The translations under genes were made by a program, and so were the position numbers. A model generated the notes under the pieces. The model had not been told where the DNA came from. It saw only the letters and a list, made by a program, of their open reading frames with translations, and did not search any database. From Calidifontibacter indicus (GTDB lineage Bacteria > Actinomycetota > Actinomycetes > Actinomycetales > Dermatophilaceae): a DNA stretch of 64,000 nt. The stretch spans positions 434,001 through 498,000 of the forward strand of contig NZ_QTUA01000001.1 of NCBI RefSeq assembly GCF_003386865.1. Direction: 5' to 3'. Positions 1 through 64,000 of this stretch are shown piece after piece (position 1 is the stretch's first letter; each line of letters starts with the position of its first letter).

Positions 1-247
1 GCGCGATGCCGTACTGCTCCGGCGACTCGACGCCGACCTTCTTCGCGAACGCGAACGAGGTGTTCTTCTGGGTGTCGGTCGGCAGGACGTCGGCTTGGTC
101 GCCCTCGAGGTGCGCGGCGGTGAAGTCGCCTCGCAGCGAGGTCGATACGTTGAGGTCACGGATCGAGTGGCGATCGGTGTCGCGATAGATCCGGACGACG
201 CGGTTCTCCGCCTTGCCGTACTGGTTGACTCCGAGGGAGATGCTCAT
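1..247 (-). CDS. urate oxidase (uricase), N-terminal part, cut by window edge
   Basis: The first 82 codons of a uricase run off the left edge of the window. The protein reads MSISLGVNQYGKAENRV, then RDLNVSTSLRGDF, and then LPTDTQKNTSFAFAK. The last stretch is the well-known uricase motif carrying the Thr-Asp of the active site. The enzyme oxidises urate to 5-hydroxyisourate with O2 and no cofactor, in purine degradation. The ATG at 247 is preceded by AAGGAG seven bases upstream. A good promoter and a palindrome lie upstream. The rest of the gene lies outside the window, so completeness cannot be judged. Confidence 0.93.
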   Translation of the reverse strand, partial: MSISLGVNQYGKAENRVVRIYRDTDRHSIRDLNVSTSLRGDFTAAHLEGDQADVLPTDTQKNTSFAFAKKVGVESPEQYGIA

Positions 248-311
248 CGGTTGCTCCTTGGGCCGCGCCCTCCGCGGCCAGGGCACGATTGCTGTTTCAG
301 GGTGACGTCAC

Positions 312-328
312 ATTTCGCTACGCGAAAT
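312..328. promoter_or_regulatory. 17-bp palindrome, likely repressor operator for uricase
   Basis: ATTTCGC-TAC-GCGAAAT is a perfect 7-bp inverted repeat with a 3-base centre. It lies about 13-29 bases downstream of the predicted uricase transcription start, a position suited to repression. Which regulator binds it is not shown. The MarR gene nearby is one candidate, because MarR proteins such as HucR control uricase elsewhere, but that link is inference. Confidence 0.5.
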
Positions 329-347
329 TCAAATACCGACTGATGAA

Positions 348-376
348 AAGGTACGAGCGGGTGTGTTCCCTGTCAA
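348..376 (-). promoter_or_regulatory. sigma-70-type promoter of the uricase gene
   Basis: On the minus strand TTGACA (371-376) is followed after exactly 17 bases by TACCTT (348-353). This is an almost canonical housekeeping promoter. Transcription would start near 341, giving a leader of about 95 bases before the uricase ATG. The palindrome at 312-328 falls inside that early leader. Confidence 0.7.
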
Positions 377-419
377 GGGTTCGCACCCGCCCCTATCCAC
401 GCTGCCAAGAGCGTCAGCT

Positions 420-447
420 CCGGCCGGCCGGCCGGCCGGCCGGCCGG
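420..447. repeat. (CCGG)7 self-complementary microsatellite
   Basis: Seven uninterrupted CCGG units lie five bases beyond the stop codon of the MarR gene. Each unit is its own reverse complement, so the tract can fold in RNA or cruciform DNA and is prone to slippage. It may act as a terminator stem between marR and the uricase promoter. No T-run follows, so termination is only a guess. Confidence 0.8.
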
Positions 448-452
448 CGCGG

Positions 453-884
453 TCAGCGGGCGTCGGCCGCGATCTGCCGCAACAGCTCGTTGGCCCGCAC
501 CAGCACCTCGCGGTCCTGTGGCGACAGCGCGGCCAACACCGGCGCAATCACGTCGGTGCGGGCCTGCCGCACCTCCTGCAGCACCCCGCGCCCCGCGTCG
601 GTGAGCGCGATCCGGCTGGCGCGGGCGTCGTCCTCGTCGGGCGTGCGCACGAGCAGCCCCTGCTCCTCGAGCTTCTTCACCTGGGCGGTCATCGTCGGCT
701 GACTGCAGTGGTCGGCCGCGGCGAGTTCGCCGATGCGGGCGTCCTCGTTCGCCTCGACCAGGCCCAGCAGCCGGGCCTGTGCCGACGAGATCGGCAGCAC
801 GGAGTGCTTGGTGGCCCACCGGTTGAATTTCGCGACCGCGGAAAGCAATTGGGCCCCCAACTCGTTGCTGCTCGGTGCACTCAC
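453..884 (-). CDS. MarR-family transcriptional regulator
   Basis: This 143-aa protein has the size and plan of MarR winged-helix repressors: an N-terminal dimerisation helix, a helix-turn-helix around residues 55-80 (AADHCSQPTMTAQVKKLEEQ) and a wing with PDEDDARASRIALT near residues 83-97. The last is the usual D-x-R-A/S wing signature. It likely acts as a dimer on a palindromic operator and responds to a small ligand. Its ATG overlaps the stop of the upstream acyl-CoA ligase (ATGA, 881-884), so the two are co-translated and it probably regulates that operon. The target is not shown by sequence. Confidence 0.9.
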   Translation of the reverse strand: MSAPSSNELGAQLLSAVAKFNRWATKHSVLPISSAQARLLGLVEANEDARIGELAAADHCSQPTMTAQVKKLEEQGLLVRTPDEDDARASRIALTDAGRGVLQEVRQARTDVIAPVLAALSPQDREVLVRANELLRQIAADAR

Positions 885-2416
885 CCCTGGGCCTCCGCGG
901 TGTCGGCCGCCGCCGGAGCACCGGCGGCAGCGCCGTCGGCATCGCGCAGTTCACGTTTGAGGATCTTGCCGGTCGCACCCTTGGGCAGCTCGTCGATGAA
1001 GCGCACGTGCCGCGGGTACTTGTAGGCGGCGACCCGCTCCTTGGCGAAGTCCTTGACCTCGTCCTCGGTCAGCTGCGAGCCGGGCGTGCGCACGACGCAG
1101 GCGACGACCTCCTCGCCGTAGTGCTCGTGCGGCACACCGATCACGGCGACCTCGGCGATCTCGGGGTGCTCGTACAGCGCTTCCTCGACCTCGCGCGGGT
1201 AGACGTTGTAACCGCCGCGGATGATCATGTCCTTGCTGCGGTCGACGATGAAGAAGTAGCCCTCGTCGTCGACACGGGCGAGGTCGCCGGAGAAGAACCA
1301 GCCGTCGCGGATCGCGTCGGCGGTGGCGTCCGGACGGTTCCAGTAGCCCTTCATCAGCAGGTGGCCGCGGATCGCGATCTCACCGATCTCGCCCTCGGGG
1401 CTGTCTGACCCGTCGCTCTGGGCGAGCCGCATCTCGACGCCTTCCAACGGCGTGCCGATCGACCCCGGCTTGCGCTCGCGGTCGGGGTGGTTGAACGAGG
1501 CGACCGGGGAGGTCTCGGACAGGCCGTAACCCTCGAGCACCATGCAGCCGAACCGCTGCTCGAACCTCTTCATCACCTCGACCGGCATCGCCGAACCGCC
1601 ACTGGCGCACAGCCGCAGCGTCGACAGGTCGAACTCGCGGTCGCCGGCGGCGGCCAGCAGCGCCTGGAACATCGTCGGCACGCCCTCGAAGATCGTGACG
1701 TGCTGCTGCTCCATCGCCTCCAGCACGGCGTTCGGCTCGAACCGCGGCACGAGCACGAGCGTGGCGCCGCGGGCGACCGCGGTGTTGAGGCTGCAGGTCA
1801 GACCGAAGACGTGGAAGAGCGGCAGGCAGCCCATGATGATGTCGTCGGACGTGATGCTCATCAGCGTGCGAGCGACCACTTCCTGGTTCTTGTCCAGGGA
1901 GAAGTGGGTCAGCTCGGCGCCCTTCGGACGACCGGTGGTGCCCGAGGTGTAGAGGATGACGGCGGTGTCGTCGTCGGCGCGGTCGACCAGCTCGGTCGAC
2001 GGCTCGAACTCGGCGACCGTAGCGCGCAGACCCTGCGGCATCGGCACCTCGACGAACGGGACGTCGGCGTGCTCGGCACCTGCGGCGGCGTCGCCGGCCA
2101 TGCCGAACAGGATCGAGGCACCGGAGTCGGTCAGGTAGTACTCGACCTCGCGCGGACGGAACAGCGGGTTCATCGGCACGACCGCCGCGCCCACCTGCAG
2201 CGCCCCGTAGAAGATCACCGGGAAGTCGAAGACGTTCGGCAGCGACATCGCGACGCGGTCACCGGGGCCGACGCCACGCTCGGTGAGCATCGTCGCGACC
2301 CGTCCGGCGGCGTCGGCGAGCTCGGCATAGGTCATCGAGTGCTCGCCGAGACGGAGGGCGACCTGATCAGGGTTCGCGGTGGCAGTGTTGCGCAGGTTGG
2401 TGGCCAGATTCGTCAT
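881..2416 (-). CDS. AMP-forming acyl-CoA ligase (long-chain fatty-acid-CoA ligase type)
   Basis: This 511-aa ANL-superfamily enzyme should activate a carboxylic acid with ATP to an acyl-AMP and then to the CoA thioester. The P-loop-like A3 motif ILYTSGTTGRPKGAEL sits near residues 155-170, the A5 motif EGYGLSET near 300, GWFFSGDLA near 370, DMIIRGGYN near 394 and the catalytic-lysine region PKGATGKILKREL near 485. The tail after it is Ala-rich and dispensable-looking. Family members include FadD and pimeloyl or malonyl ligases. A long-chain fatty acid is the likeliest substrate but is unproven. It is translationally coupled to the following MarR gene. Confidence 0.88.
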   Translation of the reverse strand: MTNLATNLRNTATANPDQVALRLGEHSMTYAELADAAGRVATMLTERGVGPGDRVAMSLPNVFDFPVIFYGALQVGAAVVPMNPLFRPREVEYYLTDSGASILFGMAGDAAAGAEHADVPFVEVPMPQGLRATVAEFEPSTELVDRADDDTAVILYTSGTTGRPKGAELTHFSLDKNQEVVARTLMSITSDDIIMGCLPLFHVFGLTCSLNTAVARGATLVLVPRFEPNAVLEAMEQQHVTIFEGVPTMFQALLAAAGDREFDLSTLRLCASGGSAMPVEVMKRFEQRFGCMVLEGYGLSETSPVASFNHPDRERKPGSIGTPLEGVEMRLAQSDGSDSPEGEIGEIAIRGHLLMKGYWNRPDATADAIRDGWFFSGDLARVDDEGYFFIVDRSKDMIIRGGYNVYPREVEEALYEHPEIAEVAVIGVPHEHYGEEVVACVVRTPGSQLTEDEVKDFAKERVAAYKYPRHVRFIDELPKGATGKILKRELRDADGAAAGAPAAADTAEAQG

Positions 2417-2509
2417 GGTCCGAGCGTAGTTCTACTGCCGCGTACAGACGAGGGGTAGGTTGTCGAATTCTCCCAGGCGGCTCCCAGGATGAGGGGTCGC
2501 CGTGGCGGG

Positions 2510-3301
2510 CTAGAGCCAGGAGACGTGATCCTTGAGCAGCGCGTAGCCGACGAACGCCACGATGTCGAGGATCGCGTGCGCGATCACCAACGGCATCACC
2601 CGTCGGGTGCGTCGGTAGACGAGTCCGAACACCAGCCCCATCACGATGTTGCCGACCATCCCGCCGAACCCCTGATACAGGTGGTAGGTGCCGCGGATGA
2701 CCGCCGAGGTCATCAGCACCTGCACCCACGACCATCCGGCCTGGGTCCAGCGGGTGAACAGGTAGCCGATCATCACGACTTCCTCCAGCACCCCGTTCTG
2801 GATCGCGGCGAGCACCAGCACGGGCAGCGTCCACCAATGGTCACCGAGGCCGGACGTCGCGAGGCTGGTGTTGGCGCCGAGGGCTCGAGTGGCCAGGTAG
2901 AACAGCAGGCCGGGAATGCCGATGCCGGCGGCCAGCACCGCGCCGAGGGCGAGGTCGTGGCCTTTGCGCCGTCCGTCGAACCCGAGCCAGGTGGTCGCCG
3001 ATTTCATCTCCCGGCCCAGCAGGTGGATCACCAGCAGCACCGGCACGACACCGAGCCCGACGCCGACCAGTTGATAGAGCAGGTCGAGCCATGACGCGCT
3101 CGCCTGGCTGCGGTTCATCGTGGTCGTCTGCTTGTTGAGCGCGACGTCGGTCGACAGGCTGCGCATGATCGACAGCACCGAGTAGATCGCCGAGGCGCCC
3201 AGGCTGAGCAGCAGCACCAGCGCCGTCTCGGTCTGCAGCGACCGCCGCCGCAGCGGTGTCACCGGGACGTCGTAGGCAGGCAGGCGGACAGGCAGACGCA
3301 T
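2510..3301 (-). CDS. CPBP-family intramembrane glutamic protease
   Basis: This 263-aa polytopic membrane protein carries the three CPBP (Abi/Rce1-like) motifs: a glutamate pair in LEEVVMIGYLFTR near residue 170, RGTYHLYQG near 205, and HAILDIVAF near 245. These glutamate and histidine residues form the active site in Rce1-type proteases. Several hydrophobic helices are visible between residues 25 and 260. It is the last gene of an overlapping four-gene set. Its ATG shares one base with the stop of the ArfC-like gene, so it is probably made together with those membrane proteins. Substrate unknown. Confidence 0.88.
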   Translation of the reverse strand: MRLPVRLPAYDVPVTPLRRRSLQTETALVLLLSLGASAIYSVLSIMRSLSTDVALNKQTTTMNRSQASASWLDLLYQLVGVGLGVVPVLLVIHLLGREMKSATTWLGFDGRRKGHDLALGAVLAAGIGIPGLLFYLATRALGANTSLATSGLGDHWWTLPVLVLAAIQNGVLEEVVMIGYLFTRWTQAGWSWVQVLMTSAVIRGTYHLYQGFGGMVGNIVMGLVFGLVYRRTRRVMPLVIAHAILDIVAFVGYALLKDHVSWL

Positions 3302-4092
3302 CAGCGCTGGTCGGCGTCCCAGTGTGCGAATCCCGCTGCGGCAGCTGATTGCTCGTCGCGGAACCAGACGTCGGCAGCGACCTCGTCGTGCGACGGGCTG
3401 CCGGCCGGGAAGAAGGTCATCGTGCGCCCGCTGGCTTTCACCGGGTAGCCCTCGGGGGCGCTGCCGTCGGGGTTCGCGGACGCCGCGCCCTCGCCGAAGA
3501 GCGCGACCGCCGGGTCGGGTGCTGCCGACCGCCGGGCGGGCGGTTCGTCGGATCGGGGGGCGCTGTCGCCCGGGCGTACGGCGGCGTACCGGGACGGCGG
3601 TGCCCCCGCCGACTGCTCGGCCGGCTCAGGCTGATCAGCCCGCTCAGCCTGCTCGGCCTGCGCAACGGTGAAGGTCTGCCCCGGCTCCCAGTTGCTCACC
3701 TCGACGTCGTCGACGTCGAAGTGCCGCCGGCGGCGGGTGCCGCCGGCGGCCACCGCGACGGGTGCACCGGACGACGCAACCGGGGCCTTCTGGTCGGCCG
3801 CGTCGGCGACGACCGTGTCATCAGGCAGGTCATCAGCCGCGTCATCAGCCGTCTCGTCGACCGCCGCGCCGTCCTTCGTGCGCCGCGACTCCTGCGCGAG
3901 CGCGGCGCGGCGACGGGCGCGTTCGCCGACCGGCTCGGCCGCGGGCGGCGTCTTCGTTCGACGCGGGCCGCGCGGGGCACGCTCACTTCGGGCGACGCGG
4001 GTGGGCCCGAGCATCGCGTAGAAGGTGATCGCGAAGCCGAGCAGCGCGCTGATCAGCACCCACAGCCACACGTGCGGGAACAGCCAGGTCAT
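3301..4092 (-). CDS. ArfC-like membrane protein with C-terminal sunset-type domain
   Basis: This 263-aa protein has one N-terminal membrane helix (residues 4-28), a long disordered Ala/Asp/Pro/Glu-rich linker, and a compact C-terminal module near residues 215-260. The module reads EGYPVKASGRTMTFFPAGS, then VWFRDEQSAAAAGF. Its plan (Y/W-x-VKG-like, xxYx-PGS, VWF, aromatic tail) matches the small module ending mycobacterial ArfC (Rv0901) and other actinobacterial sunset-domain proteins, as I recall them. The start overlaps the stop of the ArfB-like gene (ATGA). The soluble part probably faces the cytoplasm or wall; its function is unknown. Confidence 0.65.
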   Translation of the reverse strand: MTWLFPHVWLWVLISALLGFAITFYAMLGPTRVARSERAPRGPRRTKTPPAAEPVGERARRRAALAQESRRTKDGAAVDETADDAADDLPDDTVVADAADQKAPVASSGAPVAVAAGGTRRRRHFDVDDVEVSNWEPGQTFTVAQAEQAERADQPEPAEQSAGAPPSRYAAVRPGDSAPRSDEPPARRSAAPDPAVALFGEGAASANPDGSAPEGYPVKASGRTMTFFPAGSPSHDEVAADVWFRDEQSAAAAGFAHWDADQR

Positions 4093-4256
4093 GCGTCTTC
4101 CCCCGCCTCGTCGGTCGGCGCCGCGGGCTCACCGGCGGAGGCGACGACCTCGTTCTCGTGCGGGTACAACATCACCGCGAGCAGCCAGGCCGCGAGCGCG
4201 CCGACGGCGAACCCGACGAGGCACCAGGCGATGGTCTGGATCGTCAGCCAGGTCAC
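4089..4256 (-). CDS. small one-helix membrane protein, ArfB-like
   Basis: This 55-aa protein starts with GTG (4254-4256), which overlaps the stop of the upstream BON gene as GTGA. It has a single hydrophobic helix from about residue 5 to 30 (IAWCLVGFAVGALAAWLLAV) and an acidic tail. Size, topology and neighbours match mycobacterial ArfB (Rv0900), a roughly 50-aa protein between ArfA and ArfC. Overlaps on both sides mark it as a real member of the operon. Assignment rests on topology and order, because so short a sequence gives little homology signal. Confidence 0.7.
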   Translation of the reverse strand: MTWLTIQTIAWCLVGFAVGALAAWLLAVMLYPHENEVVASAGEPAAPTDEAGEDA

Positions 4257-4561
4257 TGCGCGCTCCCCTGCACGTCGACCGTGCGCACCCCGGGCATCTT
4301 CGCGATGGCGTCCCGCGCCGGAGCAGCGTCGGCCCCAGCGGGGGTGCGCAGCGTCGCGTCCCGACCGTCGAAGGTCACCGTGGCGTCGCCGACCCCCACG
4401 CCCTGCAGCACCTGCTGGGCGCGTTTGGTGAGGTCGTCCTGGATCGCACCCTTGCTCGCCTGGGCTCCGACGAACCCGAAGATCAACGGGATGCCGAACA
4501 ACGCGGCGATCCACCACGGCGCCGGGGTGCGGCGCACGCGCGCGCCGGTTGTCGATGTCAC
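4253..4561 (-). CDS. membrane-anchored BON-like protein, ArfA-like N-terminus without OmpA domain
   Basis: This 102-aa protein has a short basic cytoplasmic start, one membrane helix (residues 15-35, WWIAALFGIPLIFGFVGA) and about 60 extracytoplasmic residues. The latter read like one BON repeat: an alpha segment with LTKRAQQVLQGVG, then DATVTFDGRDATLRTPAG, then MPGVRTVDVQG. Mycobacterial ArfA (OmpATb) has the same anchor and BON repeats but continues into an OmpA peptidoglycan-binding domain, which is absent here. It is the first gene of the four-gene operon and divergent from the amidohydrolase. Confidence 0.62.
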   Translation of the reverse strand: MTSTTGARVRRTPAPWWIAALFGIPLIFGFVGAQASKGAIQDDLTKRAQQVLQGVGVGDATVTFDGRDATLRTPAGADAAPARDAIAKMPGVRTVDVQGSAQ

Positions 4562-4683
4562 TTCGTGCTGCTCCTGTTCGGATCGGGCCGTCCCGAACCT
4601 ACCCGGTGAACCAGCGTCCGGACGGTCGCCGGCGCCGGTGCCGGCCGCCTGCCCGCGCCGTCCGCAGGGTTGGTGGCCCGCAC

Positions 4684-4689
4684 TACATT
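4684..4689 (+). promoter_or_regulatory. candidate -10 box for a leaderless amidohydrolase mRNA
   Basis: TACATT ends six bases before the GTG at 4696, so transcription would begin at or next to the start codon. No Shine-Dalgarno sequence precedes that GTG. Leaderless mRNAs are common in actinobacteria. No clear -35 box is seen. Confidence 0.4.
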
Positions 4690-4695
4690 GTGCGG

Positions 4696-6255
4696 GTGAG
4701 CACCCTGTGGCGTGGCGAGAAGATCTGGACCGGAACCGAATTCGTCACCGGCGTGTTGCTCGAGGCCGGACGCGTGGTCGCGAGCGGCGACGCCGAATCC
4801 CTTGCCGCACAGACCGTTTCGCAGATCGAGACATTGCCGGGTGCGCTCGTGGTGCCGGGTCTGCACGACGCCCACATCCATGCCGCGTCGCTGGCGCGGG
4901 TGCGCACCGAGGTCGACGTGCGTGGCTGTGCCGACGAGTTCGAAGCGGCCGAGCGGGTGGCGCGCTTTCTCGCGGCGAATCCGGGCACCGGTCTGGTGTG
5001 GGGCGGCGCGTGGGACGCGAACCAGTGGGGTGGTCGGCAGCCCCACCGGCGCACCCTCGACGTCGTGACGGGGCCGCGTCCGGTGGTGTTGGCGAGCGCC
5101 GACTACCACTCGCTGTGGGCGAACTCGGCCGCGCTGCGGCTCGTGGGTTACGGCCCGGAGACCACCGACCCGGCCGGCGGACGCCTCGAGCGCGACGCCG
5201 ACGGTGAGCTCACCGGGGTGCTGCGGGAGACGGCCTGCACCGCCTTCGACGACCTGCCGATCGACGACGCCGACGCCCTGCCCGGCCTGATCGCGCAGAC
5301 GATCGACGACCTGCTCGCGGTGGGGCTGACCGGCATCACCGAGATCGATCACGAGGACGCCCATGTGGCGCTGCGCGCGCTGCATGAGCAAGGTGCCCTG
5401 AAGATGCGGGTCAGCAAGGCGATCCGGCACGAAGACCTCCCGCTGGCGATGCAGCAGGGGCGCCGCACCGGCGAAGGCGACGACTGGATTCGAGTCGGGC
5501 CGCTGAAACTGTTCGCCGACGGCGCGCTCGGTTCGCACACCTGCCACATGACAGAGGCGTTCGCCGGTGAGGACGGGCACGACGGTGGACATGGCGTGCC
5601 GACGCTCACCCAGGAGCAGCTGAAGGTCTACACCGAGCTCGCGGTGCGAGCCGGCATCGCGGTGGCGACCCACGCGATCGGTGACCGTGCGGCGACCGAG
5701 GTGCTCGACGCGTACGAGCACGTGCTCGGGGCGACCGGCTCAGACCTTCGGCTGCGCATCGAACACGCCCAGCACCTGCGCCGGGCCGATCTGGCCCGAA
5801 TGGCGCGGCTGGGTGTGGTCGCCTCGATGCAGCCGGTGCACTGCACCACCGACTTCCAGCTCGTGGATGCGTTGCTCGACGGCCACGACATCGTGTCGTA
5901 CGGCTGGCGGTCGGCGCTCGACGCCGGGGTGCCGCTGGCGTTCGGGTCGGACGCTCCCGTCGAAGACCCGAATCCGTTCGTCGCCCTGCACGCGGCGGTC
6001 ACCCGACAGCGCGTCGACGGCACTCCCGCCGGCGGCTGGCAGCCGCACGAGCGGGTGAGCATGATCGAGGCGCTGGCCGCCCACTCGCGCGGGGCCGCCT
6101 ACGCAGCCGGTTGGGACGACGTGGGCACGCTCACCCCCGGCATGCTCGCCGACTTCGTCGCGGTCGACACCGATCTCATGGCGACGCCCGAGCGCGCACA
6201 CGAAGCGCGGGCGCTGACAACGGTCGTCGGCGGCGAGAGGCGGTTCAGCCGCTGA
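4696..6255 (+). CDS. YtcJ-type metal-dependent amidohydrolase
   Basis: This 519-aa enzyme belongs to the amidohydrolase superfamily, YtcJ/AepA-like branch, and hydrolyses C-N bonds of an unknown substrate with a metal centre. Visible ligands are HDAHIH near residue 57, the carbamylation-type lysine region GPLKLFADGALGS near 272, THAIGD near 325, IEHAQHL near 355 and GSDAPVEDPNP near 418. The GTG at 4696 is chosen because the beta-strand start STLWRGEKIWTG follows directly and a -10 box lies just upstream; upstream in-frame codons look non-coding. Its 3' end overlaps the convergent phosphatase gene by 11 bases. Confidence 0.85.
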   Translation: MSTLWRGEKIWTGTEFVTGVLLEAGRVVASGDAESLAAQTVSQIETLPGALVVPGLHDAHIHAASLARVRTEVDVRGCADEFEAAERVARFLAANPGTGLVWGGAWDANQWGGRQPHRRTLDVVTGPRPVVLASADYHSLWANSAALRLVGYGPETTDPAGGRLERDADGELTGVLRETACTAFDDLPIDDADALPGLIAQTIDDLLAVGLTGITEIDHEDAHVALRALHEQGALKMRVSKAIRHEDLPLAMQQGRRTGEGDDWIRVGPLKLFADGALGSHTCHMTEAFAGEDGHDGGHGVPTLTQEQLKVYTELAVRAGIAVATHAIGDRAATEVLDAYEHVLGATGSDLRLRIEHAQHLRRADLARMARLGVVASMQPVHCTTDFQLVDALLDGHDIVSYGWRSALDAGVPLAFGSDAPVEDPNPFVALHAAVTRQRVDGTPAGGWQPHERVSMIEALAAHSRGAAYAAGWDDVGTLTPGMLADFVAVDTDLMATPERAHEARALTTVVGGERRFSR

Positions 6256-6826
6256 GCGCAGCGGCCGCGGGGTCGAGTTCGGTGGTGTGCACGCTGCCGT
6301 TGTCGATCGCGAGGTGCCAGTCGAGTTGTCGGTGCGTGCGGCCGGCGAGCACCGCGAGGGCGACGCGCAGTGTGTCGCCGTGGGTGACGAGCACGAGGTA
6401 GTCGGCGGGCGCCGTCGCCAGTTCGGCCAGCAGCGCGCTCAGCCGGCGGTGCACATCGAGCAGGCTCTCGCCCCCGCCCCAGCGCACCTCCTCGACCGGC
6501 ACGCCTTCGGGTGCGGGTTGCGCGGTCAGTTCGCGGGCGAGCCGCCCTTCCATCTCCCCCAGGGCCTGCTCCCGCAGCCGCACCTCGGTGCGCACCGGCA
6601 GATCGAGCGCGGCGCCGATGATCTGGGCCGTCTCCTGCGCGCGCACGAGGTCGCTGCTGACGATCTGCGCCGACTGCGCGCCGATCGCTGCGCGCAGCGT
6701 TCGCGCTGCCGCGAGCGCCTGGGTGCGGCCGAGCTCGGTGAGCGGCGGGTGCGGCGTCTGCCCCTGAATGCGCCCCTGCTCGTTCCACGTCGACCGGCCA
6801 TGGCGGACGAGGTGGACGGTGGGCAT
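6245..6826 (-). CDS. histidine phosphatase, probable alpha-ribazole phosphatase (CobC-like)
   Basis: This 193-aa protein has the histidine-phosphatase signature LVRHGRSTWNEQGRIQG at residues 6-22 (phosphorylated His about residue 9), a glutamate around EQALGEMEG, and the second active-site histidine in LVTHGDT near 150. In cobalamin gene clusters such proteins usually remove the 5'-phosphate from adenosylcobalamin phosphate or alpha-ribazole phosphate. Its start lies 25 bases from that of cobQ on the other strand, which supports that role. A generic phosphoglycerate-mutase-like phosphatase remains possible. Confidence 0.75.
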   Translation of the reverse strand: MPTVHLVRHGRSTWNEQGRIQGQTPHPPLTELGRTQALAAARTLRAAIGAQSAQIVSSDLVRAQETAQIIGAALDLPVRTEVRLREQALGEMEGRLARELTAQPAPEGVPVEEVRWGGGESLLDVHRRLSALLAELATAPADYLVLVTHGDTLRVALAVLAGRTHRQLDWHLAIDNGSVHTTELDPAAAALSG

Positions 6827-6837
6827 GAGAACGATCG

Positions 6838-6843
6838 TAGACT
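6838..6843 (+). promoter_or_regulatory. candidate -10 box for leaderless cobQ mRNA
   Basis: TAGACT ends eight bases before the cobQ ATG at 6852. The gap between the two divergent start codons is only 25 bases and holds no Shine-Dalgarno motif, so a leaderless cobQ transcript is the simplest reading. No cobalamin riboswitch fits in this space. Confidence 0.4.
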
Positions 6844-6851
6844 CGTACCCC

Positions 6852-8321
6852 ATGTCGGGGCTGCTGGTGACGGGAACGAGCTCGGACGCCGGAAAATCGT
6901 TGCTGGTCACCGGGATTCTGCGTGCCTGGGCCCGCCGCGGGGTGCGCGTCGCCCCGTTCAAGGCGCAGAACATGTCGAACAACTCGATGGTCTGTGCCGA
7001 CGGCAGCGAGATCGGCCGCGCGCAATACCTGCAGGCCGAGGCGGCCGGTGTCGAGGCCACCTCGCTGCACAACCCGGTGCTGCTGAAACCGGGGTCCGAC
7101 CGGCGCGCCTTCGTGGTGGTGCGCGGCCGCCCGGCCGGCGAGTTGCGGGCGGGCGAGTACGCCACCGGACGCGCCCACCTGCGCGAGGCGGCGTTCGCTG
7201 CGTACGAGGAGTTGGCCGCGTCCGTCGACGTAGTGGTGTGCGAGGGAGCCGGGTCACCGGCGGAGATCAACCTGCGCGCGGGCGACTATGTCAACCTCGG
7301 TCTGGCACGGCGGTTCGGCCTACCGGCGTTGCTGGTGGCCGACATCGACCGCGGCGGCGCGCTGGCCGCCACCTACGGCACCTGGGCGTTGCTCGACGAC
7401 GCCGACCGCGCGGTGCTGCGGGCGTGGTGCGTCAACAAGTTCCGTGGTGACCGCTCGGTGCTCGACCCCGGCCTCGACACGATCGTCGAACGCACCGGCA
7501 TGCCATGTGTCGGCGTGCTGCCCTGGCTCGACGACGTGTGGCTCGACGGTGAAGACGCCCTCTCCATCGGTCGCTGGAAACCCGCTGCAGCACAAGCACA
7601 TTCGCTCACCGTGGCGGTCGTCCGCCTGCCGCGCACCTCGAACGCGACCGACGTCGACGCGCTGGCCGCCGAACCCGGTGTCGAGGTGCGCGTGACCACC
7701 GACCCGTCGTGGTGCCGGGAAGCCGACCTGTTGGTGCTGCCGGGTTCACGGTCGACGGTCAGCGATCTCGCCTGGTTGCGTTCGCGCGGGCTCGACGCGG
7801 TGGTCGACGAGCGGGTGCGCGAGGGTCGTCCGGTGCTCGGCATCTGCGGTGGCTACGAGATGTTGCTGGAGTCGATCGACGACTCGCTGGAAAGCGGCGA
7901 CGGCGTCACTCCCGGCCTCGGGCATCTGCCTGGTGTGGTGCACTTCGCAGCCGACAAGGTGCTCGCCCGGCCGCACTCCTCCTGGCAGGGAAATGCGGTG
8001 TCCGGCTACGAGATTCACCACGGCATCGTCGAGGGCGTTGTCGACGAGGTGGTCGGCGATGACGGGTCGTTCCCGGGCGGCAGCGTGCGCGGCCCGGTGT
8101 GGGGCACGATCTGGCACGGCACCCTGGAGAACGACGCCTTCCGCCGGGCCTGGCTCACCGTGGTTGCGCAGCAGGCGGGCTCCACCTGGAGCCCGCAGCC
8201 CGGCCCGGGGTTCGCCGACCGCCGGACGGCGATGATCGACACGCTCGCCGACGCCGTGGAGCAACACCTCGATCTCGACCGACTGCTCGACCTCGCCCGA
8301 CGGGAATCTCATGACCACTGA
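6852..8321 (+). CDS. cobQ: cobyric acid synthase CobQ/CbiP
   Basis: This 489-aa enzyme amidates four side chains of adenosylcobyrinate a,c-diamide, using glutamine and ATP. The N-terminal dethiobiotin-synthetase-like ATPase domain opens with LLVTGTSSDAGKSLLVTG (P-loop) and contains APFKAQNMSNNS and CEGAGSPAEINL. The C-terminal class I amidotransferase domain has the nucleophilic Cys in VLGICGGYEML near residue 332 and the His in SGYEIHHG near 383. Length is typical. The ATG at 6852 begins the ATPase strand directly. It overlaps cobF by 11 bases. Confidence 0.95.
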   Translation: MSGLLVTGTSSDAGKSLLVTGILRAWARRGVRVAPFKAQNMSNNSMVCADGSEIGRAQYLQAEAAGVEATSLHNPVLLKPGSDRRAFVVVRGRPAGELRAGEYATGRAHLREAAFAAYEELAASVDVVVCEGAGSPAEINLRAGDYVNLGLARRFGLPALLVADIDRGGALAATYGTWALLDDADRAVLRAWCVNKFRGDRSVLDPGLDTIVERTGMPCVGVLPWLDDVWLDGEDALSIGRWKPAAAQAHSLTVAVVRLPRTSNATDVDALAAEPGVEVRVTTDPSWCREADLLVLPGSRSTVSDLAWLRSRGLDAVVDERVREGRPVLGICGGYEMLLESIDDSLESGDGVTPGLGHLPGVVHFAADKVLARPHSSWQGNAVSGYEIHHGIVEGVVDEVVGDDGSFPGGSVRGPVWGTIWHGTLENDAFRRAWLTVVAQQAGSTWSPQPGPGFADRRTAMIDTLADAVEQHLDLDRLLDLARRESHDH

Positions 8322-9087
8322 CCCGATTCCGTTGCAGGTCAAGATCATCGGCATCGGTGCGGGCTCGCCCGGCCACGTCACCGCCGACGCCGCCGACGCC
8401 CTGCGCAGCGTCGACGTGTTCGTCGTGGCCGACAAGGGCGCCGCCACCGACGAGTTGCTGCAGGTGCGCCGCGCGATCCTCGACCGCTTCGTGCCCGACG
8501 GCGGCTACCGGTTCGTCGCGGTGCCCGACCCGAAGCGCGGCCCCGACGCCGGCCGTGATCGCGACGAGTACGGCGCCGCGGTGCGCGACTGGCACGCCGC
8601 GCGCGCCGACGCGTACGCCGCCGTGCTGGGCGAGTTGCCCGAGGGCACCGTGGTCGGTTTCCTGGTGTGGGGCGACCCGGCATTCTACGACAGCACGATC
8701 CGCGTGGTCGACGCCGTCGCCACCCGAATGCCGTTGCAGGTCAGCGTTTTTGCCGGAATCAGCGCCATCCAGGAGCTGGCCGCCGCGCACCACATCGTGC
8801 TGCACGAGATCGGCGAGCCGGTGCACATCACCACCGGACGCCGCCTGGCGGGCGAGTGGTCGCCCGACCTCGGCACCGTCGTGGTGATGCTCGACGGCGC
8901 GCTCGCCTGCCGCGACCTGGTCGAGCGGGCACCCGACCTGCAGATCCACTGGGGCGCCTACCTGGGAATGCCGCAACAGGAGCTGCGCTCGGGCCGGTTG
9001 GCCGACGTCATCGACGAGTTGGTAGCCACTCGCGCCCGGCTGCGCGAGCAGCACGGCTGGATCATGGACGTCTACGCGTTGCGCTGA
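8311..9087 (+). CDS. cobF: precorrin-6A synthase (deacetylating) CobF
   Basis: This 258-aa SAM-dependent tetrapyrrole methylase should methylate C-1 of the corrin ring with loss of the acetyl group extruded at C-17, a step specific to the aerobic route. The SAM-site motifs are IIGIGAGSPGHVT at residues 11-23, VVADKGAATDELL near 36, LVWGDPAFYDSTI near 117 and FAGISAIQELA near 144. Its start overlaps the cobQ end. Its last 16 bases overlap the 3' end of the convergent bluB-cobT gene. Confidence 0.93.
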   Translation: MTTDPIPLQVKIIGIGAGSPGHVTADAADALRSVDVFVVADKGAATDELLQVRRAILDRFVPDGGYRFVAVPDPKRGPDAGRDRDEYGAAVRDWHAARADAYAAVLGELPEGTVVGFLVWGDPAFYDSTIRVVDAVATRMPLQVSVFAGISAIQELAAAHHIVLHEIGEPVHITTGRRLAGEWSPDLGTVVVMLDGALACRDLVERAPDLQIHWGAYLGMPQQELRSGRLADVIDELVATRARLREQHGWIMDVYALR

Positions 9088-10826
9088 GCCGTTCGCGCGC
9101 TGGTTCGCACCGTCGTCCGCCGCGCGGCCATGCCCTGCAGCACCATCCCCGCCGCGAGGCAGGCACCCACCCCTTCGCCGGCGCGCAACCGCAGTTGCAG
9201 CAACGGTTCGAGGCCGAGCCGCCGCAGCACGAGTCCGTGCGCCTTCTCCCGGCTGCGCTGTCCCGCAATGAGATACGCCTGCACCGAGGGTTCGATGCCG
9301 ACAGCCGCGAGCGCGGCCACGCTGGTGGCGAGACCGTCGAGCACAACCGGTCGTCCGGCGCCGGCTGCGCCGAGCACCACCCCGGTCAGCACCGCGAACT
9401 CCGGTCCGCCGACCGCGGCGAGCATCCGGTGCACGTCGTCCGTGTCGCCCAGGCGGTCGATCGCCGCGGCCACCACTTCCGTCTTGCGGGCCACGATGTC
9501 GGCGTCGGCGCCCGATCCGAGCCCCACCACGTCGGCCGCGGCAGCGCCGGTGAGCGCGCAGGTGAGCGCGGCGGCCACCGTCGTGTTGCCGACCCCCACC
9601 TCGCCGAGGGCGACGAGTCCGGGGAGACCGGCGCCGAGCCGGCGTCCGGCGTCCATCAATCGGCGGACGTCGGCGGCCGACATAGCGTCGGTCGTCACCA
9701 GGTCGCCACGCGGGTCGTGCGGCCGCACGTCGACAGCGCCCTCGACGTGTGCCTCACCCACCCCGGCGTCGACCACCACGACGTCGAGCCCGGCGGCGCG
9801 GGCATGAGCGGCGCCCAGCGAACCTCCCCCGACCGCACTGGTGAGCACGTCGCGGGTCACCGACCGGTCGTAGGCACTGACGGCGTGGGCGGTCACCGGG
9901 TGATCGGCGCCGACGAGCACGAGCGTGCCCGTGTCGAGGTCGGGTCCGGCCGCGGCACGCACGAGGTTGAGCGCGCGATCGAGTGCGCCGAGGGCTTCGG
10001 GCGGGCTGAGCAGCCGGTCGGTGTCGTCGGTGCCGTCGACCCGGCGCCCCGGCGCGGGCCCGCGCAGATGCGAGGTCGGTGGCGCCGGCGGGGCTGAATC
10101 GTGGGGCCAGCGCTCCTGCAACACCACGTCGTCGAGCGGGGCCTTGCGCGACCACGCCGCGCGTTCGAGCCCGGGCGCGGGCGGACGCTCGTCGGGCCAG
10201 CCCACACACAGCCAGCCGAGGGTCACCACGCCGTCGGGCAGGTGCAGCAGGTCGGCGAGTTCGGCCTGGTCGAACAGCGTCACCCAGCCCACGCCGAGGC
10301 CGAGCGCGCGGGCGGTGAGCCAGAGGTTCTGCACCGCGCAGGCGCACGACCACAGGTCGGCGTCGGGGAAGGTGGCGCGCCCGAGCACCCCGGCCGCGGG
10401 GGTACGCCGGTCGCAGGTGACGACGACCCCCACGGGTGCCTCGCGCAGCCCTTCGAGTTTGAGGTCGAGCAGCCGCGCGGCCCGCTCAGAGGTCAGCTCG
10501 GACGCCTGCTCGAGCCGGGCCCGGTCGGCGAGATGCGCAGCGCGGTCACGGGTGGTCTGCGAGCGCACCACGATGAAGCGCCAAGGCTGCGAGTGGCCCA
10601 CCGACGGCGCGCTGTGCGCGGCCTCGAGCACCTGCCGCAGCAGTTCGTCAGGCACCGGATCGGGTCGAAACCGTCGGATGTCGCGCCGTCCGCCGACCAC
10701 TGCGGCGAGTGCGTCGACCACCTCGGGCGGCATCGCCCAGCCGGCGGGGTCGTCGCGGCGCTGCTGCGCCGAGGTCGGGTCGCCGACCAGCGGCACCGGG
10801 CGCTGCGGCGCTGACTGCTCGCTCAT
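9072..10826 (-). CDS. BluB-CobT fusion: DMB synthase and nicotinate-nucleotide:DMB phosphoribosyltransferase
   Basis: One 584-aa chain joins two enzymes of the lower cobalamin ligand. Residues about 25-235 are a nitroreductase-fold BluB domain (GRRDIRRFRPDPVPDELL, HSAPSVGHSQPWRFIVV) that makes 5,6-dimethylbenzimidazole from reduced flavin and O2. After a Pro/Ala linker, residues about 255-580 are CobT, which makes alpha-ribazole phosphate: GEVGVGNTTVAAAL and VVLDGLATSVAALAA are its phosphate and base-binding motifs. The ATG at 10826 overlaps the cobN stop (ATGA), so it shares the cobN riboswitch. The fusion channels product to the next step. Confidence 0.93.
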   Translation of the reverse strand: MSEQSAPQRPVPLVGDPTSAQQRRDDPAGWAMPPEVVDALAAVVGGRRDIRRFRPDPVPDELLRQVLEAAHSAPSVGHSQPWRFIVVRSQTTRDRAAHLADRARLEQASELTSERAARLLDLKLEGLREAPVGVVVTCDRRTPAAGVLGRATFPDADLWSCACAVQNLWLTARALGLGVGWVTLFDQAELADLLHLPDGVVTLGWLCVGWPDERPPAPGLERAAWSRKAPLDDVVLQERWPHDSAPPAPPTSHLRGPAPGRRVDGTDDTDRLLSPPEALGALDRALNLVRAAAGPDLDTGTLVLVGADHPVTAHAVSAYDRSVTRDVLTSAVGGGSLGAAHARAAGLDVVVVDAGVGEAHVEGAVDVRPHDPRGDLVTTDAMSAADVRRLMDAGRRLGAGLPGLVALGEVGVGNTTVAAALTCALTGAAAADVVGLGSGADADIVARKTEVVAAAIDRLGDTDDVHRMLAAVGGPEFAVLTGVVLGAAGAGRPVVLDGLATSVAALAAVGIEPSVQAYLIAGQRSREKAHGLVLRRLGLEPLLQLRLRAGEGVGACLAAGMVLQGMAARRTTVRTSARTAQRNA

Positions 10827-13800
10827 TCCTCGAGGTCGCCTTCGACCTCGAGGTAGACCTGCTGCAGTTGCGCCATGAGCTCGGGGTCGGGCTCCTGCCA
10901 CAGCCCGCGATCGGCGGCCTCGGCGAGCTTCTCCACGATCGACTGCAACGCCCACGGGTTGGCATGCCGCATGAAGGCCTGGTTGGTGTCGTCGAGCACG
11001 TACTCGGTGGCCACCGACTCGTACATCCAGTCGGACACGACCGAGGCCGTGGCGTCGAATCCGAACAGGTAGTCGACGGTCGCGGCGAGCTCAAAGGCAC
11101 CCTTGTAACCGTGCCGCTGCATCGCCTTGATCCAACGCGGGTTGACCACCCGCGACCGGAACACCCGGTTGGTCTCCTCCTGCAGCGTGCGGGTGCGCAC
11201 GTTGTCGGGTGAGGTCGAATCGCCCACGTACGCCTCGGGATCGGCGCCGGTGAGCGCGCGGACGGTGGCGACCATGCCGCCGTGGTACTGGAAGTAGTCG
11301 TCGGAATCGAGGATGTCCGACTCACGGTTGTCGACGTTCTTGGCCGCAACCCGGATGCGCCGGTAGTTACGCTCCATGTCGCCGCGGGCCGGTGCACCGT
11401 CGAGTCCGCGTCCGTAGGCGTAACCGCCCCAGGTGGCATAGACCTCGGCGAGGTCCTTGTCGTCGCGCCAAGTGCCCGACTCCACCACCTGCAGGATGCC
11501 CGCCCCATAGGAGCCCGGCTTCGAGCCGAATATCCTTGTGCGAGAACGACGTTCGTCGCCGTGCTCGGCGAGATCGGCGGCCGCGTGCTTGCGCACGAAG
11601 TTCTGGTCGTGGGGTTCGTCGAGCCCGGCCACCAGCGCCACCGCGTCGTCGAGCATCGAGATCACGTGCGGGAAGGCGTCGCGGAAGAAGCCGGAGATGC
11701 GCACGGTGACGTCGATGCGCGGGCGGCCGAGTTCCTGCGGCGGCAGTGCCTCCAGGCCCACGACCCGGCGCGACTGCTCGTCCCACACCGGCACGACGCC
11801 GAGCAGCGCGAGCACCTCGCCGATGTCGTCGCCGCTGGTGCGCATCGCGGAGGTGCCCCACACCGACAGGCCCACCGATTCGGGCACCTCGCCGTGTTCG
11901 TCCCGGTAGCGCCGCACGAGCGACTCGGCCATCGCCGACCCGGTCTGGTAGGCCAGCCGCGACGGGATCGCCTTCGGGTCGACCGAGTAGAAGTTGCGGC
12001 CGGTGGGCAGCACGTTCACCAGTCCGCGCAGCGGCGAACCCGACGGGCCCGCCGGCACGTATCCGCCGTCGAGGGCGTGCAACACCATCGGGATCTCGCG
12101 CGTCGTCTGCTGCAGCCGGGGCACGACCTCCTCGCACCCGAACCGTAGGGACGCCGTCGCCGCCGGGTTCGGCTCACTGGTCACCTCGGCGACGATCCGC
12201 TCGACGTCCGCGGCGTTCCAGCCGGCCGCGGCGACCCGGGTGACGAGCGTGCGGGCCAGCTCTTCGACGCGGTCGGTCTGTTGCGACGTCGCGTCGTCGG
12301 TGAGCCCGAGCGCGTGCCGAAGACCGGGGATGCCGTCGCCGCGTCCGCCGAAGACCTGGCCGGCGCGCAGGATCGCGAGCACCAGGTTGATCAGTTCGTC
12401 GCCTTCGGGCGCCTGTCCGAGCACGTGCAGGCCGTCGCGGATCTGCACGTCCTTGATCTCGCACAGCCAGCCGTCGAGGTGCATCACGAAGTCGTCGAAG
12501 CTGTCGTCGTCGGGGCGTTCGCTCACTCCCAGGTCCTGGTCCATCCGGGCCGCCTGCAGCAGCGTCCAGATCTCGCCGCGCAGCGCCGGCGCCTTCGCCG
12601 GGTCCATCACCGACACGTTGCCGTATTCGTCGAGCAACTGCTCGAGTCGGGCGATGTCGCCGTAGCTCTCGGCGCGCGCCATCGGCGGCACGAGATGGTC
12701 GACGACGGTGGCGTGGGCGCGACGCTTGGCCTGGGTGCCCTCGCCCGGGTCGTTCACCAGGAACGGGTAGATCAGCGGCAGCGAGCCGAGCGCGGCGTCG
12801 GTGCCGCACGACGCCGACATCGCGAGGTTCTTGCCCGACAGCCACTCGAGGTTGCCGTGCTTGCCCACGTGCACCACCGCGTGGGCGCCGAACTCCTGCT
12901 CGATCCAGCGGTAGGTGGCCAGGTAGTGGTGGGTCGGCGGCAGGTCGGGGTCGTGGTAGATCGCGATCGGGTTCTCGCCGAAGCCGCGCGGCGGCTGCAC
13001 CATGAGCACGACGTTGCCCGCCCGGATGGCGGCGCAGACGATCTCGCCGTCGGGGTCGCGCGAGGTGTCGACGTAGAGCTCGCCGGGCGCCTCGCCCCAG
13101 GTGTCCGTCATCGACTCCCGCAGGTCGGCCGGAAGCGTCTCGAACCAGCTGCGGTAGCGAGCGGCCGGGATGCGCACCTGTGCGCTGCTCACCTGCTCCT
13201 GGGTGAGCCAGTCGGGGTCTTGTCCACCGGCCGCGATCAGCGCGTGGATGAGCGCGTTGCCGGCGGTGGTGTCGAGCGCCTCGCCCTCCACCGCGGTCAC
13301 GTCGTCGAGCCCGGGCAGCGCGCCGCGCGGGCCGAGGTCGTAACCCGCCTCGCGCATGGCCCGCAGCAGCCGGATCGTCGACACCGGGGTGTCGAGCCCG
13401 ACCGCGTTGCCGATGCGGGAGTGCTTGGTCGGGTAGGCCGACAGCATGACTGCGATGCGGCGCTGCTCCGGTGGCGTGTGCCGCAGGCGCGCGTGCTTCA
13501 CCGCGATGCCCGCCACGCGTACGCAGCGCTCCGGGTCGGCGACATAGGCGGGCAGCCCGTCGGCGTCGATCTCCTTGAACGAGAACGGAACTGTGATCAG
13601 GCGTCCGTCGAACTCGGGCACGGCCACCTGGGTGGCGACGTCGAGCGGCGACATGCCGTCGTCGGAGGCCGCCCACACCTCGCGGCTCCAGGTGAGGCAC
13701 AGCCCTTGGATGATCGGGATGTCGAGAGCGGCCAGCGGACGCACGTCCCAGGTCTCGTCCTCGCCGCCCGCCTGGGCGTGCGCCGGCTTGGTGCCGCCCG

Positions 13801-14443
13801 CGGCCAGCACCGTCGTGACCAGGGCGTCGAGCGTGCCGAGCTCGGCGAGCAGGTCGTCCGGTGCGTCGCGCAACGACGCGGCGTGGATCGGCACCCCCAC
13901 CCCGCCCGCGGCGTCCATGGCGTCGCAGAGGGCGTGGGCGTAGTCGGTGTTGCCGGCGGCGTACTGCGCCCGGTAGAAGAGCACGCCCACCCGAGGAGCA
14001 CTCGGATTGGCCTGTGCTGCAGGGCGATCGAGCACACCCCAGGTCGGCAGCTCCTGCGGCGGCTCGAACTCGTCGCCGGTGAGCAGCAGGGTGTCGGACA
14101 GGAACGCGTGCAGGTTGGTGAGGTTGCCGGGGCCGCCGTTGACCAGGTAGCGGTGCACCTCGTTGACGACTCCGGCGGGCACCCGGCGCGACAGCTGCAT
14201 CATCGCGGCGTTCGGGGTGAGTTCGCCGCCGAGCACGATCAGCGGCACCCGTTCGCCGAGCACACGGATCTCGTCGTCGACGTCGTCGGGGCTGCCGAGG
14301 ATGCGGGCGATCACGATGTCGGCGCCCTCGACCGCGGGGCCGATCGGGGTGCGGGCGGGGTTGGCCCAGGCGAACTCGGAGCCGCTGGCGCGCGCGCTCA
14401 GCAGATCGGTGTCGGACGTGGACAGCAGGGCGATACGCGCCAT
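10823..14443 (-). CDS. cobN: cobaltochelatase subunit CobN
   Basis: This 1206-aa protein is the large corrin-binding subunit of aerobic cobalt chelatase, which inserts Co(II) into hydrogenobyrinate a,c-diamide with ATP hydrolysis by partner subunits. Family-specific blocks include VVHVGKHGNLEWLSGKNLA near residue 525, PLIYPFLVNDPGEGTQAKRR near 555, and QPPRGFGENPIAIYHDPDLP near 485. Length agrees with full-length CobN. AAGGAG stands seven bases before the ATG. A cobalamin riboswitch lies directly upstream. Partners here are probably the ChlI-ChlD fusion at 22.8 kb rather than CobS/CobT. Confidence 0.96.
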   Translation of the reverse strand: MARIALLSTSDTDLLSARASGSEFAWANPARTPIGPAVEGADIVIARILGSPDDVDDEIRVLGERVPLIVLGGELTPNAAMMQLSRRVPAGVVNEVHRYLVNGGPGNLTNLHAFLSDTLLLTGDEFEPPQELPTWGVLDRPAAQANPSAPRVGVLFYRAQYAAGNTDYAHALCDAMDAAGGVGVPIHAASLRDAPDDLLAELGTLDALVTTVLAAGGTKPAHAQAGGEDETWDVRPLAALDIPIIQGLCLTWSREVWAASDDGMSPLDVATQVAVPEFDGRLITVPFSFKEIDADGLPAYVADPERCVRVAGIAVKHARLRHTPPEQRRIAVMLSAYPTKHSRIGNAVGLDTPVSTIRLLRAMREAGYDLGPRGALPGLDDVTAVEGEALDTTAGNALIHALIAAGGQDPDWLTQEQVSSAQVRIPAARYRSWFETLPADLRESMTDTWGEAPGELYVDTSRDPDGEIVCAAIRAGNVVLMVQPPRGFGENPIAIYHDPDLPPTHHYLATYRWIEQEFGAHAVVHVGKHGNLEWLSGKNLAMSASCGTDAALGSLPLIYPFLVNDPGEGTQAKRRAHATVVDHLVPPMARAESYGDIARLEQLLDEYGNVSVMDPAKAPALRGEIWTLLQAARMDQDLGVSERPDDDSFDDFVMHLDGWLCEIKDVQIRDGLHVLGQAPEGDELINLVLAILRAGQVFGGRGDGIPGLRHALGLTDDATSQQTDRVEELARTLVTRVAAAGWNAADVERIVAEVTSEPNPAATASLRFGCEEVVPRLQQTTREIPMVLHALDGGYVPAGPSGSPLRGLVNVLPTGRNFYSVDPKAIPSRLAYQTGSAMAESLVRRYRDEHGEVPESVGLSVWGTSAMRTSGDDIGEVLALLGVVPVWDEQSRRVVGLEALPPQELGRPRIDVTVRISGFFRDAFPHVISMLDDAVALVAGLDEPHDQNFVRKHAAADLAEHGDERRSRTRIFGSKPGSYGAGILQVVESGTWRDDKDLAEVYATWGGYAYGRGLDGAPARGDMERNYRRIRVAAKNVDNRESDILDSDDYFQYHGGMVATVRALTGADPEAYVGDSTSPDNVRTRTLQEETNRVFRSRVVNPRWIKAMQRHGYKGAFELAATVDYLFGFDATASVVSDWMYESVATEYVLDDTNQAFMRHANPWALQSIVEKLAEAADRGLWQEPDPELMAQLQQVYLEVEGDLEE

Positions 14444-14499
14444 CGGCGAAACTCCTTCGCGGGGTCCGCGCCCCGGAACGATCGGGACCGATCACGATC

Positions 14500-14622
14500 G
14501 GATCGGCCGGCTCCGCAGGCGTTCCTGACTCACCCTTCGGGGTTCACAGTGGCGGGACCGTCCCGGATTCGCACCGGGTTCCGTCTGCTGGGGCCGGGAC
14601 GACCCTACCCCGACGGTCGCGG
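14500..14622 (-). ncRNA. cobalamin riboswitch upstream of cobN
   Basis: Reading the minus strand, the conserved core GGTGCGAATCC, then CGGTCCCGCCACTGTGA, then the B12-box GAGTCAGGAACGCCTGC appear in order and at normal spacing. This is the AdoCbl aptamer. It precedes cobN-bluB/cobT by about 60 bases, enough to hide the ribosome site AAGGAG when cobalamin is bound. On the plus strand the same DNA lies just before cobG. Edges are approximate. Confidence 0.93.
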
Positions 14623-14635
14623 CGGTCTACCTGCG

Positions 14636-14641
14636 TATCCT
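14636..14641 (+). promoter_or_regulatory. candidate -10 box for leaderless cobG mRNA
   Basis: TATCCT ends seven bases before the GTG of cobG at 14649. No Shine-Dalgarno sequence is present, so the mRNA is probably leaderless. The cobalamin riboswitch here is on the opposite strand and cannot control cobG in cis. No good -35 box was seen. Confidence 0.35.
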
Positions 14642-14648
14642 CCACCGC

Positions 14649-15737
14649 GTGACCGTGCCCACCGATCGCTCCGGCGCCGACCGCTGCCCCGGCCTGCTGC
14701 GTCCGCACCTCGCCGACGACGGCGCTCTGGTGCGTCTCCGCCTGCCCGGTGGACGGCTGTCGACCGCCACGCTGCACCGGCTCGGCGACATCAGCAGTCA
14801 GCACGGCGCGCCCTTCGTGCAGCTCACCTCACGAGGCAACCTGCAGTTGCGTTCGTTGCCGAATCCGCTGACACCACAGCTCATTTCGCAGATCGAAGCG
14901 ACCGGCTTGCTGCCGTCGGCGAGTCACGAGCGGGTGCGCAACATCATCGCCGACCCGTTCGACGAGACGCTGCCGCCACTGGTCGCCGCACTCGATGCGG
15001 CGCTGATCGCCGACCCGCTGCTCGCCGGGCTTTCCGGGCGCTGGCTGTTCGCCGTGGCTGGTCGCGAGGGGCAGGTGCTCGGCGAGCCCTACGACGTCGC
15101 GTTCCAGCGGCTGTCGGAGACCAGCGGCCGGCTGCTCGTCGGAGGCATGGGCGTCGACTGCGCACCCGAGGACGCCGTCGCAGCCATGCTCGACCGCGCT
15201 CGGTGCTTCCTGCTGGGCCGCGACGACGAGTCGCACTGGAACGTGCGCGACCTGCCGCCCGAGTCGCCGGCGTTCGCCGCCCTTGCCCCCATGGACATCG
15301 ACGCCGCGCCGCCACCGACCCCCGGTCGCCACATGCCGGACGGCGCACGTCACGGTGCCTTCGTGCTCGGAGTTCCCCTGGGAATGCTCACGATCGAGCA
15401 GATTGATCTGCTGGGGCGGGTCGCCGACGAAGTCGTCGTAACGCCGTGGCGATCGATCGTCCTGCGCACCGGCGACACCGGTCTCGACGTATTCGAGGCC
15501 GGTGGTTTCGCGGTCGCGGCGCACTCGCCGTGGGCCACCCTGTCCGCGTGCGTCGGCGCGCCGTGGTGCCGACGCACCGACACCCCCACCGTTGAGCTCA
15601 CCACCGCCGCGGCGGTCTCACTGCCGATCGACAGTCCCCGCACCCACGTGGTCGGGTGCGAGCGCGCGTGTGGCCGACCCGCCGGTGAGCACCGCCTCGT
15701 GATCGCGCCCCGAACCGTCCAGGAGATCCTGCCGTGA
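14649..15737 (+). CDS. cobG: precorrin-3B synthase CobG
   Basis: This 362-aa sulfite-reductase-like protein oxidises precorrin-3A to precorrin-3B with O2 and marks the aerobic route. The ferredoxin-like halves contain FVQLTSRGNLQLRS near residue 57 and the iron-sulfur ligands in ACVGAPWCRR near 299-305 and VVGCERACGRP near 335-340. This gives four cysteines arranged C-x5-C and C-x3-C. It starts with GTG, with another in-frame GTG two codons later. Its stop overlaps the GTG start of cobH. It is shorter than some CobG proteins but keeps all cluster ligands. Confidence 0.92.
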   Translation: MTVPTDRSGADRCPGLLRPHLADDGALVRLRLPGGRLSTATLHRLGDISSQHGAPFVQLTSRGNLQLRSLPNPLTPQLISQIEATGLLPSASHERVRNIIADPFDETLPPLVAALDAALIADPLLAGLSGRWLFAVAGREGQVLGEPYDVAFQRLSETSGRLLVGGMGVDCAPEDAVAAMLDRARCFLLGRDDESHWNVRDLPPESPAFAALAPMDIDAAPPPTPGRHMPDGARHGAFVLGVPLGMLTIEQIDLLGRVADEVVVTPWRSIVLRTGDTGLDVFEAGGFAVAAHSPWATLSACVGAPWCRRTDTPTVELTTAAAVSLPIDSPRTHVVGCERACGRPAGEHRLVIAPRTVQEILP

Positions 15738-16420
15738 ACCCCGATACGCCTGAGCCGCAGTCACTTCCGCCGACACGGCGGTACGACTACCTCACCGACG
15801 GACCGGAGATCTACCGCCGGTCGTTCGCGATGATCCGCGACCTCGCCGACCTGTCGGCGTTCCCGGTGCAGACCGAGCCGGTCGTCGCGCGGGTGGTGCA
15901 CGCGGCCGGTGACCCCGCGGTGAGCGAGTGCGTGGCCGCCCACGACGACGTCGTGCGCGCGGCCCGTGACGCGCTACGCGCGGGTGCACCGATCTTCACC
16001 GACTCGGTGATGCTCGCCTCCGGCATCACCCGCACCCGCCTGCCCGCCGACAACGAGGTGGTGTGCACCCTGCGTGACGGGCGGGTGCCGGCTCTCGCGG
16101 GGCGGTGGAGCACCACCCGCGCGGCCGCTGCGGTGTCACTGTGGGGCGACCGGCTCGACGGCGCGGTCGTCGCCATCGGCAATGCGCCGACAGCGTTGTT
16201 CCATCTGCTCGAGTGGCTGTACGACGGCGGGCCGCGACCGGCAGCGATCGTCGGCATGCCGGTCGGGTTCGTCGGGTCGGCCGAGTCGAAGGTTGCGCTG
16301 GCCGAGCACCGGCTGGCCGACGGTCACGTCGTGCCCTGGATCACTGTGCACGGTCATCGGGGCGGATCGGCCATGGCCGCAGCCGCCGTCAACGCCCTCG
16401 CCTCGACCTCGGAGATCTGA
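15734..16420 (+). CDS. cobH: precorrin-8X methylmutase CobH/CbiC
   Basis: This 228-aa enzyme moves a methyl group from C-11 to C-12 to give hydrogenobyrinic acid. The proposed catalytic histidine is in RVVHAAGDP near residue 55. FTDSVMLASGITR, WSTTRAAAA and VGMPVGFVGSAESK are the other conserved family blocks. The GTG start overlaps the cobG stop (GTGA). The next gene begins one base after its stop. Confidence 0.95.
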   Translation: MNPDTPEPQSLPPTRRYDYLTDGPEIYRRSFAMIRDLADLSAFPVQTEPVVARVVHAAGDPAVSECVAAHDDVVRAARDALRAGAPIFTDSVMLASGITRTRLPADNEVVCTLRDGRVPALAGRWSTTRAAAAVSLWGDRLDGAVVAIGNAPTALFHLLEWLYDGGPRPAAIVGMPVGFVGSAESKVALAEHRLADGHVVPWITVHGHRGGSAMAAAAVNALASTSEI

Positions 16421-16421
16421 C

Positions 16422-17963
16422 ATGCGTCCCGCCACAGCTGAATCCGGCCACCTGTACGGCGTCGGCGTCGGGCCGGGCGACCCCGGACTCATCACCCGCC
16501 GCGCGGCCGAGCTCATCGCGTCGGCCGAGGTGGTCGTCTATCACGCCGGCACCGGCCGCACCTCCAACGCGCGCGCCATCGCCGCCGACCTCATCCCGGC
16601 CGACGCGATCGAGGAGGAGTTGCGCTACCCGGTCACCACCGGCGCGGCCACCCATCCGGACGGCTACCACGCGCAGCTCGCGGAGTTTTACGACGAGTGC
16701 GCCGAGCGCCTCGCTGTTCATCTGGACGCCGGTCGGTCGGTGGTCGTGCTCGCCGAGGGCGATCCGATGCTCTACGGCTCCTACACCTACCTGCACGAGC
16801 GGCTGGCCGACCGCTACCCGACCGAGGTGGTGGCCGGCGTTCCCGCCTTCGCCGCCGCGACTGCCGTTGCCGCCGAGGCGATCTCGCGGCACGAGGATGT
16901 GCTCACCGTGCTGCCCGGCACCCTCCCCGTGCCGGAGCTTGCGCGCCGCTTGGCCGACAGCGACGCAGCCGTTGTGATGAAGCTCGGCCGCACCTTCGCC
17001 GGAGTGCGCGAAGCGCTGCGCCAGGCGGGCGTGCTCGACCGCGCCGTCTACGTCGAACGCGCTTCCCGCGGGGGTCAGCGGGTGTTGCCCGTGGCCGACG
17101 TCGACCCGGCGACCGTGCCGTACATGTCGCTGATCTTGGTGCCCGGGCTCGACCGTCGGGCCGACTCCGCGGGGCGGGCCGCCACCGCACAGGCCGAGCC
17201 CGCGTCCGGCACCACACCCGGCACCGTGCACGTCGTCGGTCTCGGCCCCGGCCCCGACCGCTGGCTCACTCCTGAGGTGGCCGAGTTGCTCGGGCGGGTC
17301 GACCACGTGGTGGGCTACGCGCCGTACGTCGATCGCGTGCCGCAACGCGAGGGCCTCACCCGTCACGCCAGTGGCAACACGGTTGAGGTCGAACGTGGCC
17401 GGCTGGCCCTCGACCTCGCCGCCCGCGGCGACGAGGTGGCCGTGGTGTCCGGCGGCGACGCCGGGGTGTTCGGCATGGCGTCGGCGGTGTTCGAGGCCGC
17501 CGAGCACGCGCTGGCCGACGACCCGCACTACGCCCAGGTGCCGGTGCAGGTGTCTCCCGGCGTCTCGGCCGCGCAGGCCGCCGCCGCGCTCGTGGGTGCG
17601 CCGCTCGGCGCCGACTTCGCGATCATGTCGCTGTCCGACCGGCTGAAGCCGTGGCAGGTGGTGGCCGACCGGTTGCGCGCCGCGGCGTCCGTCGACCTGG
17701 TCATCGCGCTCTACAACCCGCGCTCGCTCAGCCGTCCGGAGCAGTTGTTCGCAGCCCGCGACGTGCTGCTCGAGGTGAAAGACCCGTCGACCGTCGTCGT
17801 GGTCGCGCGCGACGTCGGCAGGGCGCAGCAGTCGGCCACCGTCACCACGCTCGGCGAGTTCGACCCCGCCACCGTCGACATGAAGTGTCTGGTGATCGTC
17901 GGCTCCTCGAGCACCCGCGTGTCGCCCACCGGACACGTGTGGACCCCGCGCTACGTGGAGTGA
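16422..17963 (+). CDS. CobI-CobJ fusion: precorrin-2 C20- and precorrin-3B C17-methyltransferases
   Basis: This 513-aa protein has two SAM-dependent methylase domains. Residues about 8-240 are CobI (LYGVGVGPGDPGLITRRA, LAEGDPMLYGSYTYL) and residues about 265-510 are CobJ (VHVVGLGPGPDRWLTPE, VSGGDAGVFGMAS, ALYNPRSLSRPEQL). CobI methylates C-20 of precorrin-2. CobJ methylates C-17 and drives ring contraction. CobG acts between the two steps and is two genes upstream. CobIJ fusions are well known in actinobacteria. The ATG at 16422 follows the cobH stop by one base. Confidence 0.96.
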   Translation: MRPATAESGHLYGVGVGPGDPGLITRRAAELIASAEVVVYHAGTGRTSNARAIAADLIPADAIEEELRYPVTTGAATHPDGYHAQLAEFYDECAERLAVHLDAGRSVVVLAEGDPMLYGSYTYLHERLADRYPTEVVAGVPAFAAATAVAAEAISRHEDVLTVLPGTLPVPELARRLADSDAAVVMKLGRTFAGVREALRQAGVLDRAVYVERASRGGQRVLPVADVDPATVPYMSLILVPGLDRRADSAGRAATAQAEPASGTTPGTVHVVGLGPGPDRWLTPEVAELLGRVDHVVGYAPYVDRVPQREGLTRHASGNTVEVERGRLALDLAARGDEVAVVSGGDAGVFGMASAVFEAAEHALADDPHYAQVPVQVSPGVSAAQAAAALVGAPLGADFAIMSLSDRLKPWQVVADRLRAAASVDLVIALYNPRSLSRPEQLFAARDVLLEVKDPSTVVVVARDVGRAQQSATVTTLGEFDPATVDMKCLVIVGSSSTRVSPTGHVWTPRYVE

Positions 17964-17965
17964 GT

Positions 17966-18805
17966 TCAGCCGCGGGCGTGCACCAACCCGACCAGGTCGT
18001 CGGCGGTGCGCGGACGGTCGACGGCGAGCAGGTCGAGCCCCAGCGCCGCGCCCACCCGCACGACGGCCGGCACGGCCACCCGCGAGGCGGTGAGGGCGTC
18101 GGCGTCCGACATCACCTCGGCGCACGAACCCTGTCGAATTCCGCCCTGCTGCAGCAGCACCACGTCGTCGGCCCACGCCCAGGCGAGGTCGCTGTCGTGG
18201 GTCGACACCACCACGGTGGTGCCGGCCCGTTCGAGCCGGGCGAGTGCGTCGAGGGCATCACGCACCCCGACGTCGTCGACCCCCGCCGTTGGCTCGTCGA
18301 GCAGCATCACCGCCGGACGCATCGCCATCGCCCCGGCGAGCGCCACCCGTTTGCGTTGCCCGTAGGACAGGTGATGCACCGGCCGGTCGGCGAGCGGCAG
18401 CAGGTCGAGCAGCGCGAGCGCCTCCTCCACCCGGGCGCGCACCTCCGGCACCGGCAGGCCGAGGTTCATCGGGCCGAAGGAGACGTCGCGCCGCACGTCG
18501 GCGCTCACCAACTGGTCGTCGGGGTCTTGCCCCACGAACTGCACCCGCTGCCGGTGCTCGTTCAGTCGAGATCGGCTGTGCTGCAACGGTGTTCCGTGCC
18601 AGAGCACCTGCCCTGCCGTCGGACGCAGCGCTCCGGCGAGCGTGCGCAGCAGCGTGGTCTTGCCCGACCCGTTGGCACCGAGCACCGCGATCCGGCGGCC
18701 GGCGCGCACCTCGACGGTGGCGTGGTCGAGCACCTCCGGAGCGCCGGGGTAACCGACGTCGACCCCCTGCAACGCCAGCACCGGCGGCTGCGATCGGTCG
18801 CTCAT
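17966..18805 (-). CDS. cbiO: cobalt ECF transporter ATPase CbiO
   Basis: This 279-aa ABC ATPase powers cobalt uptake with CbiMNQ. It shows Walker A GANGSGKTT near residue 37, the Q-loop VGQDPDDQLV near 85, the signature LSYGQRKRVALAGA near 135, Walker B AVMLLDEPTAGVD near 155 and the H-loop VVVSTHDSDLA near 190. Its ATG overlaps the cbiQ stop. It ends two bases from the convergent cobI-cobJ stop. Confidence 0.95.
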   Translation of the reverse strand: MSDRSQPPVLALQGVDVGYPGAPEVLDHATVEVRAGRRIAVLGANGSGKTTLLRTLAGALRPTAGQVLWHGTPLQHSRSRLNEHRQRVQFVGQDPDDQLVSADVRRDVSFGPMNLGLPVPEVRARVEEALALLDLLPLADRPVHHLSYGQRKRVALAGAMAMRPAVMLLDEPTAGVDDVGVRDALDALARLERAGTTVVVSTHDSDLAWAWADDVVLLQQGGIRQGSCAEVMSDADALTASRVAVPAVVRVGAALGLDLLAVDRPRTADDLVGLVHARG

Positions 18806-19563
18806 CGCAGCACCACCGACGCCGCCGCAGCCACGGCGACGACCGCCACCGACGAGCCGACGAAGGGCCACGACACGGGTCGTTCGGGTGCCAACATGCG
18901 CAGCGACCCGCTGTAGCCGCGACCGGCCAGGCCGCGTTCGAGTCGTGCGGCGCGGTCCCAACCGTGCACGAGCGTGCGCACGAACAGTGCCGCGACCGAC
19001 CGGCGCGCGCAGGCACCACGGGCGTAGCCGAGTCGGGCCGCCTGCGCCTCTCGGGTGCGGGTGAGCGTGGCCCCGAGCACGAAGATCAGCCGGTACATCG
19101 CGCCGGCCAGATCGAGCATCACCTCCGGCACCCGCAACCGCCGCAACGATTCGAAGACGTCGACGATCGGGGTGGTCGACGCGAGCAGCAATACCGCTGC
19201 GCTGCAACCGAATGCGCGTGATCCGATGAGCACGGCCGACGACACGCTGCGTTCGTCGACAGCCAAGGGCCCGGCGGTGAGCACCGGGTGCGGCACCGTG
19301 CCGACCGACACGACCACGCCGACCAGCCCGATGAGGGTGAAGATCAGCGGGCCGGTCCAGGCCGCCACGAAGGTGCGCCACGGCACCCGCGCCCAGGCCA
19401 CCGCGGCAAGCAGCGCGAACAACCCGATGCCGATCGGCACGACGGGTGCCGTGGCCGACACCGCAACCAGCAGCAGCCCGCCCGACAAAACGGCCTTTTC
19501 CGCCACCGAGCGCGCACGCCAGCGGTTGGTCCAGGCCGCGTCGTCGAGGGCGAACCTCGTCAC
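18802..19563 (-). CDS. cbiQ: cobalt ECF transporter T component CbiQ
   Basis: This 253-aa membrane protein couples CbiO to the cobalt-binding CbiMN. It has about five to six hydrophobic segments, plus the charged coupling-helix region GAMYRLIFVLGATLTRTREAQ around residues 150-170 and the late GWDRAARLERGLAGRGY, a typical EcfT A-R-G motif pair. The GTG at 19563 is chosen because it overlaps the cbiN stop as GTGA, and the sequence after it (TRFALDDAAWTNRW) matches CbiQ starts. Confidence 0.92.
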   Translation of the reverse strand: MTRFALDDAAWTNRWRARSVAEKAVLSGGLLLVAVSATAPVVPIGIGLFALLAAVAWARVPWRTFVAAWTGPLIFTLIGLVGVVVSVGTVPHPVLTAGPLAVDERSVSSAVLIGSRAFGCSAAVLLLASTTPIVDVFESLRRLRVPEVMLDLAGAMYRLIFVLGATLTRTREAQAARLGYARGACARRSVAALFVRTLVHGWDRAARLERGLAGRGYSGSLRMLAPERPVSWPFVGSSVAVVAVAAAASVVLR

Positions 19564-19844
19564 GCGCGTTTGCCCTTGCGCCGCTCGTGCAGCTTGCCCA
19601 CGACGAACCCGAGCACGATGCCGCCGAGGGCGGCCTGCATCGCGAACAGCCCCGATTCCACCTCGCCGCCGGGGATGCGGAACGGCAGCTCGAACCACGG
19701 TCGGTAACCGCTGCTCTCGATCGCGGCACCGGCAGCGGCGTCGGTGCCGCCCTGGTCGCCGTGGCCGGCTCCGAGCATGAGTGCGACGACGAAGATCGCC
19801 ACCACGGTGAGCACGATCGCCACCGTCACCAGATGCTTACGCAC
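19560..19844 (-). CDS. cbiN: cobalt transport accessory protein CbiN
   Basis: This 94-aa protein has two membrane helices (residues 4-24 and about 68-86) joined by an extracytoplasmic loop with SGYRPWFELPFRIPGGEVES, the usual CbiN loop. CbiN helps load Co(II) into CbiM. The GTG at 19844 has GGAGG nine bases upstream and overlaps the end of cbiM by eight bases. A basic tail ends the protein. Confidence 0.9.
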   Translation of the reverse strand: MRKHLVTVAIVLTVVAIFVVALMLGAGHGDQGGTDAAAGAAIESSGYRPWFELPFRIPGGEVESGLFAMQAALGGIVLGFVVGKLHERRKGKRA

Positions 19845-20532
19845 GACCCGCCACCTCCGGCTCGGCCGCGGGCTGTTCGGCGGCCGGCGCGAACACCGTC
19901 CGCAGCTGCTCGGGCGCCCAGTCGCGCAGCGCCCGGAACAACAGCACGCCCACGAGTCCTTCGATGACCGCCAGGGGCACCTGGGTGAGCGCGAAGATCG
20001 CAAGGAAGCGACCGAACGCACCGACGACGCCCGACCCCGGGTCGGGGTGGGCCAGCGCGAGCTGCGCCGAGGTGACGACGTACGTCGACAGGTTGGCGAG
20101 CGCGACACCGGTGAAGATCGCGATCCACGGGTGCACCCGGCGCAGCACCCGGAAGCAGAGGTAACCCATCCACGGGCCGGCGATGGCCATCGAGAAGACG
20201 TTCGCGCCGAGCGTGGTGATGCCGCCGTGCGACAGCAGCAGCGCCTGGAAGATCAGCACGACCGTGCCGAGCGCGGCCATCACCGGCGGCCGGAAGATGA
20301 TCGCGCCGACACCGGTGCCGGTGGGGTGCGACGAGCTGCCGGTCACCGACGGCAGCTTGATCGCCGACATCAGGAAGGTGAACGCGCCCGACGCCGCGAG
20401 CAGCAGCTTCGATTCGGGGTCGTCGTCGACGATCTGTCTGATCCGGCGGACGCCGTGCACGACGAAGGGCGCGGACGCGGCCGTCCAGGCGAGACAGTGA
20501 AGGGGTGGCAGGAAGCCGTCGGCGATGTGCAA
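19837..20532 (-). CDS. cbiM: cobalt ECF transporter substrate-binding protein CbiM
   Basis: This 231-aa integral membrane protein binds Co(II) through its extreme N-terminus, here (M)HIADGFLPP, where His-2 is the known metal ligand. Other family blocks are HPTGTGVGAIIFRPP near residue 70 and LLSHGGITTLGANVFSMAIAGP near 100. The start is a TTG (20530-20532): the N-terminus must begin here for His-2 to be residue 2, and no ATG or GTG is in frame. First gene of cbiMNQO, under its own riboswitch. Confidence 0.94.
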   Translation of the reverse strand: MHIADGFLPPLHCLAWTAASAPFVVHGVRRIRQIVDDDPESKLLLAASGAFTFLMSAIKLPSVTGSSSHPTGTGVGAIIFRPPVMAALGTVVLIFQALLLSHGGITTLGANVFSMAIAGPWMGYLCFRVLRRVHPWIAIFTGVALANLSTYVVTSAQLALAHPDPGSGVVGAFGRFLAIFALTQVPLAVIEGLVGVLLFRALRDWAPEQLRTVFAPAAEQPAAEPEVAGRA

Positions 20533-20567
20533 TGCACCGCACCTCTCTCGGGATGACGCGTCCCGAC

Positions 20568-20685
20568 GAAGAACTGCCGGCGGGGAGTTCCTGACTCGCA
20601 GCGTTGGCTGCTCACAGTGGCGCGACCGTCCCCGACTTCCACGGGGTTCCTCGATCCGTCCGGCAATGGACGTTTCGGAGGCTAC
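20568..20685 (-). ncRNA. cobalamin riboswitch upstream of cbiMNQO
   Basis: The minus strand reads the aptamer core CGGTCGCGCCACTGTGAGC followed by the B12-box GAGTCAGGAACTCCCCG, with the preceding GTGGAAGTCGGGGA stem. It lies between the cobM stop (20682) and the cbiM TTG. Transcripts of cobL-cobM therefore run straight into it. Cobalt import would be shut off when AdoCbl is plentiful. Edges are approximate. Confidence 0.9.
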
Positions 20686-21434
20686 CCGACGGCGGGTCGG
20701 GTGCGGCGACTGGAGTAGAGGTGCGACTCGACGAACTCCTGCGCGGCGAGCGCCCGCCCGACGATGATGACGGCGGCCTGCCGCAGCCCGTGGGCTTCCA
20801 CCTGGTCGGCGATGTCGGCGAGCGTGCCGCGCAGCACCAGTTCGTGTGGGCCGCTCACCTGCGAGCCGACGACCACCGGGCAGTCGGCGCCGTAGTGCGG
20901 CACGAGTTCGTCGGCCAGCCGGCGCACGTGTCGGATCGCGAGGTGCAGCACCAGGGTGGCACCGGTCGCGGCGAAGTTCGCGAGCGCCTCACCCTCGGGC
21001 ATCTTCGTCGAATCCCGTTGGGCCCGAGTCAGCACCACCGACTGCGCCACCTCGGGCACGGTGAGTTCGCGGCCGACCAGCGCGGCGGTTGCGGCGTACG
21101 CCGAGACGCCCGGCGTGATCTGCCAAGGCACCCCGGCCGCATCGAGCCGACGGGTCTGCTCGGCGACGGCCGAGTAGATCGTGGGGTCGCCCGAACACAG
21201 CCGCGCGACGTCATTGCCCGCGGCATGCGCCCGCACCATCACCGCGATGATGTCGTCGAGGTCGAGGTGCTGGGTGTCGACCAGCTCGGCATCCGGCGGG
21301 CAGTGCGAGAGCACCTCGTCGTCGAGATAGGTGCCGGCGAACAGGCACACCGCGCACTGCGCGAGCAGGTTCGCGGCACGCAGCGTGATGAGGTCGGCGG
21401 CGCCGGGGCCGGCGCCGATGAAGTGGACGGTCAT
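20682..21434 (-). CDS. cobM: precorrin-4 C11-methyltransferase CobM
   Basis: This 250-aa SAM-dependent methylase converts precorrin-4 to precorrin-5. The motifs are VHFIGAGPGAADLITLRA at residues 3-20, CLFAGTYLDDEVL near 31, ARLCSGDPTIYSAVAEQ near 76 and PGVSAYAATAALVGRELTVPEV near 103. The ATG at 21434 overlaps the cobL stop. The stop abuts the cbiM riboswitch. Confidence 0.95.
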   Translation of the reverse strand: MTVHFIGAGPGAADLITLRAANLLAQCAVCLFAGTYLDDEVLSHCPPDAELVDTQHLDLDDIIAVMVRAHAAGNDVARLCSGDPTIYSAVAEQTRRLDAAGVPWQITPGVSAYAATAALVGRELTVPEVAQSVVLTRAQRDSTKMPEGEALANFAATGATLVLHLAIRHVRRLADELVPHYGADCPVVVGSQVSGPHELVLRGTLADIADQVEAHGLRQAAVIIVGRALAAQEFVESHLYSSRRTRPAVG

Positions 21435-22639
21435 GGGGTCTCCTTGGGCTTGGCGGCGCTCCATTGCACGACCGGCCGGACCGGCGTCCACGACAGGTGG
21501 CGGCCGAGCGGGCGAGCGTGTTCGACGCTGATGCGGGTGAGTTCGCCGCCGTGTCTGCCGGCGGCGGCGACGAGGATCTGCTCGGTGTCGAGGGTGACCG
21601 CGTGGGCCACGAAGCGGCCCCCTCCGCGCAGCCGCCGCCAGGCTCGTTCGAGAAGTTCGGCGGTGAGACCGCCGCCGACGAAGATCGCATCGGGCGTCTC
21701 GAGCTCGTCGAGTGCGTCGGCCGACCGGGCCTCCACCACCTCCAGCAGGTCGTCGACGCCGAGGCGAACACTGTTGCGGCGCAGCCGTTCTGCGCGCTCG
21801 GGGTGCTGCTCGACGCTGACGCACCGGGCGTCGCGGCCGGCGAGGCACCATTCGATGCCGACGCTGCCCGAACCGGCACCGAGATCCCACAACAGCGCGC
21901 CGGGCGTCGGACGCAGGTGGCCGATGGCCGAGGCCCGCAGGTCGCGTTTGGTGATCTGGCCGTCGTGTTCGAAGCAGTCCTCGGCGCGCCCCGGCGCCGG
22001 CCCGTCGAGGGCGGCGTCGGTCGGCAGCGCCACCGTGCACAGCACCAGATCGGGGGTGCGTTCGCCGTCCCAACGGCCGGCGGTCGCCGTCCGGCACCCC
22101 TCGTCGGTGCCACCGAGATGCCACCACGCGGTCATCGCCGCATCGGGACAACCGGCGTCGACGAGCAGGTCGGCGAGCGCCGCCGGAGTGGTGCCGTCGG
22201 AACAGAGCACGATCAAGCGGGCGCCCGGCGCGAGGCGCCGCCGCACCCGGTGCAGCGACCGCCCGACGACAGTCACCACCTCGCACGACTCGGCCGACCA
22301 GCCGGCCCGCGCCCGGGCCAACGCCACCGACGAGACGGCCGGATGCAACCGCACCGCATCGGCGCCGAGCAGCTCGATCAGGGTGCTGCCGATGCCCGAG
22401 AGCGTGGGATCTCCGCTGGCCAGCGCGACCACTCGATCAGACGGCAATTCGTCGAGGAGACGAGGCAATTCGGCTCGCAGCCGCGACGGCCACACCCGTC
22501 TGACCTGGCCTTCGACGGCGGGCAGGGAAGCCAGCTGGCGGCGTCCGCCGAGCACGACGGCGGCGTCGCTCACGAGACGCTGCAACCGCTGCGGAAGGTC
22601 GGCGAAACCCGCATCGGTGACCCCCACGACGTCGATCAT
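21431..22639 (-). CDS. cobL: precorrin-6Y C5,15-methyltransferase (decarboxylating) CobL
   Basis: This 402-aa two-domain enzyme methylates C-5 and C-15 and removes the C-12 acetate carboxyl. Residues 1-200 form the CbiE-type methylase (VGVTDAGFADLP, ALASGDPTLSGIGSTLIE). Residues 215-395 form the CbiT-type Rossmann methylase (ITKRDLRASAIGHLRP, LLWDLGAGSGSVGIEW). Fusion of the two is the standard CobL form. It is divergent from the chelatase operon with only its 5' side next to that riboswitch. Confidence 0.95.
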   Translation of the reverse strand: MIDVVGVTDAGFADLPQRLQRLVSDAAVVLGGRRQLASLPAVEGQVRRVWPSRLRAELPRLLDELPSDRVVALASGDPTLSGIGSTLIELLGADAVRLHPAVSSVALARARAGWSAESCEVVTVVGRSLHRVRRRLAPGARLIVLCSDGTTPAALADLLVDAGCPDAAMTAWWHLGGTDEGCRTATAGRWDGERTPDLVLCTVALPTDAALDGPAPGRAEDCFEHDGQITKRDLRASAIGHLRPTPGALLWDLGAGSGSVGIEWCLAGRDARCVSVEQHPERAERLRRNSVRLGVDDLLEVVEARSADALDELETPDAIFVGGGLTAELLERAWRRLRGGGRFVAHAVTLDTEQILVAAAGRHGGELTRISVEHARPLGRHLSWTPVRPVVQWSAAKPKETP

Positions 22640-22654
22640 GGGGCCTCACCCTAG

Positions 22655-22792
22655 GTCAGGGTCGCTGTGCCATGATGACCCGGACACCAACGAGGAATCC
22701 GGTGCAAATCCGGAGCGGTCCCGCCACTGTGAGCCGTCGGCCAACACCGACAGCAAGCCAGGACGTCCGAGGTGTCGGCCCGGCCGAACCCG
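22655..22792 (+). ncRNA. cobalamin riboswitch of the chlID-cobO-cobBC-cobA-cobV-cobU-cbiB operon
   Basis: The plus strand reads GGAATCCGGTGCAAATCCGG, then GCGGTCCCGCCACTGTGAGC, then the B12-box CAAGCCAGGACGTCCG, all at standard spacing. About 55 bases separate it from the TTG start of the chelatase gene. The intervening sequence can pair with the ribosome site region. Edges are approximate. Confidence 0.94.
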
Positions 22793-22846
22793 GCGTGGGT
22801 CCACCGCTATGACGAGCGTGGTAACTCGTCAGGAGGTTCGATCTCG

Positions 22847-24937
22847 TTGTCGCAGTTTCCTTTTGCGGCCATCGTCGGTGCCGACGACATGGCGCTCGCT
22901 CTCGTGCTCACCACCGTCTCGCCCGAGGTCGGTGGTGTGCTGGTGCGCGGCGAGAAGGGCACCGCGAAGTCGACCATGGTGCGCGCCCTCGCCGAGGTGC
23001 TGCCTGATGTCGAGGTGGTCGAGCGCTGCCGCTTCGGCTGCGACCCGCGCCGCGACGAGCGCTGCCCCGACGGCCCGCATGACGACGCGCCCACCCGGAT
23101 GCGCCCGGCGCGACTGGTCGAACTCCCGGTCGGCGCGACCGAGGACCGCGTGGTCGGCTCGCTCGATCTGGGCAAGGCGCTCGCGGCCGGTGAGACCAGC
23201 TTCGAGCCCGGTCTGCTGGCGCAGGCGCATCGCGGCCTGCTGTATGTCGACGAGGTCAACCTGCTGCACGACCACCTGGTCGACCTCCTCCTCGACGCCG
23301 CCGCGATGGGCCGCAACACCGTTGAGCGCGATGGGGTTTCGGTTTCTCACGCCGCCCGCGTGACCCTCGTCGGCACGATGAACCCGGAGGAGGGTGAGCT
23401 CCGTCCGCAGCTGCTCGACCGCTTCGGTCTCACCGTCGAGGTGCGCGCCTCCCGCGACCCGCAGCACCGCGCGGAGGTGGTGCGCCGGCGGCTCGCATTC
23501 GACGCCGACCCGACCGGCTTCGCCGGCCGCTTCCGCGGTGAGCAGCAGGTGCTGCGCAAGCGACTGCACGACGCGTCGGCCCGGGTCGCCACGGTGCGCT
23601 TGGGCGACCGCGCGCTGGCCACGATCGCCCGGGTGTGCGCCGGGTTCGACGTCGACGGTATGCGCGCCGACATCGTCACCGCCCGCGCAGCCCGCGCCCA
23701 CGCCGCCTGGTGCGGGCGCGACGAGGTGACCAAGGACGACATCCGCGTGGCCGCCCGGCTGGCGCTGCCGCACCGGCGTCGGCGCAACCCCTTCGACGCA
23801 CCGGGCCTCGACGAGGAACTGCTCGACCGGTTGCTCGACGAAGACCCCGACCCCGACCCGGACGGCCCGGAGCCCGACGGCCCGCAACCGGACGGGTCCG
23901 GCGACGTATCCACCGACGAATCTCCCGAGAGCGGAGACACCGGCGACGGTGGCTCGTCCGGGCAGCCCGCCGACGACCGGTCGGCACCGCCCTCCGCGTC
24001 CGGCCCTGCCGGCGACAGCTCCGACGGGCCTAGCGACCACGCAACGGACGACCGAGCCGGCGACAAGAGCGACAACGCCGCACCCACCGAACGCCCCAGC
24101 GCCGTCGGCGTCGCCGCTCCGAACTCGGCGTTCCGAGCCCGCACGTTCACCGTGCGCGGTATCGGCACCGGGTCGGCCGGACGCCGCAGCGCCGCCATCA
24201 CGTCGGCGGGTCGCACCATCGGGTCGACCCGCCGCGCCGACGGTGTGCAGCGCCTCCACCTCCCGGCGACGATCACCGCCGCGGCTCCGCGGCAACACGA
24301 ACGCGGACGCCGCGACGGTCGGCTGCGGTTCGCCACCGACGACGTGCGCCTGCGCATCACCCAGGGCAAGGAGTCGAACCTCGTGCTCTTCGCCGTCGAC
24401 GCCTCCGGGTCGATGGGTGCGCGACAGCGGATGAGCGAGGTGAAGACCGCGGTGATGAGCCTGTTGGTCGATGCTTATCAGCGTCGCGATCGGGTGGGCG
24501 TGATCAGCTTCGCGGGCGCCGGCGCCGAGCTGGTGCTGCCGCCCACCGGGTCGGTCGAGGCGGCGGCGCGCTGCCTCAGCGACCTGCCCCACGGCGGTCG
24601 CACCCCGCTCGCGGAAGGGTTGCTGCGCACCCTCGCCACGGTGCAGGTCGAGCGGCTGCGCGACCCGCACCGGCGCCCCCTGGTGGTCGTGCTCACCGAC
24701 GGCCGCGCGACCGCAGGGCCCGACGCCCTCGTCCGCGCGCGTGAGATCGCGACGGGCTGGCCGACCCTCGGCCTGCAGACCGTGGTCGTCGACTGCGAAT
24801 CGGGACGCTTCCGGATGGGGCTCGCGGTCGACCTCGCGGCCCGGATGGGCGCCGAACACGTGCCGCTGGAACAGGTCGCCGCAACCGAGATCGTCGATGT
24901 GGTGCGCCGGTCGACCAGCGCCGGGAAGGCCGCCTGA
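22847..24937 (+). CDS. ChlI-ChlD-type chelatase ATPase/VWA fusion, probable cobalt chelatase partner of CobN
   Basis: This 696-aa fusion has an AAA+ ATPase half (residues 1-325: Walker A RGEKGTAKST, GLLYVDEVNLL, GTMNPEEGELRPQLLDRF), an acidic Pro/Asp/Ser-rich linker (about 345-440) and a von Willebrand A domain with the MIDAS motif FAVDASGSMGARQR near 520. In genomes with CobN but no CobS/CobT, such proteins are taken to drive cobalt insertion. The TTG at 22847 is chosen because AGGAGG precedes it by ten bases and LSQFPFAAIVGADDMALAL is the usual ChlI N-terminus. First gene of the riboswitch operon. Confidence 0.88.
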   Translation: MSQFPFAAIVGADDMALALVLTTVSPEVGGVLVRGEKGTAKSTMVRALAEVLPDVEVVERCRFGCDPRRDERCPDGPHDDAPTRMRPARLVELPVGATEDRVVGSLDLGKALAAGETSFEPGLLAQAHRGLLYVDEVNLLHDHLVDLLLDAAAMGRNTVERDGVSVSHAARVTLVGTMNPEEGELRPQLLDRFGLTVEVRASRDPQHRAEVVRRRLAFDADPTGFAGRFRGEQQVLRKRLHDASARVATVRLGDRALATIARVCAGFDVDGMRADIVTARAARAHAAWCGRDEVTKDDIRVAARLALPHRRRRNPFDAPGLDEELLDRLLDEDPDPDPDGPEPDGPQPDGSGDVSTDESPESGDTGDGGSSGQPADDRSAPPSASGPAGDSSDGPSDHATDDRAGDKSDNAAPTERPSAVGVAAPNSAFRARTFTVRGIGTGSAGRRSAAITSAGRTIGSTRRADGVQRLHLPATITAAAPRQHERGRRDGRLRFATDDVRLRITQGKESNLVLFAVDASGSMGARQRMSEVKTAVMSLLVDAYQRRDRVGVISFAGAGAELVLPPTGSVEAAARCLSDLPHGGRTPLAEGLLRTLATVQVERLRDPHRRPLVVVLTDGRATAGPDALVRAREIATGWPTLGLQTVVVDCESGRFRMGLAVDLAARMGAEHVPLEQVAATEIVDVVRRSTSAGKAA

Positions 24938-25551
24938 TGGTGCAAGGACAGACGCCCGTCGAGGGCAACGACGGCCTCACCACCCGGCAGCGGCGCAACC
25001 GTCCGCTGGTGATCGTGCACAGCGGGGCCGGCAAGGGAAAGTCGACGGCGGCCTTCGGGCTCGCGCTGCGCGGCTGGAACCAGGGTTGGTCGATCGGGGT
25101 GTTCCAGTTCGTGAAGTCGGCCAAGTGGCGCATCGGCGAGCAGGCCGCGCTCGAAGCGCTCGACCGGGTGCACCGCGAGACCGGCGAGGGCGGGCCGATC
25201 GAGTGGCACAAGATGGGCTCGGGTTGGTCGTGGTCGCGCAAGGCCGGCAGCGAGGACGACCACGCCGCCGCGGCCCGCGAGGGCTGGGCCGAGATCAAGC
25301 GGCGACTGCAGCAGCAGACCCACGGCCTGTACGTGCTCGACGAGTTCACGTACGTGCTCAAGTGGGGGTGGGTCGACGTCGACGACGTGGTGCGAACTCT
25401 CAACGAGCGCAACGGTTTTCAGCACGTCGTCATCACCGGACGCGACCCCCACCCGAAACTTCTCGAGATCGCCGACCTGGCCACCGAGATGACCAAGATC
25501 GCGCACCCGTTCGACCAGGGTCAGAAGGGCCAGAAGGGCATCGAATGGTGA
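24937..25551 (+). CDS. cobO: cob(I)yrinic acid a,c-diamide adenosyltransferase CobO/BtuR
   Basis: This 204-aa enzyme transfers the adenosyl group of ATP to reduced corrinoid. It has the P-loop VIVHSGAGKGKSTAAFG near residues 25-41, FVKSAKWRIGE near 58, LYVLDEFTYVLKWGWV near 131 and VVITGRDPHPKLLEIADLATEM near 163, all CobA/BtuR family blocks. Its ATG sits at the last base of the chelatase stop (TGATG). The next gene overlaps its end by seven bases. Confidence 0.95.
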   Translation: MVQGQTPVEGNDGLTTRQRRNRPLVIVHSGAGKGKSTAAFGLALRGWNQGWSIGVFQFVKSAKWRIGEQAALEALDRVHRETGEGGPIEWHKMGSGWSWSRKAGSEDDHAAAAREGWAEIKRRLQQQTHGLYVLDEFTYVLKWGWVDVDDVVRTLNERNGFQHVVITGRDPHPKLLEIADLATEMTKIAHPFDQGQKGQKGIEW

Positions 25552-28043
25552 CCCAGCCGCGGCTGGTGGTGGCCGCCGCGGCGTCAGGCCAGGGCAAGAC
25601 GACCGTGTCGGTCGGCCTCATGGGCGCATTGCGGGCGCACGGCCACGCCGTCGCCCCCGCCAAGTGCGGCCCCGACTACATCGACCCCGGCTACCACGAA
25701 CTCGCCACCGGTCGGCCGAGCCGCAACCTCGACCCGTGGCTCACCTCGCCCGAGCTCGTCGCGCCGCTGTTCCTGCGCGGGTGCCTGCACCCGACACCCG
25801 CCGACGTCGCGGTGATCGAGGGCGTCATGGGGCTGTTCGACGGACGGCTCGGAGCCGACGGGTTCGCCTCCACCGCCCACGTCGCGGCGCTCACCGACTC
25901 GCCCGTGCTGCTCGTCGTCGACATCTCCTCGGCCGCGCGCACGGTCGGCGCGCTGGTGCGCGGCCTCGCGACCCACGACCCGGCGGTGCGGGTGGCGGGC
26001 GTGGTGCTCAACAAGGCCGGCAGCGACCGACACGCCGCCGAGGTGCGCCGCGCCGTCGAGCAGCAGGGATATCCGGTGCTCGGGGTGCTCCCCCGCGATG
26101 CCGGTATCAGTGCACCGTCGCGCCACCTCGGGCTGGTGCCGGCGTCGGAGCGGCACGACGCACAGGCCTCGCTCGACCGCCTCGCCGAGCAGACCGCACA
26201 GCACATCGACATCGACGCGGTCTTCGAGATCGCTTGCACCGCAACGCAGTTGGACGCCGAACCGTGGGCTCCACCGGTCGTCGACCGGCCCGCCCGACGA
26301 GTGGCCGTCGCGGGTGGACGGGCGTTCACCTTCCACTACGCCGAGACCGCCGAGATGTTGGCGGCCGCCGGCTGCGAACCGGTGCGCTTCGACCCCGCCG
26401 CCGACCGCGAGCTGCCGTCCGGCACCGCCGGGCTCTACCTCGGCGGCGGGTTTCCCGAGGCGCACCTCGGCGCGCTCGCCACCAACACCCGGTTGCTGGC
26501 CCAAGTGCGCGACGCAGTGTCGTCGGGTCTGCCGACGGTGGCCGAATGCGCCGGTCTGCTCTACCTGTGCGAGTCGCTCGACGGCCGGCCGATGGCCGGG
26601 GTGCTGCCCGCGCGCGCCGCCATGCAGCCGCGCCTCACCCTCGGCTACCGCGACGCCACACTCACCGTCGACAGCCTGCTCGGACCGGCCGGCACCACCG
26701 TGCGCGGTCACGAGTTCCACCGCACCCGCACCGACCCCGGTCACGGCACCGCGGCGGCCTGGCACTTCCCCAGCGGTCCCGAAGGTTTCGCCCTCGACCC
26801 CGCCCGCACCGGTCGCGCCACCGTGCACGCCTCCTACCTGCACACGCACTGGGCTGGAGCGCCGCAGCTCGCGGCGGCGTTCGCGGATGCGGTGCACGAG
26901 TTCACGCCGGTCGCCGATGCTCGGCCGGTGCTCGACACCTGGTCCGTCGACCCGCGTCCGGTGGCCGATGCGCGCGAGCAGCCGGCCGTCAGCGACGCAC
27001 ACCACGGCGACGACGACATCCGCGACCGTCCCGACCTCGTCGACCTCGCGGTCAACGTGCGCCTGCCCGCGCCGCCCGCCTGGTTGGCCCGCGAACTCGC
27101 CGACGGCATCGCCGGGCTCGGCGCCTACCCCGACGCGACGGCGGCCCGCGACGCGATCGCCCGCCGACACGGGGTCGATCCGTCGATGGTGCTGCCGACC
27201 GCCGGCGGCGCCGAGGCGTTCACCCTCATCGCCCGCGCGATCGAGGGCCGCACTCCACTGATCGTCGAACCGCAGTTCACCGAGCCCGCCCAGGCGCTCG
27301 CGGCCACCGGGCGCACCGCCGACCGGCTCGTGCTGCGCGCCGACCACGGGTTCGTGCTCGACCCGGCCGCCCTCGACCCCGCAGCAGACCTGGTGTTCGT
27401 GGGCAACCCGACCAACCCCACCGGCGTGCTCCACCCACGCGCCACCCTGCACGCGCTGCGCCGCCCCGGACGCGTGCTGGTGATCGACGAGGCGTTCGCC
27501 GACGCCGTGCTCGGCGAGACCGAGTCATGCATCGGCCCCGAGATGGATTCGGTGCTCGTGGTGCGCTCGCTCACCAAGACCTGGGGCGTGGCCGGACTGC
27601 GGGCCGGCTACGTGATCGGCGACCCGCGACTCGTCGAGCTGCTGCGCCGCCAGCAGCCGCACTGGTCGGTGTCGTCGCCAGCGCTCACCGTGATGCTCGC
27701 GACGACGTCCGACCGTGCGCTGCGCGAGTCGGCGCAGGCCACCCGTGACCTCGCCTCCGCCCGTGAGCACCTCGTCGGCGCGCTGGAGCGCCGCGGGCTG
27801 CGTCCGGTGCCCGGGGTGGCACCCTTCGTGCTCGTCGAAGTGGGCGACGGAGTGCGGGAAGCGTTGCGTCACAGCGGTTTCGCAGTGCGGCGTTGCGATA
27901 CCTTCGCCGGCTTGTCGGATCGGTGGATTCGCATCGCGGTGCGCGACCCGCACACCATCGACACCTTCCTGAGAGCGCTCGACGAGGCCCTTGCCATCAC
28001 CCGTAGCGCCGCTGCAGCCCAACCCGAAGAGGTGCCCGCATGA
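25545..28043 (+). CDS. CobB-CobC fusion: cobyrinate a,c-diamide synthase and PLP-dependent aminopropanol-linker enzyme
   Basis: This 832-aa protein joins two pathway enzymes. Residues 1-460 are CobB (P-loop AAAASGQGKTTVSVGL, CGPDYIDPGYH, amidotransferase Cys in PTVAECAGLLYL near 335, His in VRGHEFHRT near 388), which amidates the a and c side chains. Residues about 500-825 are a CobC/CobD-like aminotransferase-fold domain (VLPTAGGAEAFTLIARAI, FVGNPTNPTGVLHP, PLP lysine in RSLTKTWGVAGLRAGY near 677), expected to make (R)-1-amino-2-propanol phosphate from threonine phosphate. A region with HHGDDD links them. The ATG at 25545 overlaps cobO. Confidence 0.92.
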   Translation: MVTQPRLVVAAAASGQGKTTVSVGLMGALRAHGHAVAPAKCGPDYIDPGYHELATGRPSRNLDPWLTSPELVAPLFLRGCLHPTPADVAVIEGVMGLFDGRLGADGFASTAHVAALTDSPVLLVVDISSAARTVGALVRGLATHDPAVRVAGVVLNKAGSDRHAAEVRRAVEQQGYPVLGVLPRDAGISAPSRHLGLVPASERHDAQASLDRLAEQTAQHIDIDAVFEIACTATQLDAEPWAPPVVDRPARRVAVAGGRAFTFHYAETAEMLAAAGCEPVRFDPAADRELPSGTAGLYLGGGFPEAHLGALATNTRLLAQVRDAVSSGLPTVAECAGLLYLCESLDGRPMAGVLPARAAMQPRLTLGYRDATLTVDSLLGPAGTTVRGHEFHRTRTDPGHGTAAAWHFPSGPEGFALDPARTGRATVHASYLHTHWAGAPQLAAAFADAVHEFTPVADARPVLDTWSVDPRPVADAREQPAVSDAHHGDDDIRDRPDLVDLAVNVRLPAPPAWLARELADGIAGLGAYPDATAARDAIARRHGVDPSMVLPTAGGAEAFTLIARAIEGRTPLIVEPQFTEPAQALAATGRTADRLVLRADHGFVLDPAALDPAADLVFVGNPTNPTGVLHPRATLHALRRPGRVLVIDEAFADAVLGETESCIGPEMDSVLVVRSLTKTWGVAGLRAGYVIGDPRLVELLRRQQPHWSVSSPALTVMLATTSDRALRESAQATRDLASAREHLVGALERRGLRPVPGVAPFVLVEVGDGVREALRHSGFAVRRCDTFAGLSDRWIRIAVRDPHTIDTFLRALDEALAITRSAAAAQPEEVPA

Positions 28044-29038
28044 CCTTCTGGAAACCGGGTGACCGTGCCCTGTTGCGCCGTCCGGGCACCGATGCCGACC
28101 ACGCCGTGCACCGTCTGCTCGAGGCCGGCTTCCGGGTCGACGTCGAGACGCAGACACCCGGCCCCCGGCTGCTCGACCTGCAGTCGCGTGGACTCGTCGG
28201 GATCGTGACGCACCCGGACCTCGACGACTACGCGGTGGTGCTGCGCGACGACGTCCGCCGCGCCGACGCGCCCACCGGCAGCACCGGGCCCGGACGGGTG
28301 ACCCTCGTCGGTGGCGGCCCCGGACCCACCGAGCTGCTCACCGTCGCCGGACTCGCCGCCGTGCGGGAAGCCGACGTCGTCGTGTGCGACCGGCTCGCTC
28401 CGCTCGGTGCGCTGACCGGCATCAGCGCCGAAATCGTGCACGTCGGCAAGATCCCGCGCGGCGAGTTCACCCCGCAGGAACGGATCAACCGGCTGCTCGT
28501 CGAGCACGCCCAACGCGGACGAAACGTGGTGCGGCTCAAGGGCGGTGACAACTTCGTGTTCGGGCGTGGCGGTGAGGAGTGGAACGCCTGCCGTGCGGCC
28601 GGCATCGAGGTGCGTGTCGTGCCCGGGGTGAGCAGCGCCCTCGCGGCGCCGGCCCTCGCCGGTGTGCCGGTGACCCACCGCGACATCACCCAGGGTTTCG
28701 CCGTGGTCAGTGGGCACGTGCCGCCCGACGACCCGCGTAGCACCGTCGACTGGGACGGCATCGCCCGCAGCGGCCTGACCCTGGTGGTGCTCATGGGCGT
28801 GGCGACCCTGCCCGCGATCTGCCGTCGCCTGATCGCTGCGGGGCTCGACCCGCACACCCCTGCCGCGTCGATCAGCGACGGCGGCCTGCCGAGTCAGCAG
28901 TCGGTGCGCGGCACGCTCGCCTCGATCGCGGCCGACGCCGAAGCCGCCGGCATCCGCGCTCCCGCCGTCACCGTCATCGGGGCGACAGTGGATGCGCTCG
29001 ACGCTGCATGCGTCGACCGGCTCGCAGCGACCCGATGA
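28040..29038 (+). CDS. cobA: uroporphyrinogen-III C-methyltransferase CobA with N-terminal extension
   Basis: This 332-aa protein makes precorrin-2, the entry step. Residues about 85-325 form the SUMT domain: VTLVGGGPGPTELLTVAG, VVCDRLAPLGAL, VRLKGGDNFVFGRGGEEW and VVPGVSSALAAPALAGVPVTHR. The first 80 residues (VDVETQTPGPRLLDLQSRG, then VTHPDLDDYAVVL) look like a reduced stub of a CysG-type dehydrogenase region. No GxGxxG nucleotide motif is seen, so siroheme dehydrogenase activity is unlikely. The ATG overlaps the cobB-cobC stop. Confidence 0.92.
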   Translation: MTFWKPGDRALLRRPGTDADHAVHRLLEAGFRVDVETQTPGPRLLDLQSRGLVGIVTHPDLDDYAVVLRDDVRRADAPTGSTGPGRVTLVGGGPGPTELLTVAGLAAVREADVVVCDRLAPLGALTGISAEIVHVGKIPRGEFTPQERINRLLVEHAQRGRNVVRLKGGDNFVFGRGGEEWNACRAAGIEVRVVPGVSSALAAPALAGVPVTHRDITQGFAVVSGHVPPDDPRSTVDWDGIARSGLTLVVLMGVATLPAICRRLIAAGLDPHTPAASISDGGLPSQQSVRGTLASIAADAEAAGIRAPAVTVIGATVDALDAACVDRLAATR

Positions 29039-29826
29039 GCGCGACTCCTTCGCCGGCTCTGGCCGGCCTGCGGCTGGCCGTCGGCACCCTGACCGTGGTG
29101 CCGACCGGCGACATCGGCCCGGTCGACCGCCGCACCGCAGGGTGGGCGATGACCCTCGCTCCGGTCGCCGCGCTGCCGGTTGCCCTCGGCGCCGCCGCGG
29201 CGGCGTGGGCCGGCACCTGGCTCGACCTGCCGCCACTGGCGGTGGGCCTGTGCGCCGTGGCGACGACCTCGTTCGCCACCCGTGCGATGCACCTCGACGG
29301 ACTCGCCGACACGGTCGACGGCCTCGGCGGCGGATGGACCCGCGAACGAGCGCTGGAGATCATGCACTCCGGCGACATCGGACCCATGGGCGTCGTCGCG
29401 CTCGTGCTCACGCTGGGTCTACAGGCGGCCCTCATCGGCAGTCTCGCGTTGCTGCCGTGGGGCGCTCTGCTCGTCGCCGTTGCAGTCACGGCCGGGCGGG
29501 CCTCGACCGTGCTCACCTGCCTACGCGGCATCCCGTCAGCCCGCCCGACCGGCATGGGTGCGACGGTCGCCGGCACGGTGGCGTGGCCGGTCGCCGCGGC
29601 GGTGCAGTCGGTCTCCGTGGCGCTGCTCACCGGCGTGGCCACGATGGCCGGTCTGCCCTGGTGGCCGGGAGCGCTGGCGGGGGTGTTCGCGGCGCTCGGC
29701 GTGCTGTGGCTGCTGCGGGTGTGTTGCCGCCGGTTCGGCGGAGTGAGCGGCGATGTCATGGGCGCCTCCATCGAGCTGGCCACCACCATCGCGCTGCTCG
29801 TGCTGGCAGCGGGCGCACTGCGATGA
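29035..29826 (+). CDS. cobV: adenosylcobinamide-GDP ribazoletransferase CobV/CobS
   Basis: This 263-aa integral membrane enzyme joins alpha-ribazole phosphate to AdoCbi-GDP. The catalytic acidic motif is MHLDGLADTVDGLGGGWTRERALEIMHSGDIGPMG, which runs from about residue 88 to 122. Several membrane helices surround it. RRFGGVSGDVMGASIE near the C-terminus is the second conserved block. The ATG at 29035 overlaps the cobA stop. It is followed by cobU with another ATGA overlap. Confidence 0.94.
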   Translation: MSATPSPALAGLRLAVGTLTVVPTGDIGPVDRRTAGWAMTLAPVAALPVALGAAAAAWAGTWLDLPPLAVGLCAVATTSFATRAMHLDGLADTVDGLGGGWTRERALEIMHSGDIGPMGVVALVLTLGLQAALIGSLALLPWGALLVAVAVTAGRASTVLTCLRGIPSARPTGMGATVAGTVAWPVAAAVQSVSVALLTGVATMAGLPWWPGALAGVFAALGVLWLLRVCCRRFGGVSGDVMGASIELATTIALLVLAAGALR

Positions 29827-30356
29827 AGACCCTCGTCACCGGCGGGGTGCGCTCGGGCAAGAGCGCCGCGGCCGAGGCGGCCATGTCGGCTGCGGCGCCC
29901 GACGGCGCCGTCGTCTACGTGGCCACCGGACCCACCACCGACGACCCCGACTGGGCCGATCGCATCGCCGAGCACCGCGCGCGGCGCCCCACGGACTGGA
30001 CCGTGCTCGAGACCACCGACCTGGCCGCCGTGCTTGCCGACCGCACCGAGGCGTTGCTCGTCGACTGCCTCGGCACCTGGCTCACCGCCCGCCTCGACGC
30101 GCTCGCGGTGTGGGACGCGCCGTCCGCCGAGTGGGCGGGGGCGCTCGACACCGAGTTCGACGCGGTGGTCGATGCGCTCGCCGCCCGCCGCGAACCAGCG
30201 GTGCTCGTGACCAACGAGGTGGGGCTGGGGTTGGTGGCGCCGCATCGGTCGGGGCGCATCTTCGCCGACAGCCTGGGCCGGCTCAATCAACGAGTGGCAG
30301 CCGTGTGCGACCGCGTGGTGTTGGTGGTCGCCGGTCAGTCGCTGGTGATCAAGTGA
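29823..30356 (+). CDS. cobU: adenosylcobinamide kinase / guanylyltransferase CobU/CobP
   Basis: This 177-aa bifunctional enzyme phosphorylates and guanylylates adenosylcobinamide. The P-loop is LVTGGVRSGKSAAAE at residues 4-18. The guanylylated histidine is in RIAEHRARRP near residue 51. LLVDCLGTWLTARL and LVTNEVGLGLVAPHRSGRIFADSLGRLNQ are the other family blocks. ATG overlaps the cobV stop; the cbiB GTG overlaps its stop. Confidence 0.95.
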   Translation: MKTLVTGGVRSGKSAAAEAAMSAAAPDGAVVYVATGPTTDDPDWADRIAEHRARRPTDWTVLETTDLAAVLADRTEALLVDCLGTWLTARLDALAVWDAPSAEWAGALDTEFDAVVDALAARREPAVLVTNEVGLGLVAPHRSGRIFADSLGRLNQRVAAVCDRVVLVVAGQSLVIK

Positions 30357-31276
30357 GCACGCGCCCCTATACGCGACGTGCCGCTGGTCTGCTCGCCGGC
30401 TACCTCGCCGACCGCGTGCTCGGCGATCCGCGGCGGTTGCATCCGGTGGCCGGATTCGGCTGCACCGCAGCCGCGTTGGAGAAGCTCACCTACCGACCGA
30501 CGCGGGTGGCCGGAGCGGCGCACGTGTGCTTGCTGGTCGGTGCCGTGGCGTTCGCCGGACGATTGCTGCCGCGGCACACAGTGGTGGTCGCGGCGGCCAC
30601 GTGGACGGTGCTCGGCGGACGGTCGTTGGAGCGTGAGGCGCTCGCGGTGCACGACCTCCTGGCCCGCGGCGACCTCGACGGTGCGCGGGTGCGGGTGCGC
30701 AACCTGGTCGGTCGCGACACCAGCGGCCTCGACGCGGGCCAGGTGGCGCGCGCCGCGGTGGAGTCGGTGGCCGAAAACGGTTCGGACGCCGTCGTCGCGC
30801 CGCTGTTCTGGGGTGCGTTGGCCGGCACGCCGGGGTTGCTTGCCCATCGCGCGATCAACACGCTCGACGCGATCATCGGCCATCACACGCCCCGATACGA
30901 GCAGTTCGGTTGGGCCGCAGCCAAACTCGACGACCTGGCCAACTGGCCGGCGGCACGGGTGAGCGTGCTGTGCACCATGCTGGTGCAGCCCCACCGCGTC
31001 CCCGCGATCGTCACGACCGTGCGGCGCGACGCGCCCGCCCACCCCAGCCCGAACGCCGGCCCGGTGGAGTCGGCGTACGCTGCCGCCCTCGGGGTGCGAC
31101 TTGGCGGCACGAACAGTTATCACGGCGCGGTCGAGCACCGCGGGGTGCTCGGCGACGGACGGGCCGTCGCGCCCGATGATCTGCTGCGCGTCGTCCGGCT
31201 GCACCGCCGAGTGTGCGGCGCAGCCCTTGCGATGAGCGTCGCCGCGTCGCTCGGCGTCTCAGCGCTGCGAAGCTGA
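30353..31276 (+). CDS. cbiB: adenosylcobinamide-phosphate synthase CbiB/CobD
   Basis: This 307-aa membrane protein attaches the aminopropanol linker to adenosylcobyric acid. Conserved blocks include LADRVLGDPRRLHPVAGFG near residue 19, VESVAENGSDAVVAPLFWGALAG near 140, AINTLDAIIGH near 175 and APAHPSPNAGPVESAYAAALGVRLGGTNSYHG, which spans about 225-257. The GTG at 30353 overlaps the cobU stop. It is the last clear gene of the riboswitch operon, after which base composition changes. Confidence 0.93.
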   Translation: MSTRPYTRRAAGLLAGYLADRVLGDPRRLHPVAGFGCTAAALEKLTYRPTRVAGAAHVCLLVGAVAFAGRLLPRHTVVVAAATWTVLGGRSLEREALAVHDLLARGDLDGARVRVRNLVGRDTSGLDAGQVARAAVESVAENGSDAVVAPLFWGALAGTPGLLAHRAINTLDAIIGHHTPRYEQFGWAAAKLDDLANWPAARVSVLCTMLVQPHRVPAIVTTVRRDAPAHPSPNAGPVESAYAAALGVRLGGTNSYHGAVEHRGVLGDGRAVAPDDLLRVVRLHRRVCGAALAMSVAASLGVSALRS

Positions 31277-31428
31277 TGGCGACGCCCGGACCGTCTCTGC
31301 GGCGGTCGCTGGGACAACGCCTCACTGTTTTCGATCTCGCTGGAGCTGCGATCGCTCATCTGCCGTACCCCTGGACGAGGGTGTTGATCGATTCCGGGTG
31401 CAATGGCCGACCAGTCGGCTTAGAGTCG

Positions 31429-31878
31429 TCAGACAGGGGTGTCTTGGACAGCATGCTTTAGGCGATAGCAGATTGCCTCCATCTGCTTCGGGTTGCAAGT
31501 TATTTGCGATACGTCTACAGTTTCCGATCCCAACTCTGAAGTAATCTCAAGAACGAGCGTTCGAGCCCTCAAGCCAACCCCGGCCGACGGGCCAGCAGGG
31601 ACATGTTCAATTCCGCGGACGCAGGCGCATGGGATTCTGCGCGATCCGATAAAACCCCAAATTATTAACATCCCTCGGTGATCCACCGAGACTCCTACCC
31701 GCAGTGCCCTTAGTGAATATGCCGTGCCCAGAATTCCAAACGCCGCCGCACCAGGACTTAGGTGCCAAAAAAGACTCACTAGTGCACTAAGAGAAATTGG
31801 GGCAATAACTAATGTTTCATACCTAACTATTCCGACCCATAGAATGTTTACGGGATCGCGCATTTCAAATCCCACCAT
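31429..31878 (-). CDS. unknown membrane protein, PH-like plan
   Basis: This 149-aa protein is not recognised. Two hydrophobic segments lie near residues 22-55, followed by a soluble part with VDHRGMLIIWGFIGSRRIPC and VLEITSELGSETVDVS. This order (membrane hairpin, then short beta-strands) recalls small bacterial PH-domain membrane proteins, but that is only an impression. The start is well supported: AGGGGAGGG precedes the ATG at 31878. Codons are clearly less GC-rich than those of the cobalamin genes, suggesting later acquisition. Confidence 0.6.
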   Translation of the reverse strand: MVGFEMRDPVNILWVGIVRYETLVIAPISLSALVSLFWHLSPGAAAFGILGTAYSLRALRVGVSVDHRGMLIIWGFIGSRRIPCACVRGIEHVPAGPSAGVGLRARTLVLEITSELGSETVDVSQITCNPKQMEAICYRLKHAVQDTPV

Positions 31879-32051
31879 CTGCCCTCCCCTGAACCGGCCC
31901 TAGCCCTCAAGCCGCCATCGGCGCCGTGTTCGACCCGGCCCGCCCGCACCGTAACGCGAGTCGTTGACCGCGTAGCCGTCGACGCTGCGGATCTGAATAT
32001 CGGTCTGGTGTCAACGTCGCGACTTGCACAGGTATGCGCAGCATGGGCTGC

Positions 32052-32882
32052 TCAGTCTGAGTCGCTTCCTTCGAGGTAGAGCAGCGCCTCACCGAGGTCA
32101 TGCTCACCACCATCGAAGGCTTCGGTCGTCATGATCAGTTCCCCGAGCACGGCAGGTGTCGCGCGGACATGCTCGTACATCTCCCGTCCGAGGCTGACCA
32201 CGGAAGCTCGCACGTTCTCCCACACGTCGGCGCTGAGGTAGCCCATGACCGACTCGGCGTGTGCGGCGTGGTCGGCCGAGTCGAGATCTTCGATGAGCAG
32301 CCTCATGCGGGCGGTGAACTTGTCGGCCTCCTTCCACGGCAGCAGAAATGCGCCGGTCCGTTCATCGACCGTCGCGCTGACCAACTCCCAGAACCGCTCG
32401 ACCGGCATCGGGCTGGGGCGCCGAACTCGAAGCGGCGGCAAGGTTCCCGGCCCTGGGTCGGTCCCGCCGTCCGCGAGCCATTCCAGCTCCCGCTTGGTCC
32501 GGCGCAGCGACGTCGGCGGGTCGTCGCCGACGGCCCGCGAGAACACTTCCAGGACAGCCTCGACGATCGCCACCAGGCGGAGCCCGATCTGCGGGCCTAC
32601 CGGAAGCTCGCAGAAGTGATCGGCATCCAGGTTCAGGTCGCCGTACCACGAGTCGTGGTCAAAACTCAGGCTGCTCGGCCCGGGCTTACCCGAAAGGAAC
32701 ACGCCCAGTTGGAACCGACGGTTACGACGACCGCTCCAGACCGCCCAGCCCTCGTCCTCACCTGCGTGCTGATTGATGGTCGCGGCCCGGGCCTGGATGA
32801 GGCGGCTGATCTCCTTCGGCGGGCCGCCGTCCTTTCCCTGGTACGGGTCGCTGTGATGGACGCGGAAGCTCACGCCCATCAC
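32052..32882 (-). CDS. unknown protein with C-terminal DUF4240-like domain
   Basis: This 276-aa protein has an unknown N-terminal half (DHDSWYGDLNLDADHFCELPVG; positions about 74-95) and a C-terminal half from residue about 155 that fits the DUF4240 plan: MPVERFWELVSATV, then a helical stretch ending SADVWENVRASVVSLGREMYEHVRATP. DUF4240 proteins often occur near secreted-toxin or immunity genes, but no toxin is seen here. No Shine-Dalgarno motif is obvious; in-frame starts at 32882 and 32879 are both possible. Confidence 0.6.
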   Translation of the reverse strand: MMGVSFRVHHSDPYQGKDGGPPKEISRLIQARAATINQHAGEDEGWAVWSGRRNRRFQLGVFLSGKPGPSSLSFDHDSWYGDLNLDADHFCELPVGPQIGLRLVAIVEAVLEVFSRAVGDDPPTSLRRTKRELEWLADGGTDPGPGTLPPLRVRRPSPMPVERFWELVSATVDERTGAFLLPWKEADKFTARMRLLIEDLDSADHAAHAESVMGYLSADVWENVRASVVSLGREMYEHVRATPAVLGELIMTTEAFDGGEHDLGEALLYLEGSDSD

Positions 32883-33050
32883 GGTAGCGACAACGACAAG
32901 CCCGGGCTACCCAACGGGACTCTTAATACCATCATTCATTCCCAACTTCAGAGGACTAACCGCGAAATTTCATCGGGTCACTGGACGGGGTGATAAACGT
33001 TCGAGGCTAGACACGCAGGAATTGAAGGGCCATTTGTAGCCAGATCCAAT

Positions 33051-33515
33051 CTACTGCCGCTTTATCCTCTCTGCCAAGACGCGTAATTTCTGCTCTGCAA
33101 TTCCGGCACCTATGAGTGACCACAAAATGGGTGCAAGACACAGAAACACTGCAATTGCCGAGACGCCTAGATCTTGGTATGACCGTGCACGAATAATGCC
33201 GCCAACACAGATTAAACTGAGGATTCCCATGAATCCAGCCGTGAACCACCATCGAGATCGAATTCCGCCTGGTACTTCCTCATGGAATACCCGAATCCGC
33301 TCACAAGTGGCGGCCAGTGCTAACAGGATACCCTTCATCTCACGATAACAATCCCCATGTCCGGCCAAGGTATTGGCCGGAGCCTCGTACGATCCTTCTT
33401 GCAACATACCCACTCCGCGCAGCCGTACGAGGGAGGCTGAAACGAGCGCTTCGTGCAGCAGGAACCCGGGCGAAGTCGATGTCGACCGCAGAACGCCATG
33501 CAAAGTTAACGCCAT
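33051..33515 (-). CDS. unknown two-helix membrane protein with duplicated start region
   Basis: This 154-aa protein is not recognised. Residues 90-110 and 117-137 form two membrane helices (WWFTAGFMGILSLICVGGII and an AVFLCLAPILWSLIGAG stretch), followed by a basic tail. The 5' end is odd: a well-placed AGGAG and a GTG at 33531 lie just upstream but are out of frame because of a 16-bp tandem duplication (33494-33525). Translation may therefore begin at the ATG at 33515 created by the repeat, or at an internal ATG at 33407 preceded by GGAG. Low-GC codon use. Confidence 0.5.
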   Translation of the reverse strand: MALTLHGVLRSTSTSPGFLLHEALVSASLVRLRGVGMLQEGSYEAPANTLAGHGDCYREMKGILLALAATCERIRVFHEEVPGGIRSRWWFTAGFMGILSLICVGGIIRARSYQDLGVSAIAVFLCLAPILWSLIGAGIAEQKLRVLAERIKRQ

Positions 33516-33525
33516 CCAAAGTTAA
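33494..33525. repeat. 16-bp tandem duplication at the 5' end of a gene
   Basis: CGCCATGCAAAGTTAA and CGCCATCCAAAGTTAA stand head to tail with one mismatch. The insertion length is not a multiple of three. Removing one copy would put the GTG at 33531 and its AGGAG ribosome site in frame with the downstream membrane protein. Confidence 0.85.
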
Positions 33526-33785
33526 AGACACTTCGTCTACTCCTAAAATTGGTCAAGGCTGCACGGTTGGCAACGGCGTAGCCAGCTGAAACGATTGCGG
33601 CTGCGGTGCAAATTCCGGCACGTCTCGACTATGACTGCGTCCACCTATCCAGTTCCTCCCGATCGCCATCACTCCGCGGCACCGTGAACGATCCGGGCTA
33701 GTCGACAGCGCATACTTCTGCGCTGCGGCCCAGCGAGCGTACCCAAGACCTTCTCGACAGCAGCGCAAGTAATATCGGGAGCGGG

Positions 33786-34289
33786 CTACTGTGCGGCGGT
33801 CTCCACTCCGTCGGACACCTGCACATTCACGTGGTTCAGGGCGCGGACCTTCTTGCCGACCTCCCCCTTGGACGCGGCAGTGGTGATCCGTACGTTCACG
33901 CGCAGATTGCGAAGATCGACACCGACGCCCATGATCTGTCGGCCCGCTGGGTCAATCTTCTCGACGTCCTGCTGGGTGCGTCGAAGTTCACGATCCCCAA
34001 CCTCGGAGATGCGCGGCAGGAAGCCCTCGTCCCTGATCGTGGACATCGCGGCGCGTTCCTGAGCGGAGACGATCACGAAGAAGGAGGTCGTGCCGGTCTG
34101 ATACATACCGTTGACGGCCGGGTGCTTCCTCTGCAGTTCGGCGTACTTCTGCCCCGCAGTCGACTGGGTGAGAACCGGGATCGTTCCACCGGTCTGCGTC
34201 GGCTCAGGACCCGTCGGCCCGGAGCAGCCTGTCATCACAAGAACAAACCCTGCCAGCGCGGTACAAAGTCGGATACCCAGTCGTTTCAT
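33786..34289 (-). CDS. unknown lipoprotein
   Basis: This 167-aa protein begins with a type II signal peptide: MKRLGIRLCTALAGFVLVM followed by the lipobox TGCSG, with the lipidated Cys near residue 22. The mature part has no family I can name. It contains TTSFFVIVSAQERAAMS and a beta-like end with VDLRNLRVNVRITTAAS. ATG at 34289 is chosen because the signal peptide starts there and the preceding small gene ends two bases upstream, implying coupling. Likely anchored to the outer face of the membrane. Confidence 0.75.
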   Translation of the reverse strand: MKRLGIRLCTALAGFVLVMTGCSGPTGPEPTQTGGTIPVLTQSTAGQKYAELQRKHPAVNGMYQTGTTSFFVIVSAQERAAMSTIRDEGFLPRISEVGDRELRRTQQDVEKIDPAGRQIMGVGVDLRNLRVNVRITTAASKGEVGKKVRALNHVNVQVSDGVETAAQ

Positions 34290-34291
34290 TG

Positions 34292-34447
34292 CTATCCAAC
34301 CTTCAAAGAGCTGCATCCGCTTTGCATCCACGCGCCGATTGATTGGACGGCAGCTATGTCAGGCTTCCCGTAGGACACTCGCACCGCAGGGTCCTGCTTG
34401 ATCGAGTCGAGAAGGCTCGCGCCGACCACTGTTAATCGTTTGAACAC
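34292..34447 (-). CDS. small unknown protein (51 aa) upstream of the lipoprotein
   Basis: A GTG-initiated frame of 51 codons begins at 34447, with AGGGGG four bases upstream. It ends with TAG two bases before the lipoprotein ATG. The protein reads FKRLTVVGASLLDSIKQDP and then SYGKPDIAAVQSIGAWMQSG, an ordinary mix of residues. Position, ribosome site and tight spacing argue for a real gene coupled to the lipoprotein. Function unknown; it might instead be the tail of a longer decayed gene. Confidence 0.5.
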   Translation of the reverse strand: MFKRLTVVGASLLDSIKQDPAVRVSYGKPDIAAVQSIGAWMQSGCSSLKVG

Positions 34448-34916
34448 TTGTCCCCCTGAAGTACCGTGAAGGGTGTGTGCTGATTAAAGTACTCGCCTGT
34501 CGGATGAGGTGGAAGACCGTAAGCTCAGATTGTGAAGCCGCACGCATCCTGCGTCTTACCTTCGGCGCGTCCGTGGGTGTCGATCTTCGTCCGACGGCGC
34601 GGCTGGGGTTGACCCCGTCTGGTGGACATCGGTTACGCGGCTTGAGTAGCCGATACTTCTCCTTCTCCTCTTCCGAGAGACGACCACAAAGAAAGGAAGT
34701 CCATCCGACCGCCTTCGAACAAGAGACCGATCCCGAAGGGAAGAGCAGCAGTGGCGGATTCGGTTCGGAACAGGATGCGGGCCGCCGTCAAGTTCCTCGC
34801 TCGCGTGGACCTCCACGTCGGAACTCCCTAGAACGACCGGGTGCCACCATTGTTGCCATAAGAGCACATGACTCAACAAGGACCACGTTGAATGCACCGC
34901 GGGTACTCGATGACGG
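34448..34916. other. gene-poor stretch between accessory patch and cobK
   Basis: About 470 bases hold no frame I can support. A plus-strand frame through 34477-34900 and a minus-strand frame across 34556-34916 have low-complexity Arg/Ser-rich translations and no ribosome sites. Composition is intermediate between the patch and the core. It may contain decayed coding sequence. A TTTAAT about 40 bases above the 51-aa gene could be its -10 box. Confidence 0.5.
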
Positions 34917-35675
34917 TCAGTCCGTGGCTGAGCGTCCGGCGACGATGCGCGCGAGCACGGCCTCGACGCTCGGCTCCTCGACCAGCCCCGACGGCACGTC
35001 CGGGCGGCGGACGACGACCACCCGCACGCCGAGTTCGCGGGCCGCGGTGAGTTTGGCGGCGGTGTAGGCACCGCCGGAGTCCTTGCTGAGCAGCACGCCG
35101 ATGTTGTTGCGCTGCAAGAGTTCTCGCTCTGAGTCGAGCGTGTAGGGGCCACGGTCGAGCACCACCGTCCATGCCGGCGGCGCGTCGTCGAGCGGCTCGA
35201 CCACCCGCACCAGCACCGGCATTTCACGCCAGGCGGCGTAGTGCGGCAAGGTCTGCCGACCGGTGCTGAGGAACGGCACGCCGCCCCTATGCCGCAGGTG
35301 GTTTTCTGCTGCCTGCAAGGCCCGCTGGTGGTCGTCGACCCACGTCCATGAGTCGGCTTCAGGGTGGTGCGCCCACCCGGGCCGCGCCAACCGCACCGCC
35401 GGCACGCCCGCGAGACGCGACGCCTGCGCCGCATTGGCCGTCATCGCCGTGGCGTAGGGATGGGTGGCGTCGACGAGCAACTCGATCTGCTCGCTCTGCA
35501 GGTAACGGGCGAGCCCCTCGGCCCCGCCGAACCCGCCCGAACGCACTGGTCCCGCCGGCAGGCGCGGGTGCTGGACGCGTCCGGCGAGCGAGGAGATCAG
35601 CGGCACACCGGCGGCCACCAGGCCGTCGGCGAGCGCCCTCGCCTCGGCCGTCCCGCCGAGAATCAGCACTGTCAC
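34917..35675 (-). CDS. cobK: precorrin-6A reductase CobK
   Basis: This 252-aa NADPH-dependent enzyme reduces precorrin-6A to dihydro-precorrin-6. Motifs are VLILGGTAEARALADGL at residues 3-19, LVDATHPYATAMTANA near 66, FLSTGRQTLPHYA near 138 and VLLSKDSGGAYTAAKLTAARELGV, running from about 193 to 216. It completes the aerobic pathway but sits 3.6 kb from the other genes, beyond a lower-GC accessory patch, and on the opposite strand from cbiB. No riboswitch is seen upstream of it. Confidence 0.95.
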   Translation of the reverse strand: MTVLILGGTAEARALADGLVAAGVPLISSLAGRVQHPRLPAGPVRSGGFGGAEGLARYLQSEQIELLVDATHPYATAMTANAAQASRLAGVPAVRLARPGWAHHPEADSWTWVDDHQRALQAAENHLRHRGGVPFLSTGRQTLPHYAAWREMPVLVRVVEPLDDAPPAWTVVLDRGPYTLDSERELLQRNNIGVLLSKDSGGAYTAAKLTAARELGVRVVVVRRPDVPSGLVEEPSVEAVLARIVAGRSATD

Positions 35676-35727
35676 GGTGACAGTTCTACCGGTCGGTGCG
35701 CAGCGCCGTGCGAGCGCACCGGCCCGG

Positions 35728-37155
35728 CTACTGCCGGGCGCTCAGCGATGCGTCCTGGATCCGCTCGAACGGATGCGCCTGCTCCACCTGCAGTGCGAGC
35801 TCGAGAAGCAACCGCTCGGCGCCGTGAGTGGCCGAGAGCATCGCGCCCACCGGCAGCCCTTGGTCGTCGAGGCCGGCCGGCACCGAGATGGCCGGGCTGC
35901 CGGTCGCGTTGGCCAGCGGGGTGAATCCGACGAGGTCGAGCAGTCGGTCGAAGTGCACGGACGGGTCGACCTCCGGGCCGAGATAACCGAGCTGCGGCGT
36001 GGTGCCCGACAGCACCGGCGTCAGCACCACGTCGGGGCCGCGGCGGAACGCCACTCGGCTGCCGATGCTCGACGCCGCGAGCCGCGGCAGATAGACCGGT
36101 GCCTTCGCCAGCGACGCCTTGCCGCGCCGGGCGAGTTCGTGGGTCAGCGGCTCGAGCCTGCTCGCGTCGAAGCCCTTGCCGAACATCCGCTCGCCCTGGG
36201 TCGACCCCATGTAGGCAAGGAAACCCCAGTAGTCGGAGAAGTCGTCGACGAAGAAGCGCGGCACCGGCGCTTCGTAGGGCATCACGTCGTGGCCCAGCGC
36301 CTCCAGCCGGGCGGCGAACTGCTCGATCACCCGGCGCACCTGAGGGTCGGTGGGTTTGCCCACCGGCGAATCGACCATCAGCCCGATCCGCAGCGTGCGC
36401 TCGACCGGGCGGTCGACCAACCCCATCGCGGGCAGGGTGCGGTTGCGATTCACCTTCTCGGCCTCGGCGTAGAAGGTCGCGACATCACGCGCCGAGCGGG
36501 CGAGCACGGAGTCGGCCACGATGCGCACCGGCATCCTGGCCGAGTCGCCGGCCCGCAACCGTCCGCGGGTGGGCTTGAGGCCGACCAGCCCGCAGATCGA
36601 TGCCGGGATGCGAATCGATCCGCCGCCGTCGTTGCCGTGGGCGATCGGCACGACCCCGGCGGCAACCAAAGCGGCCGATCCACCGGACGATCCGCCGGCC
36701 GAGTAGGCGGTGTTCCACGGATTGCGCGTGGTGAAGGTGCGCGACTCGGTGGAGCAGGTCCAGCCGAACTCCGGCATGTTCGTGGTGGCGATCGGGATGA
36801 GGCCGGTGGCGAGGAACTGGGAGGCCACCGGTCCGTTCTTCGCCTTCGGCGTGGTCGGGAAGGCCTGCGATCCCTCGGTCATCGGCAGGCCGCCGACCGG
36901 GATGTTGTCCTTGAACGCCGACGGCACGCCCGCGAGCCCACCGCGGCGGACGGCGCCGGCTCGGCGACGCGCGCGATCGAAGTCGTCGCGGCGGATCGCC
37001 TCGAGTTGCGGGTCGACACCTACGAGTCGGGCGATCGCGGCGTCGACTGCCTCGGCGGCGCTGAACTCGCCGGCCGCGATGCCCTGGGCCACCCCGACGG
37101 CGTCTTGATCGGCCAGGACGTCATCGGTGAACGCGTGGATCGGGCTGCTCGTCAT
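35728..37155 (-). CDS. amidase signature family hydrolase
   Basis: This 475-aa enzyme hydrolyses an amide using the Ser-cisSer-Lys triad. The lysine is in [14 protein letters not shown] near residue 83, the cis-serine and nucleophile region is [17 protein letters not shown] near 152-168, followed by [14 protein letters not shown] near 173-186. These match the amidase signature. Length fits stand-alone amidases such as 6-aminohexanoate-cyclic-dimer hydrolase. The natural substrate is unknown. It is divergent from metQ. Confidence 0.9.
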
Positions 37156-37286
37156 GCCTACCTACTATGCAGTAACAAGTCGCCTCGGGTGTCTCTCGGC
37201 GGGCGCCTGATCAGGCCGTCCCGAGCCGCGGCGCGCGGGTCCCGGCACTCACGACCGGCTCGACTTGACCGACCCTGGATACATCC

Positions 37287-37301
37287 CTAACTTTCAGTTA
37301 G
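37287..37301. promoter_or_regulatory. inverted repeat upstream of metQNI, likely operator
   Basis: CTAACT-TTC-AGTTAG is a perfect 6-bp inverted repeat in an AT-rich island 50-64 bases before the metQ GTG. A further TTAGTT overlaps its right arm and TTATCC lies 16 bases after it, so it may overlap a promoter. No SAM riboswitch was recognised in the 195-base divergent gap. The regulator is not identified. Confidence 0.45.
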
Positions 37302-37350
37302 TTAGTCCATAGCTTTTTGTTATCCAGGTCACGTCCGAAGAGGTGCAGCC

Positions 37351-38292
37351 GTGCCGACCGCGCAGAACATCCCCCCGCTCCCGCCGTACCCCGGCCATGA
37401 TCGCGGCAAATGGCTCGGCCTCATCGCGGGCGCGGCGGTGGTGTCACTGGCCGCCGGTTTCGGCATCGGCCGGGCGACTGCGGGCGACGACGCCGGCGGC
37501 GCGAAGCTGACCATCGTGAAGGTCGGCACCACCGAGGCCGGCAGTGACGTCTGGCCGGTGCTCGAGCGTCTGGGCAAGGAGCAGGGCCTCGACATCCAGC
37601 CCGTGAGCTTCAGCGACTACACGCAGGCCAACCCGGCGCTCGCCCAGGGGCAGACCGACCTCAACCTGTTCCAGCACCTGCAGTTCCTCGCCGGCTACAA
37701 CGTCGAGGCGAAGCAGACCCTCACCCCCATCGGTTCGACCGTCGTGGTGCCACTTCCCCTGTACTCCAAGAAGCACAAGTCACTGAGCCAGATCCCGGAC
37801 GGCGGCAAGATCACCGTGCCGAACGACGCCACCAACCAGGCCCGCGCGCTGCTGGTGCTGCAGGCCGCCGGACTCATCAAGCTCAAGGACGGCGGCAACG
37901 CCCTCTCAACGCCCGCCGACATCGACAAGGCCGCCTCGAAGGTCACCGTCGTGCCGGTCGACGCCGCGCAGACCGTGGCCTCGCTCCCGTCGGTCGACGG
38001 CGCGATCGTCAACAACAACTTCGCCCTCGACGCCAACCTCGACCCGAAGTCGGCTCTCTTCCAGGACGACCCGAAGTCGAAGACCGCCGAGCCCTACATC
38101 AACGTCTTCGTCGCCCGCGCCGCCGACAAGAACAACGCGACCTACCAGAAGGTCGTGAAGCTCTGGCATTCGCCCGAGGTGGTCGCAGCCGAGCAGAAGG
38201 AGACCAAGAACACCGCGGTAATCGTCGACCGTCCGGCGGCGCAGCTCGAGCAGATCCTCGCGCGCCTGCAGAAGGACATCGCGGCGAAATGA
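37351..38292 (+). CDS. metQ: MetQ-type substrate-binding protein with N-terminal membrane anchor
   Basis: This 313-aa NlpA-family protein should bind methionine or a relative for the metNI transporter. Family blocks are KVGTTEAGSDVWPVLE near residue 57, LNLFQHLQFLAGYN near 102 and KITVPNDATNQARALLVLQAAGLIKL, spanning about 150-175. Residues 22-44 are a membrane helix (LGLIAGAAVVSLAAGFGIG) and no lipobox cysteine is present. The protein is therefore held by the helix, or cleaved, rather than lipidated. GTG start with GAGGTG just upstream. Its stop overlaps the metN ATG. Confidence 0.88.
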   Translation: MPTAQNIPPLPPYPGHDRGKWLGLIAGAAVVSLAAGFGIGRATAGDDAGGAKLTIVKVGTTEAGSDVWPVLERLGKEQGLDIQPVSFSDYTQANPALAQGQTDLNLFQHLQFLAGYNVEAKQTLTPIGSTVVVPLPLYSKKHKSLSQIPDGGKITVPNDATNQARALLVLQAAGLIKLKDGGNALSTPADIDKAASKVTVVPVDAAQTVASLPSVDGAIVNNNFALDANLDPKSALFQDDPKSKTAEPYINVFVARAADKNNATYQKVVKLWHSPEVVAAEQKETKNTAVIVDRPAAQLEQILARLQKDIAAK

Positions 38293-39311
38293 GCGACCCG
38301 ATCATCCGCTTCGACAAGGTCGGCAAGACCTTCCGCCGCGGCAAGACCGAAATTCACGCACTCGACGACATCAGCCTCGACATCGAGCCCGGCGAGATCT
38401 TCGCGTTCATCGGGTTCTCGGGCGCCGGCAAGTCGACCCTCGTCCGCCTGATCAACGGACTCGAGGCACCGACCGAGGGCACGGTCACCGTGCACGGGCA
38501 CGTGCTGAACGACCTGCCCGCCAAGAAGATCCGTGAACTGCGCGGCGACATCGGCATGGTGTTCCAGCAATTCAACCTGCTGCAGTCGCGCACCGTCTAC
38601 GGCAACGTCGCCTACCCGCTGGAGCTCGCCGGCTGGAGCAAGCGCGACATCTACGACCGCATCACCGAGTTGCTGCATTTCGTCGGACTCACCGAGCGTG
38701 CCTGGGCCTACCCGGAGGAGCTGTCGGGCGGCCAGAAGCAGCGGGTCGGCATCGCCCGAGCGCTCGCGACGCGTCCGTCGATCCTCCTTGCCGACGAGGC
38801 CACCAGCGCCCTCGACCCCGACACCACGCGCGACGTGCTCGCGCTGCTGCGCAAGGCCAACGACGAACTCGGCACCACCGTCGTGGTCATCACCCACGAG
38901 ATGGACGTCGTGCGCTCGCTGGCCGATCGCGTGGCGGTGCTCGACGCCGGACGCCTGGTCGAGCACGGCACCGTCCGCGACATCTTCACCGCACCCGAGG
39001 CCGACGCGACGCGCCGCATCGTCGGCGCGACCCTCGACATCGAGCCCGACCCGGAGCAGGCCGAGCAGCTCGAAGCCGCACACACCGGCCGCATCGTCAC
39101 CGTCACGGCCAACCCGGGCGAGAACCTCGGGGTCGTGCTCGGCAACGTCGGCCGGACGGGGGTCGGCCTGGAGTTCGTGCACGGCGGAGTCACCCGGATC
39201 AAGGACGACGACCTCACGACCTTCACCCTCAACCTCACCGGGCCAACCGATGCCGTCGACGGCGTCGTGGCCGAACTCGCACAGATCGCCACCGTGAAGG
39301 AGGTCGCCTGA
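38289..39311 (+). CDS. metN: methionine ABC transporter ATPase MetN
   Basis: This 340-aa ATPase powers the MetI permease. It has Walker A FIGFSGAGKSTLVRL near residue 38, the Q-loop VFQQFNLLQSRTV near 87, LSGGQKQRVGIARALATRPSI near 142 and Walker B LLADEATSALDPDT near 165. Residues about 265-340 are the C-terminal NIL domain that binds methionine and inhibits the transporter. ATG overlaps the metQ stop; its own stop shares a base with the metI ATG. Confidence 0.93.
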   Translation: MSDPIIRFDKVGKTFRRGKTEIHALDDISLDIEPGEIFAFIGFSGAGKSTLVRLINGLEAPTEGTVTVHGHVLNDLPAKKIRELRGDIGMVFQQFNLLQSRTVYGNVAYPLELAGWSKRDIYDRITELLHFVGLTERAWAYPEELSGGQKQRVGIARALATRPSILLADEATSALDPDTTRDVLALLRKANDELGTTVVVITHEMDVVRSLADRVAVLDAGRLVEHGTVRDIFTAPEADATRRIVGATLDIEPDPEQAEQLEAAHTGRIVTVTANPGENLGVVLGNVGRTGVGLEFVHGGVTRIKDDDLTTFTLNLTGPTDAVDGVVAELAQIATVKEVA

Positions 39312-39979
39312 TGGGACGCGACACCGACTGGGGAGTGCTCTCCCCGATCCTGCAGGAATCGATCTGGCAGACCCTGCTCATGGCGTCGGTCACGCTGGTG
39401 GTGGGCGGCGCACTCGGGCTCGTGCTCGGCGTGCTGCTGCACACCACACGTCCCGGTGGCATCACCGCCAACCGTCCGGTGCACACGATCCTCAACGTGC
39501 TGGTCAACATCGTGCGGCCGATCCCGTTCATCATCTTCATCACCGCGGTCGGTCCGCTGACGCTGAAGGTGATGGGCACGACGGTCGGCACCCGCGCCGT
39601 GCTCTTCCCGTTGGCGCTCGCCGCCACCTTCGGTATCAGCCGCATCGTCGAACAGAACCTCGTGTCGGTCGACCCCGGCGTCATCGAGGCCGCGCAGGCC
39701 ATGGGCGCATCTCCCTGGCGCATCATCCGGACGGTGCTGGTGCCGGAGGCGCTCGGCCCGCTGGTGCTCGGTTACACCTTCGCCCTCGTCGCGGTGGTCG
39801 ACATGACCGCCATCGCCGGTGCGATCGGTGGCGGTGGGCTCGGCCAGTTCGCGATCACGTACGGCTACCAGCGGTTCAACTGGACCGTCACCGGCGTCGC
39901 CGTGGTGATCATCATCGTGATCGTGCAGCTCGCGCAGTTCACCGGCAACGCGCTGTCGCGCAGGATCATGCGCCGCTGA
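39311..39979 (+). CDS. metI: methionine ABC transporter permease MetI
   Basis: This 222-aa permease has five or so membrane helices, and the EAA cytoplasmic loop is VIEAAQAMGASPWRIIRTVLVPEA near residues 127-150, with TAIAGAIGGGGLGQFAITYGYQRF after it, as in MetI proteins. It completes the metQNI operon. A 34-bp perfect hairpin begins 13 bases after its stop. Confidence 0.93.
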   Translation: MGRDTDWGVLSPILQESIWQTLLMASVTLVVGGALGLVLGVLLHTTRPGGITANRPVHTILNVLVNIVRPIPFIIFITAVGPLTLKVMGTTVGTRAVLFPLALAATFGISRIVEQNLVSVDPGVIEAAQAMGASPWRIIRTVLVPEALGPLVLGYTFALVAVVDMTAIAGAIGGGGLGQFAITYGYQRFNWTVTGVAVVIIIVIVQLAQFTGNALSRRIMRR

Positions 39980-39992
39980 CCGCCCGCACCTC

Positions 39993-40066
39993 CCGCGGAC
40001 GCTGCAGCAACTGACAGACGCTGCTGATGCAACAGCAGCGTCTGTCAGTTGCTGCAGCGTCCGCGG
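39993..40066. terminator. perfect 34-bp stem, 6-base loop, between convergent genes
   Basis: Positions 39993-40026 are an exact reverse complement of 40033-40066, with the loop ATGCAA (40027-40032). It sits between the metI stop and the stop of the phosphoribosyltransferase-like gene. A bidirectional terminator is the obvious role, although no T-run follows on either side. The stem is much longer than usual terminators (often 7-15 bp). Confidence 0.8.
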
Positions 40067-40103
40067 TGGGTGGTCGCTGGTTGTCGCCGCCGAAGGGGGC
40101 GTG

Positions 40104-40943
40104 TCAGGCGGTCGCCGCCGCCCGGTCGAGCCGGGCCGACACCAATCGCAGCCGGCGCAAACCGGTGGCGTACGCGGGCACGTGCGCCAGACCGTCACGC
40201 TCGGCGGCGTCGAGCAGCCACGCGCGCACCGACACCGGCACCCCGCGAAGGAACGCCTCCTGCTCGTGCGCCGACGACGACACGATGCGCTTGGCGAGTC
40301 GGGCGTTCGGCACGAATCGGGGCGAGTCGGCGATCGCGAGCAGGTCGGCCACGCTCGAAGCGGCCACCTCGTTGAGGTCGGACTCCAAGGTGGGGCGCCC
40401 GGCCGCCGCATGGGCATCGATCACGTAGAGATGGTCGATCCAGGAGGCGCCCGCCTCGTTCAGGCATCCGTCCATCGCGAGTTCGTGGGTGCCGGTGACG
40501 CGGATGTCGTCGAGCGCGACGACTCGGGCTCCGGCCACGTCGATGCGCGGGTCGACGTGCATCGATTTCGCGCCCACGGCCTGCGCGCGAGCTTCGAGAT
40601 CCATCGCCGCATAGTCGCCGGGGCTGACCCCGAGGCGATGCACCCGCAACGGCTGCAACTGCACGGACGGCGCAAGCGAGCGCATCCGGGCGACGAACGG
40701 TGCCACCAACGAACGTGCCGCCGGCGGCACCGCGCCGTAACCGGACGACGTGACGAAGATGCGCTCGCCCGGTCGGGGGTCGACGATCTCGTTGAACCGA
40801 TCAGCCAACGCCCGGCCGAAGGTCATCGAGACCTGACCGTCGCCGTACTTGAACCGGCTGTAATTGGCCGCGGGCACAAGTCCGTCGGTTGGCAGGCCGC
40901 AGGCGTCGGCGGCGAGGGTGTGGAGAGCGATGCGGTCAAACAT
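40104..40943 (-). CDS. phosphoribosyltransferase-like protein of the Ter cluster (1)
   Basis: This 279-aa protein has a PRPP-binding loop ARVVALDDIRVTGTHE near residues 137-152, i.e. two acidic residues followed by RVTGT. An earlier phosphate-site-like stretch IFVTSSGYGAVPPAA lies near 62. The plan fits the type I phosphoribosyltransferase fold. Such proteins form a nucleotide-related biosynthetic module in Ter stress clusters described from comparative genomics. It overlaps the second such gene by eight bases. Substrate unknown. Confidence 0.75.
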   Translation of the reverse strand: MFDRIALHTLAADACGLPTDGLVPAANYSRFKYGDGQVSMTFGRALADRFNEIVDPRPGERIFVTSSGYGAVPPAARSLVAPFVARMRSLAPSVQLQPLRVHRLGVSPGDYAAMDLEARAQAVGAKSMHVDPRIDVAGARVVALDDIRVTGTHELAMDGCLNEAGASWIDHLYVIDAHAAAGRPTLESDLNEVAASSVADLLAIADSPRFVPNARLAKRIVSSSAHEQEAFLRGVPVSVRAWLLDAAERDGLAHVPAYATGLRRLRLVSARLDRAAATA

Positions 40944-41814
40944 GGGCGCCCCGTTCCTGCGGGGTTTCGACTCGGGCTGTTTCCTCGCCCCGCTCGACCA
41001 GCGAGGACAGCGTCGCCATTCCCTCGGGGTAGCCCGCCATGAACTGCTCGCCGGTGGCGACCGCGCCGTCGTACATCTCCTGCACGAGCTCCGGCGGCAC
41101 CTGCGCCACGAACTGCGGCAACTCCGGCGACGCGAGCGCGCGCTTCAGAAAGCGGATGGTGAGGCGGAAACGTCCGGCTCGCGCGGCGGGCACGAGCTGC
41201 AGGATCGAGATGATCGCCGCGTGGTTGAGCGCCGACTCGACGTGCGGCGAGGCGGCGAGGTCGGGTTCGCAGACAGCGAGGTAGCCGGTGACAAGCGTCT
41301 TCGGACGAGCGGCCTCCAGGGCGGCGAGCACGGTGCGTTCGGCCAGACCCGTGACCCGGACGTCGTCGATCACGACGCAGTTGGTGCCGTCGATCGGCTC
41401 GGCGAGTTCGAACCCGATCCGGGCGAGTTCGGCCTCGCGTTCGGCCTGGGTGGAGGCCGCGTAGTCGGTGTGGGTCACGGAGTCCTTGAACACCTGCACG
41501 ATGCGTCCGGCTGACAGCCCGCGCGCGGCGCGGTCGGCGTTCAACCGCTGCAGCACGACGTCGGCGAGGAACCAGCACGACGGCCGCACGGCGAGGTAGG
41601 CCACTGGCAGCGTGGGCTCGGCCTCGTCGGTGACCAGGTAGGGGCACTGCTCGATGAGTGCCTCGGCGAGTTGGTTGCCGAGTGCGTCGACGGCGTCGGC
41701 GTCGCCGTGCTTCATCCGCGAGTAGGTGTGGGTGTCGAAGAGTTCGCCGTCGACGGTGCGAACGGCGTCGACCGGGCCCTGCAGCCGTGCGGTCGTCACG
41801 CAGGTCGAGCTCAT
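40936..41814 (-). CDS. phosphoribosyltransferase-like protein of the Ter cluster (2)
   Basis: This 292-aa protein also has a PRPP-type loop, NCVVIDDVRVTGLAE near residues 145-159. DTHTYSRMKHGD near 27 resembles the YSRFKYGD of its neighbour, so the two are probably related paralogues acting as a pair. The ATG at 41814 is chosen because GGGAGGGGG lies a few bases upstream. In-frame codons beyond it read as basic filler. Likely part of the same nucleotide-like metabolite pathway as the adjacent HAD phosphatase. Confidence 0.75.
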   Translation of the reverse strand: MSSTCVTTARLQGPVDAVRTVDGELFDTHTYSRMKHGDADAVDALGNQLAEALIEQCPYLVTDEAEPTLPVAYLAVRPSCWFLADVVLQRLNADRAARGLSAGRIVQVFKDSVTHTDYAASTQAEREAELARIGFELAEPIDGTNCVVIDDVRVTGLAERTVLAALEAARPKTLVTGYLAVCEPDLAASPHVESALNHAAIISILQLVPAARAGRFRLTIRFLKRALASPELPQFVAQVPPELVQEMYDGAVATGEQFMAGYPEGMATLSSLVERGEETARVETPQERGAHV

Positions 41815-41858
41815 GATCGTCCCCCTCCCAAGGGCGTGCGTCGCCGCACGTGATCGGT

Positions 41859-42551
41859 TCACCCCCGACGCGCGTGTTCCAATGCGTCGACAGTGCTCTT
41901 ACCGTCCGGCCGGACCAGCGCCGTAGTCATTCCTGCGGCACGGGCCCCTTGCTCGTCGGCAACCGCGTTGTCACCGACGTGTACAACGCAGGATGACGCG
42001 ATCGGTTCCCCCGCGGTTCCCTCGACGAGTGTGATCGCGGTCTCGAAGATCCGCCGGTCGGGTTTGGCCCAGCCGACCTCGTTGGAGAAGACCATGCCGA
42101 CTTTCCCGTGAAACCCGGCCAGCGCGAGCAGGTCGCGCATCAGCACACCCGGCAGCATCCCGGTGTTGCTGGTCAAAACCACCGGACGGGTCTCGGCCAG
42201 TTCCGCGACCAGGTCGGGCAGCCGTTCGTCGAGCGGCAACGGGTGATGCGCGCGGGCCAACTCGGCCTGCGCGTGCATCAGCCGGTCGACGTCAGCGGGC
42301 GTGAGCGCGATGGCTGAACCGAGCGCCGCCAGGGTGAGCTCGACCCGCTCGGCGAACCCGACGTCCGTGCCGCGCCCCATGCTGATCTCGTCGGCCTCCC
42401 GGTCGCACTCGCGCATGACCCGGTTGAACTCGTCGGCCGCGACCTCGGGCGCGAGCACTGCACGCAGCATCTCGTTGCGGGCCGGTTTGAAGGCGGGGTC
42501 GCTGCGCAGCAAGGTGCCCCAAATATCGAGGCTGATGGCTTTGACGGTCAT
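41859..42551 (-). CDS. HAD-superfamily phosphatase of the Ter cluster
   Basis: This 230-aa HAD hydrolase has all four motifs: I, SLDIWGTLL at residues 7-15 (nucleophile Asp-9; the second Asp of the usual DxD is Gly); II, VVLTSNTGML near 124; III, GWAKPDRRIFE near 160; and IV, VVHVGDNAVADEQGA near 188. A cap domain lies between I and II. Replacement of DxD by DIWG is seen in many subfamily I HADs. A partial copy of its first codons lies 100 bases upstream. Confidence 0.85.
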   Translation of the reverse strand: MTVKAISLDIWGTLLRSDPAFKPARNEMLRAVLAPEVAADEFNRVMRECDREADEISMGRGTDVGFAERVELTLAALGSAIALTPADVDRLMHAQAELARAHHPLPLDERLPDLVAELAETRPVVLTSNTGMLPGVLMRDLLALAGFHGKVGMVFSNEVGWAKPDRRIFETAITLVEGTAGEPIASSCVVHVGDNAVADEQGARAAGMTTALVRPDGKSTVDALEHARRG

Positions 42552-42652
42552 GCTGAACCTCCTGCAGCACGGGGCCCCCGCGAAGTATCGGAGCGAGGCA
42601 CGAGCGGAGAACTTCGTGGGGTGTTGTCGAGGCTGATGGCCTTGACGTTCAT
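42548..42652 (-). pseudogene. duplicated start of the HAD gene (MNVKAISLD fragment)
   Basis: A 34-codon frame begins MNVKAISLD, nearly identical to the true HAD start MTVKAISLD. It then diverges into Pro/Ser/Arg-rich sequence and ends in the ATGA that opens the real gene. At DNA level 42627-42657 repeats 42526-42556 with few changes. It is best read as a remnant of a tandem duplication or of an excised gene between the two copies. Confidence 0.55.
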
Positions 42653-42682
42653 GCTCACCGATCTACGAAGCAACTCAAGAAG

Positions 42683-42722
42683 ATGAGCCTGCCGGGGTGG
42701 CTGACCACCCCGGCAGGCTCAT
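42683..42722 (-). terminator. 18-bp hairpin terminator after terD-1
   Basis: 42683-42700 pairs perfectly with 42705-42722 around the tetraloop CTGA. On the minus strand the stem is followed by TCTTCTTGAGTTGCTTC, which is moderately T-rich. It separates the first TerD gene from the HAD and phosphoribosyltransferase genes. Confidence 0.75.
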
Positions 42723-42796
42723 GGAGCCGGGACGCCTCGTGCTCGCAGCGACGAAGGAGCGGCGAGCACGAACGGCGAAGGAGGCTCCAGAATAAA

Positions 42797-43387
42797 TCAG
42801 ATTGCAGCGAGGGCGAGGGGCTCGAGCTCGCGCGCGATGCGGCCCTGACCCTCGCGACCGATCGCGGTGAAGGTCCAGCCGGCGCCCTGGCGCGACACCT
42901 TCGCCATCACCAGCGCGGTGTGCGGGCCCGAACCGGACAGCTGGAAGCGGGCCAGCTCCTGGTCGTTGGCGTTGGAGTCGACGACCCGCACGAAGGCGTT
43001 GTCGATCTCGGTGAAGTTCTCGCCGGAGAAGGAGTTGACGACGAACACGATGTGCTCGACCGAGCCCGACACGGCCGGCAGGTCGACGATGATCGACTCG
43101 TCGTCGCCGTCGCCCGCACCGGTGAGGTTGTCACCGGTGTGCTGCACGGAGCCGTCCTGGCTGCGCAGGCTGCCGAAGTAGACGGTGTCGAGCACACGAC
43201 CGCCACCGATCAGCAGGGCGGACGCGTCGAGGTCGATGTCACGCTGCACCTGCTTGGTGCCACCGAACAGACCCTTCTTGGTGACGATCTTGGTGTCCCA
43301 GCCCAAACCCATGCGGACGCGGGTCAGCTGGCCGCCGTCCTGCTTGGCGAGGTTGACGCTCTGGCCCTTGTTCAGGTTGATGCTCAT
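42797..43387 (-). CDS. TerD-family protein (1)
   Basis: This 196-aa TerD-domain protein contains [13 protein letters not shown] near residue 50, VYFGSLRSQDGSVQHTGDN near 68 and GAGDGDDESIIVDLPAV near 90. The acidic residues in these loops bind Ca2+ in TerD proteins. It ends with a short Ala-rich tail. The ATG at 43387 follows GGGGAG. TerD proteins take part in resistance to tellurite, phage and other stress, probably at the membrane with TerC. First of three paralogues here. Confidence 0.93.
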   Translation of the reverse strand: MSINLNKGQSVNLAKQDGGQLTRVRMGLGWDTKIVTKKGLFGGTKQVQRDIDLDASALLIGGGRVLDTVYFGSLRSQDGSVQHTGDNLTGAGDGDDESIIVDLPAVSGSVEHIVFVVNSFSGENFTEIDNAFVRVVDSNANDQELARFQLSGSGPHTALVMAKVSRQGAGWTFTAIGREGQGRIARELEPLALAAI

Positions 43388-43401
43388 GTGTTCTCCCCTG
43401 C

Positions 43402-44523
43402 TCAGTTGTGACTGTTGGTCGTGACGGTCTGCTCCGGCAACGTGTTGTCTTCCTGGGCTTGTTCCTTCTTGTTGGCCGCGATCGACGACAGCCACGCCGA
43501 GACGATGAACGCGATGCCGATGCCGCCGATGACGAACTCGCCGAGGTGGAACTTGATGGTGAGGATCAGCATGACCGCGAGGGCGCCGATGGCCCAGTGG
43601 GCGCCGTGCTCGAGGTAGCGGTACTCGGCGAGCGTGCCTTCACGCACCAGGTAGATGGTCATCGATCGCACGCAGAGCGCACCGACACCGAGGCCCATCA
43701 TGATGATCAGCGGGTCGGGGGTGATCGCGAAGGCGCCGATGACGCCGTCGAAGCTGAAGGTGGCGTCGAGCACTTCGAGGAACAGGAACATCGAGAAGGC
43801 CGCCTTGCCGGCGAGCTTGATGACCTCGCCGCGGGCGTCGGCCTCTTCGAACTCGTGGTCCTTCTTCTCCTCGCTGGCTTCCATCATCGACGAGAGGCCG
43901 TTGACCGCGAGGTAGAGCACGATGCCGAGCAGGCCGGAGAACAGCACGTTGCTGCGCACCGACACCTCGTCGACGAGGGTTTCGGCGGCCACCAGCAGCA
44001 GGATGCCGGCGATGACGACCGACAGCACGTCGAGCTTGCCGAGCTTCTGCAACGGACGCTCGATCGGCTTCAGCCACAGGATCTCGCGATCCTCGTCGAA
44101 CATGAAGTCGAGGAACAGCAGCAGCAGGAACATGCCACCGAAGGCGGCGATGCTCGGGTGGGCCTCGTTGAGGATGTAGCCGTAAGTGCCCGGGGTGTTC
44201 GGGTCGCCCTTCTCGAGCGCGAGTTGGAGTGCCTCGACCGGGTTGATGCTGCCGGAGAGACACACGATGACGAACGGGAAGACCAACCGCATACCGAAGA
44301 CGGCGATCAGCACGCCGATGGTGAGGAAGATCTTCTGCCAGAACTCGTTCAATCGGACGAGGTACTTGGCGTTGACCGCGGCGTTGTCGAACGAGAAGAC
44401 GATCTCGACGAGGATCAGGATCGCGGTGAGGACGACGGCGGCCATGCCGTCGTAGAAGAAGGCGACAACCAGGACGATCGCGGCGACGATCAGGTCTGGT
44501 GTGAAGTGGCGAAGGGCTTTCAT
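43402..44523 (-). CDS. DUF475 / TerC-like membrane protein
   Basis: This 373-aa polytopic membrane protein has about nine helices. Diagnostic blocks are VEIVFSFDNAAVNAKYLV near residue 38, GVLIAVFGMRLVFPFVIV near 70, EVLDATFSFDGVIGAFAIT near 258 and YLEHGAHWAIGALAV near 315. The paired SFDN/SFDG acidic motifs within helices are the TerC/DUF475 hallmark and may bind a metal ion. It lies between two TerD genes, its usual company. ATG at 44523 begins MKALRHF. Confidence 0.88.
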   Translation of the reverse strand: MKALRHFTPDLIVAAIVLVVAFFYDGMAAVVLTAILILVEIVFSFDNAAVNAKYLVRLNEFWQKIFLTIGVLIAVFGMRLVFPFVIVCLSGSINPVEALQLALEKGDPNTPGTYGYILNEAHPSIAAFGGMFLLLLFLDFMFDEDREILWLKPIERPLQKLGKLDVLSVVIAGILLLVAAETLVDEVSVRSNVLFSGLLGIVLYLAVNGLSSMMEASEEKKDHEFEEADARGEVIKLAGKAAFSMFLFLEVLDATFSFDGVIGAFAITPDPLIIMMGLGVGALCVRSMTIYLVREGTLAEYRYLEHGAHWAIGALAVMLILTIKFHLGEFVIGGIGIAFIVSAWLSSIAANKKEQAQEDNTLPEQTVTTNSHN

Positions 44524-44566
44524 TTCAGCTTTCGTGACGGTTTCGGGGTGTGCGTTTGTCGCACGG

Positions 44567-44597
44567 CACAGCCGCCCCGGGTGTCGGGGCGGCTGTG
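44567..44597 (-). terminator. 12-bp GC hairpin after terD-2
   Basis: 44567-44578 pairs perfectly with 44586-44597 around a 7-base loop. It lies 20 bases beyond the terD-2 stop and 43 bases before the DUF475 ATG. No T-run follows, so it may attenuate rather than fully stop transcription. Confidence 0.6.
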
Positions 44598-44617
44598 TTG
44601 AGGCGGGGTTGGACCAC

Positions 44618-45205
44618 TCAGCCCACGGACAGGCCGAAGTCGTTGATGACCCCGCCCAGACCGTTGGAGTAGCCCTGCGCGATGGCGCGGAACTTCCACT
44701 CGCCACCGTTGCGGTAGAGCTCGCCGAAGATCAGCGCGGTCTCGGTGGAGGCGTCCTCACCGAGGTCGAAGCGGACGCCCTTGTCGTTGTTGGTCGGGTC
44801 GTCGGCGTCGAACACGCGGATGTAGGCGTCGGCGACCTGGCCGAAGTTCTGGCCGCGCTGGTCGGCCTGGTCGATCGAGGCGACGACCACGATCTTGGCG
44901 ACGTCGGGCGAGACACGGGACAGGTCGACGACGATCTGCTCGTCGTCGCCGTCGCCCTCACCGGTGCGGTTGTCACCCTGGTGAACAACCGAGCCGTTGT
45001 CGCCGGTGAGGTTGTTGTAGAAGATGAAGTCGGCGTCGGAGCGGACCTTGCCGTTCTCGCCGCACAGCAGGGCCGACGCATCGAGGTCGAACTGCGCACC
45101 GTCGGTGGTGCGCGGGTTCCATCCGAGACCGATGATCGCGGTGGTCATGCCGGGTGCCGCCTTGGCGAGCGAGACGTTGCCACCCTTGCTGAGGCTGACT
45201 GCCAT
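44618..45205 (-). CDS. TerD-family protein (2)
   Basis: This 195-aa protein is a canonical Ter[16 protein letters not shown] start, GLGWNPRT near 27, [13 protein letters not shown] near 38, [18 protein letters not shown] near 62 and [16 protein letters not shown] near 83. Ca2+-binding acidic loops are intact. GGAAGGAAAG precedes the ATG at 45205. It is more typical than the third TerD protein of this cluster. It probably works with the adjacent DUF475 membrane protein. Confidence 0.94.
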
Positions 45206-45273
45206 GTGTCTTTCCTTCCTTCCGGGCCGCGGTGGGCCCGTTCCCTGTGTGTCGTTCTGGTTCAGAACAATGT

Positions 45274-46269
45274 CTAGAACAATGGCGTGAACGGGTCGCG
45301 CCAGGTCATCTGGTCGTAGCCGTAGACGCCGGCCACCTGTTGCAACGTTCCACTGAACGGGTCGTGTTCCGCTCGCAGCACGATTCTTCCTTCGACGACG
45401 TACCCGGTCACCAGTGCTTTCGCGCCGTAGGTGGCCGAGGTGTCGAGCACCACTTCCATCCGTGACCCGCCGTACGTCGTCAACACCAGCGTGCCACCCG
45501 GCATCGACCGGTTGCCGGTCTGCGGAAGCCCGATCACGAAGAATCGCGCGATCTGCTTCACCGCGCGCAGGTTGATGCTCACCCCCTGCGGGGTCGACCG
45601 GAAGATCGGACTGCGCGGGTCGGGCCCCTGCGGGTGCAGCCCGGGCAGCACGATCGACTCCAACTGGTCGGAGGTCTCGAAGGCACATCCGAGCAGCAGT
45701 TGGTTCGGCGCGGGGGTGAATGCCTGGATCTCCAGGCCACCCGCGCTCGATTGCATGCGGGTCAGGTGCACGACCGGGTCGTCGACGGTGAGGATGCGGC
45801 GTTCACCCTCCTCGATCGTGGGCAGCCCGAGGTCGTGGTTGGTGAGCGGCATGAATCTCCCGGTGCTCGGGGCGGGCGATGCGGACGGTGTCGGCGAGCT
45901 GAGGTCGAGCAGGTCGGCCGTGCCGCTGGTGGCCGGAGCGATCGGAGCGGACGGAGTCAGCGAACTCAGGTCGAGCGGGTGCCCTCCCCCGCCCGTCGAT
46001 GGGCTCGGAGCAGGCGACGCGGACGGCGTCGGCGAGCTGAGATCGAGCGGGTCCCCGGCTCCGCCCGCCGCGCTGGTCCCGCCGGGCGAGCGCAGCGCGC
46101 CCGGGTCGAACCCACCGGAGGGTTCACGACCGGGCCGCACCGACCGTCCGGACAGGAAGTCGCTGACCGCAGAGTTGGTGGACGTGGCCGGCGCCGAAGG
46201 CGCTGCCGGGCCCGGAGCGGGCGCAACCGGCGTCCGCCGCCTGGCGCGCAGGAAACCGAACTCGGTCAC
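45274..46269 (-). CDS. low-complexity Ter-cluster protein, possible divergent TerA-like protein
   Basis: This 331-aa protein has a disordered first half, rich in Pro/Ser/Ala and carrying three copies of a LDLSS-x-TPSA motif (residues about 75-135). A folded second half follows: [44 protein letters not shown] and [13 protein letters not shown]. The strand pattern and the ending (YxYDxMxWxDPF) loosely recall the TerD fold of TerA, but I do not recognise it firmly. Start GTG overlaps the terD-3 stop (GTGA), so it belongs to the Ter operon. Confidence 0.6.
45865..46055. repeat. three imperfect repeats coding LDLSS-TPSA in the Ter-cluster protein
   Basis: Units near 45865-45920, 45940-45985 and 46005-46055 share GGCGAGCTGAGRTCGAGC-like cores. 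Each codes for an acidic LDLSS plus Pro/Ser/Ala segment. They lie in the disordered half of the protein and vary in spacing. Confidence 0.65.
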
Positions 46270-46829
46270 AGACTCACTCCGAAGTCGCGCGCGACTCCCT
46301 TGAGACCGTCGGAGTAGCCGGCCCCGAGCACTCGCAGCTTCCATTCGCCGGAGTGGCGGTACAGCTCGATGAGCGAGAGCGCGGTTTCGCCGCCGAGTCC
46401 GGGCACGAGGTCGTCGGTGCTGACCAGGGAGTTGCCGGAGTCGAGGTCGAGCACCCGCACCACCAGTCGTTTGAGCTGACCAAGCGTGCGACGTCCGCCG
46501 CCGCCCTCGTTGACGTAGAGCACGAACACGATGCGTTGGACGTCGTCGGGCACCCCGGCGAGGTCGACCTCGACCTGCTCGTCGTCGCCGCCCATCGCCT
46601 GCTCGACCTGCCCGGTCGACAGGTCGGCGGACACCATCTGATTGAAGTGGACGACGTGGCGCTGGCTGATGGCCTTGCGGTCGCTGCCGCACAACACGGT
46701 GAGCAGGGTGAGGCTGTCGTGCAGGAATCGTTCGGCGCCGGCGTCCCAGTCGACGCCGACGACGACCCCTTTCAGGCCAGGGACTTCACGGGTGAGGGCA
46801 ACATTGGCCCCCTTCGCCATCGGACTCAC
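46266..46829 (-). CDS. TerD-family protein (3), divergent
   Basis: This 187-aa TerD-like protein reads MAKGANVALTREVPGLKG, DSLTLLTVLCGSD, FNQMVSADLSTG, GGDDEQVEVDLAGVPDDVQRIVFVLYV and ETALSLIELYRHSGEWKLRVL. The central DLDASALL is replaced by SLTLLTVL, so one Ca2+ ligand set is altered. GDDEQ is kept. Starts at GTG 46838, GTG 46829 and ATG 46820 are all in frame. GTG 46829 is preferred as it sits behind GGGTGG, but it is uncertain. Confidence 0.88.
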   Translation of the reverse strand: MSPMAKGANVALTREVPGLKGVVVGVDWDAGAERFLHDSLTLLTVLCGSDRKAISQRHVVHFNQMVSADLSTGQVEQAMGGDDEQVEVDLAGVPDDVQRIVFVLYVNEGGGGRRTLGQLKRLVVRVLDLDSGNSLVSTDDLVPGLGGETALSLIELYRHSGEWKLRVLGAGYSDGLKGVARDFGVSL

Positions 46830-46839
46830 GCCACCCACC

Positions 46840-47271
46840 CTATTCCGGAGCGTCGCCCCCTGGTTCGGCGCGGACGACCGTGCGGACGTCGAGTTCTGGG
46901 ATCCCTACGAAGTCGGCCGGGTTCGCGGTATAGAGGGGAAGCCGGTTCGCGATCGCGGTTGCCGCGATGAGGGCGTCATACGCTCCCGCCGCAGGCTTGC
47001 GACCGGCACTACGCAGTGCCGCCGCGACCCGCCCGAAGGCACGTGCGGACGCTGCATCGAACGGAAGCGGGTCAAAGTCGGCTTCGGCCTGCTGCAGATG
47101 GGCCTGGCGCGCAGACCGCTCCGACTCGTTACGAGCGACGAGCGGCCCCACCGATAGTTCGGCGAGCGTCACAGCACTGATCAACGGCTCGTCGGGAAGG
47201 GACTCGATCAGCAACTCGCCGAGGTCAATCACCGCGGACGTGTCGAGCAGTCCGCGACTCGCTCCGCTCAA
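46840..47271 (-). CDS. VapC-type PIN-domain toxin
   Basis: This 143-aa PIN-domain ribonuclease has the acidic site GLLDTSAVIDLGE near residue 10, a glutamate in VTLAELSVG near 38, YDALIAATAI near 98 and a final Asp in TANPADF near 117. VapC toxins cut tRNA or rRNA and are held by their antitoxin. ATG overlaps the antitoxin stop (ATGA). It is inserted between terD-3 and the XpaC/TelA genes. Confidence 0.9.
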   Translation of the reverse strand: MSGASRGLLDTSAVIDLGELLIESLPDEPLISAVTLAELSVGPLVARNESERSARQAHLQQAEADFDPLPFDAASARAFGRVAAALRSAGRKPAAGAYDALIAATAIANRLPLYTANPADFVGIPELDVRTVVRAEPGGDAPE

Positions 47272-47504
47272 AGGCTCGGGTCCAGTACGTCGTCGATGTC
47301 GGCCCGCAACTGTTCGCTGTCGACCTTCGGCAGCGACTTGCGACGCTCGATCAACTGCGCGCGACCGAGTGCCGTCTTCGGCAGTGGCGCCAGGGAGGCG
47401 ACCGGTTCGCCGTCTTTGGTCACGGTGAGAGATTCACCGTGGGCCACCCTCGCCAACACTTCGGCACTGTTGTTGCGCAAATCGCGCACGGTCACCCTCC
47501 CCAT
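47268..47504 (-). CDS. Phd/YefM-type antitoxin of the VapC toxin
   Basis: This 78-aa antitoxin has the N-terminal DNA-binding part RVTVRDLRNNSAEVLARVAHGESLTVTKDG, spanning about residues 3-32 (typical Phd/YefM: RNN, GE, TxxG). Its acidic C-terminal helix (LRADIDDVLDP) would cover the toxin. The palindrome at 47515-47528 is its probable operator. Confidence 0.88.
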   Translation of the reverse strand: MGRVTVRDLRNNSAEVLARVAHGESLTVTKDGEPVASLAPLPKTALGRAQLIERRKSLPKVDSEQLRADIDDVLDPSL

Positions 47505-47514
47505 ACATCGAGGG

Positions 47515-47528
47515 TATCACCGGTGATA
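47515..47528. promoter_or_regulatory. perfect 14-bp palindrome, operator of the VapBC pair
   Basis: TATCACCGGTGATA lies 11-24 bases upstream of the antitoxin ATG, where antitoxin-toxin complexes usually bind to repress their own promoter. TATCAC and GATACC inside it may also serve as promoter elements. Confidence 0.6.
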
Positions 47529-47641
47529 CAGGGGTGGCCGGCCAGAAATGCACGGAGGTCGGTGGTGCCGCGCGCCGACGAGATGACCACCGTGGTGAAT
47601 CGGCTCGAGCGGGCGCGAGGTCAGATCGGGGATCCAGCCGA

Positions 47642-47717
47642 AAAGTGGTCGCTACAGCAACCACATTCACCTACTACACCCGTAGTAAGGGAAAGTGGTT
47701 GCTATAGCGACCACTTT
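47642..47717. repeat. multi-hairpin repeat element A (terminator-like) after the xpaC-like gene
   Basis: Arms 47642-47664 and 47695-47717 pair over 23 bases with one mismatch. Each arm is itself nearly palindromic around GCTATAGC or GCTACAGC. Between them CTACTAC-ACCC-GTAGTA forms a further hairpin. The element starts six bases beyond the stop of the xpaC-like gene, so termination is likely. A related copy lies at 59044-59090. Confidence 0.8.
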
Positions 47718-47723
47718 CGGTGT

Positions 47724-48293
47724 TCACAGCGCGAGGTCGGTGCCGCCGAACTTCGACTCCAGGAAGCGCCCCTGCACCTGCAGCGCCTGCACGTCGCGCT
47801 GACGGCTGGCTTCGGCGAGTTCCTCGACCGAACCCCGGAGCGCGGTGAGTTGCTCGACCAACTGGTCGTCGGCGTCGGCACCGCCCCCGGCGCGCACCGC
47901 ACCGACGTACGTGCGAATGGTGCCCGGCAGATAGTCGGTGAGCACACCGAAGATCGCGACCCGCACCGAGATGTCGAGCAGGTTCGCCTCCGGCGAGGTC
48001 AACACCCGGCGGACGGTGTCGGTGACCGACCGCGCCAACACCACACCCAGCGCGGGCAGGTGCGCCGCGCTCTGGTTGATCTCCAGCACCAGCGACTGGT
48101 TGTGCCGCAGCAGGGATGCGACGTCGTCGCCCTCGGGCTTGGGCGGTGCAGCAGCCGGTCGCGCCCCGGGACCGCTGTGCCCGCGCTGGGCCTGGGTCCG
48201 AGCGCGGTCGGAGGCAACCGATCCGCGCGCGGCCTGACCGCCCGGGCCCGGGTCGTTCGACCCGGGCTCGAACAGTCGTGACAACAAACCCAA
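47724..48293 (-). CDS. XpaC-like partner of TelA, unknown function
   Basis: This 189-aa protein has a disordered Gly/Pro-rich start (residues 1-55) and a helical rest with LLRHNQSLVLEINQSAAHLPALG, RVLTSPEANLLDISVRVAIFGVLTDYLPGTIRTY and a coiled-coil-like end. It lies 12 bases after telA. Gene pairs of TelA with an XpaC-like helical protein are common in Gram-positives, and the LPGTIRTY stretch fits that family as I recall it. No catalytic residues are evident. Confidence 0.6.
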   Translation of the reverse strand: MGLLSRLFEPGSNDPGPGGQAARGSVASDRARTQAQRGHSGPGARPAAAPPKPEGDDVASLLRHNQSLVLEINQSAAHLPALGVVLARSVTDTVRRVLTSPEANLLDISVRVAIFGVLTDYLPGTIRTYVGAVRAGGGADADDQLVEQLTALRGSVEELAEASRQRDVQALQVQGRFLESKFGGTDLAL

Positions 48294-48305
48294 AGCGGTG
48301 ACGCC

Positions 48306-49655
48306 TTACTGGTTCGGGTACTGGTTCGGCGGCTGCTGGCCCGGGTAGGGCGGCTGCTCGCCCTGGCGCGGACTCTGCGGCGGCACCGAGCCCGGGATAC
48401 CGGGGCGCTCCTGCGGCGGCTGGAACTGTGCCGACGTGGTGGCGTCGATGCCGGAGTTGCGCAGCGACCGCTCCAGGTAGGGCTTGGCGCGCTGCACCTG
48501 CCCCTCGAGCGCCTGCACCGTCTGGGCCATGTTCTGGGTCGCCTGCGAGCGGAAGGTGTCGATGGCGTCCATCGTCTGGAAGACGTTGTCGAAGGCACGC
48601 TGCAGCTTGTCGATCTCGATGGTGCTGGAGGCCGCCTGCTGGTGGATCTCGGCGCCCTGCGTCTTCAACTGCTCGCTGGTCTTCTCGATGAGGCTCGAGG
48701 TGGTGGAGTTGAGCGCGGTGATCTGGTCGAGCACGATCTTCTGCTGCGACAGCGCCTGGCTGACGATGACGGCGGTGCGCAGCGCGGCGACCGTGGTGGT
48801 CTGCGCGCGGTCGACACCGCGGATCAGCTCGACGTTGTTCTTACGCACCAGGTCGAGGGCCAGGTAGCCCTGAACGGCGACCGCCATCTGGGTCATGATG
48901 TCCTGCCGACGCTGACGCACCGCGAACAGCACGTCGGACTTCATGATCTGGGCATCTTCGGTGCGGCCCTCGGCCTCGAGAGCGGCGATCTTGCCTTCGA
49001 CGGCCTTGTCGAGCGCGGTGGCGAGCTGGTTGTACTCGCCCAGCTTCTGCATCGCGTTCCACATGTTCGTGCGCTCGACGTCGATCGACGCGTTGTCCTT
49101 GCGCAGTTCGTCCTGACCGCCGGCGAGCGACCGGATGATCGCGTCGAGGTGGGTCTGGGCCGACTGGTACTTCATGAAGTAGTTCTCGATCTTGTTGCCG
49201 CCCGGCATCCACTTCAGTAGCTTCTTGGCGCCCTTGAGGTCGGCGCGGTTGGGGTCGAGATCGGTGATCGTGCGGCGCAGGTCGACCAGCGTGCCCGACA
49301 CCTTCGACTGCGCGGAGTCCTTGCCACCCTGGGCGGCCGGACGCTGCAGCATCCGGTTGGACACCTCGGACGACTTGCGGATCTCGCTGTCACCCATCAG
49401 CACGATGGAGTTGACCTTCTCGGTGAACGCGGGCGACTTCATGTCCATCGAGGTGAGGTCCTCGACGTACGCCTGCGCCTTCTTGTCGAGTTCGGTCTGC
49501 GCCTCCGTCGACACCGGGACGGCCTGCACCGCCTGGGTCTCCTCCACCACGGCCACCGCGGCGGGTGCCTCCAGGACAAGACCGCCGGCGGGCGGTGCGC
49601 TCGTTGCGGTCTGGGTGGGCTTGGTCGGCTGGCCGCCGAGGTCAAGGTCGGACAT
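48306..49655 (-). CDS. telA: toxic anion resistance protein TelA
   Basis: This 449-aa protein is a TelA/KlaA family member. Residues about 55-385 are long helices: KAQAYVEDLTSMDMKSPAF, VSNRMLQRPA, KLLKWMPGGNKIENYFMKYQSAQTHLDAIIRSL, and QDIMTQMAVAVQGYLALDLVRKNN. These are typical family blocks. Both ends are low-complexity, and the C-terminal 55 residues are Pro/Gln/Gly-rich. It confers tellurite or antibiotic tolerance elsewhere; its mechanism is unknown. ATG at 49655 follows GGAGAGG. Confidence 0.92.
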   Translation of the reverse strand: MSDLDLGGQPTKPTQTATSAPPAGGLVLEAPAAVAVVEETQAVQAVPVSTEAQTELDKKAQAYVEDLTSMDMKSPAFTEKVNSIVLMGDSEIRKSSEVSNRMLQRPAAQGGKDSAQSKVSGTLVDLRRTITDLDPNRADLKGAKKLLKWMPGGNKIENYFMKYQSAQTHLDAIIRSLAGGQDELRKDNASIDVERTNMWNAMQKLGEYNQLATALDKAVEGKIAALEAEGRTEDAQIMKSDVLFAVRQRRQDIMTQMAVAVQGYLALDLVRKNNVELIRGVDRAQTTTVAALRTAVIVSQALSQQKIVLDQITALNSTTSSLIEKTSEQLKTQGAEIHQQAASSTIEIDKLQRAFDNVFQTMDAIDTFRSQATQNMAQTVQALEGQVQRAKPYLERSLRNSGIDATTSAQFQPPQERPGIPGSVPPQSPRQGEQPPYPGQQPPNQYPNQ

Positions 49656-50017
49656 GTTGTGCCTCTCCGTTTCGCATTGCGACAGGGGCTTCCCCACTGC
49701 CCGTCACTCTAGGCGCAACGACGTCGTGTGGCGGTTGGTGCCCTCAGTCAGGTTGGACTTCGAGTGGCCGAACCTCAGTAGCCCCCGGCGTCAGCTCATG
49801 GGCCTCGTGCGGCGACGTCAACTTCTGAGTTGTCCTTCGTGAACGGACCGAGCGGGTACGACCTTCCCATAGGTTCGCTTGGGAGAGGTGGTCGCTGCAG
49901 TGCGCGATCAACCTTGTTCGGCGTGAACGACATCTCTCAAACTCAGAACGATGCGGCGTCGAACCTGGGGCGCTTCAGGGACCGGCGGAGCGACATTGAG
50001 GCTTCTCCTTTTGCTGG
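49656..50017. other. non-coding stretch between telA and the MFS gene stump
   Basis: About 360 bases carry no supported gene. A plus-strand frame starting with TTG at 49830 lacks a ribosome site and has an unnatural Arg-rich composition. A very short ATG frame behind AAGGAG (near 49999) codes 17 residues only. The telA promoter must lie in the left part, but no convincing boxes were found. Confidence 0.5.
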
Positions 50018-50167
50018 TCAGGTGGTGCTTCGAGCGGGTGTGGTCAGGGTGCGGATGGCTCGGGTGAGCATGGACGTGACCTGGCTACCGGCACTACTGA
50101 TCGACTGCGCCGCCCAGTACCACCGGAAGGTGGGGCGGGAAAGCAGAAGGCGCAGACTCGGATCCAT
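50018..50167 (-). pseudogene. 5' stump of an MFS transporter gene
   Basis: The frame reads MDPSLRLLLSRPTFRWYW, then AAQSISSAGSQVTSM, then leaves the family and stops after 49 codons. The part LL-x-RPTFRWYWAAQSISSAGSQVT is the classic start of MFS_3 (EntS-like) exporters: cytoplasmic arm, first helix and GSQVT turn. About 35 codons remain of an expected 400. It is divergent from the CGNR regulator at 50266, a common regulator-exporter layout, so a deletion seems to have removed the transporter body. Confidence 0.7.
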
Positions 50168-50178
50168 AACGAACCAAT

Positions 50179-50256
50179 CTCACAGGTGACTAGGCATTTA
50201 CGTGTGAGAGTAGATCCCATGTTTACCTCACGTGCAACACTTGGGTCACTTGTGAG
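50179..50256. promoter_or_regulatory. paired 12-bp inverted half-sites between the MFS stump and the CGNR regulator
   Basis: CTCACAGGTGAC (50179-50190) and GTCACTTGTGAG (50245-50256) match as inverted copies at 11 of 12 positions. Their midpoint (about 50217) is also the midpoint between the two divergent start codons. Two TTTAC boxes lie between them. This symmetric design suggests binding by the CGNR regulator to control both genes. Confidence 0.5.
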
Positions 50257-50265
50257 GAGGTGTTC

Positions 50266-50865
50266 ATGGCGAAGTTCAGCCACATCTCTGGGGACCGGAT
50301 GCTCGACTTGATCAACACGGTTGAGTGGAGACTCGGAGGACCCCAGCGGGAGGAAGACCTCACCTCGTACAGCCTGATGCTGACCTGGTGCCAAGAGTCG
50401 GGCGTCATCGACGCGTCGGAGCAGAAACTGCTGCTCGCCCTGGCCGAGAAGAACCCCCACAGTGCGGCCAACGAGCTCGACAAAGTGATCACCCTGCGTG
50501 AGAACACCTACGAAGCCCTGTTCCACGGTGACGCTGCGGCCGCGGCCGCCCTTACGGCCGCCTACCGCAAGGCAATCGCGGCTGCCACCCTCGTGCGAGG
50601 CGAGAACGGCACGAGCTGGTCCTGGGAAGACCAGACGACGGCCCTAGACCTGCCCCGCCACCGCATCACGCGAGGCCTCATCGAACTCCTCAAGCGCGAC
50701 GATCTCGACCGCCTGGACCAGTGCGAAGACGCCACCTGCGGCTGGGTCTATCTCGACACCTCACCCCGCCGTAACCGGCGCTGGTGCGTCACCCGCGACT
50801 GCGGCGACCGCAACCGCTCCCGCGCCTACTACGCCCGCCAGCAAGCGCGAAAGCAGGCCACTTAG
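50266..50865 (+). CDS. CGNR zinc-finger (ABATE-domain) transcriptional regulator
   Basis: This 199-aa protein begins with the ABATE-type ligand domain: DRMLDLINTVEWRLG near residue 9, then LTSYSLMLTWCQESGVID near 32. It ends with a CGNR zinc ribbon, CEDATCGWVYLDTSPRRNRRWC near 148-170 followed by RDCGDRNRSRAYYAR. The fingerprint CGNR is CGDR here, an Asn-to-Asp change; the four cysteines are kept. ATG at 50266 has AGGAGG six bases upstream. It probably regulated the divergent MFS exporter, now deleted. Confidence 0.85.
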   Translation: MAKFSHISGDRMLDLINTVEWRLGGPQREEDLTSYSLMLTWCQESGVIDASEQKLLLALAEKNPHSAANELDKVITLRENTYEALFHGDAAAAAALTAAYRKAIAAATLVRGENGTSWSWEDQTTALDLPRHRITRGLIELLKRDDLDRLDQCEDATCGWVYLDTSPRRNRRWCVTRDCGDRNRSRAYYARQQARKQAT

Positions 50866-51020
50866 CCGGCGAGCCAGTAGCAACCCCCGCGCCAAGAGGC
50901 ACACTGCGTTCGACCGGCAAGAACGCGGAGCCGGTATCGGCGTGCCGGCGGTGCTTCGGCGCGGAGTGTCAGCACCCCGTCGTATGGTCACCCCGTGATG
51001 TGGATGAGCGGTTTGGCCCG

Positions 51021-52115
51021 ATGAGGCCCGGGAGTATCGACCGGCCCGCGACCGTTCATCCGGTCCTCACCGTGCAAGAGTGCTACACGAGAGCCAGCGC
51101 GACTTCGGTGACGCACCTGATCGTCGGTCACGACGAGCACGGGGTCACTCGGCTCGCCCGCGAATTGAGCACGACCCCGTCGCTGCGAAGCGCCCCGGTC
51201 ATCCGGGTGCCGGACGGGATCGGCACCGACCTCGTCCGTCTGGTCGCCCGCGCCTGCGTCCATGTGCACGTCACCGATCGCCTGTTCGGTCACACTGCCG
51301 CGCAGACAGCGTCCACGCTCGTTGCGCTGGGCCGGTCCACGTCGATGAGTGTCACCTTGCACGACTTGCCGCAGCCTTCGGACGGCCCGGATCGTCACCG
51401 GCAACGGGCATCGGCATACGCCGACATCCTGGCCGTCAGCCGCGGGGTCGCCCTCAGCTCACATCATGAGTCCACGCTGCTGGACGAGGTGCTGAAGCTG
51501 ACCGACCGCCGGAGTCTGAGTGCAGTTCCGCGGGCTGTCATACCCCTGCCGATCGAGAGTCCCCGCCGGTATGTCAGCCCCGCCGAGGTCGGCGGCACAC
51601 ACCGCGATCTTGCAGTGTTCGGTTTCCTGTATCCGGGCAAGGGCCATGCCCAGGCGCTTCGTGCCCTCGGCGAACTCCCCGCGGACGTGGGACTCACCGC
51701 CCTCGGACGACCATCGCCGGGCCATGGTCATCTGGTCGAGGAACTGCAGCGCCAAGCGCACCGACGCAACCGACGATTCACGGTCACCGGTTACATCCCG
51801 GACGACCGGCTCCAGGAGGTGCTGGCTCGGGTTGCGGTGCCGGTCGCGCCGCATCAGCACCTGTCTGCGTCCGGCTCCATCAACTCCTGGCTTACAGCCG
51901 GTCGACGACCGCTGGTTCCTCGTTCGCGGTACGTCGAGGAACTCGACGCCCGCTGTCCCGACGTGCTGACGATCTACGACGATCTCGCCGCCGCCGCCCG
52001 ACACGCACTCGACCACCCCGAGTCGACGACGCTGAGACCCGGCGTCCCGCTCGGCCCGTCGCTCGACGACGTCGGCGCTCTCTACGCGAAGGCCTTGGCC
52101 TCATGGCACCACTGA
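51021..52115 (+). CDS. glycosyltransferase, GT4-like (GT-B fold)
   Basis: This protein has about 364 aa. The N-terminal part is a Rossmann-like segment (THLIVGHDEHGVTRLAREL, VHVHVTDRLFGHTAA). The C-terminal half carries GT4-type donor-site features: LAVFGFLYPGKGHAQALRAL near residue 197, RFTVTGYIPDDRLQEVLARVAVPVAP near 255-280 and a SINSWLTAGRRPLVP loop near 290. The sugar and acceptor are unknown. The ATG at 51021 is used, but the GTG at 51000 is in frame too, and neither has a good ribosome site. It overlaps the next glycosyltransferase by 13 bases. Confidence 0.8.
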   Translation: MRPGSIDRPATVHPVLTVQECYTRASATSVTHLIVGHDEHGVTRLARELSTTPSLRSAPVIRVPDGIGTDLVRLVARACVHVHVTDRLFGHTAAQTASTLVALGRSTSMSVTLHDLPQPSDGPDRHRQRASAYADILAVSRGVALSSHHESTLLDEVLKLTDRRSLSAVPRAVIPLPIESPRRYVSPAEVGGTHRDLAVFGFLYPGKGHAQALRALGELPADVGLTALGRPSPGHGHLVEELQRQAHRRNRRFTVTGYIPDDRLQEVLARVAVPVAPHQHLSASGSINSWLTAGRRPLVPRSRYVEELDARCPDVLTIYDDLAAAARHALDHPESTTLRPGVPLGPSLDDVGALYAKALASWHH

Positions 52116-53323
52116 CTGCTGTCGTCGTCCCGTTCTTCGACCAGCAAAGCCAACTGGACCTGCTGCTGACAGCCTTGGAACTCCAGTCCGTCGGCCCCGA
52201 TGCGTTCGAGGTGGTCGTGGCCGACGACGGTTCGCCCGCTCGTGCGGTACTGGGCGACCGACCGTACGCGACACGTGCGGTGCGCCAGGAGAATTTGGGA
52301 TTTCGCGCATCGGCCGCACGGGACTTGGGCGCTCGGGCGACGGATGCCGAGGTGATCTGCTTCCTGGATTGCGACACCGTTCCCGAACCCGACTACTTAC
52401 GTACGATGACTGACGTCATCCGTCGGGGCGACAAACGTTGCGGGGTCGTCGCCGTAGGGCGCAGACGCCACGCCGACCTCACCGGGTGGGAACCGGCCCG
52501 GTTGCGTGCCTGGTTGCGCGGTGATGGTGCCCCACCGACGCCACTGACCGAACCAGCCTGGCTGCGCGAGGGTTATCGTGCGACCGATAACCTGCGATAC
52601 GCCGACGACCGCTCCTACCGCTTCGTCATTTCCGCCGTCCTGGGAATGACCCGTCGAACATACCTACGTGCCGGCGGATTCGACCCCGGTTTCGTCGGTT
52701 ACGGCGGTGAAGACTGGGACCTCGCGAACAGATGTTGGCTGAGCGGTTGCGACCTGCGGCACGTCCCGGACGCCGTGGCCTGGCACGACGGACCCGACTT
52801 CGCCGACCGGAGCACCGAACACACCGCCGTCAAGGACCGCGAAACGCTTCAACTCGCGCGTGTCCTCACCGACCCGATAGCTCGCGGGTCAGGATTCATG
52901 TGGCCCTACCCGGCGACCGTCGTCCGGGTGCATGGACACCACGACATCGGCCCGCTGGCCGCGTCGTGTTCGAGTTGGCTGGCCGGTGGCGACGTCGCGC
53001 TCTGGTTCGTCGATCGTCCACGGGTGCCGACCCAACTTCCGCCCGACCCCCGGCTGCACCACGGAGCACCGTCGAACCAGGTGTTGCAGCGCTGCCGATA
53101 CCAGGTCGATGTGTATGCACCGCTCGCGCTGTCCGCCCCGCTCCCTCACCTCATCCCGGACGGCGGGCTCGACGTCCGAATCGGCACTGAGATTGTGGCG
53201 AGGGTGCGGCACACCCGCATGATCAATCGCGGTGCGGACAACGCACCGGCGGCGGTTGTCGACGGCCGGCTGCTGGACGATAGCGTCACCCTCGAGTCGC
53301 GGTGGGGTGGCTGGGACAAGTAG
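52103..53323 (+). CDS. glycosyltransferase family 2 (GT-A fold)
   Basis: This 406-aa enzyme has the GT2 plan: TAVVVPFFDQQSQLDLLL at residues 5-22, EVVVADDGSPARAVL near 36 and the metal-binding DxD in EVICFLDCDTVPEPDYL near 82-98. A Gly-rich acceptor-side block AGGFDPGFVGYGGEDWDLANR lies at about 190-210, where ED-W is the probable base region. The last 120 residues are of unknown type. It is co-transcribed with the overlapping GT4-like gene, suggesting joint work on one glycan. Confidence 0.88.
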   Translation: MAPLTAVVVPFFDQQSQLDLLLTALELQSVGPDAFEVVVADDGSPARAVLGDRPYATRAVRQENLGFRASAARDLGARATDAEVICFLDCDTVPEPDYLRTMTDVIRRGDKRCGVVAVGRRRHADLTGWEPARLRAWLRGDGAPPTPLTEPAWLREGYRATDNLRYADDRSYRFVISAVLGMTRRTYLRAGGFDPGFVGYGGEDWDLANRCWLSGCDLRHVPDAVAWHDGPDFADRSTEHTAVKDRETLQLARVLTDPIARGSGFMWPYPATVVRVHGHHDIGPLAASCSSWLAGGDVALWFVDRPRVPTQLPPDPRLHHGAPSNQVLQRCRYQVDVYAPLALSAPLPHLIPDGGLDVRIGTEIVARVRHTRMINRGADNAPAAVVDGRLLDDSVTLESRWGGWDK

Positions 53324-53457
53324 CAGATCGCACCCTCGTCCGGGCGCGCCTCAGGTGTGTCTGGCTGACGTCGTGCCCGGTGACCACACTCGCGGTGTCG
53401 GCGAATTGAACGCGGCCGGCGGCCAATCGCAGGGCTGGGCCCGGGGAGGATGGGTCG

Positions 53458-54819
53458 GTGACCACGCTCCTATGGCTGCGCCGAGACCTGCGCCGCAACG
53501 ACCTGCCGGCCCTGCTCAGTGCCCACGAAGCAACGGCCGACGACGTGGCTGCCGTGTTCGTCGTCGACCCCACGCTGTGGGCAGGCGCGGGCGACGTCCG
53601 ACGGGCTTGGCTTGCCGCCTCGGTCAAGGCCGCCGTCGCGAGCTTCGAAGGACACCTCGCGTTGCTGCACGGCAACCCACGCGAGGTGATCCCCCAGGTT
53701 GCCGAGCGCATCGGCGCAACCTCGGTGCACGTCACCCGCGAGACCACGCCGTACGGCGCCCGCCGCGATCGCGATGTCGCAGAAGCGCTGCAGCGCAACG
53801 GTATCGAGTGGGTGGAGGCCGGCACGCCGTACGCGATCGGCCCGGGGATCATCCGGAACAAGAGCGGTGACGGGTTCAAGGTGTTCACGCCGTTCGCCCG
53901 AACCTGGCGCGAACACGGCACCCCCGACCCGGCGCCGCAGGTCGAGCCGAACTGGCGCGAGGTCCGCAATGACGCTGCTGCGACGAAGGCCGTCGACGAC
54001 GCCCTGAAGGACGTTCTCACCCTCCCTGACGCGGGTGAAGTCGCTGCGCTGGATCGTTGGAAAGAGTTCTTACACAGCGGAATCGACGACTACGCCGCCA
54101 CTCGCGATCGCCCGAGCATCCCCGGCACGTCCTTCCTCAGCCCCTACCTCAAGGTCGGTGCCATCCACCCGCGCACCCTGCTGGCCGACCTGCGCGGCCG
54201 CAGCGGCGAGGGCGTCGACACCTTCATCACCGAACTCGCCTGGCGCGAGTTCTACGCCGACGTGCTGCTGCGCGAACCGTCCAGTGCGTGGCACGACCTG
54301 ACCACCTCGCTGCGCGGCATGGAGTACGACCCGCCCGGCGACGGCATCCGGGCCTGGCAGGAAGGCCGCACCGGCTTCCCGTTCGTGGACGCCGGGATGC
54401 GGCAACTGGCCGAGACCGGGTGGATGCACAACCGCGTCCGCATGGTCACCGCCAGCTTCCTGACCAAACACCTGCACGTGTGGTGGCCGGTCGGCGCGCG
54501 CCACTTCCTCGACCACCTGATCGACGGCGACCTCGCCTCCAACAACCATGGCTGGCAGTGGGTCGCGGGCACCGGCACCGACGCGTCCCCCTACTTCCGC
54601 GTGTTCAACCCGGTCACCCAGGGCATCAAGTTCGACCCGCACGGCGACTACGTGCGCCGCTGGATCCCCGAGTTGCGACACCTCGACGGCAAGGCCGCGC
54701 ACGAACCCTGGAAGCATGACGCCGGTTACGCGCACGGCTATCCCGAGCGGATCGTCGATCACGCGGAGGAACGCGAAGAGGCGCTGCGTCGGTACGACCG
54801 GGCCCGCGGGCGTGGGTAG
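53458..54819 (+). CDS. phr: deoxyribodipyrimidine photolyase (class I CPD type)
   Basis: This 453-aa flavoprotein repairs UV-made cyclobutane pyrimidine dimers with blue light. The antenna domain begins TTLLWLRRDLRRNDLPAL. The FAD domain has TSFLSPYLKVGAIHPR near 222, FITELAWREFYADVL near 253, GWMHNRVRMVTASFLTKHL near 322-340, WWPVGARHFLDHLIDGDLASNNHGWQWVAG near 343-372 (electron-transfer Trp residues) and PYFRVFNPVTQG near 380. GTG start with GGGGAGGA upstream. A cryptochrome role is less likely. Confidence 0.93.
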   Translation: MTTLLWLRRDLRRNDLPALLSAHEATADDVAAVFVVDPTLWAGAGDVRRAWLAASVKAAVASFEGHLALLHGNPREVIPQVAERIGATSVHVTRETTPYGARRDRDVAEALQRNGIEWVEAGTPYAIGPGIIRNKSGDGFKVFTPFARTWREHGTPDPAPQVEPNWREVRNDAAATKAVDDALKDVLTLPDAGEVAALDRWKEFLHSGIDDYAATRDRPSIPGTSFLSPYLKVGAIHPRTLLADLRGRSGEGVDTFITELAWREFYADVLLREPSSAWHDLTTSLRGMEYDPPGDGIRAWQEGRTGFPFVDAGMRQLAETGWMHNRVRMVTASFLTKHLHVWWPVGARHFLDHLIDGDLASNNHGWQWVAGTGTDASPYFRVFNPVTQGIKFDPHGDYVRRWIPELRHLDGKAAHEPWKHDAGYAHGYPERIVDHAEEREEALRRYDRARGRG

Positions 54820-54958
54820 CTCGCGGTGCGGCACCCGCAACCCCCGAGGAAAGTGAGTCGAGCATGAACCGTAGTGCTCAGATCGGTCTGACCGCGGCGG
54901 CAGAGCGGCCGTTGGATGGTCACCGGCTACCGGCCGTGGGACACCTGCGAGACCACGC

Positions 54959-55615
54959 CTATCGAGAGCTGCGTTCCGAGCTGATCTCGGTCACAGCGCT
55001 CGCGGCGAGGTTGTGCCAGCGCCACGGTTTGTCGATCAACGCGTGACCGCCTCCGGGCACCTCGGTGTAGGTCGCGTCTGCCCCTAGTGCCTGGAGCCGT
55101 TCGACGAACCGGCGCGCTTTCGCGGGCGAGCAAACGGTGTCGTTCTCACCGTGGATGACTCGAACGATCTTCTCGCGCAACGGTTCTGCGTGTTCGTCGT
55201 CGGCCACCCAGGGCGCAAGGGCGACGCTGCCGATCACCGACTTCTCGCGTCCGGCGCGGATCGCCGCCCACCCCCCGCTGGAGTGACCCAGCAGCACGAT
55301 CGGCAGGTCGTACTGGGCGTGCAACCGGCGGACGAGTTCGCGGGCCTGGACGACTCCGCTCCCGGACTGCGCCACCCAGCCACCGTGCGTGTTGTGCACC
55401 AGCACCGGGGCGACCCGGCCCCTCGACACTCGCCGGACGGCCGACGCGAAGGGGAGCATCCGTAGGTAGGAGATATCTCGCAAACGCTTGGGCTGCGGCT
55501 CGGTTGCGCGCCCGCCGTGGAGCACGAGTGCGATGGCCTGGGTGCGTCCGGTGACGCGGACGCGTCCCTGGCGGACCGCGTCCATCGCGTCGTCGAGGTC
55601 GATGTCGTCCGGCAT
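54959..55615 (-). CDS. alpha/beta-hydrolase fold protein
   Basis: This 218-aa serine hydrolase has the nucleophile elbow IVLLGHSSGGWAA near residues 109-121 (G-H-S-S-G), an acid in IHGENDTVCSPAKA near 160 and the histidine in PGGGHALIDKP near 190. This is a complete triad in dienelactone-hydrolase or lysophospholipase style. Oxyanion region LVLHGGRA lies near 30. ATG at 55615 is chosen because codons upstream of it look non-coding. Substrate unknown; no signal peptide, hence cytoplasmic. Confidence 0.85.
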   Translation of the reverse strand: MPDDIDLDDAMDAVRQGRVRVTGRTQAIALVLHGGRATEPQPKRLRDISYLRMLPFASAVRRVSRGRVAPVLVHNTHGGWVAQSGSGVVQARELVRRLHAQYDLPIVLLGHSSGGWAAIRAGREKSVIGSVALAPWVADDEHAEPLREKIVRVIHGENDTVCSPAKARRFVERLQALGADATYTEVPGGGHALIDKPWRWHNLAASAVTEISSERSSR

Positions 55616-55759
55616 TGTCCGACTATCGCAGGCGAGCGACGTCGACTCGCGCTGCGGACCCTTCGGGGTGTCACTCTTCCCCTTCGCACCCCATGAGTGC
55701 ATCCTTCCCAGCCAGGCCTGAACCTGACGATCAGGATGTCCACCAAACGGGTCGACCTC

Positions 55760-55843
55760 AGTTGGTGCGTGAGCGGGAGTTGATTGCGGTTGCGGGAGTT
55801 GCTCCTCCCGCTAAGCCATCCAACTCCCGCAGGCGCACCAACT
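55760..55843 (-). terminator. long hairpin downstream of the M20 peptidase gene
   Basis: 55760-55782 and 55821-55843 pair almost fully (AGTTGGTGCG and GCGGGAGTTG with their complements). A further copy of GCGGGAGTTG lies inside the loop near 55792, which could form an alternative pairing. It begins 14 bases after the M20 stop. Confidence 0.65.
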
Positions 55844-55856
55844 CCGCTTCGACGAG

Positions 55857-57053
55857 CTACGCCGAGCAGCGGCGCAGCGCCACCTCCGCCAGCCAGGCGG
55901 ACGCCTGCCACAGGTGGGCGTCGTCGAAACCGGCTCGCGGGGAGTGGTTGTCGGGCGCGGTCGCCGGGTCGTCGGTGGGGCAGCAGCCGAGGAAGAGGTA
56001 GGCGCCGGGCACCTGCTCCATCACGAACGAGAAGTCCTCGGCGCCCATCTCCGGGTTCGGGCGCTCGGCGTACGCGTCCGGCCCGAACAGGTCGCCGATC
56101 ACCTGGAGTGCGAAGTCGTACTCGGCGAGGTCGTTGATGGTGGGCGGGTACGACTCGGCGACGCGGGTCGAGGCGGTGAGCCCGTGCGCCGAGGCGATGC
56201 CTTCGGCGAGCTGGATCACCTTGTCGCGCAACGCGACCCGGTTCTCCTGGGAGAGCGTGCGCAGCGTGATGTCGAGCTCGGCGAAGTCGGGGATGATGTT
56301 CGACTTCGTGCCGGCAGCGACGCGTCCGACGGTGGCGACGACGGGGTCGAACGGGCTGAACCTCCGGGTGACCAGGGTCTGCACCGCGAGCGCGATCTCG
56401 CACGCCACGGGCACCGGGTCGACCGCATCCCAGGGCTGCGAGCCGTGGCCGCCCGCACCGTCGACCCGGATCAGCACGTCCTCGGCCGCGGCCATCGTGG
56501 CGCCCCGGTTGCCGGTCCAGGTCCCCGGCGGCACCGCCGCGGCGCTGACGTGCAGCGCGTACGCGGCCTCCACCCGACGTCCGGCGACGTCGAGCAGACC
56601 CTCGGCGAGCATGGGCTCCGCCCCACCCGGACCCTCCTCGCCGGGCTGGAACATCAGCACCACATCGCCGGCGAGCCGGTCGCGCTGCTCGCACAGGATG
56701 CGCGCAGCGCCGACAAGACCGGCGATGTGCAGGTCGTGGCCGCAGGCATGCATGACCCCGGGATGCGTCGACGCGTAGTCGGATTCGTACAGCTCGAAGA
56801 CCGGCAACGCGTCCATGTCGCCGCGCAGCAACACCACCGGTCCGTCGCTGCGGGCACCACCGCGGATCACCCCGACGACCGAGTCGATGGTGTCGCTCTC
56901 GTGGATCTCGATCGGCAGACCGGCGAGCGCCTCGAGCAGCCGCGCCTTGGTCAGCGGGAGGTGCAACCCGATCTCGGGGATGCGGTGGAAGTCGCGGCGC
57001 AGGGCGCGCAGGTCGTCGTTGTACTGGCGGGCAAGTTCGAGGGTGCGGTTCAC
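55857..57053 (-). CDS. M20-family metallopeptidase / amidohydrolase (HipO-like)
   Basis: This 398-aa enzyme hydrolyses an N-acyl amino acid or amide with two metal ions. Ligands appear in MHACGHDLHIAGLVG near residue 98-112, FQPGEEGPGGAEPML near 133-147, YALHVSAA near 163 and NPEMGAEDFSFVMEQVPG near 338-355. The middle dimerisation domain is present. Length is normal for HipO, AmhX or IAA-amino acid hydrolase relatives. Exact substrate not decidable. Confidence 0.9.
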   Translation of the reverse strand: MNRTLELARQYNDDLRALRRDFHRIPEIGLHLPLTKARLLEALAGLPIEIHESDTIDSVVGVIRGGARSDGPVVLLRGDMDALPVFELYESDYASTHPGVMHACGHDLHIAGLVGAARILCEQRDRLAGDVVLMFQPGEEGPGGAEPMLAEGLLDVAGRRVEAAYALHVSAAAVPPGTWTGNRGATMAAAEDVLIRVDGAGGHGSQPWDAVDPVPVACEIALAVQTLVTRRFSPFDPVVATVGRVAAGTKSNIIPDFAELDITLRTLSQENRVALRDKVIQLAEGIASAHGLTASTRVAESYPPTINDLAEYDFALQVIGDLFGPDAYAERPNPEMGAEDFSFVMEQVPGAYLFLGCCPTDDPATAPDNHSPRAGFDDAHLWQASAWLAEVALRRCSA

Positions 57054-57115
57054 GCCCGCAGGCTATCGGTGCCGGTCAGCGATGCCCGCCTCCCACTGCG
57101 CGAGAGGATGGGCGT

Positions 57116-57742
57116 TCAGTCCTGGCCGTACGCGAGTTCGAACGGGTTGGTCGGATCAGAACTCGGCCGTCCGACAATCCGCGTGACATCGCTGCCGGCC
57201 GCGGCCCAGAGCTTGGTTGGAACAATCGAAACGACAAGGTCAACCTGTACGGCCCGATACGCCGGCCACCACTTCGCGATCGCAGGCGTGATGTTCGCGA
57301 CGCTCACAAACAACCGATTTCCGTATCCACCAGAGGAAAGGGTGACCGAGTTGGTTGCTTCCGCCACCTGCTCGCACGCTGCCCGGAAGTTCGATTGAGT
57401 CAGGTCCGTTCGCACCGGTAGCGATGGGTCGGCGCGAAGCAGGATCGGTACGCGTCCGGGCTCGGGTGCCCTGCGGAACTCACCAAGTGACCCGTTGGAC
57501 CACGCACCGACAAAGGTGCCGGACTCACCGTCGTCCAGATCGACGGTTGCATCCTCGATCAGGACGCAACCGCCCTCGACCCGCTCGGTGAGCCCGAAGC
57601 CACGATCGAGCCACAACGTCGCCGCGGACCCGAGGTCGATCGAGCCTGAGGTCTCGACTGTGTCGCCGCCACCGACGACACAGGTCTGGACGATATGTTC
57701 CCGAGCCCTTCGCGGATCCGCGCTGCTTCCTCTCCTGAACAC
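57116..57742 (-). CDS. unknown protein
   Basis: This 208-aa protein is not recognised. It has VDLDDGESGTFVGAWSNGS in the middle and a possible helix near 130 (FRAACEQVAEATNSV). The end FVSVANITPAIAKWWPAYRAVQVDLVVS spans about residues 147-174. No clear signal peptide or membrane helix. The GTG at 57742 follows GGGAG by five bases, which supports the start. Base composition is a little below its neighbours. It lies between the frameshifted benE-like gene and the M20 peptidase. Confidence 0.6.
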   Translation of the reverse strand: MFRRGSSADPRRAREHIVQTCVVGGGDTVETSGSIDLGSAATLWLDRGFGLTERVEGGCVLIEDATVDLDDGESGTFVGAWSNGSLGEFRRAPEPGRVPILLRADPSLPVRTDLTQSNFRAACEQVAEATNSVTLSSGGYGNRLFVSVANITPAIAKWWPAYRAVQVDLVVSIVPTKLWAAAGSDVTRIVGRPSSDPTNPFELAYGQD

Positions 57743-57848
57743 AACTACTCCCTGTTGGCGAGATACGCGCCCTTGCGGTCTTCAACAAGGGGTCCACTGG
57801 GGCTGGTGCACGATGCGTCGGCACAGTCCAACCCCTGCTGAATGCAGG

Positions 57849-59008
57849 CTATCGGCGCGCCAGCACCGCGTAGAGCACGAGTCCGGCAACCAGGCCCCAG
57901 AAGGCCGAGCCGACGCCCGCAATGGTGATGCCGGACGCCGCGACGACGAGTGCGATCGCGCCGGCCTCCCGCGAGCGCTCCTCGCCCAAGGCGGCGTAGC
58001 GGCGGAGGCGAAGGTGGCCAGCAGGGCGAGCCCGGCGATCGTCTCGACGATGCCCGTCGGCGCGGCGGTGGCGACGGCCGAGACGAGTCCGGCGAGCGGG
58101 CCGAAGGCGAGGTAGGTGAAACCGCAGGAGACGCCGGCGATCCAACGCCGCTTCGGGTCGGGTCCGGCCTCCGGGCCGGCGGCGAGCGCCGCGGAGATGG
58201 CGGCCAGGTTGATCGCGTGTCCGCCCGCCGGGGCGCCGACCACCGACGCCGCGCCGGTGTAGAGCAGGGGTGCACGCAGGCCCGGCTTGTAGCCGTACGC
58301 CCCGAGCACGGCGATGCCCGGGATGTTCTGGCTGGTCATGGTCACGATGAACAGCGGCACGGCGATCGCGAAGAGCGCACCGGTGTCGAAATGCGGTGCC
58401 ACGAACGTGAGTTCGGGTGCGGCGTGACCGAGCTGGAGGCGTCCGAAGACCCCGCGTGCCGCCATCACGACCACCGCCGCGATCAGCGCACCGATGACCG
58501 CCCACCGGCGCGCGAAGGCGGTGAGCACGAGCCAGACCACGATCACCGGAGCGATCGCCCACGGGTCGGCCTGGGCCGCAGTGACCGGCGCGATCACCAG
58601 GTGCAGCAGCACGCCGGCGAGCATCGCCGACGCCAACGGGGCAGGGATCGCCTCGACCAGGCGTCCGAGGGGTCGCACCAGGCCGCAGAGTGCGAGCAGC
58701 ACGCCGCAGATCATGAATGCCCCCACCGCAGCGGCGAATCCGCCGCTCGGAACGGCGGCCGTCGCCAGCAGCGCGGCGCCCGGGGTCGACCACGCCATGG
58801 TGATCGGCATCCGCAGCCGCCAGCTGAACAGCACGCAGCCGAGGCCCATCGTCAGGCAGAGCGCGAACAACCCCGACGCCGCCTGCGCGTCCGACGCACC
58901 CACCGCCCGCAGCCCGGTGAGCACCACTGCGAACGAGCTGGTGAAGCCGACCAGCCCGCAGACCACGCCGGCGAGGACGGTGTGCAGGGTGCCGATGGTC
59001 TTCGCCAC
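57849..59008 (-). pseudogene. BenE-family transporter gene with a frameshift near its 3' end
   Basis: The first 340 codons code a BenE-type benzoate or purine-like membrane transporter with about twelve helices (TMGLGCVLFSWRLRMPITMAWSTPGAALLA, PGIAVLGAYGYKPGLRAPL, APAGGHAINLAAISAALAAG). Near 57990-58002 the frame is lost. Translation would go on as Arg/Ser-rich nonsense to 57782. The adjacent frame gives the proper end, AALGEERSREAGAIALVVAA then GSAFWGLVAGLVLYAVLARR, stopping at 57849. One missing base explains it. Sequencing error or real inactivation cannot be told apart here. Confidence 0.8.
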
Positions 59009-59043
59009 GGCGCGAAGCCTAGGACTGCGGCGCGCAGACCTCG

Positions 59044-59090
59044 GAAAGTAGTCGCAGTAGCGACCAGTTTCCTCTACTACGGGTGTAGAA
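59044..59090. repeat. multi-hairpin repeat element B, related to element A
   Basis: In reverse orientation this reads CTACACCCGTAGTAG then GGAAACTGGTCGCTACTGCG, matching 47671-47717 at most positions. Two hairpins form: GAAA..GTCGC-AGTA-GCGAC..TTTC, and CTAC-TACGGGT-GTAG. It begins eight bases past the stop of the DUF4185-like gene, so a terminator role is likely. Confidence 0.7.
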
Positions 59091-59098
59091 GGGTCGGC

Positions 59099-60322
59099 TC
59101 AGTCCGGCCAGTCGATCGCGACGAAGGTCGGCCGCCCGATCCGGGGATCGCGGGTGAGCGCACTCAGATCGTCGGTGTTGCGGGAGTAGCTCACCGCGAG
59201 CTTCTTGTCGGCGAGCGGAATCTCCGGGTGCGCCATCGGCGCGTACTGGAAGGTCGACCCGGTGCGGTATGGCACCCGCACCCCGGACGACCGCGTCCAC
59301 GGACCCATCGGACTGCTCGAGGTCCACGAACACACGGTGTCGCCGAAGTCTCCGCCGCACTTGGAGACGAGCACGAATCGTCCGTCGATCACATCGGCCG
59401 AGAACATCTGCGACACCCCGTCGCCGGACGCGAGCACGTTCGTCGCCGCGCGGTGGTCGTCCACCCAGGCGGCACCGTTCCAGAACTGCCAGGTCGTGCG
59501 GTCGGTCAACGACGCCACCGGCGCTCGCCCCACCAGCACCGGACGGCTGCCGAGGTAGGCGTCGCGGGTGCCGAAGACGTACAGGTGCCCGTCGTGGACG
59601 GTCGCGGCCGACCCCCAGGTCGTCGCGCCGCTGCCGTCGGGGGTGAGTTGGATGTGTTCGCGCAGCGCCGGAACACCGCCACGGGGCACCTCGAACCGGA
59701 ACACGTCGGACCCGAGCGCCTTGAAGCTGAGTGCGCCGCTTCCCTGCCGCTGGACGCGGGTGGCGAACACGAACACGACGTCGGTGCGAGCCCCCTGCAG
59801 TACCTGCACCGAACTCGGCCAGTAGACGGCGCCGTCGGCGCGATCCGGGATGACCGGGCCGGGTTGAGCGACGCCCGGACGGCGGACGACGAGCTGCGAC
59901 AGGCAGGTGCCGCTACTGATCGCGATCGAGTTGGCAACCATGCTCGGCGTCACCCCCGACCTGCGCAGCGTGTCACCGAACGCCCAGATCAGCCGGTCGT
60001 CCGACAACAGACCGCTCGCCCCGACGTCGCCGGCCTGGAGGTAGGGCAGGTCGGCCCCGCCCATGACGGCGTTGAGGTCGTCGACGGTGACCGTGCGACG
60101 CGTGGCCGGGGTGGAACACGCTGGTTCGAGCGTCGTCCCGCTGCGCGCGGCGGCGCTCGTGCGGGTGTCGTCGGTGTCGTCGAAGGGATGCGCGTCGATG
60201 CGGTGCAGCCCGACGCCGAGTGCCACGCAGATCAGCGCCACCACGGCGAAGATGCGCACCCGGACGCGACGGCGATGGTCGGCGCCGTACCTGCGCAGCA
60301 TGTGCTCCACCTGCTCGACCAT
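59099..60322 (-). CDS. membrane-anchored DUF4185-like protein
   Basis: This 407-aa protein has one N-terminal membrane helix (residues 22-40, VRIFAVVALICVALGVGL) and a large extracytoplasmic part. That part repeats beta-strand blocks of a five-bladed propeller kind: LIWAFGDTLRR near 110, HLYVFGTRDAYLG near 243, WEFWNG-like WQFWNGAAW near 278, VLVSKCGGDFGDTV near 317 and KKLAVSYSRN near 376. This resembles DUF4185 / glycosidase-like propellers. Cys pairs may form disulfides. Function unknown; surface carbohydrate binding is possible. Confidence 0.65.
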   Translation of the reverse strand: MVEQVEHMLRRYGADHRRRVRVRIFAVVALICVALGVGLHRIDAHPFDDTDDTRTSAAARSGTTLEPACSTPATRRTVTVDDLNAVMGGADLPYLQAGDVGASGLLSDDRLIWAFGDTLRRSGVTPSMVANSIAISSGTCLSQLVVRRPGVAQPGPVIPDRADGAVYWPSSVQVLQGARTDVVFVFATRVQRQGSGALSFKALGSDVFRFEVPRGGVPALREHIQLTPDGSGATTWGSAATVHDGHLYVFGTRDAYLGSRPVLVGRAPVASLTDRTTWQFWNGAAWVDDHRAATNVLASGDGVSQMFSADVIDGRFVLVSKCGGDFGDTVCSWTSSSPMGPWTRSSGVRVPYRTGSTFQYAPMAHPEIPLADKKLAVSYSRNTDDLSALTRDPRIGRPTFVAIDWPD

Positions 60323-60354
60323 GCGTGCAGTCTCGCACTACAGCCGAAGTGTTC

Positions 60355-60384
60355 GGGAAAGCGGTCGTCAGCACGACCGCTTCC
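60355..60384. terminator. hairpin after the phosphoesterase gene
   Basis: GGGAAAGCGGTCGT pairs with ACGACCGCTTCCC around CAGC, with one bulged A. It lies 19 bases beyond the phosphoesterase stop. The GAAAGCGGTCG core resembles the GAAAGTGGTCG cores of repeat elements A and B. Confidence 0.6.
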
Positions 60385-60403
60385 CCGCACCACGTGCTCG
60401 ATG

Positions 60404-61432
60404 TCAGGCCGCGTAGGGCACCCGGGTCCAGCTCAGGGTGTTGGGCGAACCCTTCTTGGTGATCGAGATGCGCAGCCAGTCCTTGTTGTTGCCCGAACCG
60501 TCGCAGGTGACCCGCTGCAGGTTCGTGACCGGCGCGGTCACGCCGTACTTCGCAAGCCACTTCGACCCGGCCGCCAGCGGCTGGTCGTAGTCGTAGATGT
60601 GGCTGTCCCCGTTGAACAGGTAGACCTGCCCGGCGAACGCGTTCGACAGACGCGCGAGCTCCTGCACGTAGGGCCGGAACGCCGAGATGTCGCCCTCGGT
60701 CGGCTCGTACGTCGGATCGAACATGTCGGCCTGCTGCATCACGACGACCGCCCGGTCGCCCCGCTTGGCGGCGTCGGCGAAAGTCTGGCGCAGCAACGCG
60801 ATCGCGCCGTTCATGCGGGCCTTCTCGGCAGCCAGCTGGGTCGGGTTGGCGGTGGTCTCGCCGAGGCCGGTCCACGGCTGCGTGGCGTCGTTCGAGCCGA
60901 CGACGTGCACGGCGGCGAACGAGACGTCCTTGATGCGGTAGCTGACGTTCTCCGGCAGGCCGATCGACGCCTGGGAGTCGACGTTCATCTGCTTCTGGCC
61001 CATGGTGCGGCCGGGCTGCGGGAAGAAGGTGCGCCGGACGGCGTCGAGGCGCTCGAGCGGGTTGTAGGCACCGTTGTTGGCGCGGTGACAGTCGGTCCAC
61101 TCGTTGTCGCCGGGGGTGTAGACGAACGGCTTGGCGAAGGTGTCGAAGTCGCGCTTGATCATCGCGAAGTAGTCGTCGGAGCAGACGCTCGAACCGTTCT
61201 TGATGTCACCGACGTGCACGACCGAGCTGATCGCCGGGTCGGCGTTGATCTGCTTGATCCAGGTGGGGAACTTCGCGATCTGCTCGGCGCCGTAGGGCAC
61301 GTCGCCGATCAGCGCGAAGGTGTACTGCGACTTGTCGTTGGGCACGCCGCCCTGGTCGGCGTGGGCGGGGACGGCGACCGCCGTGGCGGCGGTGGCGGAC
61401 AGCAGGACTGCGAGTGCGGGGCGCAGGCGCAT
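60404..61432 (-). CDS. secreted calcineurin-like metallophosphoesterase
   Basis: This 342-aa protein has a Sec signal peptide (residues 1-25, ending AVPAHA). The phosphoesterase ligands are FALIGDVPYG near 38, VVHVGDIKNGS near 71, YTPGDNEWTDCHR near 108, VMQQADMF near 225 and NGDSHIYDYDQ near 279. Together they give the D-x(n)-GD-x(n)-GDN(E/H) scheme in a variant form. It likely cleaves a phosphoester outside the cell. No lipobox. Substrate unknown. Confidence 0.85.
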   Translation of the reverse strand: MRLRPALAVLLSATAATAVAVPAHADQGGVPNDKSQYTFALIGDVPYGAEQIAKFPTWIKQINADPAISSVVHVGDIKNGSSVCSDDYFAMIKRDFDTFAKPFVYTPGDNEWTDCHRANNGAYNPLERLDAVRRTFFPQPGRTMGQKQMNVDSQASIGLPENVSYRIKDVSFAAVHVVGSNDATQPWTGLGETTANPTQLAAEKARMNGAIALLRQTFADAAKRGDRAVVVMQQADMFDPTYEPTEGDISAFRPYVQELARLSNAFAGQVYLFNGDSHIYDYDQPLAAGSKWLAKYGVTAPVTNLQRVTCDGSGNNKDWLRISITKKGSPNTLSWTRVPYAA

Positions 61433-61559
61433 TGGGGGCTCCTCGGACGGGGCGTTTCAGGGGACGGCCCAGCGTCCCGCCGAGCGCGTGACCGGCGGGC
61501 GACGACCAGTCGACGGCCCGGCGAACTTCCGCTGGGAGCCGGCTGGACGCCGTCCGAAC

Positions 61560-62312
61560 TCAGCGGTTCTGCTGCTGCATCGCCGAGATGCGAGCCTGCA
61601 GCGCGGTCAGGCCGCCGGCCGACACGTTCGGCAACTGCTGCTCGATGTTGCGCACGATGTGGTGGTCGTGAATGACCTTCTCACTGCTCTGGATCAGCAC
61701 GGTGCCTTGCCCGGTGAAGTCGTACTGCCGCTCCTCGCCGGAGTTGATGCCGACCATCGAGGCGCCGGCCGCCATGAAACTGTTCACCCAGTTCTGGTCG
61801 TAGTGCAGCGACGGCGACGGACAGTCGGCCCAGCCGACGAGCGCGTCGGGGTCGACCCGCAGCGGCGGCTCGGCGAACATCACCGGGCCGTTGGACGACG
61901 CGAGGAACTTGCCGGTGCCGATGAGGGTGAGGAAGCCGGGCACGATCGACTGGTTGAGTTGGATGCCCGGTTCGAACGCGAGCAGGTTCGCCGCACGCAC
62001 GGTGAGGTTGCCGTCATCGAGGTCGTAGCTGTTGATGGAATAGCCGCGGTCGCCGATGATCAGCGTGCCTTGGCCCTCGACCACCACGAAGTCCTGCTGG
62101 TACATCGGGGCGCTGAAGGTGCCGGCGACCATCTGCTGCAGGTTGGCCGAGATGCCGGCCCGGAGCGCGTTGAACGACGCCTGCCCGTAGTAGGCGATCA
62201 TCGCGCCCTTGCTCATGAACCAGGGATGGTCGAGCGTCAGGTAGTAGGCGTACTCGTTGCCGGGGATGTTGTCGTTCCCTTGCAGCACACCGGGATTCAG
62301 AATGTTGCTCAC
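61560..62312 (-). CDS. AIM24-family protein (1)
   Basis: This 250-aa AIM24/TerD-like beta-barrel protein contains WFMSKGAMIAYYGQASFN near residue 29, FVVVEGQGTLIIGDRGYSINSYDL near 76, TVRAANLLAFEPG near 105 and GWADCPSPSLHYDQNWVNSF near 158. The GTG start overlaps the stop of the next AIM24 gene (GTGA). AIM24 proteins are named after a mitochondrial inner-membrane factor, and their bacterial role is unknown. Last of three in this operon. No signal peptide. Confidence 0.85.
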   Translation of the reverse strand: MSNILNPGVLQGNDNIPGNEYAYYLTLDHPWFMSKGAMIAYYGQASFNALRAGISANLQQMVAGTFSAPMYQQDFVVVEGQGTLIIGDRGYSINSYDLDDGNLTVRAANLLAFEPGIQLNQSIVPGFLTLIGTGKFLASSNGPVMFAEPPLRVDPDALVGWADCPSPSLHYDQNWVNSFMAAGASMVGINSGEERQYDFTGQGTVLIQSSEKVIHDHHIVRNIEQQLPNVSAGGLTALQARISAMQQQNR

Positions 62313-63007
62313 AGCTTGTCCTCCGATGCCTGAACCAGCACGACCCCCTGGCCGTGACACTGCAACTGCATGGCTTCGCCCGACCCGCGGCCGACCGCGT
62401 CGCGCCAGCTCATCGCCGATTGCAATTGGGTCTGCACGTTGCCGACGGTGCCGACGAAGGCCTGCGGATCGACAACGACGGGGCCGTTTCCGACCGACAA
62501 CTCCATCACCTCACCGTGTGCCAGCACGACCACCGACCCGACACCGGAGAGTTGGGTGGTGAACATCCCGTTGCCGGTGAGCGCTCCGGCGGCCGCGCCA
62601 CGCAGCGCGCCGCGCAGCCCTCCGCCGCCGGCCTGCTGCGACTGGGTGGAGACGATCGATGCCTGCATGCCCGCGGTGAAGCCGAGCAGCCGGGACATGT
62701 CGGCGGTCACCTGGCCGCCCTGCGGCAGGTTGATCACATGGACGGCGAGACCGTGGAAGCCGTAGTGCACCTCCCCGGTGCCCTGGGCGACCATCGTCCG
62801 CTCGTGCTCGCTGCGCAACATCGACCCGACCATCGCGCCCATGCCGCCACCCCCGGGCGCGCCGCCGGCGCCGGGAATCTGGTGCGGCGCGAAGGTGACC
62901 TGCCCGGCGTAGAAGAGCATCGATCCGCGGCGGGAGATCACCGGGCCCGATTGCCCCAGGTTGACCTTGACGACCTTGCTGTTGACCTTCTCGAACATCC
63001 CGATCAC
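62309..63007 (-). CDS. AIM24-family protein (2)
   Basis: This 232-aa protein has the AIM24 strands SKVVKVNLGQSGPVISRRGSMLFYAG near the start, a Gly-rich insert (APGGGGMGAMVG, residues about 47-60), ALTGNGMFTTQLSGVGSVVVL near 140 and GPVVVDPQAFVG near 175. It ends EAMQLQCHGQGVVLVQASE. GTG at 63007 overlaps the upstream AIM24 stop; the ATG at 62998 is an alternative. Central gene of the trio. Confidence 0.87.
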   Translation of the reverse strand: MIGMFEKVNSKVVKVNLGQSGPVISRRGSMLFYAGQVTFAPHQIPGAGGAPGGGGMGAMVGSMLRSEHERTMVAQGTGEVHYGFHGLAVHVINLPQGGQVTADMSRLLGFTAGMQASIVSTQSQQAGGGGLRGALRGAAAGALTGNGMFTTQLSGVGSVVVLAHGEVMELSVGNGPVVVDPQAFVGTVGNVQTQLQSAMSWRDAVGRGSGEAMQLQCHGQGVVLVQASEDKL

Positions 63008-63627
63008 CGTTCCGCCGGCTGGATGGAGACGACGCCTTGGCCCTGCCAGCGCAGCGAGAACGCCTCGCCGCCGCCCTGGCCGATGGCCGACCGCCACGAC
63101 ACGTCGGTGACGAAGGACTGCTGCAGTGGCCCCTTCGCCGCGACGAACGCGTCGGGGTCGACCACCAACGGGAGGTTGGGGTTGACCTCGAGATGGATGA
63201 GCGGGCCGCCCGCGCTGAGCAGGGCGACCTGACCGGTGCCGCTGACCGTGGTGGTGAACAGGCCCTGGCCGCTGCTCATCCCGCCCACACCGGCGAACTG
63301 GACGTTGGTCTGCAGGTTGCCGGCGAGCGCCAGAATCTGGCGGCTCTCGACCTGCATGGTCTCGTTGTTGAGCGGGAGCACGGTGACGTACTGCGCCTGC
63401 ACCGCGAACTGCACCAACCCGTCGCCGGTGCACTCCATCAGGCTGAGCGCCTCGCCCGTTGCGCGCTGCTTGAGACCGGCCAGAACGCCTGAGCCGCCGC
63501 CGAATCCGGCGTTCTTGAACTGGATCTGTCCCTGGTAGGAAACCATCGAGCCGCTGATCGCGCGCACCGACGACTTCTGCAGCCGCGCCTCGACGATGCG
63601 CGATGAGCGCGCAACGAGTTCCCCCAC
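63004..63627 (-). CDS. AIM24-family protein (3)
   Basis: This 207-aa protein, first of the trio, has AISGSMVSYQGQIQFKNAGFGGG near residue 22, GDGLVQFAVQAQYVTVLPLNNETMQVESRQILAL at about 68-100, GLFTTTVSGTGQVALLS near 122 and LPLVVDPDAFVAAKGPLQQ near 155. It ends EAFSLRWQGQGVVSIQPAE. The GTG at 63627 is chosen because AGGAGG lies six bases upstream. Upstream in-frame codons are Arg-rich non-coding. Confidence 0.88.
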   Translation of the reverse strand: MGELVARSSRIVEARLQKSSVRAISGSMVSYQGQIQFKNAGFGGGSGVLAGLKQRATGEALSLMECTGDGLVQFAVQAQYVTVLPLNNETMQVESRQILALAGNLQTNVQFAGVGGMSSGQGLFTTTVSGTGQVALLSAGGPLIHLEVNPNLPLVVDPDAFVAAKGPLQQSFVTDVSWRSAIGQGGGEAFSLRWQGQGVVSIQPAER

Positions 63628-63729
63628 GTCGGTCCTCCTGTGTGTCCCGGCGCCCGGTCGGGCACCGGTTCTCCTGACGCGCAAGTCTGCCGGATCGTTC
63701 CCGTTCCGCCGTGGCTTACCGATGAGAAA

Positions 63730-63755
63730 GGGAGGCGCCCCGGTGGCCGCCTCCC
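63730..63755 (-). terminator. intrinsic terminator after the 62-aa gene
   Basis: GGGAGGCG (63730-63737) pairs with CGCCTCCC (63748-63755). On the minus strand the stem is followed by TTTCTC. It lies 34 bases beyond the stop of the small gene, which supports that gene being transcribed. Confidence 0.65.
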
Positions 63756-63789
63756 TGTTGTCGGTCTCCTTTACGGGCTGTGTCGTGGT

Positions 63790-63978
63790 TCAGATCTGCA
63801 GGGCCCTGCCGTGCAGCCTTTGCTGCAGATGCCACTGCCGCAGCACTTCGGTCCACCCGCGGCGCGCGGTGCGGGCGAGCAGTGCCGGACGGCGTCCGCG
63901 GGCGGCGGCGGTGTCGTGGGAGACGCGCTGGGCGTCGCGGTCGATCGGGTCGGCGAAGAGGTTCATCGAGGTGTTCAT
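63790..63978 (-). CDS. small unknown basic protein (62 aa)
   Basis: This protein reads MNTSMNLFADPIDRDAQR, then an Arg/Ala-rich helix and WTEVLRQWHLQQRLHGRALQI. It is strongly basic at the end and has no membrane helix. A terminator follows. Start ATG 63978 is likely, although an in-frame GTG-like start upstream is possible and no clear Shine-Dalgarno is seen. Small basic proteins of this plan (MNxxxDLA...RR) are common in actinobacteria. Function unknown. Confidence 0.45.
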   Translation of the reverse strand: MNTSMNLFADPIDRDAQRVSHDTAAARGRRPALLARTARRGWTEVLRQWHLQQRLHGRALQI

Positions 63979-64000
63979 GAGTACAACTCTCGACACACTG

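Follow-up and report, generated by a model that had tools for sequence, protein, structure and literature searches.

Gene content of the locus

We have analyzed a gene cluster near one end of a 64,000-nucleotide stretch (the window; G000:C1:434001-498000) of the 3.6 Mb genome of Calidifontibacter indicus. Four overlapping ORFs on the minus strand, between window positions 2510 and 4561, were confirmed as real, and the same four were chosen by a codon-usage gene caller run on positions 1-9000 of the window. They are transcribed in the order BON-like gene, arfB, arfC, CPBP (Table 1). An earlier reading of this DNA from its letters alone (the sequence-only reading) had described each gene as overlapping the next, which is what we find: the overlaps are GTGA (4 nt), ATGA (4 nt) and TGATG (1 nt). 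Hydropathy analysis predicts one helix each in the BON-like protein, ArfB and ArfC, and six in the CPBP protein. A promoter scan of the locus found none, and the single terminator-like site, against 0.4 expected, lies on the opposite strand. The four genes are predicted to form one translationally coupled operon, which we regard as probable as part of the overall interpretation given below. Farther along, within positions 30001-36000, the GC fraction drops to 0.606 at 32-34 kb; over the window's first 30 kb it is about 0.72.

Table 1. Features of the arf locus in the window
Feature	Position	Strand	Remarks
Reduced ArfA (P0002)	4253..4561	-	102 aa; GTG start; N-terminal helix and one BON-like module (BON-a)
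ArfB-like one-helix protein	4089..4256	-	55 aa; GTG start overlaps the preceding stop (GTGA)
ArfC-like protein	3301..4092	-	263 aa; helix at the N-terminus, then a long disordered linker and, at the C-terminus, a sunset domain; overlaps arfB (ATGA)
Divergent single sunset domain of ArfC	3304..3441	-	NF051437; residues 218-259 plus tail
CPBP (Rce1-like) intramembrane glutamic protease, putative	2510..3301	-	263 aa; TGATG overlap with arfC
AmHyd (amidohydrolase-like, label by reading)	4696-6255		Divergent, upstream of the arf genes
FadD and MarR (labels by reading)			Downstream of CPBP

The ArfB and ArfC proteins

The window locus resembles mycobacterial arfABC/ompATb (Rv0899-Rv0900-Rv0901) in gene order, in an ArfB of about 50 aa with one helix, and in an ArfC made of a helix and a sunset tail. 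Profile comparison does relate the second and third products to Rv0900 and Rv0901: ArfB matches NF051435 (ArfB_Rv0900) with 31.1 bits (E 2.2e-7), below the cut-off of 40, and ArfC matches NF051433 (ArfC_sunset) over its full length with 80.3 bits (E 2.3e-22), below the cut-off of 100. Since the window proteins miss the NCBIfam Arf cut-offs, membership in the arf lineage is not provable from the window alone. The sunset domain of the window ArfC scores 49.7 bits with NF051437, over the cut-off of 27; in a scan of the genome this copy scores 54.0 bits and the best copy 75.6. The genome holds six sunset matches. Those besides ArfC (L302-L306) are a ribosomal protein L4 with a sunset tail (over the cut-off), a 676-aa one-helix protein, a 197-aa protein that seems to carry a signal peptide, a thermonuclease-like protein and one weak match.

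ArfB was aligned over 11 sequences (alignment A1). The N-termini of ArfB and ArfC match one common ArfB profile, and it is probable, again as part of the overall interpretation, that the two are paralogous one-helix proteins. At all 12 arf loci described below, ArfC has 0-1 K/R residues before the helix and 3-6 after it, and by the charge rule its tail would be cytoplasmic in 12 of 12. The flanks of the other two window proteins (three K/R on each side in ArfA, none on either side in ArfB) leave their topology undecided by charge.

The first gene encodes a reduced ArfA

The BON label of the first gene was the weakest part of the observation. P0002 has no match in NCBIfam, which includes ArfA (NF051434, cut-off 81), and nothing above 0.03 in Pfam, neither BON nor OmpA (PF00691). 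Across the whole genome, Pfam BON gives zero matches and NF051434 zero at E<=0.001; the sole OmpA match lies at C1:227328, away from the arf locus. A single-sequence AlphaFold2 model of P0002 suggests an alpha-beta-beta-alpha-beta order, with a block of pLDDT 75-85 at residues 41-100 (mean pLDDT 67.2; helix region <50). A Foldseek search with this model ranks OsmY, a BON protein, first with a weak E value of 5.7e-3 and DolP eighth, with zero matches at E<=1e-3, and OsmY is also the best hit (E 0.0086) of a PDB profile search. The likeness to OsmY and DolP is thus one of modelled fold order; P0002 differs from them in carrying a single module on a transmembrane helix, and sequence similarity is very weak. 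The orthologue at L078 matches Pfam BON below threshold (20.4 bits, cut-off 27).

P0002 can be aligned (alignment A2, 12 rows) with the N-terminal part of full-length ArfA proteins, and it matches that part in six genomes (G101, G077, G040, G027, G122 and G018) with E values from 6.2e-21 to 2.2e-15. The helix and BON-a of the window protein are common to the full ArfA at the syntenic locus. In the ArfA of L081, NF051434 matches residues 168-280, and residues 146-407 can be aligned with the Rv0899 structure 2L26 (E 8e-29); the window protein matches the segment before that region, namely the helix and the first BON module. The sequence-only reading had called this an ArfA without its OmpA domain. 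OmpA is indeed lacking from the 102-aa protein, but the description understated the reduction: as judged from these alignments, the OmpATb_N pair of BON-type modules recognised by NCBIfam is also missing, and only the helix and BON-a are kept. In mycobacterium-type ArfA (L300, L308) the helix or N-terminus appears, by reading, to lead directly to the BON pair, with BON-a apparently absent, while ArfA of two other genomes outside the family (G450 and G704; L301 and L318) has BON-a, the BON pair and OmpA by reading, OmpA also by Pfam. By this comparison the window protein and Rv0899 have little in common beyond the anchor, and they are bridged by the forms that carry all modules.

The same locus in related genomes

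Among 149 genomes of the family, our own included, the BON-like protein is found at E<=0.001 in 15, and in 12 of these (own included) it lies upstream of CPBP on the same strand. The other three matches (G090, G037, G133) are weak, with E values of 2.1e-5 to 9.3e-4, and lie off the CPBP locus. Genes were called in the window and in CPBP-centred stretches of 60 chosen genomes, picked to span the majority of genera and to include each of the 11 strong BON matches outside the window genome. The order BON protein-ArfB-ArfC upstream of CPBP is present in 12 of these 61 loci, window included, in several genera. Such recurrence speaks against a chance arrangement, and neither result that would have refuted the sequence-only reading (no profile relation to Rv0900/Rv0901, or an order confined to one genus) was obtained. 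ArfC directly precedes CPBP in 10 of the 12; one small gene intervenes in L102 and two in L094. At several loci only ArfC or CPBP remains; L087, L089 and L092, where a sunset protein lies by CPBP and ArfA and ArfB are uncalled, were tallied apart as ArfC-only, the protein start in L087 being uncertain. The sister genomes G009 (without arf at this locus) and G058 have in common a small acidic ORF (MSDD..NDPYDEAPVH) just before CPBP, at L100:3398-3563 and L102:3395-3584.

ArfA comes in two sizes, 99-127 aa in five loci (window, G059, G010, G004, G058) and 254-437 aa in seven; PF00691 matches lie inside all seven long genes and none of the five short ones. Pfam OmpA was found in the long proteins scanned, those of L081, L084, L094 and L095, the last twice; the ArfA of L095 (G003, L095:4919-6121) has two tandem OmpA domains. 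The loci of genus g40 (L081, L090 and L093; one of its genomes, G077, is Luteipulveratus sp. YIM 133296) resemble the window in lying upstream of CPBP and in having a homologous helix-BON-a, ArfB and ArfC N-terminus. They differ in an ArfA of 409-437 aa with three BON-type modules plus OmpA, in several ArfC sunset domains (four stretches in L081) and in the 192-347 nt that separate ArfC from CPBP.

These relatives connect the window to arfABC. L081 scores 98 bits for ArfA (cut-off 81), 297.4 for ArfC_sunset (cut-off 100) and 39.6 for ArfB, just under 40; L094 scores 45.6 for ArfB (cut-off 40) and 156.6 for ArfC (cut-off 100). Syntenic orthologues thus exceed Arf cut-offs, and the window genes are thereby linked to arfABC; the match in order and topology to arfA-arfB-arfC that the sequence-only reading had proposed is supported through them. 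The failure of all the window proteins to reach an Arf cut-off would also fit three unrelated small membrane genes that happen to mimic the arfABC order, but such an independent look-alike is rejected as extremely improbable, given the same-locus orthologues over the cut-offs and the match of P0002 to the N-terminal part of their ArfA proteins.

Direction of change

An rpoB tree was built from 30 genomes: 29 of the 149 family genomes, among them all 15 with arf or ArfC only, and one outgroup. All 15 fall inside a clade of 22 (support 93/99), from which arf is absent in seven; three further genomes in the clade have only a sunset protein. The G145 row sits on a very long branch. Each of the two sub-clades contains BON-only forms (G058 in the first, G004 and the window genus in the second), and OmpA-bearing ArfA is present at the same locus in relatives from both. 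A single clade of the five BON-only genomes is rejected (AU p 1.7e-49), and OmpA must have changed at least twice among the 12 loci. The eight OmpA domain rows from the seven long ArfA proteins form one group (91/89), separated at 100/100 from 12 further OmpA rows taken from the family. Since the BON-only forms are not a clade and the ArfA OmpA domains are one group, OmpA is ancestral here and was lost at least two times.

The sequence-only reading had suggested that the minimal form might be ancestral, a BON-only ArfA coming first and OmpA being added later. The presence of BON-only forms in both sub-clades speaks for such a history, but by hand count it takes three changes, against two if OmpA is ancestral, and the single OmpA group makes it unlikely that ArfA acquired OmpA late and more than once from other OmpA genes. 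Outside the family, too, there is OmpA-bearing ArfA accompanied by ArfC or ArfB (L300, L301, L308-L311, L318). On the rpoB tree, the AU test and the single OmpA group we reject an ancestral minimal Arf as quite improbable; from these trees the minimal form of the window looks derived.

The sunset domain of ArfC is present at all seven OmpA-bearing loci and at one of the five BON-only loci, the exception being the window with its one divergent copy. This association of OmpA loss with sunset loss is suggestive, because there are only two independent pairs and a sign test on them cannot reach 0.05.

The CPBP protease

The fourth product matches PF02517 (Rce1-like) with 63.8 bits, over the cut-off of 22.4, and the CPBP assignment made by the sequence-only reading stands. 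Residues E173, E174, H207, N218 and H242, which include the EE, H and H motifs of CPBP proteases, are invariant in all nine arf-linked CPBP orthologues. The protein shares the curated Pfam match and the motif residues with other CPBP/Rce1-like proteases but belongs to none of the CPBP subfamilies named in NCBIfam, its best score being 27.9 bits where the cut-off is 435. A plasmid search with it returned six records, none informative.

ArfC and CPBP are separated by -1, -1, +4 and -4 nt in the window, L076 (G059), L077 (G010) and L078 (G004); at the six loci that bear OmpA and have no intervening gene the gap is 151-347 nt. CPBP orthologues are found at E<=1e-15 in 142 of the 149 family genomes, 12 of which have arf, and CPBP is conserved beside non-arf neighbours too. 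In a named scan of 576 relatives, 80 CPBP loci were kept (Streptomyces, Micromonospora and others), and arfABC was present in one, L160, in which stretches of L090 recur word for word; this match gave G077 its name, Luteipulveratus sp. YIM 133296. The same scan gave a weak ArfC match (E 2.8e-5) in L224 of Micromonospora solifontis. None of the five mycobacterium-type arf loci examined has CPBP beside it within the 12-14 kb fetched, whereas CPBP follows arf in the window. The protease that the sequence-only reading had thought built in therefore amounts only to adjacency, with coupling in two genera: CPBP is a neighbour of arf, and its tight coupling is confined to the window genus and one other (g5). 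An obligate role as an Arf component is rejected, given the arf-less CPBP loci in and outside the family and the lack of CPBP at the five mycobacterium-type loci examined.

Distribution outside the family

A phylum survey with the ArfB profile found 17 of 346 genomes at E<=0.01 and only three (own, G470, G450) below 1e-3, an under-count, as G243 and G296 are unscored there yet have an ArfB-like gene at their loci. A class survey with NF051434 found 68 of 394 genomes at E<=0.001, of which 12 of 394 are over the cut-off, all of them f6 g59. We infer that the f6 g59 loci are the mycobacterium type and use the name in this sense; five of the 12 were fetched, and all five have ArfA-ArfB-ArfC with a sunset domain. 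Eight fetched f93 loci encode ArfA-like proteins, with no ArfB, ArfC, sunset or CPBP matches nearby; L319-L321 were left out because their ArfA matches are weak. Our literature search recognised no description of arfABC outside mycobacteria, and a search on the sunset domain returned nothing related. The window operon is a newly found, reduced variant of the known Arf system.

Selection on the four genes

The dN/dS ratios between the window and the sister species G059 are 0.31 for BON, 0.27 for ArfB, 0.44 for ArfC and 0.14 for CPBP; between the window and G010 they are 0.61, 0.19, 0.32 and 0.22, respectively. BON reaches 0.61-0.66 in comparisons with G010; these ratios come from a counting method, and some dS values are above 1. 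The open frames of the arf genes are intact in all three species of the window genus. By these ratios all four genes are constrained, BON-a least. The adjacent AmHyd gene has 98% identity to G059 and a dS of 0.077, against 0.644 for CPBP and 0.228 for BON, which looks like a recombination tract with one end near arf.

These values bear on the possibility that the link to CPBP is purely positional, an independent actinobacterial gene lying beside arf genes that are a decaying remnant without joint function. The near-universal CPBP in the family, its recurrence in Streptomyces, Micromonospora and others with arfABC at one of 80 kept loci, the loss of arf from seven of the 22 clade genomes with three more keeping only a sunset protein, and the loci reduced to ArfC or CPBP all speak for this possibility. 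Against this stand the low dN/dS of ArfA, ArfB and ArfC versus G059, the intact frames in three species, and couplings of 1-4 nt at all four loci of the window genus and g5. We consider a purely positional link unlikely, although it is the most serious of the alternatives discussed here.

Interpretation

Our preferred reading, to which we give a probability of roughly 0.6, is that the operon encodes a reduced, predicted ArfABC membrane complex together with a CPBP protease. In the full form, a helix-anchored ArfA would carry as many as three BON-type modules plus a domain of OmpA type, peptidoglycan-binding by family, and ArfC would have one or more sunset domains as a cytoplasmic tail; a complex of plasma-membrane helices would thus join a wall-facing OmpA side to a cytoplasmic sunset side. 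The physical complex, its topology (from the charge rule), the wall binding of the full form and the function as a whole are inferred. The window genus has lost OmpA, the putative wall anchor, and is losing the sunset tail, leaving a core of helix and BON-a, ArfB and the ArfC helix. This stripped core is still under purifying selection and is probably now translationally coupled to CPBP; the protease may have the small Arf membrane complex as its target or work together with it, but action on ArfA, ArfB or ArfC themselves is a guess. A stronger version, which we consider improbable, would make Arf a modular device whose OmpA and sunset domains act as a pair and are lost together, the core serving in the window genus and g5 as a regulator or substrate of CPBP.

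The window lineage is not known to make a mycolate outer membrane, and for this reason the operon is not expected to encode an outer-membrane porin here. For M. tuberculosis arfABC, acid adaptation and ammonia secretion have been reported, and a porin role doubted (PMC6151718, PMC3816664); reviews call it controversial which of three roles OmpATb/ArfA has: porin, wall anchor or ammonia-secretion factor (PMC3816664). One report assigns Rv0900 (ArfB) to the post-transcriptional regulation of OmpATb (PMC3618439), in agreement with a partnership between ArfB and ArfA. BON domains, according to the DolP paper, are not general lipid binders (PMC7806268), and lipid binding is therefore not assumed for BON-a. 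A non-mycolate lineage that keeps arfABC, and from which OmpA has been repeatedly dropped and most likely sunset too, provides a natural series for asking which part matters, in bacteria that can be handled more easily. Arf also becomes a non-obvious candidate partner for the conserved CPBP protease.

Sunset tails and other proteins

Sunset is a tail not only of ArfC proteins but also of ribosomal L4, L17, L20 or S2. In G450 (L301:1958-3034) an N-terminal helix like that of ArfC or ArfB continues into a coiled coil, and the tail at the C-terminus is instead one that NCBIfam matches to the tails of ribosomal L21 (46.3 bits) and S2 (29.9), NuoE and phasin. These shared tails raise the weaker possibility that ArfC tails address the translation machinery. 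Against it, the sunset of L4 (NF051449) and that of ArfC do not co-occur: among 29 genomes, 15 have NF051449 over its cut-off, and these count G059, G010 and G004, whose ArfC is without sunset; none of the five mycobacterium-type genomes has it, and there ArfC does end in sunset. In the ArfC-like protein of G704 (L318:6632-7123), the sunset tail matches the Pfam Ada metal-binding domain below threshold (19.2 bits, cut-off 23), perhaps a hint of where sunset came from.
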